A DNA stretch of 28,187 bases from a virus: IMG/VR virus record IMGVR_UViG_3300038825_001609, positions 297-28,483 of that record; one strand, written 5' to 3'. This document shows positions 1 through 28,187 of the stretch, in pieces; position 1 is the first letter of the stretch; each line of letters begins with the position of its first letter. A program made the translations under genes and the position numbers. The notes beneath the pieces are model-generated. The model was not told where the DNA came from and searched no databases. It saw only the letters and a list, made by a program, of their open reading frames with translations.

Positions 1-19
1 GTTGATGGTACTTTAACAT
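1..19 (-). CDS. Probable 5' end of a gene leaving the window
   Basis: An ATG at 19-17 is followed by five open codons (M-L-K-Y-H-Q) before the window ends. The support is the leader: the 15 bases before the ATG are identical to those before the sigma-factor-like gene starting at 1646. No function can be given from six residues. Confidence 0.4.
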
Positions 20-32
20 ACTATAATATAAG
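18..32 (-). promoter_or_regulatory. Candidate phage promoter motif, left-edge copy
   Basis: The minus strand reads CTTATATTATAGTAT and runs into an ATG at 19-17. The same 15-mer lies at 1647-1661 before another start codon, and shorter versions lie at 7307-7316 and 7916-7924. All sit where a new transcription unit would begin. The promoter role is inferred; a translation-initiation role is the alternative. Confidence 0.4.
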
Positions 33-53
33 AAAAAATACTGATATATACAA

Positions 54-446
54 CTAAAAGTACCTCCAATTATATCGTATGTAGTAACTCTTAAACTTAT
101 CTATATCCCATTCCCATCCCTGAGACTTAAAACACTCTACAAAATCTACCTTAGTCTTTCTTACATACAAATGTAGGGTGTTAGGAGTAAATTTAACAGC
201 ATATTGTTTACCCATACTATTAACTGATCTACCAAAACTAGTAACTACACAATCCTTTAACTCATATTCTAACTGAACATATTCTTCACCTGGCTTAAGA
301 ACTTGTTTAATCTTTTCTGCATCAAAAGATAAATCAGTTTCGGTGTAATACGGATGTATAGTCGGACTAATATCATTATTAATGTAATGTTCCATTTCTT
401 CCACATATTTGTCTGAAACATATAAGTTACTCTTTTGTCTTCCCAT
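54..446 (-). CDS. Hypothetical protein, 130 aa
   Basis: This is a soluble protein with no signal peptide or membrane segment, and I do not recognise its family. It is rich in Tyr, Lys and acidic residues and ends in an aromatic stretch (YYIRYNWRYF). It is the last gene of a tight five-gene group on the minus strand. Its ATG at 446 lies inside the previous gene, which ends at 427 in another frame, so the two are probably translationally coupled. A copy of the A/T promoter motif follows its stop, so transcription may restart there. The open frame, tight packing and phage-like composition support a real gene; the function is unknown. Confidence 0.75.
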   Translation of the reverse strand: MGRQKSNLYVSDKYVEEMEHYINNDISPTIHPYYTETDLSFDAEKIKQVLKPGEEYVQLEYELKDCVVTSFGRSVNSMGKQYAVKFTPNTLHLYVRKTKVDFVECFKSQGWEWDIDKFKSYYIRYNWRYF

Positions 447-657
447 TATACTGTAACCAATTACTATACTTTATATCAACTTCTGCCTTTAACTGTCCCA
501 TACTACAACCACATGATCTTGGTTTAATTTTATCCCAACCATTAAGTAACATTTCTGCTTTAAGATAGGCCTCCTTAACCTCTCCCTTTAACACCCGTCC
601 TAAATATTCGGGAAAGGTCTTTTGAAGCCATATTTTATTTTTATCGTTATCGTTCAT
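427..657 (-). CDS. Hypothetical small protein, 76 aa
   Basis: This small, basic, soluble protein has Lys-rich helical segments and a central 'RSCGCSMGQLKAEV' stretch with a Cys-Gly-Cys pair. I do not recognise a family. It overlaps its upstream neighbour by 11 bases and its downstream neighbour by 20 bases, as do the other genes in this group. That overlap supports the chosen ATG and suggests coupled translation. The Cys pair could be a metal ligand or redox site, but two cysteines are not enough to claim this. Confidence 0.7.
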   Translation of the reverse strand: MNDNDKNKIWLQKTFPEYLGRVLKGEVKEAYLKAEMLLNGWDKIKPRSCGCSMGQLKAEVDIKYSNWLQYNGKTKE

Positions 658-937
658 ACCAATAATTTATTCTATCCTCTAAATGCTGTATTAAGAAGCC
701 TAAGAGACCGGCTATAGCTGCAGCCATAATACTGGAAAACAAGAATAAAGAAATCCAGAAACTCATGCAGCGACCACAGCTCAAAAGTTTGCTCAAGGCC
801 TTAGTAAGGGAGTTAGGTTTCTTGAGAAGAAGATTAATAAACTTTCTTTTGCCGGTCTGAATAGGCTCGAAACTATATGCTATCATTGTAGATAGTATAG
901 TAACTCCTAATAAATTAAAAAATGTTAACTCTATCAT
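647..937 (-). CDS. Small membrane protein, 96 aa, with a Cys-x-x-Cys motif
   Basis: Two hydrophobic stretches are visible, at about residues 4-22 and 58-84. They are separated by a basic loop, and a 'LLSCGRCMSFW' motif stands just before the second. A CxxC next to a Trp-containing membrane helix is a pattern I associate with small DUF1360-like membrane proteins of phages and bacteria; this is recollection, not a match. The ATG at 937 overlaps the TGA of the gene before it in an ATGA junction. The size and two helices would also suit a holin-like protein, but no endolysin is visible in the window, so lysis is only a possibility. Confidence 0.7.
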   Translation of the reverse strand: MIELTFFNLLGVTILSTMIAYSFEPIQTGKRKFINLLLKKPNSLTKALSKLLSCGRCMSFWISLFLFSSIMAAAIAGLLGFLIQHLEDRINYWYER

Positions 938-1113
938 TTTCTTAGCTCTTCTAAATACTCTCTAACAAATCGCCTTATACGTTGTTTTTCTTTTATCTCT
1001 CGTAAGTTCTTCTTTTTCTTAAGTAATCGTATTACTGAAGGATAGAAAACAAGAGAGACTAAAGCTACTGAGAGTATAATATTTAACACTATTGCTATAG
1101 TAAGTGCTTGCAT
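934..1113 (-). CDS. Small single-pass membrane protein, 59 aa
   Basis: Reading the minus strand from the ATG at 1113 gives 59 codons ending in TGA at 936-934. Residues 3-28 are hydrophobic (start MQALTIAIVLNIILSVALVS). The rest is a very basic, helical tail containing a KKKK run. The start lies 19 bases inside the end of the upstream sigma-like gene, and the stop overlaps the next ATG as ATGA, so the frame fits this overlapping gene group. The topology suggests an N-terminal membrane anchor with a cytoplasmic basic tail. The function is unknown; a lysis accessory such as a holin or spanin-like protein is one possibility. Confidence 0.7.
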   Translation of the reverse strand: MQALTIAIVLNIILSVALVSLVFYPSVIRLLKKKKNLREIKEKQRIRRFVREYLEELRK

Positions 1114-1646
1114 TTTTGTTTTATTTTAATTTGTAACAATTGTGAGTCTCTTTTTAATGAAGCATAAGGAATATTATACTTTCTAGATACAGTAGTATAC
1201 TTTTCTTTCTGTATCAATATTTCATCGACTAACATTTTGTCGTATGGGTTTAACTTTTTCATTTGGTTTTTAATACAAGTGATAACCTCATCTTCTTCAT
1301 CTGCAAAAGGTCTGCTAAATTGTTCCTGAATTTTATATTCGTAATTTGGAAAGTATTCTCTATAAGAGTTACTATCTTTTCTATACTGAGCATAAAATCT
1401 ACTACTACTAGATTTGACTTGTAGTCCTAACATAAAAGTTATATAGTTTTCTAATTTACCGTCTTTTATTACCTTTAACTGAGTCTTTATATCTTTATTT
1501 AAGAACATTTCAATACACATAGGTAATAAATCATGACCCCACCTTTCATAACCAGCCTTACAAGTCTTTTTACAATTTATAACTAACTGATCATAAATCT
1601 TTGCAATTTCCTCTCTAACAAACTTTTCTTTTGGAGTTAATTCCAT
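1095..1646 (-). CDS. Sigma-factor-like DNA-binding protein, 183 aa
   Basis: The length and layout resemble a small sigma-70/ECF-type factor. Around residues 31-49, 'AGYERWGHDLLPMCIEMFL' sits where region 2 has its 'DLVQE' helix. Residues about 133-172 look like region 4, with a helix-turn-helix in 'YTTVSRKYNIPYASLKR'. Similar small sigma-like proteins are known in Bacteroidota phages, where they are thought to drive late transcription. Key promoter-contact residues cannot be confirmed by eye, so a general HTH regulator remains possible. It is the first gene after the strong terminator at 1691-1721, and its ATG is preceded directly by the CTTATATTATAGTAT motif. It leads a group of five overlapping genes. 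Confidence 0.55.
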   Translation of the reverse strand: MELTPKEKFVREEIAKIYDQLVINCKKTCKAGYERWGHDLLPMCIEMFLNKDIKTQLKVIKDGKLENYITFMLGLQVKSSSSRFYAQYRKDSNSYREYFPNYEYKIQEQFSRPFADEEDEVITCIKNQMKKLNPYDKMLVDEILIQKEKYTTVSRKYNIPYASLKRDSQLLQIKIKQKCKHLL

Positions 1647-1661
1647 ATACTATAATATAAG
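1647..1661 (-). promoter_or_regulatory. Candidate phage promoter motif before the sigma-like gene
   Basis: The minus strand reads CTTATATTATAGTAT and ends at the base before the ATG at 1646. It is an exact copy of the element at 18-32. It lies about 30 bases downstream of an intrinsic terminator, where a new promoter would be needed. If it is a -10-like element, the mRNA would be almost leaderless. Confidence 0.45.
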
Positions 1662-1690
1662 TACTTTTTTATACATATCCAACTTTAACC

Positions 1691-1721
1691 AAAAAAAAGA
1701 GCCGACCATAAAGATCGACTC
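1691..1721 (-). terminator. Intrinsic terminator of the LamG/fibre/portal unit
   Basis: On the minus strand a 9-bp stem (GAGTCGATC with GGTCGGCTC, two G-U type pairs) closes a 5-base loop and is followed by eight T. It lies about 75 bases after the stop of the gene ending at 1796 and separates it from the next unit. Confidence 0.85.
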
Positions 1722-1728
1722 CTGAAGT

Positions 1729-1778
1729 GGGTAGGAAAACTAGCTAACACGGCAGATACTTAGAATCTCAACCTACCC
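1729..1778 (-). other. Structured 3' untranslated element before the terminator
   Basis: A perfect 7-bp inverted repeat (GGGTAGG at 1729-1735, CCTACCC at 1772-1778) encloses 36 bases that hold a smaller inverted repeat (AGAT/ATCT). With the terminator it makes an approximately 90-base structured 3' end. It could be an mRNA-stabilising end or a small RNA; nothing proves either. Confidence 0.45.
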
Positions 1779-1795
1779 GAATATTTTCTTAGAAA

Positions 1796-2572
1796 TTATA
1801 TGAAAGTATATTTTGAGCTTTCGTAGTTAAAGTTTTGTGTTATTTCAGCATCTGATATAGCTCTGTCACCATATACTCTAACTACTCCTATACTTCCATC
1901 AAAGTAACTATCACCTTTAGCTCTTCTTGCTATATTAGCTGCTGCTGAAGATGCATTAAAAGCACTAAATGTTGACCACGTTACAGTTGCTGTTAAATTA
2001 TCATTTAGTACTACATTGATAGTATAATCTCCTGTACCTGAATCATATGTGTATCTATAAACAGCGTGTATCCAGTTTGTGCTACCGTAAGTAGTGTTTA
2101 AGTTACCAAAAAATGTATATGTAGTTGCATTATTTCTTATAATACTTGCTAACTGACCATTGCTTAAACCGTATGCTTGGTTTAAGAACGTCTGATCACC
2201 TGTTAGATTACCCCACTGACTAAATATAGTACCATATATACCACTATCACCAAATTGATTATACTTAAAAACGTATTCTAAAGTAAAATCAGGGGTACCG
2301 CTATAATCCCACCATTCGTGACTGCCTGGGTTATATTCTGCGTATTGACTACTACCATCAAAAGTAAAACTACCTCCTGGTCCTGAATTATAAGTTGGAC
2401 TGTTTACAAGAGTAAAGTCTCTAGTACTACCTGAAGGAGAAATATCATACCAAGTTGTACCTGAACCAGGATAAGAATTAGAATCATCTGAATCTACCCA
2501 GAATGTTAAACCAGTTTGTACTGGTTGAGCTTCTTCTGCTTCAGAAGCAAAAAAACTAAATGGTTGATACAT
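1796..2572 (-). CDS. LamG/concanavalin A-like virion protein, 258 aa
   Basis: After a short tail (residues 1-20), the protein looks like one beta-sandwich domain of the laminin-G/concanavalin type. Typical pieces are 'GLTFWVDSDDSNSYPGSG', 'TTWYDISPSGS', 'FTFDGSSQYAEY' and the late 'FDGSIGVVRVYGDRAISDAE', which form the common 'F.G.I..vr+Y.raLs..Ei' ending. Such domains bind glycans and are frequent at the tips of phage fibres. The ATG at 2572 follows the stop of the fibre gene after one base, so the two are surely co-expressed. I infer a role in binding host surface sugars at the fibre or baseplate. The sugar and the position in the virion are unknown. Confidence 0.75.
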   Translation of the reverse strand: MYQPFSFFASEAEEAQPVQTGLTFWVDSDDSNSYPGSGTTWYDISPSGSTRDFTLVNSPTYNSGPGGSFTFDGSSQYAEYNPGSHEWWDYSGTPDFTLEYVFKYNQFGDSGIYGTIFSQWGNLTGDQTFLNQAYGLSNGQLASIIRNNATTYTFFGNLNTTYGSTNWIHAVYRYTYDSGTGDYTINVVLNDNLTATVTWSTFSAFNASSAAANIARRAKGDSYFDGSIGVVRVYGDRAISDAEITQNFNYESSKYTFI

Positions 2573-2573
2573 A

Positions 2574-5045
2574 TTAGCTAAAGTTTAGAAGTCCTGTTCC
2601 GTATACGCTTGTGGCATCAGTTGTTACAAATGTTAACACATCTACTGCTGATGTAGTTGCTGTTACTGTCGGTGCTGTACCGCCTGCAAATAAAAAGTCT
2701 GGACTAAATGATAATGTTCCTGCTGCTGTTGCATTATTTGTTACTACAAGAGTTATTGTTTGACCAGCTGTTACATTTGTTGCATCTAAATGAGTATCTA
2801 CTCCATTTGCTAGTGTTAGATTAAAGAAGTTACCTTCCTGCATATCTAAAGATGCAGTAGTTGATGCAATTGATAATGCTGTAACTCCTCCATGCACTTG
2901 CTTGTTAAATGTATTTGTATTAGTCCAAGTATTTGCATCTGCTGTATTAGATGGTGCATAAGAAGCTGATCCTAATAAAGAACCAGTAAACGAAGGAGCT
3001 GTTATTCCATTTAGAGAATCTATTGAACCAGTAAATTGTATACTACCACCATTTACTTTTATTAAATCTCCTTGTACAGTAGTTCTGTTAGTTGAATCAT
3101 ATAAGTCTCTTACTTCTAATTTACCGTTTCTACCTGAAATCGAACCACTTGTTGAGTTTTGTATAGTTACTCTATCTGTATTTGTAAAAATTACGTTTTC
3201 ATAGAATGGAGAAGAGTTACTAAACCCTTGAATCATCCCCATAGCATATTGCTGATCTCCTCCTGGGTAATTTTCGAATTCGTTATAATAAGTATCAAAT
3301 GCTTTACCGTATGCATTTGTAATAGGTAAGTTAGCTACACTTCTTATTGTAGAAGAAGCATTATTACCTGGTAAATTATTTTTAAGAGTTGCTGCTGCAC
3401 CTGATACTAAAGCAGTACCTGAATTAAATACACCATCTGCAGAAGTAGCATTAGTACTTGTATCTGCATTTCCGTGTAAAGAACCGGTAAAACCACCTGA
3501 ACTGCTAAAAGGTAATATGGACGATATTTTACTTCCGTCATCTAATAAGTTACTATCAGTTAGATGGTGATTACCGTTTCCTTTTAATATTGTATTAGCT
3601 GATGGGTAAGTTGGTGAACCTAAAGTACCATATTCAGGTCCCATCATTACTACTCCATACTCATGAGTTGCTGATGAACTAAATTCATAGAACCAGTCAT
3701 TGGTTTGACCATCCCATAATAAACTAGCAGTATTGGTAGTTGAACCACTATCTTGTACTTTTACACCAGCATATCTTTCAGTAGGTGTATCATTGTTAAG
3801 AATAATAAATGCATCTCCAACTATTTTAGCTGAACCAGTAATCGTTTGTAAGTAACCAATAGAAGCTGAAGTAAACGTTGCACTACTTGCAGTTATATCA
3901 GTTATGTTTAATCTTGTACTATTAGGTAAGAAAGAAGCAGTGTCTGCATTTACTGCATGACTAGCTGACGTAGCTGATGTAGCACTTAAAGCACTATCTG
4001 CTATTACCGCATGAGATGCTGATATTGTAGTATCTGAATTAATAGCATGACTTGCAGAAGTTGCATTTGCTACAGTTCCATCTACATTTGCTCCTGCTAC
4101 ATAAGATGCTGTATTTGCCGTTGTTGGTATAATAGATGAACTTGCTACTGCTTGTGGTACACCATTAGCATCTCCTTTCCATACATAATCAGTTGTTAGG
4201 TTTGGTAAATCATTAGTTCTACCTGCTCCTTGTACTATTATTTCTCCAGTTGCTGCATCTATCTTAGCTGCCGTTCCTATATTTTGTATTAAAGCTGAGC
4301 CTGTAGGTTTGGTTGCTGTTAAAGTACCATTTAATCCTACATATACCGAATGACCTGCTGTAAGTCCAGATGTATCTATTCCTGACTCTCTTCCACTTAT
4401 AACAACTGTTCCATTACCACTTGCATTTATAGCATTTTGTGTTATACCAATTGCCGGCATTGTTGCCGAACTATCATTAGAAGCAGTTACTACATTTACA
4501 TTCTCTCCTGTAACTCCATTAGCATATACCGGTACTCCTGCAGCGATTGTTGAAGCCTGTATATTCTTAACTGTTATGATTAAGTCTTCGGCTGTTCCAC
4601 TACCATCTGCTCTTACAGCATGTGAAGCACTTGTTGCTGTTGAAGCACTATCTGCTGTTGTTGCATGTGAAGAACTTAATGCATAAGATGCTGACACAAC
4701 ACTACCTAATAATAAAGAAGCAGTTGCTGCATAAGAAGCAGATATAGTACTATTACTGGCTTCTGCAAGAGAAGCTGATGTTGCTGTACTTGCTTGAGAT
4801 GCACTTAATGCATAAGATGCTGATACAGCATAACTTGATGATACTGCATATGATGCACTTTCATGTGGTGTTACATTTAATGCATAAGAAGCTGTTACTG
4901 CGTAAGATGCTGAAGTAGCTTGTGAAGCTGTAAGGTCAAGGTTAGTAATAACACTACCTGTACCATCAGCAATTAAACTACCTGAAAGTTGTACTAACTT
5001 CTGGTATGATTCGTCTATATATTGATTTTGTAATGATGTTGCCAT
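2574..5045 (-). CDS. Repeat-rich tail fibre-like protein, 823 aa
   Basis: I choose the ATG at 5045 (MATSLQNQYIDESYQK), 7 bases after the previous stop. An upstream ATG at 5099 would add 18 residues reading back through the connector gene. Residues about 38-145 are short tandem repeats of the type SASYAVTASYAL, with a second cluster near residues 310-375. The protein is very rich in Ser, Ala and Thr. A middle region holds unique beta-rich segments. The last 85 or so residues form a compact domain ('NLTLANGVDTHLDATNV' to 'YGTGLLNFS') of a kind I recall at the ends of fibre proteins from aquatic phages. ASYA-type repeats are typical of trimeric fibre shafts. I infer a structural fibre or tail-tip protein, paired with the LamG-like protein just downstream. 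Confidence 0.75.
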   Translation of the reverse strand: MATSLQNQYIDESYQKLVQLSGSLIADGTGSVITNLDLTASQATSASYAVTASYALNVTPHESASYAVSSSYAVSASYALSASQASTATSASLAEASNSTISASYAATASLLLGSVVSASYALSSSHATTADSASTATSASHAVRADGSGTAEDLIITVKNIQASTIAAGVPVYANGVTGENVNVVTASNDSSATMPAIGITQNAINASGNGTVVISGRESGIDTSGLTAGHSVYVGLNGTLTATKPTGSALIQNIGTAAKIDAATGEIIVQGAGRTNDLPNLTTDYVWKGDANGVPQAVASSSIIPTTANTASYVAGANVDGTVANATSASHAINSDTTISASHAVIADSALSATSATSASHAVNADTASFLPNSTRLNITDITASSATFTSASIGYLQTITGSAKIVGDAFIILNNDTPTERYAGVKVQDSGSTTNTASLLWDGQTNDWFYEFSSSATHEYGVVMMGPEYGTLGSPTYPSANTILKGNGNHHLTDSNLLDDGSKISSILPFSSSGGFTGSLHGNADTSTNATSADGVFNSGTALVSGAAATLKNNLPGNNASSTIRSVANLPITNAYGKAFDTYYNEFENYPGGDQQYAMGMIQGFSNSSPFYENVIFTNTDRVTIQNSTSGSISGRNGKLEVRDLYDSTNRTTVQGDLIKVNGGSIQFTGSIDSLNGITAPSFTGSLLGSASYAPSNTADANTWTNTNTFNKQVHGGVTALSIASTTASLDMQEGNFFNLTLANGVDTHLDATNVTAGQTITLVVTNNATAAGTLSFSPDFLFAGGTAPTVTATTSAVDVLTFVTTDATSVYGTGLLNFS
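4611..4931. repeat. Degenerate short tandem repeats coding SASYA-type fibre shaft
   Basis: Within the fibre gene, 12- to 15-base units related to GCATAAGATGCTGA (plus strand) recur many times and encode S-A-S-Y-A/V/L or T-A-S-Y-A units. The repeat is protein-driven, not a CRISPR or replication iteron: spacing varies and the reading frame is kept. Confidence 0.75.
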
Positions 5046-5052
5046 TTTGTTT

Positions 5053-5640
5053 TTATTGAGGGTACTGTTTGAATCTTCTGTCGTATGTACGGATTCCATA
5101 CTTTCTAGCCCAATCTAAATAATAGCTACCTTTCATAACAAAAGGATTTTTATATTTGTTGGTATAGTCTGGTTCCTGTTGATATAATTTATCTCCTTGT
5201 TCTAATTCTGGGAAGTAATTTTCTTCTTCAAGGATATAATTAGTTAATCTTTGAGCATAATATTCCATTTTGTTTCTTACGCTCTGTCTTTTCATATCGT
5301 AGATATCTTTATCTACTGGATCTGAATTTTCACCACCATTTGGTCTAAGTAAACCATTATTTCTAGGTCTTAGATAGATCTCTTCCAGTGTCTCATAATA
5401 TACAGCATATAATAAGAAATCTTGAATATAGTTTAATACTAACGTTTCATAATTACCAGTTAATGTATCTGCATCTACATCAGATAAAAGTTTTTCATAT
5501 AGCACTGTACCTATAATATTTTGTAGCCAATAATCTTGAGCTGTTCTTATACAGTTTTTTACTAGTTCAGTATCTACTGAATTATTAAGGGACGTAAATT
5601 GTCTTACTTTTGCTTCTGATATTAAAAAGGTCGTGGTCAT
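5053..5640 (-). CDS. Head-tail connector (neck) protein, 195 aa
   Basis: The start ('FLISEAKVRQFTSLNNSVDT') and the early 'AQDYWLQNIIGTVLYEKLL' resemble gp6-like or DUF6712-type connector proteins of Bacteroidota phages, which form the ring joining portal to tail. The rest is helical with many Tyr and Asn. It sits directly after the portal gene, where connectors are usually found. Its ATG overlaps the portal stop by 4 bases, supporting coupled synthesis. The assignment rests on remembered N-terminal similarity and position; a different neck protein is possible. Confidence 0.6.
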   Translation of the reverse strand: MTTTFLISEAKVRQFTSLNNSVDTELVKNCIRTAQDYWLQNIIGTVLYEKLLSDVDADTLTGNYETLVLNYIQDFLLYAVYYETLEEIYLRPRNNGLLRPNGGENSDPVDKDIYDMKRQSVRNKMEYYAQRLTNYILEEENYFPELEQGDKLYQQEPDYTNKYKNPFVMKGSYYLDWARKYGIRTYDRRFKQYPQ

Positions 5641-6848
5641 GCTAATAATTCTGGTTGTTCGTTAGTTACTTCTGCTTCTTCTTCTGTAGTAGTATCATCT
5701 GATACAATTACTTCTTCGTCTTGTTCTCCATCTTCAAGTAATCTTTTCTGGTCTATTCCTAATACGATATCTGGATACATAAAGCTCATTAAACCTTCAA
5801 AGCATTTTAACATTTCTTGCTGGTAAGGTAAAATAACTAAATTTAAGAATAGTAAATGTGCATCTAATAACTCTGCTCTACCACCCAATTGACCTGCTTC
5901 TTTAATTCCTAATAACATAGGTGAAGTAATTCTGTGAGCTGTCAATATCTTCTGCATTACAAGATCGTTAATAGTAGTATAGTATGTATCAGTAGTAGCT
6001 GGATTTATAGGAGTAATTTCCGGTCTCATTTCTCTATCCGGTACATCCATGTATACTAATTTTCCAGCATTGTTTGTACCTGCAAAGTTAGACTCTAATT
6101 GTCCTTGTATCTCTCTTAATTGTTCATCTGAACCATTAGTAAAAGTTGTAATAGATAAAGAAGGAGCTAAACCATTGTTAATGTTATTAGTATGGAAATC
6201 ATCAATAGATGTATCTAACTCTATAATTCTTAAAGCAGCTACATAGTCAGGTAAGCTATAATACTCTTGTCCTGGTCTATAATCTCTATGTACATATATT
6301 TGTCTTGGTTCTTCTACTTTCTTATTAGTATCGTATGTTGGTAAGTATTCAATGTCTTTATCTTCGTAAACATTATTATTAAATCTTAATTTTGTATCCC
6401 ATTTAGTACTAATAAAGTAACCAGGTATATGACCACGTGAATCTTTTTCTTTAGATCTTATAAAGCTATAGTCTATATGGTAAGCATCGAATCTTTGTCT
6501 ATCGTTACTATAAACTATTTCTAATGCGAAAGATCCATGTAGTTTGAAATCTAATGCACATTTAGCAAATAAATCGTTCCACGATTCTCCTTTACTGTTT
6601 GCTCTTTGTAAGTATATATCGTTGTTTGCTGTAAGACCTTGACCTATTATCCCTTCTACAATTGCATTTGTTGCTGCTGCATGTACGGAAGATCTATTGT
6701 ACATCTCTATTAAATGTTGAGGAAATAAATTATCCTGGCCATTTTTTATGTATCGTTTTTCTTTATCAGACTGATATTCAGCGTGATTAAATTTTTTAAG
6801 TTTTTTACTTTCTATACTTTTGAAGGTAAATTTGTTTGTTTCTGCCAT
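5637..6848 (-). CDS. Portal protein, 403 aa
   Basis: The size and several regions fit the HK97/SPP1-type portal family. There is an N-terminal 'GQDNLFPQHLIEMYNRSSVHAAATNAIVEGIIGQG' type start, here cited only by position (residues about 37-71). It is followed by 'LDFKLHGSFALEIVYS' and the late helical stretch 'MQKILTAHRITSPMLLGI', which matches the part before the 'G...L.' wing. The C-terminus is a long acidic tail rich in Glu, Asp and Thr. The portal is the dodecameric ring through which DNA is packaged by the terminase. Here the gene lies after the capsid gene in transcription order, reversed from the common portal-protease-capsid arrangement. Confidence 0.85.
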   Translation of the reverse strand: MAETNKFTFKSIESKKLKKFNHAEYQSDKEKRYIKNGQDNLFPQHLIEMYNRSSVHAAATNAIVEGIIGQGLTANNDIYLQRANSKGESWNDLFAKCALDFKLHGSFALEIVYSNDRQRFDAYHIDYSFIRSKEKDSRGHIPGYFISTKWDTKLRFNNNVYEDKDIEYLPTYDTNKKVEEPRQIYVHRDYRPGQEYYSLPDYVAALRIIELDTSIDDFHTNNINNGLAPSLSITTFTNGSDEQLREIQGQLESNFAGTNNAGKLVYMDVPDREMRPEITPINPATTDTYYTTINDLVMQKILTAHRITSPMLLGIKEAGQLGGRAELLDAHLLFLNLVILPYQQEMLKCFEGLMSFMYPDIVLGIDQKRLLEDGEQDEEVIVSDDTTTEEEAEVTNEQPELLA

Positions 6849-6850
6849 TT

Positions 6851-7306
6851 TTAGTTATTATAAGTAGTATAAGTTCCGTCTTCGTTAGTAGTAATATACT
6901 TTGTTATGGTAGATGTATTTGTACCATGTACATATGCTCTATCTTCTGCTACTTCTTGAGCATCACCAGCATATGGGTCACCCCAAGTTACATGATGACT
7001 ACCAAATAAATAGTGAGTTTCACCCCAGGTCGTTCTAGTAGTTGGTGTTTGATACATTAATTTAGCTGTATACTGACCATCATAACTTGGTAATCCACTT
7101 GAAGTATAAGCTTGTAAAACGTATACAGATGATTTGTTGTTAGCTGTGTTAGTGTTTATTCTTATTATATTGCTAACAAGAGAAGTTGATTGATCTAAAC
7201 TTTGAGTTAATTGTAAAGAATAAGTTCCTGAACCAGATTCTGTTATACTAGTGTCAGGATACATTACGAAACTACTGGTTTGGTTTGAACTATATAGATT
7301 AATCAT
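6851..7306 (-). CDS. Hypothetical virion protein, 151 aa
   Basis: I use the ATG at 7306 (MINLYSSNQTSSFVMYPD). An upstream ATG at 7348 would start inside the terminator hairpin of the previous gene. The protein is beta-rich, full of Ser, Thr, Tyr and Asn, and has no hydrophobic helix. It stands between the tail-tube-like gene and the portal, as the first gene of its unit, and its stop is 2 bases before the portal ATG. A decoration, neck or small structural protein is likely from context, but I recognise no family. Confidence 0.65.
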   Translation of the reverse strand: MINLYSSNQTSSFVMYPDTSITESGSGTYSLQLTQSLDQSTSLVSNIIRINTNTANNKSSVYVLQAYTSSGLPSYDGQYTAKLMYQTPTTRTTWGETHYLFGSHHVTWGDPYAGDAQEVAEDRAYVHGTNTSTITKYITTNEDGTYTTYNN

Positions 7307-7316
7307 AATATATAAG
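7307..7316 (-). promoter_or_regulatory. Candidate phage promoter motif before the portal unit
   Basis: The minus strand reads CTTATATATT directly before the ATG at 7306, a variant of the motif at 18-32, 1647-1661 and 7916-7924. It lies 5 bases downstream of the end of the terminator at 7322-7352. Confidence 0.4.
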
Positions 7317-7321
7317 ATAAG

Positions 7322-7352
7322 AAAAAAGGGACTGATCTCTATAACCAATCCC
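7322..7352 (-). terminator. Intrinsic terminator after the tail-tube-like gene
   Basis: On the minus strand a 9-bp stem (GGGATTGGT with ATCAGTCCC, two G-U pairs) closes a 7-base loop and is followed by six T. The G-U pairs exist only in the minus-strand RNA, which fixes the direction. Confidence 0.85.
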
Positions 7353-7369
7353 TAGTTTTCTGTTAATTA

Positions 7370-7915
7370 TTAGTAGGATACAGTTATCCCAGTAAGTGCG
7401 TCTGTTAAATTACCAGTTGTAGTAATTTCTTCTGCTGGTTGAGGTTCTAATCCCTCAAAGGTTAGGGAATATTGATTGGCGTCGCCGAATGCGGTACCTG
7501 TAGTCCCTGAGCCTCCTGTTAAAGTTGCTCCACGGTAACGACCTACATAGAAAAAGCTACCCACATAATCCTCTGATCCATTATTCGTTTCAACAACGAT
7601 TTTTAGATCTGGATTTTGGGCTAAAACTTTTACCTGATTACGTACTGAAGCTTGCAACTTATGGAAGGCTGCGTTTACTGTTTGCTGATAGAAAACTGTT
7701 CCGTTCTCTAAGCTAGGATTTGGTGTTTCTGTGAAATCTCCAGTGTTCTTTGTTAAATCAAATTGATAAAACACTCCTGAACCTGAGATGTCAGAGATAG
7801 CACCAGATGCGTCAGTAATACCTGCAACAGAACCTGATAAGATATAAATTGATTTTATACCTCCTGAATTGTCCCTACAGCCTAACTGAAATCCTGATGT
7901 TACATCACATGCCAT
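7370..7915 (-). CDS. Probable major tail tube/virion protein, 181 aa
   Basis: The N-terminus (MACDVTSGFQLGCRDNSGGI) and the C-terminal part ('GATLTGGSGTTGTAFGDANQ' leading to 'YSLTFEGLEPQPA') match a recurring Bacteroidota phage structural protein that I recall as tail-tube-like. The centre has 'GTVFYQQTVNAAFHKL', also typical of that group. The gene forms its own unit: a candidate promoter motif stands directly before the ATG and an intrinsic terminator lies just after the stop. A single-gene unit next to the capsid gene fits a protein needed in many copies. Tail-tube identity is an inference; another abundant virion protein is possible. Confidence 0.6.
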   Translation of the reverse strand: MACDVTSGFQLGCRDNSGGIKSIYILSGSVAGITDASGAISDISGSGVFYQFDLTKNTGDFTETPNPSLENGTVFYQQTVNAAFHKLQASVRNQVKVLAQNPDLKIVVETNNGSEDYVGSFFYVGRYRGATLTGGSGTTGTAFGDANQYSLTFEGLEPQPAEEITTTGNLTDALTGITVSY

Positions 7916-7924
7916 AATATAAGT
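7916..7924 (-). promoter_or_regulatory. Candidate phage promoter motif before the tail-tube-like gene
   Basis: The minus strand reads ACTTATATT and runs straight into the ATG at 7915. It sits 15 bases downstream of the capsid terminator and is preceded by a run of A. It belongs to the same motif group as 18-32, 1647-1661 and 7307-7316. Confidence 0.45.
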
Positions 7925-7938
7925 TTTTTTAAGTTAAT

Positions 7939-7963
7939 AAAAAGGGTGGCGGTTAAACCACCC
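7939..7963 (-). terminator. Intrinsic terminator after the major capsid gene
   Basis: On the minus strand GGGTGG pairs with CCACCC across an 8-base loop and is followed by TTTTTATT. It begins 23 bases after the capsid stop codon. Confidence 0.9.
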
Positions 7964-7985
7964 TGTTATTTGCGTATAAGCCTCC

Positions 7986-8936
7986 TTACGCTTGGTCGTT
8001 AGATACGAAATATTCTGGGTGTCCTACTTGAACTCCTAATTTATTTCTTAATCTATACTTTAATGCGTCACCATTAATGTCGTACCACATTTGAAAGTTC
8101 GTTGTATCTGATACTAAGTCAGTACCTACAACCATATCTGATGCTGGTCCGATAATTACTCTCTCACTTGATCTTAAACCGTATGTTCCAATGATCTTGA
8201 TGTTAGGATATCCGGGAAGGGGAACACTATAAAATGATCCTTGTCTTTGAACACCTGTTGGGTCAAAGTTAAATAAGTTTTGAGTAGTTAATCCGTTGAT
8301 GATTCTTTGGAATACTGAAGTACCAACCCAAACTGTTAAGTCATCAGCGTCAAGGACGTTTACGTCTACTGATTCTAACATTTTAGATAGCTGGTCATAT
8401 GCAGTACTACCAGTAATAACGTTAGCTCCAATTCCTGTTGCTACGTTTACTCCTGTAGTTGATCCTGAGATTAATGTCTTAAACCCGTCAGCATTTGGAG
8501 TTACAGTTGAGTTAGCGAATGCTGCCCCACTTACTGCGTTCCAAATAAAGTCGTCGTTTATTTGTTGTGATTTTTTAACTAAGTCTTCTGATAATGCAGA
8601 GATAATAGTCATTGTGTCTTCGTATGAACCTGCGTCTAATACAGCTTTACCTAAGTATTTGTCTGTAAGTAATTGTAGGTTCCAAGAGTCATAAGCAGTT
8701 CTTTTAGTAACTGTTATATTTCTCTGTGTAAAGTCAGCCGAACCGGAAGGAGTAGATACTGCATTACCACCTTGAAAGTAAGGAGTAATTGAAGCCAAGT
8801 TAAGAGGTTCTTGAAATTTAATTCCCTCTTGTATCGACACGTATTCAGCTGTATTTCCAGTATAGACAGTATCTAATACCATCTTACCGGCTAACTCATC
8901 GTTAAAGTCGTTTAATGCGCTTACGTTAATTGCCAT
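7986..8936 (-). CDS. Major capsid protein, HK97-type fold likely, 316 aa
   Basis: Length, composition and neighbours fit a major capsid protein. Features include an early 'FQEPLNLASITPYFQGGNA', a long central helix region ('SALSEDLVKKSQQINDDFIW'), a 'LTVWVGTSVFQRII' segment like the P-domain strand and helix of HK97-type capsids, and a C-terminal 'MWYDINGDALKYRLRNKLGV' region. It directly follows the scaffold gene (9 bases between stop and ATG) and is followed by a strong terminator, so scaffold and capsid are made from one message. No cleavage site can be proven, but a protease is encoded upstream (14430-15536). Confidence 0.85.
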   Translation of the reverse strand: MAINVSALNDFNDELAGKMVLDTVYTGNTAEYVSIQEGIKFQEPLNLASITPYFQGGNAVSTPSGSADFTQRNITVTKRTAYDSWNLQLLTDKYLGKAVLDAGSYEDTMTIISALSEDLVKKSQQINDDFIWNAVSGAAFANSTVTPNADGFKTLISGSTTGVNVATGIGANVITGSTAYDQLSKMLESVDVNVLDADDLTVWVGTSVFQRIINGLTTQNLFNFDPTGVQRQGSFYSVPLPGYPNIKIIGTYGLRSSERVIIGPASDMVVGTDLVSDTTNFQMWYDINGDALKYRLRNKLGVQVGHPEYFVSNDQA

Positions 8937-8945
8937 TTTTGAAAA

Positions 8946-9632
8946 TTATTTATTTGTTAATCTTGATAAAGCAGTTTCGTATCTTTTCTTATTAAAGACT
9001 GCTTTCGGTTGTCTAACCTTAGCCTCCACTTTACTATACATTGATTCACTAGTAGGTTCTGATGCTGGCGCACTCATGTACGTCTTCATCTCTTCTCTAA
9101 TTGTTTCAATAACAGTATCGTGTTCAGCCATTTTTTTCTTTAACTCCTCGATTGCGGGAGCTACTTCAGTCATGATTGAATCGATGATAAGTTCTTTGAT
9201 CTCCATTTGTTCCTCTTCAGGTAAATGTTCGCTCAAATCCTCTTCACCATCTTCAGCCATCTCTGTTTTAGGAGCTTCTTCAGCATTCATTTCCTCTTCG
9301 ACAATGTCGTCGGTATGTTCTGCTAATGAACCTTCTCCTTCTGATTCTGGTCTGTGAACTCCAGTAATCTTACCTTCAGCGTTTACTACCAAAGTTATGC
9401 CAGACTCTGTGTCATGGCTACCTTCAGGTGCAACTACGTGAGTTCCATCCTCCAAAATCACGTGTAGCTCTTGACCAACAGCAAAAGCATCCTCTAACAT
9501 GTTTGTTACTTTCGTACCATCCACTAGAGTAGCTTCATCAAATTGTTGCTTAGATTCTTCGTTATTTGAAGTTTGTTTCTCTTCCAATTGAAAATAAGAT
9601 TTAACCAAGTTCTTTAATGCCTCTTTATTCAT
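8946..9632 (-). CDS. Capsid scaffold protein, 228 aa
   Basis: This is a highly acidic, Glu-rich protein without membrane segments. Residues about 34-95 show repeated small motifs ('DGTKVTNML', 'VGQELHVILEDGTHVVAPEG', 'NAEGKITGV') that I associate with scaffold proteins of Bacteroidota phages. An acidic stretch and a coiled-coil-like helix (about residues 140-185) follow. The C-terminus is basic, as in scaffolds that bind capsid protein by a basic tail. It lies immediately upstream of the major capsid gene. The ATG at 9632 is the first gene of its unit, next to the long divergent intergenic region. Confidence 0.8.
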   Translation of the reverse strand: MNKEALKNLVKSYFQLEEKQTSNNEESKQQFDEATLVDGTKVTNMLEDAFAVGQELHVILEDGTHVVAPEGSHDTESGITLVVNAEGKITGVHRPESEGEGSLAEHTDDIVEEEMNAEEAPKTEMAEDGEEDLSEHLPEEEQMEIKELIIDSIMTEVAPAIEELKKKMAEHDTVIETIREEMKTYMSAPASEPTSESMYSKVEAKVRQPKAVFNKKRYETALSRLTNK

Positions 9633-9675
9633 AAAAAAGAAATTATTTTGGTTAAAAATAGGTTTTTGTTGAAAA

Positions 9676-9703
9676 TAAATAGGAATTTATATATAATAGT
9701 CAA
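9676..9703 (-). promoter_or_regulatory. Candidate promoter of the scaffold-capsid unit
   Basis: On the minus strand TTGACT (9703-9698) and TATTTA (9681-9676) are separated by 16 bases, upstream of the ATG at 9632. An alternative is the CCTTATATTA stretch at 9791-9782, related to the motif of the other units, which would give a 150-base leader that includes the structured element. Neither is tested; A/T-rich DNA yields such matches by chance. Confidence 0.25.
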
Positions 9704-9739
9704 ACTATATATATGTATATATTAAGTAGTGGATAAGTA

Positions 9740-9813
9740 ATCTTCGGGTTAATGGCTGGCTAAAAGCCCAACCCTCAGTTGTAATATAAGGATTTTCTAC
9801 CAGAAGATCAACT
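9740..9813. other. G/C-rich structured element in the divergent intergenic region
   Basis: The 308-base gap between scaffold and the plus-strand cassette is almost pure A/T except here. GGGTT (9746-9750) pairs with AACCC (9770-9774) around an inner GGCT/AGCC hairpin (9758-9761 with 9765-9768). ATCTTC (9740-9745) can pair with GAAGAT (9803-9808), and AGTTG (9777-9781) with CAACT (9809-9813). The last two pairings interleave, which gives a pseudoknot-like topology on either strand. No tRNA features are present. It may be a leader RNA, small RNA or protein-binding site. The rest of 9633-9940 holds A/T tracts and no gene. Confidence 0.45.
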
Positions 9814-9940
9814 ATTCTGTTAATTATTTTTTATTTATTTTCTACTTAGTACAAAAAAAAATACATATTTTCTTGTTTATTTGGTTTTTTTTACTTATCT
9901 TATACTATGTATAATAAATAATAATATACTAAACAAGAAT

Positions 9941-10261
9941 ATGATTAAACAAGAATACTTAGAAAAACTAGAAGAAAAGATAGATAGGAATAGTAAGAAA
10001 CTGAATGCTATCTATGAAATACTTACTAAGAAAGATACTAGTAAGATAGATAAACCATCCAACAATAATAATACTACTCAGACTAAACTTTATCCAAAGA
10101 ATATAGAGTTATTAGAAAGCTTATTAGATATTACTGATAACCAGAAGACTATAGCTTTCTTAACAAGTATTATTAACAACAGTTACCCTACTTTAACTGC
10201 AGGTCAAAATAAAGTTGTAGTAGATTTAGCTAACCAGTACAATGTAGATTATGGAAACTAA
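9941..10261 (+). CDS. Small coiled-coil-like protein, 106 aa
   Basis: I choose the ATG at 9941 (MIKQEYLEKLEEKIDRNSKK). An ATG at 9881 in the same frame would add 20 residues of A/T-rich leader. The N-terminal 30 residues are charged with heptad-like spacing, suggesting a short coiled coil. A low-complexity linker of Asn and Thr follows (about residues 38-50). The end, 'YPTLTAGQNKVVVDLANQYN', resembles a short helical motif that recurs in small phage proteins ('L..KQ..vv..l..kY'). It is the first gene of the plus-strand cassette and overlaps the next by 11 bases. The function is unknown. Confidence 0.6.
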   Translation: MIKQEYLEKLEEKIDRNSKKLNAIYEILTKKDTSKIDKPSNNNNTTQTKLYPKNIELLESLLDITDNQKTIAFLTSIINNSYPTLTAGQNKVVVDLANQYNVDYGN

Positions 10262-10757
10262 AATTTGTACAAAGTGTAATGCTAAAAAATCTATAGATGA
10301 TTATTACTATATAAAACCTAGTAAACACAGTAAAAAAGGATACTACTATAACTACTGTAAGCATTGTCATTATCATAAAATGACTAAACATACAGCTAAG
10401 AAGTGGCGTAAACAATACCCTACAAGATGGAAAGATGCAGCATATAAAGCACAAAAGGCTATGTTTGAAAGAGATTTTGCTGCTGTTTACTTATTAATAA
10501 CTACTAAAGGTTGGTATGTAGGTTCTACAGATAAGTTTAGACATAGAATGTATCAACATAAGTTCAGTAAGTTCAAAGGTAATATGTGTTATATAGGAGC
10601 TAAAGTTTTGTATACTCATGTACTAGGAAAAGAAGATAGGGTGTACCATAGACGTAAATTAGAAAAATACTGGATTCAAATGTTAAGACCTAGATTAAAT
10701 AAACACCACAATCCTTTATATAAGAAGTTATACCATGGCGGTTATGAAAAAAAATAA
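10251..10757 (+). CDS. GIY-YIG endonuclease with N-terminal zinc finger, 168 aa
   Basis: Residues 6-39 form a likely zinc finger with C6/C9 and C36/C39 in the phage-type arrangement 'CxxC...YY...CKHC'. Residues about 76-155 look like a GIY-YIG nuclease: 'AVYLL' (GIY strand), 'GWYVGSTDKFRHRMYQH' with YVG at 89-91 and Arg at 97/99, and a late 'LEKYWIQMLRPRLN' with the expected metal-binding Glu at 138 and Asn at 150. Such proteins cut DNA and often act as free-standing homing endonucleases in phages. No intron is visible around it. It overlaps both neighbours within a cassette placed between head genes, so it may have helped the cassette spread. A repair or host-degrading nuclease is the alternative. 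Confidence 0.75.
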   Translation: METKICTKCNAKKSIDDYYYIKPSKHSKKGYYYNYCKHCHYHKMTKHTAKKWRKQYPTRWKDAAYKAQKAMFERDFAAVYLLITTKGWYVGSTDKFRHRMYQHKFSKFKGNMCYIGAKVLYTHVLGKEDRVYHRRKLEKYWIQMLRPRLNKHHNPLYKKLYHGGYEKK

Positions 10758-11982
10758 AGATACAATATTTGTACAACTGGCATCTTACCGTGACCCAGAA
10801 TTAGTTCCAACTATAGATAACATGCTTGAAAATGCTAAGTACCCAGATAACTTACATATCTGTATAGCTTTTCAGTATAGTGAAGAAGACGAATTTACTA
10901 AAGAATTAGATAAGTATAGAGATGATACTAGATTTACTATTATTGATATCCCTTTCACTGCTGCTAAGGGAGCTTGTTGGGCTAGAAACCTAATACAACA
11001 AGAATATAAAAAAGAAAAATATACATTACAACTTGATTCTCACCACAGATTTACCAAAGATTGGGATATCTCTGCTGTTGATATGTTAGTTGGATTGCAA
11101 GAAAGAGGATATTCCAAACCCTTACTCACTTCCTATATCCCTTCTTATAATCCTGCAAACGATCCCGATCAGAGAATCAATAAACCCTGGGGTATGTCTT
11201 TTGATAGATTTACCCCTGAGGGTGTTGTATTTTTTCTACCCTATTATATAGAAAATAACCCGCTTAACCCTATACCGGCAAGGTGGTATTCTGCTCATTT
11301 CGTATTTACTTTAGGACAACACGCAATAGAGGTTCAACATGATCCAGAATACTACTTTCATGGTGAGGAGATAACTCTTGCTGTTAGATCTTATACACAT
11401 GGTTATGATTTATTCCATCCAAACAAAGTACTTGCCTGGCATGAATATACTCGTGTTGGTAGAGTTAAACAATGGGATGATGATAAAGAATGGGTAGAAA
11501 GAAATAATGCCTGCCATAAAAAAGTAAGAAGTTTATTAGGAGTAGATAATGAAAATGATATAGAAGAACTAGAGTATGGTTTAGGTACAGAAAGAACTTT
11601 ACAGGATTATGAAGTATATGCTGGTATAAAATTTAGTAATAGAAGTATAACAGAAGCCTGTAAGAAAAATGTAAACCCTCCTGGTACTCCTGAAGAACAA
11701 TACTATCAAGAGTTCAAACATGCTATAGATTTATTTCCTTCTCAATTCCCAGAAGATGACTATAGCTTTTGTGCTGTAATATTTGAAGATAATAAAGGTC
11801 AACAAATTTATAGAGAAGACCTTACAGATAAACAATTAAATAATTACCTTAAGACACATAAAGCTACTAATAACCATTTTACTATATGGAGAAAGTATAG
11901 CGGTCCTAAACCTAATCATATAATTATATGGCCTCATAGTATATCTAAAGGTTGGGGTGAAAAAAGAACTATCAACGTATGA
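10735..11982 (+). CDS. GlcNAc-transferase-like glycosyltransferase, 415 aa
   Basis: The protein fits the family related to Skp1 N-acetylglucosaminyltransferase (Pfam 'GlcNAc', PF11397). Seen are 'IFVQLASYRDPELVPTI' at residues 11-27 and 'YTLQLDSHHRFTKDWD' around 96-111, whose Asp-x-His sits at the usual metal/nucleotide-sugar site. 'PEYYFHGEEITLAVRSYTHG' near residue 204 is followed by 'WHEYTR', the family's acceptor-side block. The last 120 or so residues are a separate extension. Known members add GlcNAc from UDP-GlcNAc to a hydroxyl group. In a phage the target could be host surface glycan, phage DNA or virion protein. The ATG at 10735 lies inside the preceding gene; M4 at 10744 is an equally good start. 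The next gene overlaps as ATGA. Confidence 0.8.
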   Translation: MAVMKKNKDTIFVQLASYRDPELVPTIDNMLENAKYPDNLHICIAFQYSEEDEFTKELDKYRDDTRFTIIDIPFTAAKGACWARNLIQQEYKKEKYTLQLDSHHRFTKDWDISAVDMLVGLQERGYSKPLLTSYIPSYNPANDPDQRINKPWGMSFDRFTPEGVVFFLPYYIENNPLNPIPARWYSAHFVFTLGQHAIEVQHDPEYYFHGEEITLAVRSYTHGYDLFHPNKVLAWHEYTRVGRVKQWDDDKEWVERNNACHKKVRSLLGVDNENDIEELEYGLGTERTLQDYEVYAGIKFSNRSITEACKKNVNPPGTPEEQYYQEFKHAIDLFPSQFPEDDYSFCAVIFEDNKGQQIYREDLTDKQLNNYLKTHKATNNHFTIWRKYSGPKPNHIIIWPHSISKGWGEKRTINV

Positions 11983-12776
11983 GAAAACTTTTAACTGGTG
12001 TTTGTAATAATATAGAAACACATATAGATAAAATACTTTTATGGAATAACAGCTTTAAGGCTAAAACACAAGGAGATGTTATACTTCTTGCATGGAATCC
12101 AACTCCATCAGAGTTAAAACTATTAGAACAACATAACATAACGTATCTTAACGTTTCTAACGATAGTTCTGAGACAGTTAATAACCAACGTTTACTCCCT
12201 ATGAGTTCCTTTCTTATATCTAAGGAGAATGAGTATGATGCAGTGCTATATACTGATGTATTTGACGTTGCTTTCTTACACGATCCTTTTGAAAAGATGG
12301 ATTTATATAATTATAGTGTTTTTATTGCAGGAGAAGGAGTAACTCATGGTGAAGAACCTTGGAATGCTGATGTGATGAAAAAATGTTTTCCTAATGAGAA
12401 ACATAAATACAATAATTGTGAAGTATTTTGTAGTGGAGTTATGGCAGGTACTCCTGTAGCATTATCTAACTTTGTACAAGATATGTGGTTAACAGGTTTA
12501 CGAAGTCAAAAAGGACATGATATACACGATCAGGCAGCTATGAATATAAACATCTATAATGATACGTCTTATCGATTAAAAAAGTTTTTTATTTATGATA
12601 AATGGTGTTTACATATGGCAACAGGAGGTCCTACTGAATTCTTTGAATCGTGGGGTTTTAGAAATTCAATAGAACGTAAGTATGGACCTATTCCTGATTG
12701 GAAAGAATTTTCTATAGTTCACCAATTTAACAGAATACCACAAATACACAAAGAAATAAAATCGATGTATGAATAA
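11979..12776 (+). CDS. GT-A type glycosyltransferase-like protein, 265 aa
   Basis: The fold appears to be GT-A. It starts with a short strand ('KLLTGVCNNIETHIDKILLW'), then 'GDVILLAWNPT', and then a probable DxD region in 'DAVLYTDVFDVAFLHDPF' (about residues 87-103). Later blocks, 'EVFCSGVMAGTP' and 'KGHDIHDQAAMN', resemble the acceptor and catalytic parts of nucleotide-sugar transferases that check for 'G.....W.DQ..lN'. The sugar and acceptor are unknown. Start and stop overlap its neighbours by 4 and 8 bases, so it is made together with the other cassette proteins. Confidence 0.7.
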   Translation: MRKLLTGVCNNIETHIDKILLWNNSFKAKTQGDVILLAWNPTPSELKLLEQHNITYLNVSNDSSETVNNQRLLPMSSFLISKENEYDAVLYTDVFDVAFLHDPFEKMDLYNYSVFIAGEGVTHGEEPWNADVMKKCFPNEKHKYNNCEVFCSGVMAGTPVALSNFVQDMWLTGLRSQKGHDIHDQAAMNINIYNDTSYRLKKFFIYDKWCLHMATGGPTEFFESWGFRNSIERKYGPIPDWKEFSIVHQFNRIPQIHKEIKSMYE

Positions 12777-13512
12777 GAATATAGTTTGTATACACGGAGG
12801 TAGCTTTAATGGTTACGACCCATATTGGAAAAGTACAGGTATAGATTATGAATACCTAAATGATATTAGTAAAATTAATATAGGAGAAGGTTTACACTAT
12901 ACCGAACAAGACTGTAGAGATATTTTTCGTTTCCAAGGTCAAGTTAGTAAAAGCCATTACTGGAATAGTTATGGAAATAGAAACATTATATGGTTTTATG
13001 CTCATTTAAGAATGATATACTACTACCATAAGAATCCTCAATACGATTACTATTGGTTCTATGATGATGATGTAACTATTGATAACTGGAAAGTATTTGA
13101 AAAGAGTTTTATAGGTAATACTACTGATTTTATATCTTACTACCTATTTAAGAAAGAAGATTATAAATCACAACCTAAAATACCAATCATAGATAACAAT
13201 ACTACCTCAGATCATATGTGGTTTGAAAGATTTCCTGGTGATGGAGATAAATTACCTTCTGATGTACAAGAATACTATGGTTCTTTCTTTCCTATAGTTA
13301 GAATATCTAATCGTGCTTTATGTAAACTATATGAGTTGTGGAGAAATAAAAAATTATACGGTTATTCTGAAGGTTTTGTACCTACTATACTTAATTATTA
13401 TAATTATTCTTTAGATACTATATTTGATAATAACTCAGAAAGTAAACATTTTGACGATAAGATAGTAAATGTTAAACATAAAAATATTAAGATAGGATGG
13501 CAATGGATATAG
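12769..13512 (+). CDS. Putative glycosyltransferase-like protein, 247 aa
   Basis: A 'YYWFYDDDVTIDNW' segment near residues 92-105 looks like the DxD-bearing strand of a GT-A glycosyltransferase. It is preceded by a helix 'WFYAHLRMIYYYHKN' as expected for the sugar-nucleotide-binding half. The protein is very rich in Tyr, Asn and Trp. I do not recognise a defined family, and I rely on the DDD motif and the position between two transferase-like genes. It overlaps the gene before by 8 bases and the gene after by 16. The sugar and the target are unknown. Confidence 0.6.
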   Translation: MNKNIVCIHGGSFNGYDPYWKSTGIDYEYLNDISKINIGEGLHYTEQDCRDIFRFQGQVSKSHYWNSYGNRNIIWFYAHLRMIYYYHKNPQYDYYWFYDDDVTIDNWKVFEKSFIGNTTDFISYYLFKKEDYKSQPKIPIIDNNTTSDHMWFERFPGDGDKLPSDVQEYYGSFFPIVRISNRALCKLYELWRNKKLYGYSEGFVPTILNYYNYSLDTIFDNNSESKHFDDKIVNVKHKNIKIGWQWI

Positions 13513-14306
13513 CAAAACCTTGTATAGTATCAGCTCTTTTTGATATCGATAGACCTAACTGGAAGAATTTTAAGTCTTCTTACCATACCTATATACATTG
13601 GAGTAGACATCTTTTAAGTATAGATTGTAATTTAGTTATTTTTACCGAAGAAAAGTTTTTTAAGGAATTATACGACTTAAGAAAACAATTTGATCGTGAT
13701 ATGACTAAAACTAAAATTATAGTTAAAGATAAAACAGATCTACAATTATATTATACTCATTACGGTAGAGTAAAAGCATGTATGGAGAGTGATGAATTTG
13801 CTAAAAAAGTACAATTCGATGACGTTCCTGAAATGTGTCAGCCTTGGTATAATATTTTAATGTATAGTAAACTTACTTGGATGAGAGAGACTTATGTAAA
13901 TAAGTACTTTGACTGTAATTTACTTATATGGAAAGATATTGCAGTATATAGAGATGAATCAGATAAATATAATGTAAAATGGCCTGATGTTGAAAAGATA
14001 AGTCGTACTAAACCTACATTGTTTACTCACCATAATAAAGTAAATATATATGATAACCGTTCACATATACTTTCACAACAAAGATTTATACAGGGTGGAT
14101 GTATGGTAGTACCAGGACATTTACTACACCCATTAAATATAGCTTACTTAGAATTAGTAGACAAATACTTAGGAGAAGGGTTGATAGGTAGTGATGAAAA
14201 GTATTTAGATTTCCTTGTAAAAGACAATCCTAATAATTTCGAATTAATTAAATGTGATTGGAGAAAGTACTTTGGATTTTTTAAGTACGATCAACAAGTT
14301 TCTTAA
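13497..14306 (+). CDS. HtrL/YibB-like protein, 269 aa
   Basis: The N-terminus 'CIVSALFDIDRPNWKNFKSS' followed by 'CNLVIFTEEKF' matches what I know of the HtrL/YibB family (PF09612), whose genes often sit in surface-polysaccharide clusters. Further family-like parts are 'NILMYSKLTWMRETYVNKYF', 'NLLIWKDIAVYRDE' in place of the usual 'W.D.G', and 'RFIQGGCMVVPGH'. The family is thought to have a transferase-like fold, but its reaction is not established. It is the last cassette gene. Its final 26 bases overlap the end of the convergent membrane-protein gene at 14281-14430, and no terminator separates the two directions. Confidence 0.65.
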   Translation: MAMDIAKPCIVSALFDIDRPNWKNFKSSYHTYIHWSRHLLSIDCNLVIFTEEKFFKELYDLRKQFDRDMTKTKIIVKDKTDLQLYYTHYGRVKACMESDEFAKKVQFDDVPEMCQPWYNILMYSKLTWMRETYVNKYFDCNLLIWKDIAVYRDESDKYNVKWPDVEKISRTKPTLFTHHNKVNIYDNRSHILSQQRFIQGGCMVVPGHLLHPLNIAYLELVDKYLGEGLIGSDEKYLDFLVKDNPNNFELIKCDWRKYFGFFKYDQQVS

Positions 14307-14430
14307 ATACCCAAGCACCTAAAGCACCAGCAAATCCTACTACAAAAGCTAGTATAATATCTTGATAATGAATAAAACTAACTATACTGCTTGAGCTATA
14401 ACCTATCATTAAAGTAAAATTGTTATTCAT
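14281..14430 (-). CDS. Small membrane protein, 49 aa
   Basis: Reading the minus strand from the ATG at 14430 gives 49 codons to a TAA at 14283-14281. Residues 25-42 (ILAFVVGFAGALGAWVFK) are one hydrophobic helix rich in Gly and Ala, followed by a basic end (KKLVDRT). The start shares a base with the protease stop (TAATG), the same junction used by four pairs of tail genes in this window, which is good evidence that it is translated. It could be holin-like or a small envelope protein; no family is recognised. Its 3' end overlaps the plus-strand HtrL/YibB-like gene by 26 bases. Confidence 0.75.
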   Translation of the reverse strand: MNNNFTLMIGYSSSSIVSFIHYQDIILAFVVGFAGALGAWVFKKLVDRT

Positions 14431-15536
14431 TATTTCTGTTTTTTTGCTTGAATAAATTTATCGTTAAAGAAACCTTCAACTGAAAAACCTTTTATTTCAC
14501 CAGATTTAACTTTATTCCATACATACTTATCCTCAATCTTATATTGACCCATTAAAGTACCTACTGGAAGATCAAATCCGTATAATTGTTGTTTGTCTTT
14601 TTGTACATCTTCTACCATCCAAGTTGAAACCATATAACCGTCTACTGGTTTAGTTGCATCATGTTCAAGATTTAACTTGTCGATGTACTTATTCCTCATC
14701 ATCTTCTCACTTATTCTACGAATAGTATCTTCTGAAAAGAAAACATAATAAGGTTCTCCTTGTTCATCTATTCTAAGTATAAGTTTATTAGGTATCATTA
14801 GAGGACCTACTACCATTTGTTTATCTTCTTGTAGAGCAAAGGTAAGTTTTTGTTTCTCTGTAGTAAAATCTTGTTTCTCTGCACTGTTCTCTTCTCTAAT
14901 AGACTCTAACTTATTAGAAGCCCATTCTATACCGGCTCTACCACCCCATGCATCAACCATTAAGCCTCCGCAACCTTCTGAGTAAGGTATATCTTCATGT
15001 TGTAGGTGTCTAGCAAAGCTTGCCATTCTTGCAATAGTCTCTTCTGATATTGGCTCTCTTTTAGCAAGTTGATTAGCTCTTGCCCATCCGACTCTAGTAC
15101 CACACTCCTGGTCAGGGTGAGAATCTCTCCATTCGAGAGCTCTTTTGGCAGCATTTGTTGCAGATTCAGGATAATCGGAATAAGATTCAAATTGTTCATT
15201 GCTTGAAGATATTTGGTTTACATAATCAGGTAATTCTGTAGGATTAAGTTCAAAACTATCATAACATATAGCTGCTGCTTGGTCTTCACCATAACCTTCA
15301 CTTTTAAGAACTGGAATACATCTTGATATATATTCTTCTCTAGTTTCACCTGCTCTTCTTTCTACAAATAGATCTTTGACTGCATTTTCAATAAGTGAAA
15401 AAGCTATAGCATCTTCTATCTCTTTGTTGTTAAAAGCAAAGAAGTCTGCTTGTATAGCTGGTTCTTCTACCAATGCTACAGCATCTACTCCTGTAAATTC
15501 ATCTAAAGTGTTGATTAAAAGTTCGATTACCTTCAT
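14430..15536 (-). CDS. XkdF-like prohead protease with inserted domain, 368 aa
   Basis: The N-terminus 'DEFTGVDAVALVEEPAIQAD' and the C-terminal half fit the XkdF-like phage serine protease family, which matures or co-assembles with the prohead. Candidate catalytic residues are His in 'LNLEHDATKP' (near residue 290) and Ser in 'IKGFSVEGFF' (near residue 352). Residues about 60-212 are an insertion with two small helical parts: 'RRAGETREEYISRCIPVLK' with 'QAAAICYDSF', and 'ALEWRDSHPDQECGTRVGWA' leading to 'GGLMVDAWGGRAGIEWA'. I have seen these blocks in other Bacteroidota phage structural proteins. In transcription order it comes before the scaffold and capsid genes, but the plus-strand cassette now separates them. 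Confidence 0.75.
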   Translation of the reverse strand: MKVIELLINTLDEFTGVDAVALVEEPAIQADFFAFNNKEIEDAIAFSLIENAVKDLFVERRAGETREEYISRCIPVLKSEGYGEDQAAAICYDSFELNPTELPDYVNQISSSNEQFESYSDYPESATNAAKRALEWRDSHPDQECGTRVGWARANQLAKREPISEETIARMASFARHLQHEDIPYSEGCGGLMVDAWGGRAGIEWASNKLESIREENSAEKQDFTTEKQKLTFALQEDKQMVVGPLMIPNKLILRIDEQGEPYYVFFSEDTIRRISEKMMRNKYIDKLNLEHDATKPVDGYMVSTWMVEDVQKDKQQLYGFDLPVGTLMGQYKIEDKYVWNKVKSGEIKGFSVEGFFNDKFIQAKKQK

Positions 15537-15542
15537 AGTATA

Positions 15543-17336
15543 TTAATTAATAGTTCTTCTTGTAGACAATTTTGCATCTGCCTCTTGTGCTGATCTTGTA
15601 TCTCCTGATATTACATAAGCTCTTACTAATGGTACCGGACACATACTTTGATCTGGAGCAGTATCTTGACCCATAGTAGGTAAACCTGGTACATTTACTC
15701 CTCCTCCATCTCCTCCAGTTGAAGCTGCTCCTATTGCTGATATTTCAGCTTTAGCTTTTTTACGTGCAGCAACTATAGAAGCAATAATACCTCCAATTGA
15801 TAAACCAAATGCAGCAATACCAAATGGTCCTAATGCTGCTACGAATGCTCCTAAAGACATAGAAGCTTTACCAACTGCTGCAGTACCTGCTAGAGCTATT
15901 TCTTGAGCTGTAGCTGATGCTTTAGCTACATTAAGTCTTGCTATTTGTATTTGTTCCATAGCATAAGACTTAGCTTTCATTACCTCTTCGGCAATTAATA
16001 ATGTTTGTTTAAGAGTAAATTGATCTCTTTCTGCTTTTATCCTTCTTATTTCAACTTCTCTTTCTTTCTTTTCTAACCTATCTAAAGATTCAGCTCTAGC
16101 TTGTTCAGTTAAAGATGTATTGTTTAATATTTCATCTCTTTCTCTTTGTAGATTAACTAAAGTTCTATCGTATCTTTGCTGTGATAACATTTCTATGTTA
16201 GCAAATGCTTCTGAAGCTAGATTAACAAAGTTCTGCCATTTTTCTCTATCTCCTAAAGTTTTATCTATAGCCTCTTGTAATCCAGTTTGATAATTTGTAA
16301 TTAAACCATCATCACCAAATAATTCTTCTTCTAATTCAATAAAGTCTTCATCTATATAGGCTGGATCAATAAATCCGTCATCTTTGATAGCTTTGTTAAA
16401 TGCCTCTGTAAAAGTCATAGCAGCTTCTTCTCCCAACATACCGAATAACTCTTCGTCTTGTTTTCTATAAGCATCTAACGTTTCTGAGAATCTTATTTCT
16501 TCTAAACGTTCATTATAGGCTTTTAATTCTGCTTCAGCTTTCTTTCTAGCTGCTTCTTCAGCTGCTCTAGCTTCATCGTCCATTAACATCTTAGCCTTAC
16601 GAGCTCTAAGTACCATTAACTCAGTAAACATACTATCGTACTCTTCAGAACCTTCCTCTAATGCAGCTATCTTATCTTCTTGTAGTTTTATTTCTAAATC
16701 TATAGTATCTTGACCATATGCCTGTAATACAGCTATACTTCTTTCTAAAGCAAGTACTGAATCTGCTTCTGCTAATTTAGTTAAAGCATCTGCATATGAC
16801 TGGGCTTGTAAAGTAGCAAATCTTGTAGCATTACCTAAAGATTTAATCATGTTCCATAAAGTAGTAGTGGTTGGAACAACATCACCTGTTATTTTAGAAG
16901 CATATTTAGCAAAAGCTACTGTTAAAGCTGCTACTGCTGCTGCTACCGCTACATAAGGATTAGCTAATGCTGCTGCATTTGCTCTTAACTGAGCTAATGT
17001 AACACCTTGAAGTGCTATTCTCATTTGGTTTAATCCTTCTGCTACATCTCTAAATCCAATAGCTACTGCAATAGCTGAAGCTGCTTTCTTTTCAAACTCA
17101 CCAAACTTATCGGACTCTATACCTAAAAGACCAAGTGTACCTACAGCACCTGCTAATGCTCCGGCCATAATCTTTATACTTCCTTCAGCAGCTTGAAACT
17201 TTTGATCTATAGTAAGCCCATCAACCTGTTGATCAATTTGTTTGATCTCAGCACTAACTCCTTCAAGTTGTTTTTCGAGCTGTTTAACGTCACCTGATTC
17301 GACGTCAATTACTACTTTATATGTTTTAGTTGCCAT
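15543..17336 (-). CDS. Tape measure protein, 597 aa
   Basis: This is a long helical protein with coiled-coil N-terminus ('VKQLEKQLEGVSAEIKQI'), hydrophobic segments at about residues 53-72, 128-143 and 496-523, and a long charged coiled-coil middle (about 200-480). The C-terminal 'VRAYVISGDTRSAQ' matches the end of tape measures from Bacteroidota phages as I recall them. The tape measure sets tail length and helps DNA entry; by the usual rule of about 0.15 nm per residue this one predicts a tail near 90 nm. It lies between the 1063-residue modular protein and the protease. Confidence 0.85.
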   Translation of the reverse strand: MATKTYKVVIDVESGDVKQLEKQLEGVSAEIKQIDQQVDGLTIDQKFQAAEGSIKIMAGALAGAVGTLGLLGIESDKFGEFEKKAASAIAVAIGFRDVAEGLNQMRIALQGVTLAQLRANAAALANPYVAVAAAVAALTVAFAKYASKITGDVVPTTTTLWNMIKSLGNATRFATLQAQSYADALTKLAEADSVLALERSIAVLQAYGQDTIDLEIKLQEDKIAALEEGSEEYDSMFTELMVLRARKAKMLMDDEARAAEEAARKKAEAELKAYNERLEEIRFSETLDAYRKQDEELFGMLGEEAAMTFTEAFNKAIKDDGFIDPAYIDEDFIELEEELFGDDGLITNYQTGLQEAIDKTLGDREKWQNFVNLASEAFANIEMLSQQRYDRTLVNLQRERDEILNNTSLTEQARAESLDRLEKKEREVEIRRIKAERDQFTLKQTLLIAEEVMKAKSYAMEQIQIARLNVAKASATAQEIALAGTAAVGKASMSLGAFVAALGPFGIAAFGLSIGGIIASIVAARKKAKAEISAIGAASTGGDGGGVNVPGLPTMGQDTAPDQSMCPVPLVRAYVISGDTRSAQEADAKLSTRRTIN

Positions 17337-17365
17337 ATGTATAAATACTATTTACTTTGTTAGTT

Positions 17366-20300
17366 CTAACTACAAACTGTAGCGTCAATTATAAGCCCTG
17401 AACCTGATATCTCTAAACTATACTGTGAGTAATCATCTTCTAAACCATACCCCCAGAATAAATCATTACCGTTGAATGGAGTAGTTAACGCACTATCTGT
17501 ATATACTGTTTTTCCTACTGCAAGAGATCCAGAAGTATATACTAGCTGTGTACAAAGATTCAAACATGGTGAATCTACATTTGCAAATCCTACTGAAGTA
17601 AAGTAATTCTCTACCTCTGCTCCAGTTGGTGTAGGAGTCGGAGTTGGCGTACTACTAGGAGTAGGCGTTGGAGTAGGAGTACCTGTAGGAGTTGGAGTAG
17701 GTGCTGGACAACTACCTGTTACTACAATATATGTTACATCGTTATATCTTACATATATTTCTGGTATACTACCTGTTGCTGAGTTATTACTTAATCCTAC
17801 ATAGTTACCAGATCCTGTGAAAGGTATAGTTAAGTTAGAATCATTCCATAGTTGGTCGTTAACTGAAGCTGAGAATACATTATCGAATGCATCAGTAAAT
17901 ACAGAAGCTGTTGTAAGTGTTGGATAACAAGCATCAGTACCAAGTATTGTAAACTGTTCAGTTACTCCAAACTCGTATGCTACTATTGGTGTTGCAGTTG
18001 GAGTAGGTGTAGGAGTACTTGAAGGCGTAGGTGTAGGTGTTGGAGAAGGTCCTATACAAGTTGTAGGACTAGTTATTACTCCTGTACTATTAGCTACAAA
18101 TACTGAAATACCTGCAAAACTTTCACTTGGACTAGATACTCCATAGTATAGATCGTTTCCATCGAATGGAGTAGTAAATGCAATATCAGTATAGAACGTA
18201 CCTGCACGTGAAACAATATCGCTTAGACTGTCTCTATCTGTATATACTGTATCATTACCTGTATTATCAAAACATATATCATTTATGACAGATCCAGTAG
18301 TTAAATTATAAGTATAAACAGCTACCGATGTTGGAGTAGGTGTTGGAGTAGGTGTACTACTTGGTGTTGGACTTGGTGTTGGAGAAGGACCTGCACAAAC
18401 TTGAACGTTGTTAAATAGTCCTGTATTATCGTTACCAAATCCATCTACAGTAGCAACTGCACTAGAAGTAGCACTAATTCCATACCATAAGTCATTACCA
18501 TCGAACGGTGTAGTTAATCCTGCATCAGTATATAAGAAAGTATTAGAAGCAGAAACTACAACATCATTATCTGCAGAGTATACTGTATACAATCCTGCTA
18601 CTTGGAAACACTCATCTCTAGTTACACTACCTGAAGTTAAGTAGTATGGGAAACTTACCACTGGAGTAGGAGTAGGTCCACAATCACCAGCATAAGATAG
18701 TAATCCTGTTGTATTATTTATAAACCCATCTATAGAAGCTATACTACTTGAAGGACTTGAAATACCATACCATAGATCATTACCATCAAAAGGAGTTGTT
18801 AATCCTGTATCGGTATAGAAAGTAGTACCATTAGTTACTATATCACTAGGAGTTGGTTGAGCAGAATATACTGTATAAAGTCCTGTTGTTTCATGACATT
18901 GATCTCTAGAAGTACTTCCTGAAGTTAAGAAGTATTCAAATGCAACTGTAGGTGTTGGTGTAGGTCCACAGAATTCTTTAGCACTAAATAAACCAGTATT
19001 ATCATTACCGAATCCTAAAGTAACTCCAGAACTAGCAGTAGTTGAATTTACACTATACCATAAGTCGTTACCATCAAAAGGAGTTTGTAATGTTTGATCA
19101 GTCCAGAAATAGTTACTACCTGTAGTAGTTAATACGTCATTTTTATCTGAATAAACTGTATAAGCACCAACTGCTTCAAAACATTGATCTTTAACTGAAC
19201 TACCTGATGATAAGAAGTACTCATAGAATACTACCGGAGTAGGTGTTGGACCACAATCGTATACAGTTGAAATATTACCTGTTGAATCGTTTACAAATAC
19301 ACTTATTAATGCCGTACTACCAGATGGTGTACTAACTCCATACCATAAATCATTACCGTCAAACGGTGTAGTTAAACTTGTATCTGTATATAATGTTCCT
19401 TTTCTACTTAAAATATCTGAAAGATCATCTCTATCTGTATATACTGTATAATCACCAGTAGTTTCAAAACATTCTGCATTGTTAGTATTACCATTAGTAA
19501 GACTATAAGTAAATACTGCAAATGGTGTAGGTGTTGGAGTACTAGTTGGTACTGGGGTTGGTGTAGCACAAAGACTAATATTAGTAACTCCTTGAGTTAA
19601 GTAATAATCAAAAGATCTCTTGTTAGCTGTTCCATCATAAGTATCTGCAATAGCATAAGACCAACCATCATACAATTGAGTTGTTAATGCTGAGTTAAGG
19701 AATATTCTATCTCCATTCTGCATATCAGTTACAGTAGTAAAGTCTTGAGAATATGCTTCATATATAGTTGGATCTTCACAAGCATCTTCATAAGTAAAGT
19801 TAGCAACTGTTACATAGAAGGTTGTAGTAGTTCCACAATCTTTTTCATCATTTCCTTTCTCTGATACTAAACCTGAATCTGATATAGACCATACAAAGTC
19901 TACATCTGCATTTTTAAGTCTATAGTATAAGTTACCACCATTAAATTGATAAGTTGGGTTACCTACCTCATTAGGATCAGTATAAACTCTTTGGTTATAT
20001 TCTGTCCAAGTAGTAGGATCTGCAGAAGAATAAACTGAACCTGTTAATTCTCTTGTACACATAAACTCACTTTGAGTTCCATCAGATATACCTAAACCAT
20101 ATACTCCTGCCGGTAAAGTAGCCGTTGGTGTTGGACTAGTAGTCGGTGTAGGAGTAGGTCCTGCAAACGGAGTAGGTGTTGGTGTAGCCGTTCCTGTAGG
20201 TGTGCTAGTTGGGAATGGTGTAGGTGTTGGTCCACCTGGTGTAGCTGTAGCTGTAGGGAATGGAGACGTAGCCGTTGGTGTTGGAGTTGGCGTTGGTGTT

Positions 20301-20557
20301 CCTGTTACTCCTGGAGTACTTGTTGGTGCTGCCGTTGGAGTTGGTCCTACATTTACATAATATGCATTATTACAATCTGGTGTGTTACTTTGAATTACAT
20401 ATACACTACAAAGTTCTTCAGTACAAAAACCTGCCGCTAATGTAGCAGTACTAACGTTTTGAGCAATAATATTACCAGGGTCTATACTACCACAGTAGAT
20501 GGTAAAATTACCTACCCCGTTGCTATAAGATGTTAATGTTAATGTTACTGAAGCCAT
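17366..20557 (-). CDS. Pro/Thr-linked modular tail protein, 1063 aa
   Basis: Residues 1-70 form a small beta domain. Residues 71-152 are a Pro/Thr linker with many PTPTP units. Then about nine modules of 80-100 residues follow, separated by short or long PT linkers. Five central ones are close copies: each has an early Cys, a 'YTVYTDRDDL'-like strand, 'LYTDTSLTTPFDGNDLWYGV', and a late Cys before 'GPTPTP'. The two N-terminal and two C-terminal modules are diverged. The two Cys per module could form a disulfide. No membrane segment is seen. The position between hub and tape measure, and the extended linkers, suggest a flexible tail-tip or side fibre that shows several binding domains. Thr/Pro linkers of this kind are classic O-glycosylation targets. 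The family name and ligand are unknown. Confidence 0.7.
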   Translation of the reverse strand: MASVTLTLTSYSNGVGNFTIYCGSIDPGNIIAQNVSTATLAAGFCTEELCSVYVIQSNTPDCNNAYYVNVGPTPTAAPTSTPGVTGTPTPTPTPTATSPFPTATATPGGPTPTPFPTSTPTGTATPTPTPFAGPTPTPTTSPTPTATLPAGVYGLGISDGTQSEFMCTRELTGSVYSSADPTTWTEYNQRVYTDPNEVGNPTYQFNGGNLYYRLKNADVDFVWSISDSGLVSEKGNDEKDCGTTTTFYVTVANFTYEDACEDPTIYEAYSQDFTTVTDMQNGDRIFLNSALTTQLYDGWSYAIADTYDGTANKRSFDYYLTQGVTNISLCATPTPVPTSTPTPTPFAVFTYSLTNGNTNNAECFETTGDYTVYTDRDDLSDILSRKGTLYTDTSLTTPFDGNDLWYGVSTPSGSTALISVFVNDSTGNISTVYDCGPTPTPVVFYEYFLSSGSSVKDQCFEAVGAYTVYSDKNDVLTTTGSNYFWTDQTLQTPFDGNDLWYSVNSTTASSGVTLGFGNDNTGLFSAKEFCGPTPTPTVAFEYFLTSGSTSRDQCHETTGLYTVYSAQPTPSDIVTNGTTFYTDTGLTTPFDGNDLWYGISSPSSSIASIDGFINNTTGLLSYAGDCGPTPTPVVSFPYYLTSGSVTRDECFQVAGLYTVYSADNDVVVSASNTFLYTDAGLTTPFDGNDLWYGISATSSAVATVDGFGNDNTGLFNNVQVCAGPSPTPSPTPSSTPTPTPTPTSVAVYTYNLTTGSVINDICFDNTGNDTVYTDRDSLSDIVSRAGTFYTDIAFTTPFDGNDLYYGVSSPSESFAGISVFVANSTGVITSPTTCIGPSPTPTPTPSSTPTPTPTATPIVAYEFGVTEQFTILGTDACYPTLTTASVFTDAFDNVFSASVNDQLWNDSNLTIPFTGSGNYVGLSNNSATGSIPEIYVRYNDVTYIVVTGSCPAPTPTPTGTPTPTPTPSSTPTPTPTPTGAEVENYFTSVGFANVDSPCLNLCTQLVYTSGSLAVGKTVYTDSALTTPFNGNDLFWGYGLEDDYSQYSLEISGSGLIIDATVCS
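18060..19520. repeat. Tandem array of five near-identical coding modules (about 280-330 bp each)
   Basis: On the plus strand the block 'CATTACCATCGAA.GG.GTAGT' (variants) recurs near 18150, 18490, 18774, 19060 and 19347, once per module of the 1063-residue protein, with a diverged copy near 17462. Spacing is about 280-290 bases where the linker is short and about 340 where it is long. Such long direct repeats allow module gain or loss by recombination. Confidence 0.8.
20101..20347. repeat. Pro/Thr-coding low-complexity tract
   Basis: The plus strand is made of GGTGTTGGAGTAGG-like units, encoding PTPTP on the minus strand (residues 71-152 of the 1063-residue protein). Similar tracts lie at about 17626-17703, 17978-18055, 18322-18390, 19520-19565, 20815-20862, 21064-21256 and 25782-25893. 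Confidence 0.85.
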
Positions 20558-20567
20558 ATACTATTTT

Positions 20568-23500
20568 TTACGGACAAGCTGGATTACTAACTGTTGTTAA
20601 TGTTTGTGTTGCAGCATTCCAGAATCTTGTTATACTAGTTTGATCACTATACCATGTATTCACACTTCTTAAACTTGTACAATTGCTATCAGAGTATACT
20701 TTAGTAGCTGCTGCAAGTGAATTTGCATTAAAGTATGCTGCTGTTAATTTAGTACTTATACAATAAGCATCAACATCACTAGTAGTACTACCATAAATAC
20801 CTATCAATTGCTGACATGGTACTGGTGTTGAAGTTGGTACCGGTGTAGGAGTTGGTGTTATTCCACAAGCAACACAACTTGCATATTGAGTATAAGTATC
20901 GATATCTCCATCTGCTCCTGTTCCTCCTGTACTATAATATTCAAAACAATCTACTCCATCAGACAATACTAATCCAGTTGTAGGTATTGGGTTTTGATCT
21001 GATACTTGAATTATTTGACCGGCAGGTTCACCACAAGTTATAAATCTAGCATAGTATACTGCAGGTGTTGGACTAGGCGATGGGGTAGGCGTAGCTGTTA
21101 CAGCCGATGTTTCTGTCGGTGTTGGTGTTGGTGTCGGTGTACTTGTACTAACCGGAGTAGCTGTTGGTGAAGGACCAATTGCTGTTGCCGTAGGACTAAC
21201 TGTAGGAGTTGGTGTAGGTGTAGCAGTTGTAAATGGAGTTGGAGTAGGACCTACCACACAGGCAGTACTACTTTCACTTGAACTAACTTCAAATTGACAA
21301 TTTACAGGTACGTTTACTCCACTAAAGTATGATGGGTATAATCTTAATAATTCAACAGTAGTTAAATCTTTTTGTGTTACATTAAACCCACTAATTTTGT
21401 TTATTCTGTATGCTTGATCTTTTACAAAGATTATATCGTTTAACTCTATATCTTTATATTCATGAGGTTCAAACTCTAAATCAAGAGTTACCTTTTTACT
21501 ACCCTGCCAGTATAAACTTTCAATATAAGTTTTCCAATAGTTGGTATAATTACTACTACCGGATATACTAAGATCACCTCCTGCTAAATACTTAGTAGGT
21601 ATATATCTATCTGTGTTACTTTCAAAATTTAAGTCCCTACTTGAACCTGTTATATAAGAATAACCTGGTGAGCTAGGGTATGGATAGAAGAAATCTTGCA
21701 TTTCTACGTTTGATAGAGTAGAATATCCAGGAATATTATTAAATCCACCCTCTATATGCATCGATAGACTAGTACCAGAATCATCTTGTACATCTATACC
21801 AGTTATTTTATATCCCAATCTTGGCTTAAACTTATAAGATTCTTGATTGTTGTTGTTAAATCTATATAAGTGAGGAAGGATACTTTCGTTAGATCCAATA
21901 TTGTTTGTAAATACAGCTGATGCAGTATTATCTGCAGTTAAATACTTACTACCGGTTATCATTGGTGCTAGTACTACAGGACCAAAATAATTTTCTACCT
22001 TTCTATTACCTTGTGCTAAATTAGAACTAGCTATAGTTCTTACGGTACCATATTGAAATCCAGGTACACTATTAAGGTAAATGTTACTAAACCTATCATC
22101 ATCTTCTGCTGAAGTAAATAATATTTCTTTAGGTTGTTCGTCTACAGTATGATTTATAGCTATTCTTTCTGCTGTATCCCATCTATCAGTCCAGTCTTTA
22201 TATTGACCTGATCTAATCCAGTCATCAAAAGGTTCAAGTCTTATTACTTTATTCTGAGTTGTATCTGGTATTGCTACCAAATTAAATTGTGTAAGAAATC
22301 CTTTGAATAAATCCATCGATTTAGTTTCAGGATCAAACTGCTCAGACATATCTATAGTAGCTCCATCAAAAGAAGGTGCCGGTGTTGGTATAGAAAAATA
22401 AGATGCAGTACTATCAAAAGTTATAGTTAAGTCCGAATCAGGACTACCATAATTTATACTTAAAGAAGTTTTATAGGTTGAACCAGAGGTTAACTGTACA
22501 TTTGTATTTAACCTTATATTATAATCATCTAACGTACCAGGGGCAAAGCTTTGTGATACTCCCCATCCACCGAAAGTTAAAGTACCATAAAAAGGAAATG
22601 CCTGTCCAGGATCAACTTCAAAATAAGTATCAATATCTACTGCATATTCTCCTGTGGAAGGAGCTGTAAAAGTATAGGTTGGTCCATTATAATTATTTTG
22701 TGGATCGGTTACCACACTATCAAACTCTACAACAGAAGATGTATATCCTCCTGGTGCTGCAAAATTTATTACCTGGTCTGCTGACATGGTAACATATATT
22801 TGTGCTTGGGATGAAGGTGATATAGGTCCTAAACCATCTTGTGCTTTAGGTAACACGTACATATTTTGACAATACGTATCTATAAAAGATGAAGTATAAC
22901 TATAACCTACCTGATCGAAAATTACTTCTAATAATTCTGGTACTCTTATAGACGGTTGAAACTGTCTAAGTAACATAGGTGATAGAGTGGTGGTAATACT
23001 ACCTGAATCAGCAGCACCACTTCCTGCCATTACTTTTGGTTGGGTAGGGAAAGCTACTACATTATCTGTACCAAAGTCACATAACGGATAAAATATTGAA
23101 CCACTTAGAGGCGGATCACCATCTGCCGTTCCTCTGTTATCTCTCCAGGATGAAGTTATAAACCCTCCATCTAAAGTATGATCATAAGCACTAAAGTCAG
23201 CATCTTTAATTAAAAGACCCTCTAATGCATCTTTGAACTCAACTACATTGTCACTTACCTGTACTTTGTAAGTTATATATCCATCTTGATCAGTTATTAT
23301 CTCTAATAATTGGAACTGACCTTGTAACATCGTCTCTCCCCCGGTAATAATATAGGCCGGTATGCTATTATACATTCCCGGTATATCATCCGAAGAGACA
23401 TTGTATCCGTGTTTGAAAAATTTATTGTTATTCTTTGTACCTGGAAGGTCAAAGGTCTGGGATCCTACTCCGAATATTTCTCCTATCTCTTGATTTTCAA

Positions 23501-23594
23501 CAGCAGATATATCCAACCGCAGGGGTATATTCCTATCGATGTCAAGATCATAAGTTGATCCATCATATACTACTCTTAAAATCAGGTCTGCCAT
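20568..23594 (-). CDS. Tail hub/baseplate protein with Pro/Thr-linked C-terminal domains, 1008 aa
   Basis: Residues 1 to about 775 resemble the large tail-hub-like protein of Bacteroidota phages: 'LRVVYDGSTYDLDIDRNIPL' at the start, 'GVGSQTFDLPGTKNN', then 'FKDALEGLLI', beta domains and a late 'LNDIIFVKDQAYRINKISGF'. From about residue 780 to 843 there is a PTPTP linker. A Cys-containing domain follows ('ARFITCGEPAGQIIQVSD'), then a second PT linker (about 911-926) and a final domain with 'ATKVYSDSNCTSL', related to the modules of the 1063-residue protein. The ATG shares a base with the previous stop (TAATG). I infer a baseplate hub with added receptor-binding domains; the hub role comes from size and context. 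Confidence 0.7.
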   Translation of the reverse strand: MADLILRVVYDGSTYDLDIDRNIPLRLDISAVENQEIGEIFGVGSQTFDLPGTKNNNKFFKHGYNVSSDDIPGMYNSIPAYIITGGETMLQGQFQLLEIITDQDGYITYKVQVSDNVVEFKDALEGLLIKDADFSAYDHTLDGGFITSSWRDNRGTADGDPPLSGSIFYPLCDFGTDNVVAFPTQPKVMAGSGAADSGSITTTLSPMLLRQFQPSIRVPELLEVIFDQVGYSYTSSFIDTYCQNMYVLPKAQDGLGPISPSSQAQIYVTMSADQVINFAAPGGYTSSVVEFDSVVTDPQNNYNGPTYTFTAPSTGEYAVDIDTYFEVDPGQAFPFYGTLTFGGWGVSQSFAPGTLDDYNIRLNTNVQLTSGSTYKTSLSINYGSPDSDLTITFDSTASYFSIPTPAPSFDGATIDMSEQFDPETKSMDLFKGFLTQFNLVAIPDTTQNKVIRLEPFDDWIRSGQYKDWTDRWDTAERIAINHTVDEQPKEILFTSAEDDDRFSNIYLNSVPGFQYGTVRTIASSNLAQGNRKVENYFGPVVLAPMITGSKYLTADNTASAVFTNNIGSNESILPHLYRFNNNNQESYKFKPRLGYKITGIDVQDDSGTSLSMHIEGGFNNIPGYSTLSNVEMQDFFYPYPSSPGYSYITGSSRDLNFESNTDRYIPTKYLAGGDLSISGSSNYTNYWKTYIESLYWQGSKKVTLDLEFEPHEYKDIELNDIIFVKDQAYRINKISGFNVTQKDLTTVELLRLYPSYFSGVNVPVNCQFEVSSSESSTACVVGPTPTPFTTATPTPTPTVSPTATAIGPSPTATPVSTSTPTPTPTPTETSAVTATPTPSPSPTPAVYYARFITCGEPAGQIIQVSDQNPIPTTGLVLSDGVDCFEYYSTGGTGADGDIDTYTQYASCVACGITPTPTPVPTSTPVPCQQLIGIYGSTTSDVDAYCISTKLTAAYFNANSLAAATKVYSDSNCTSLRSVNTWYSDQTSITRFWNAATQTLTTVSNPACP

Positions 23595-24718
23595 TATCTA
23601 CCAACTCTGTTATTTGAATATTGATATTGTATATCATATTGGAAGGTCTTTTGACCTCTCAAATTAGTATAGTGTGTGTAACTACCATTGGTTATAATAA
23701 TAGGAATAAAAGAAGAACCTTCCTGTAAAAATACAGAAGGTGATTCTAATAATTCACTTAACCAAATCGCTGTTTCTTGATTAATGTAAGGAGTGGTAAC
23801 GCTTATTGAATCATTATATTGTGTGTTATAATAATCCTTACCTCTTCTATTTACATCGTAAGTCCCAGATACACTTGAATAGTTAACAAACGGTTTTTCA
23901 ATTTGTTGTCTGTTAACTGTTGTAGTTTTCCTTATAGGTAGGTTAAATCCGTAGTAGTCCCATTGACCGTATTTGTTAATAAAAGCAAATCTTATTCTAT
24001 CATAATTACATTCTTCTGCTTTATTAAATACCCAGGTATCTGAACCGGCCGTTACTGTAACCGTAGTCCAGTTAGCTCCCGCCCCTATATTCTTAGTAGA
24101 TATCGGTACTATAGAGAATCCATTTGCACTTGAGGATATATCATATTCTATAGTAGGGCCGGGATTATAATCTACTGATGCTGTTACTAAATTACCACTG
24201 TTATAAAAAGTCATTGTGTGGTAATCATTATAAGATAATTCTTGATCTGTATATGGCATGTTAGTTAATGCCATTGACTGTGACTGCCAGTTAAAGCTTA
24301 TACCATTGTTAGGATCTACTACTCCAGGTGTTACCGTAGATGTAGTTCCTTGTACTGCAGGAGAACCAGGATTTCCATTACCGTCATATAATATAACAGA
24401 AGAAGAAACTGAAGTACCGTATTCCTCTCCAAACCTTATTTGAAAGTCTTGTACTTGTGAGGTAGGTGTAGTTTCATTATTTACCGTCCATGATTCTTCA
24501 TAGGTAAGGTAATCATTTAGTATTCTGGAAGGATCAAATATACCTACACCATTTGGGTTAGGATATTGTTTTGTTCTACTTAATAGTACACCACCCTGGG
24601 TAACATCCATTACATATTGGAATTGAGGTTGTGAATTAACTGAACTACTTACAGCATATACTAAATTAGTATAAGTAAAGTTAGGAAATGTCGGTTGTGT
24701 TACAAGTGTTATAGCCAT
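23594..24718 (-). CDS. Baseplate/distal tail protein, 374 aa
   Basis: This is a beta-rich structural protein without membrane segments. The part 'RIRFAFINKYGQWDYYGFNL' followed by 'WLSELLESPSVFLQEGSSFI' and 'TNGSYTHYTNLRGQKTFQYD' is a pattern I recall from the protein encoded before the hub in Bacteroidota phages. It probably forms part of the tail tip. Both ends are TAATG junctions with neighbouring tail genes, so its dose is tied to theirs. The exact role (distal tail protein or another baseplate part) is not resolved. Confidence 0.65.
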   Translation of the reverse strand: MAITLVTQPTFPNFTYTNLVYAVSSSVNSQPQFQYVMDVTQGGVLLSRTKQYPNPNGVGIFDPSRILNDYLTYEESWTVNNETTPTSQVQDFQIRFGEEYGTSVSSSVILYDGNGNPGSPAVQGTTSTVTPGVVDPNNGISFNWQSQSMALTNMPYTDQELSYNDYHTMTFYNSGNLVTASVDYNPGPTIEYDISSSANGFSIVPISTKNIGAGANWTTVTVTAGSDTWVFNKAEECNYDRIRFAFINKYGQWDYYGFNLPIRKTTTVNRQQIEKPFVNYSSVSGTYDVNRRGKDYYNTQYNDSISVTTPYINQETAIWLSELLESPSVFLQEGSSFIPIIITNGSYTHYTNLRGQKTFQYDIQYQYSNNRVGR

Positions 24719-25032
24719 TACCTCTTAAATGTTTTATCAAATAATATATCTAATTGTTGTTCCATAACTTTATCTACATCATTATCTAGTACTGTCATAT
24801 CCCATGCATCATTAATAAATGGTTGGGCGGACATTTTATATGTACCTTCGTTTACATACTGACCGTAATACACCATTTCTACACCGGCTTTTACCCTCTC
24901 TCCTTGTAGATCGGCAAACGTCTTAATACTTCGTTTAAGAGTACCTGTTCGGTAGGGAGCAAGCTTCTTTAGATTCTTGTTAAGATCCTTACCAAACTCT
25001 TTTATTATTTTAGTTACTTCTTTTGCTGCCAT
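24718..25032 (-). CDS. HK97 gp10-like head-tail/tail completion protein, 104 aa
   Basis: The motifs 'LAPYRTGTLKRSIK' and 'YYGQYVNEGTYKMSAQPFI' are the hallmarks of the HK97-gp10-like family of small neck or tail-completion proteins. I start at the ATG at 25032 (MAAKEVTKIIKEF). It gives a TAATG junction with the preceding gene, while an ATG at 25050 would add six residues in overlap. The family links head and tail or completes the tail end. Its place right after the tail-terminator-like gene fits that role. Confidence 0.85.
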   Translation of the reverse strand: MAAKEVTKIIKEFGKDLNKNLKKLAPYRTGTLKRSIKTFADLQGERVKAGVEMVYYGQYVNEGTYKMSAQPFINDAWDMTVLDNDVDKVMEQQLDILFDKTFKR

Positions 25033-26348
25033 TATGAATATTGTAAACAAATGTTAGCAGCTAGTGAACCTGTAAATCCAGGAGCATAATTCATATCGTT
25101 AGGGAACTTAAATTCTCTAACCGGTGTAGTACCTGGATCGGTAAGACATAATCTAGCTTCTTCTACTACTCCTGACCCGCTAGTGGTTGTATCTACAATC
25201 TCTAAGTTACCGTAAGTATAATTACCTGCACTTCCTGATCTTACTCTTATCCAGTAATCTGCCCCGGTATAAGTAGGACCAAATATATGATGACTAGTTA
25301 GAGTAGCATCTGTATAAGCAAATGAATTTACTATATTACCTGGGAAGGCCATATCATGACAAGTTACTTCAAAGCATATACTACCTGACGATAAGAATGT
25401 ATCATCACAATTGGTTTTAGTTGCCTGGAAGTTTCCATATTCTACACAAACGACATTGCTACCGGTTGGTGCAGGACCGTTACATATTCTAGCTCCTGTT
25501 ACTACATTATCATTAGAAATACTATCTCTTGTTACTACTAATACTGCCTCACCTAATGAGCTTGTATTAATACTTATATAATTATTTTCACCGGAATTAA
25601 ATTGAGTACCAAAGGTAGTTAAACTTGAATCACTATAGATTGATTTACCTAAAGCAGTATAAGGATAAGAACCAGAAGGTGAAAAGTCTACATAAGCAGT
25701 ATCTGGATGATCACCAGGATCAAGACAGGCACCTGAAATATTATTTACAGGAGCTGTAGTATTGTCTATACCAAAGCTATAAAAAGTAGGCGTGGCCGTA
25801 GGCGTAGGACTAGGTGTGGGTGTAGGGCTAGAAGTTGGACTAGGTGTAGGCGAACTTGTAGGTATAGGAGTAGGACTAGGAGTTGGACCAATCTTTGGAT
25901 AGTCACAATAGTCCCAATTCCAAGGTGATGCTACTTCAATAGTGGCTACCCACCCAAATACTCTGTCCTGAAAAGCTTCATTGACCGGTGACAGGTCGGT
26001 CATAGTAATGTCCCAAATTTGTTGACGCGGAGTTGTACCGCGATTAAACCAAGCTATTAACTGGTATATTCGTTCCTCACATTCACTAATGGTGTCTACC
26101 GGTGATTCATTAGAAAGTGTTGGTACATCCATAGAATATAATTCGAATGTGAGAGTTCTAACTTTATCCACCACCCCCGGACTTGAGATAGGACGAAGAT
26201 AAACATAAGGATAGTTTTTATTTACTGCATTGGCATCTAAAAAATCTATAGTACCGCTGTCAAAGGTAGATACGGAAAGATTTTCATTAGCAGCTTGAGT
26301 GAATAATTCTATAATTTCACTGTACGGTATGTTGTATCTGTTTGGCAT
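25032..26348 (-). CDS. Tail-terminator-like protein fused to Pro/Thr-linked display domains, 438 aa
   Basis: Residues 1 to about 150 look like a small tail-terminator protein. They start 'MPNRYNIPYSEIIELFTQAA' and include 'NYPYVYLRPISSPGV' and 'ISECEERIYQLIAWFN', as in proteins that cap the tail tube next to the gp10-like gene. A PT linker follows at about 152-189. Two Cys-containing domains come after it ('GKSIYSDSSLTTFGTQFNSG' in the first), related to the modules of the 1063-residue protein. Terminator proteins are usually 120-150 residues, so the display part is a large addition. The start shares a base with the stop of the -1 frame of the upstream chaperone gene. The identity of the N-terminal half is inferred. 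Confidence 0.6.
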   Translation of the reverse strand: MPNRYNIPYSEIIELFTQAANENLSVSTFDSGTIDFLDANAVNKNYPYVYLRPISSPGVVDKVRTLTFELYSMDVPTLSNESPVDTISECEERIYQLIAWFNRGTTPRQQIWDITMTDLSPVNEAFQDRVFGWVATIEVASPWNWDYCDYPKIGPTPSPTPIPTSSPTPSPTSSPTPTPSPTPTATPTFYSFGIDNTTAPVNNISGACLDPGDHPDTAYVDFSPSGSYPYTALGKSIYSDSSLTTFGTQFNSGENNYISINTSSLGEAVLVVTRDSISNDNVVTGARICNGPAPTGSNVVCVEYGNFQATKTNCDDTFLSSGSICFEVTCHDMAFPGNIVNSFAYTDATLTSHHIFGPTYTGADYWIRVRSGSAGNYTYGNLEIVDTTTSGSGVVEEARLCLTDPGTTPVREFKFPNDMNYAPGFTGSLAANICLQYS

Positions 26349-26650
26349 TATCTTCTGTTTCTACTTAATTGTATTTCTCTTTTTTCTATCTTACGTAATT
26401 CTTCGTTAAAATCTTTATCTATTTCTAGGTAATTTAGAACGGTTAAAAAGTTTACGTCTGTGATAGACGTGTCCCCTGTAATTTGTAATATATTGGATTT
26501 ACTGAGTTGGTAAAGAGTCCCCCACCAGCCCCAATGCTTGCCGAAAGAATTTTCATTTGATCTTGTTTCATCTTCTCCATCATCCTCTTGGTTATCTTGT
26601 TCTGTAAATAAAGAATATCTATCGAGTATTGATTTGCGGTGTGTAAAAAA
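26348..26650 (-). CDS. -1 frameshift extension of the tail assembly chaperone (98 aa beyond the slip)
   Basis: After the slippery heptamer at 26650-26644, the -1 frame stays open for 98 codons and ends at a TAA (26350-26348). It contains no ATG, GTG or TTG that could start it independently, and is open upstream only to about 26735. The product has an acidic linker (about 20 residues) and then 'SFGKHWGWWGTLYQLSKSNI', 'VNFLTVLNYLEIDKDF' and a basic end. The W-G-W...LY.L block is a familiar pattern of tail assembly chaperone C-termini. Its stop forms the TAATG junction with the next gene, while the zero-frame stop lies 104 bases earlier. Fusion length would be about 284 residues. Confidence 0.7.
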   Translation of the reverse strand, partial: FFTHRKSILDRYSLFTEQDNQEDDGEDETRSNENSFGKHWGWWGTLYQLSKSNILQITGDTSITDVNFLTVLNYLEIDKDFNEELRKIEKREIQLSRNRR

Positions 26651-27201
26651 AAACTGACAGCTCCTAATAGGATATGTATTGGAAATTGTTTGAAGTCTTC
26701 CTCCCTCTCCTTCCTCTTTTTATTATCGTAAGGTTCTACATTATACCAGTCAAATACATTCTCTACACTGTTATTGACCATTTTAATTTTTTGTTTAACG
26801 GCAAATTTTAATGTCTTAAATCTATGTGAAGTGATAGGACGGTACAGTATGGCTGCTAGTTTATGCATGTTACTCCCTAAGTCTTTAGTTAAATTTTCAA
26901 TATCAATATATTCACCTAGTGAACTATTCTGAAGACTTGAATAACCGTACAGTGTACCATTCCATTCAATTATACTATGAAACTCTTGTTTATGGTCCAG
27001 TAAGTCGGCATAGGCAGAGGCTATTTCTTGGATGGTTTGTACATTCCAATTCTCTACCTCCTCTTTATCTAAACCGGTTAATGCTGATATAACATGAACC
27101 ATTCTCTTTAGTTCTGATTCTCCTTCATAAGAATTCATCTTACTATACTGTTCAACGGTAAGAAAATCGGGGATGGTAATATTGAGAGTTTTAGTATTCA
27201 T
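26452..27201 (-). CDS. Tail assembly chaperone, zero-frame product, 249 aa
   Basis: The N-terminal half ('LNITIPDFLTVEQYSKMN', 'LGEYIDIENLTKDL', 'MHKLAAILYRPI', 'FDWYNVEPYDN') matches a recurring Bacteroidota phage protein in the tail module, which I regard as its tail assembly chaperone. Such chaperones bind the tape measure during tail assembly and are commonly made in two forms by a -1 frameshift (the lambda G/GT principle). Here the zero frame runs through a run of nine T at residues 183-186 and continues to a separate C-terminus ending 'YYKLQGTRLSQT'. The gene lies between terminase and the tail-terminator-like gene, with a 36-base gap after the terminase. The tape measure is not adjacent, which is unusual. 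Confidence 0.7.
   Translation of the reverse strand: MNTKTLNITIPDFLTVEQYSKMNSYEGESELKRMVHVISALTGLDKEEVENWNVQTIQEIASAYADLLDHKQEFHSIIEWNGTLYGYSSLQNSSLGEYIDIENLTKDLGSNMHKLAAILYRPITSHRFKTLKFAVKQKIKMVNNSVENVFDWYNVEPYDNKKRKEREEDFKQFPIHILLGAVSFFLHTANQYSIDILYLQNKITKRMMEKMKQDQMKILSASIGAGGGLFTNSVNPIYYKLQGTRLSQT
26644..26650 (-). promoter_or_regulatory. Programmed -1 ribosomal frameshift site (U UUU UUA)
   Basis: On the minus strand the frame reads AGT TTT TTT TTA, so the heptamer T TTT TTA lies in the X XXY YYZ register of the zero frame. It is the same heptamer as the HIV-1 gag-pol slip site. I see no clear downstream stem-loop. A purine-rich AAGGAGAGGGAGG stretch about 45 bases upstream is too distant for the known dnaX-type stimulation. 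Confidence 0.65.
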
Positions 27202-27237
27202 ACAAAAAATAAATAGTTTTAGTTTCGGTCAAAGTGA

Positions 27238-28187
27238 CTACATAGGCAGACTGCCGAATTTAGGTTGGATGGTAAGAGGTGTTTTACGGATGGTTATGTT
27301 ATTATTTTCAATAAACTTAACCCTGCTATAATTACTTAACATAAGAGAGTCAATATAATCATCTTTAGCACCCGGCATATGACTAAACGATAATTTACCG
27401 GCCGGTGATAATTTATAAGTATATGTAGAAAACTCTGTATGTAGTTCCGGACATAGTTCTGATGTAGGTAGTTCAATGGTCATAGTCTCTATATCATGAA
27501 TTAACTTCCTTACAAGATCCTGTTTACGGTCCTGGGTCATAAAGAACTCTCTTATCCTTGGATATCTTGGTCTTATTAAGTCAGACATAGCTTTACCTAT
27601 ACCGTTACATTCTATATATCCTCCTACCACATTAAAGTTATTAAGTAAGGACATAAACTTTTCTGCTATCTCTTGTATAGTTCTGTTGTTTATTGCCTCT
27701 ATCCATCTTACTCTTCCGGTCGGGTCAATGAGAGTTAGTACTGACATATCATCTGTAAGGCCGGTATCTATACCTACATATACGTCTACTCTTTGCTCAA
27801 TACTAAATAAGTTAATGGTAGATACTTTTTCCACTCCGGTAAAAACGTCATTACCACTATCAACAAAGTCAGCTAAAAACTCCTGACGGTAGATATCCGG
27901 AGGAAGTGATTTCTTAGCCTCTGTAATTAATACCTCACTAACATAAGGACAATCGGTAAGAGGAAACTTCATACTTACCACTTCAGGTTTATTATACCAT
28001 TGAAAGAAATGATTCTTTCCTCTTGGTGTACTAATCATTAAACATTTTTTACCTAACGGATTTAATGTAGGAAGGATGGCCGTCTGTATGGAATGTTCTT
28101 TAATAAAGGCTGCCTCATCTAATATAAGATGGGTAAATCTAAAACCTCTTATGTTGTCCGGGCTATCACTAGATAGAAACTTTAATG
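27238..28187 (-). CDS. terL: Terminase large subunit, C-terminal part (cut by window end)
   Basis: The frame stays open from the window edge, so the ATG at 28038 is internal (within 'GKKCLMISTPRG'). The visible part covers the end of the ATPase domain, with Walker B and catalytic Glu in 'THLILDEAAFIK' (about 28100-28130) and 'LMISTPRGKN' as the coupling motif. The RNase H-like nuclease domain follows: 'VDVYVGIDTGLTDDMSVLTL' (first Asp), 'GGYIECNGIGKAMSDLI' (Glu) and 'GAKDDYIDSLMLSN' (last Asp). The enzyme pumps DNA through the portal and cuts the concatemer. It is the most upstream late gene seen; the small subunit would lie outside the window. Confidence 0.92.
   Translation of the reverse strand, partial: LKFLSSDSPDNIRGFRFTHLILDEAAFIKEHSIQTAILPTLNPLGKKCLMISTPRGKNHFFQWYNKPEVVSMKFPLTDCPYVSEVLITEAKKSLPPDIYRQEFLADFVDSGNDVFTGVEKVSTINLFSIEQRVDVYVGIDTGLTDDMSVLTLIDPTGRVRWIEAINNRTIQEIAEKFMSLLNNFNVVGGYIECNGIGKAMSDLIRPRYPRIREFFMTQDRKQDLVRKLIHDIETMTIELPTSELCPELHTEFSTYTYKLSPAGKLSFSHMPGAKDDYIDSLMLSNYSRVKFIENNNITIRKTPLTIQPKFGSLPM

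Follow-up and report, generated by a model that had tools for sequence, protein, structure and literature searches.

Two reading frames joined at a conserved T run in a putative tail assembly chaperone gene of phages that probably infect Bacteroidota

Tail assembly chaperone genes supply the textbook example of a conserved ribosomal frameshift in phages. In phage lambda, the late tail-cluster gene G gives a short form and, via a −1 shift at the heptamer G GGA AAG, the fused long form GT. Homologous genes can also differ in mechanism, the precedent being dnaX, cited as such in PMC5009743 and PMC3711429; Thermus dnaX is recoded by transcriptional slippage on A9 and E. coli dnaX by the ribosome. 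Like the locus described here, dnaX has a homopolymer of nine, homologues in which the slipping partner may be either polymerase or ribosome, and an early stop in the other frames (PMC5009743, PMC1088944); unlike it, dnaX is a host replication gene with an A run, and in Thermus it is the long product that is read in frame. An A/T run within a gene, with a downstream reading frame reached through altered mRNA, is also seen in IS elements and Shigella spa/mxiE (A9/T9-type), although none is a virion assembly gene (PMC1088944, PMC5009743). Several general observations bear on such runs: the RNA:DNA hybrid in the polymerase is 9–10 bp (PMC5009743); many bacteria select against A/T runs once these reach nine (PMC1088944); among slippage insertions those of one base predominate, and they increase exponentially as the run lengthens (PMC5574713); and E. 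coli avoids UUUUUUU in all three frames, an avoidance connected by the authors of that study with transcriptional slippage or mutation (PMC4066793).

The locus lies in a 28,187-nucleotide stretch of viral DNA (the window), positions 297 to 28,483 of IMG/VR record IMGVR_UViG_3300038825_001609. It shares with lambda G/GT the short form, the long form fused via a −1 shift and the place in a late tail cluster, but has no detectable sequence or PDB-fold relation to it, and differs in its long two-frame overlap, in having a T homopolymer with a length rule rather than a mixed heptamer, and in adjoining the terminase gene. The elements of the site are as follows.

26452..27201, minus strand: zero-frame open reading frame of 249 codons (249 aa), encoding the short, gpG-like product; the motif GEYIDIEN is residues 96–103
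26645..26653, minus strand: T9 slippage run, in the zero frame AGT TTT TTT TTA (26655–26644); at least nine T in 335 of 343 homologous loci
26647..26653, minus strand: in-phase heptamer T_TTT_TTT, common to all 343 homologues
26644..26650, minus strand: second in-phase heptamer T_TTT_TTA, absent from most relatives
26348..26653, minus strand: −1 frame with the C-terminal (T-like) domain and its WGW...LY.L block; 101 codons from the run, plus stop
26346..26350, minus strand: TAATG, in which the stop of the −1 frame overlaps the start of the following gene

A sequence-only reading of the window had proposed a programmed −1 frameshift here, and its description of the site is confirmed by the sequence. 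The zero frame reads through the run as listed; beyond the run the −1 frame extends 98 codons to the TAA at 26350–26348, for a predicted fusion product of 284 aa; and the TAATG overlap of stop and start does recur at three other gene pairs (25032, 24718 and 23594). The gap from the zero-frame stop to the next ATG, given as 104 bases, is about 103. The statement that the −1 frame has no start codon of any kind was slightly too strong: ATG, GTG, TTG and CTG are all missing, but ATA occurs five times and ATT and ATC once each. The +1 frame, which a one-base deletion would reach, has a median of 2 codons before its stop (7 in the window). In this AT-rich window two T9 runs were found against 1.6 expected, and TTTTTTA is mildly over-represented (26 against 17 expected). 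Because a lone T9 run is not rare in such sequence, the case for recoding rests on relatives.

Homologues of the zero-frame protein, confirmed by tblastn, came from IMG/VR, one Bacteroidetes MAG and the Nonlabens phages P12024L and P12024S, and the locus set was enlarged by searches seeded from divergent members. This gave 343 loci with the site, some contigs among them fetched twice, which reduce to 141 representatives at 90% identity, 89 at 70% and 33 at 50%. The T run was never a search criterion; some seed peptides include FF, but their codons are degenerate. At all 343 loci the run stands in slip phase with an open −1 frame behind it, 79–103 codons long wherever the contig extends to the stop, and the block F..[KR][WF]GW....Y.L[AS] of the −1 domain is kept in most relatives. 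Two relatives are 64% identical over the full 249 residues. A further contig (L288), 99% identical and with a T10 run but a shortened −1 domain, was excluded from these counts. No direct match to the protein encoded in the window was found in INPHARED, the MAG already known was the only find among 395 genomes of its phylum, and no comparable site or homologue was recognised near the tape measure gene of Polaribacter phage P12002L. The conservation of run and −1 frame in 343 homologous loci lifts the site above chance. The proposal of programmed −1 recoding, with a short and a fused long form, is thus upheld by the relatives rather than explained by sequencing error, and we take recoding at this locus to be very nearly certain, about as secure as sequence allows. 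The exact heptamer fared less well when sought in relatives: U UUU UUA is lineage-specific, whereas U UUU UUU, one codon earlier, is present in all 343.

The Nonlabens phages and the MAG indicate that the family's hosts are probably Bacteroidota. P12024L and P12024S (Inhavirus; phrog_32199 and phrog_38404) share family, synteny and a T9 run in the same place with the window, and differ in a shorter zero frame after the run and in being annotated with two separate hypothetical proteins. In the two records concerned (L121:12001-12695 for P12024L, and L122), the T9 site indicates one frameshifted gene, and the start given for the second, short reading frame is probably false.

Both parts of the predicted long form are modelled with good confidence by AF2 from alignments (pLDDT 85 for the zero-frame protein, 88 for the homologous −1 domain), and both occur together elsewhere. 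In Duneviridae, the group of Flavobacterium phage 6H and the FPSV phages, a homologue of both modules is encoded in one continuous frame of 293–304 aa, with no T run at the junction. The fused set aligns with this family end to end by hhalign (98.4%, E 1.1e-14, columns 5–252 of 263 against 10–297 of 301); with the zero-frame set alone the alignment stops at column 216, and the −1 domain alone matches weakly (E 0.055). Seven BFVD proteins of 226–267 aa also match both the zero-frame and the −1-frame models. Together, the end-to-end alignment and the BFVD matches indicate that the two parts occur as one chain elsewhere. Single-frame relatives, which the sequence-only reading had named, with eight or ten T at the site, as a sign of an assembly indel, therefore do exist; since they have no T run, they show no indel and represent an evolutionary alternative. 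With a single frame and no run at the junction, the Duneviridae gene would make no short form by the slippage route. The record of Flavobacterium phage 6H itself (L128:10047-10927) has a broken homologue frame, continuous in relatives L129–L131 that are 98–99% identical; a double shift in this phage was considered and rejected, and the record probably has indels.

How far both frames are used past the run was judged from substitutions by codon position in 34 pairs of relatives, which divide the zero frame downstream of the run in two.

26555..26644, minus strand: zone of about 30 codons in which both frames are apparently constrained; the zero frame is a predicted helix
26452..26554, minus strand: remaining zero frame, open, evolving as −1-frame sequence and mostly predicted to be disordered

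Upstream, where a single frame is read, substitution rates at zero-frame positions 1/2/3 are.132/.088/.304, and in the −1-only region the rates at −1-frame positions 1/2/3 are.152/.088/.243. In the first 30 codons past the run they are even (.147/.163/.163), which is what use of both frames would predict, and from codon 30 onward in the overlap (.072/.202/.141) they look like the −1 frame by itself. The last predicted zero-frame helix ends at residue 222, and the model is of low confidence over most of residues 225–249. Past the run the zero frame stays open for a median of 60.5 codons, against 6 after synonymous randomisation of the −1 frame (50 representatives; mean P 0.08 per sequence, 0.05 for the window), and in some clades it stops 25–33 codons past the run. 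In our view, then, about 30 residues past the run form a functional tail of the short form, and what remains of the zero frame largely shadows the −1 frame. The earlier suggestion that two frames are used over almost 200 bases (63 codons) thus holds for roughly the first 30 codons, or 90–110 bases; full dual coding over about 190 bases was rejected on the substitution pattern.

Among the 343 loci, T9 occurs 260 times, T10 71 times, T11 four times, T7 eight times and T8 never, and the first T of the run can fall at any of the three codon positions. On a tree of 102 sequences the phase changed six times and the flanking codons dozens of times, while T9 stayed unbroken. The numbers of T before and after the heptamer compensate each other: in the 141 representatives no T8 was seen against 33.5 expected if the two were independent, and when they were simulated as independent characters on the tree of 89 representatives, finding no T8 had P 0.0017 and finding at most one run shorter than nine had P 0.003. 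The residues encoded by the flanking codons vary (V, S, F, L, N, G, D, R, I and T in the first; Y, L, F, I, W, S and T in the second), so that the flanking amino acids seem free enough for protein constraint alone to be no obvious cause of the length rule. Part of the rule could nevertheless arise at the protein level, because the same nucleotides must satisfy the residues of both frames.

The eight T7 loci (L149, L150, L164, L172, L173, L178, L198 and L214), which came to light in the wider search, overturn at least nine T as a universal rule. Seven are distinct, and they represent four switches on the tree. In all eight the heptamer is in phase and the −1 frame is kept; the third-position T of the first codon is constant, while its other two bases vary (ACT, AGT, TCT or CGT before TTT TTT). 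Only these loci inform on heptamer phase, because T_TTT_TTT falls in phase automatically in runs of at least nine.

Other genes of the same loci served as a control for run avoidance (289 non-redundant genes, 225 kb, with expectation by codon shuffling). They contain no T run of nine or more against 6 expected, and 6 such A runs against 30 expected, a fivefold depletion. In-phase T6 is found 31 times against 41 expected, and T7 8 times in phase against 21 expected and twice out of phase against 14 expected. The depletion grows with length and is not tied to the ribosomal slip phase; it starts at T7 and could reflect replication slippage. No stable RNA structure was found in the 60 nt downstream of the run in 59 representatives (mean z −0.07, no better than controls, pseudoknots unscored), and the T7 group gave z −0.7 ± 0.4 (n=7); no downstream stem-loop that could act as a stimulator was found in either set, and that idea was rejected.

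Accounts of the locus that dispense with recoding find little room beside these data. P12024L and P12024S are annotated with a separate reading frame of the 56-aa class that starts in a TAATG overlap, as would suit a −1 frame that is an internally started gene of its own, leaving the short form as the sole N-terminal product. Yet conservation of the −1 domain sets in at the run itself, before the start annotated in P12024L, relatives carry both parts in one frame, and in the window, where the −1 frame has none of ATG, GTG, TTG and CTG, a separate gene with its own start was rejected; overall we consider this reading highly improbable. Still less credible is the idea that a single-frame gene acquired an indel in its homopolymer during assembly or sequencing. 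Homopolymers are error-prone and a single-frame family does exist, but the same frame relation recurs in 343 loci from many assemblies, in three codon phases, with runs of 7–11 and in cultured phage genomes, and the zero frame, too, stays open past the run far longer than in simulations. The 343 relatives refute this explanation.

The choice between polymerase and ribosome is less clear-cut. The site resembles known transcriptional slippage sites in having an A/T run of about nine or more (335 of 343 loci, the T7 loci excepted) whose length is independent of phase, and resembles ribosomal sites in having X XXY YYZ in phase at every locus, though without the 3′ stimulatory structure that is frequent, if not obligatory, there. 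Ribosomal −1 slippage on U_UUU_UUU alone would have the tRNA-Phe in the P and A sites re-pair one base back, the long run being a by-product of two-frame coding. The universal in-phase heptamer agrees with this, automatically for runs of at least nine but not for T7, and so do the T7 lineages, which retain exactly this heptamer even though the other bases of the first codon vary. The characterised cases of tail-chaperone recoding that we found in the literature are, moreover, all described as ribosomal (PMC5009743), with 6–7% reported for an HK97-like cluster (PMC3711429). But slippage by the ribosome predicts no tie between the T's before and after the heptamer, yet their total stays at nine or more; no stimulatory structure lies downstream; and other genes avoid the in-phase T_TTT_TT of six only slightly and have no runs of at least nine. 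We regard the ribosome acting alone as the main rival, though less likely than not. The description of U UUU UUA as a canonical ribosomal site likewise needs amending, for it leaves unexplained why at least nine T are kept whatever the codon phase. A ribosome reading codons has no reason to preserve total run length, whereas the 9–10 bp hybrid gives the polymerase one; together with the lack of downstream RNA structure and the depletion of runs in nearby genes, the length rule makes slippage by RNA polymerase the favoured reading for most members. Against it, a T7 run appears too short for strong slippage by E. coli data and yet keeps the −1 frame, and the discovery of eight T7 loci has lowered the claim of a purely transcriptional mechanism. 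Judged from sequence comparison, polymerase slippage is with modest confidence the probable main step in members with at least nine T, including the window.

We read the locus as one gene with two products in a ratio that we infer: the zero frame gives the short form of about 249 aa, and a −1 change at the T9 run gives a long form of 284 aa that gains a helical domain at its C-terminus, after the fashion of G and GT. Under polymerase slippage, RNA polymerase would slip on the run, and an extra U in the transcript would place the downstream sequence in the −1 frame; transcripts losing a U would meet an early stop. Ribosomal −1 slippage may add to the fusion in members with at least nine T, because the in-phase U_UUU_UUU lies inside the same run. 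In the few T7 lineages, where the heptamer stays in phase with its first T kept, ribosomal slippage is probably the mechanism. One chaperone family in phages probably infecting Bacteroidota may then hold three solutions, namely polymerase slippage at T9–T11, ribosomal slippage at T7 and permanent fusion, a proposition to which we give not quite even weight. Transcriptional slippage in tailed phages was not found in the literature searched, an incomplete sample in which tail-chaperone recoding is named only as ribosomal, so novelty is unproven.

The identity of the gene product was approached through its neighbours and through family searches.

27238..28187, minus strand: terminase large subunit, 5′ end outside the window; the upstream neighbour, also in the family
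25032..26348, minus strand: downstream neighbour, 438 aa, with Thr-Pro linkers
24718–25032, minus strand: HK97-gp10/Neck1-like gene, following the 438-aa gene

The conserved gene order is terminase large subunit, slip gene, a gene of about 150 aa (phrog_30964 in P12024L), a tail-completion/Neck1-type gene, phrog_35281 and tail genes. This is not the usual chaperone place between the major tail protein and the tape measure: the gene follows the terminase and precedes tail-completion/neck-type genes, with the tape measure further downstream. Curated chaperone families (Phage_TAC, gpG-like) gave no match, the best Pfam TAC hit (E 0.25) being below cut-off, and no Pfam family is common to the aligned members. 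Only 3 of 51 members match phrog_166 'tail protein' (E 0.003), two annotated chaperones in BFVD match weakly, and PDB fold and sequence searches returned nothing useful, chitinase-like matches (E 0.004 over about 60 residues) being taken as chance. The anatomy is that of G/GT-type genes, with a zero-frame reading frame continued by a startless −1 frame, a slippery run at the junction and conservation in relatives. Because no curated family or PDB entry matches, we infer the role from this two-product anatomy and the conserved tail/neck cluster beside the terminase; on these grounds the sequence-only assignment as a tail assembly chaperone is plausible and, in our judgement, quite likely correct.

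Other parts of the window have features of their own. Three structural proteins on the minus strand (25032–26348, 20568–23594 and 17366–20557) carry long Thr-Pro repeat linkers; the products of 25032–26348 and 20568–23594 share phrog_15511-like domains, and the 1063-aa protein of 17366–20557 repeats one unit several times. An 841-aa protein (2574–5099, minus strand) with many ASYAV/SASYAL repeats and no family match is probably a tail fibre. A 79-codon reading frame (14960–15199, minus strand) lies in another frame of the gene for a 368-aa XkdF-like protease. On the plus strand, opposite to the structural genes, 10251–14306 encodes a GIY-YIG endonuclease, a GlcNAc-type glycosyltransferase, the products of two unmatched reading frames and an HtrL/YibB-like protein; this cassette looks like inserted accessory (moron) genes.

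The analysis corrects annotation, in that cultured relatives list the halves separately and gene callers miss the −1 half or misplace its start. The cultured Nonlabens phages with a T9 site make the mechanism directly testable, and the T7 lineages offer natural material for separating ribosomal from transcriptional slippage. If the proposed scheme is true, what is conserved in a large unannotated family would be homopolymer length and not a heptamer in codon phase, the assembly ratio could be set at transcription, and the mechanism could change while both products stay.
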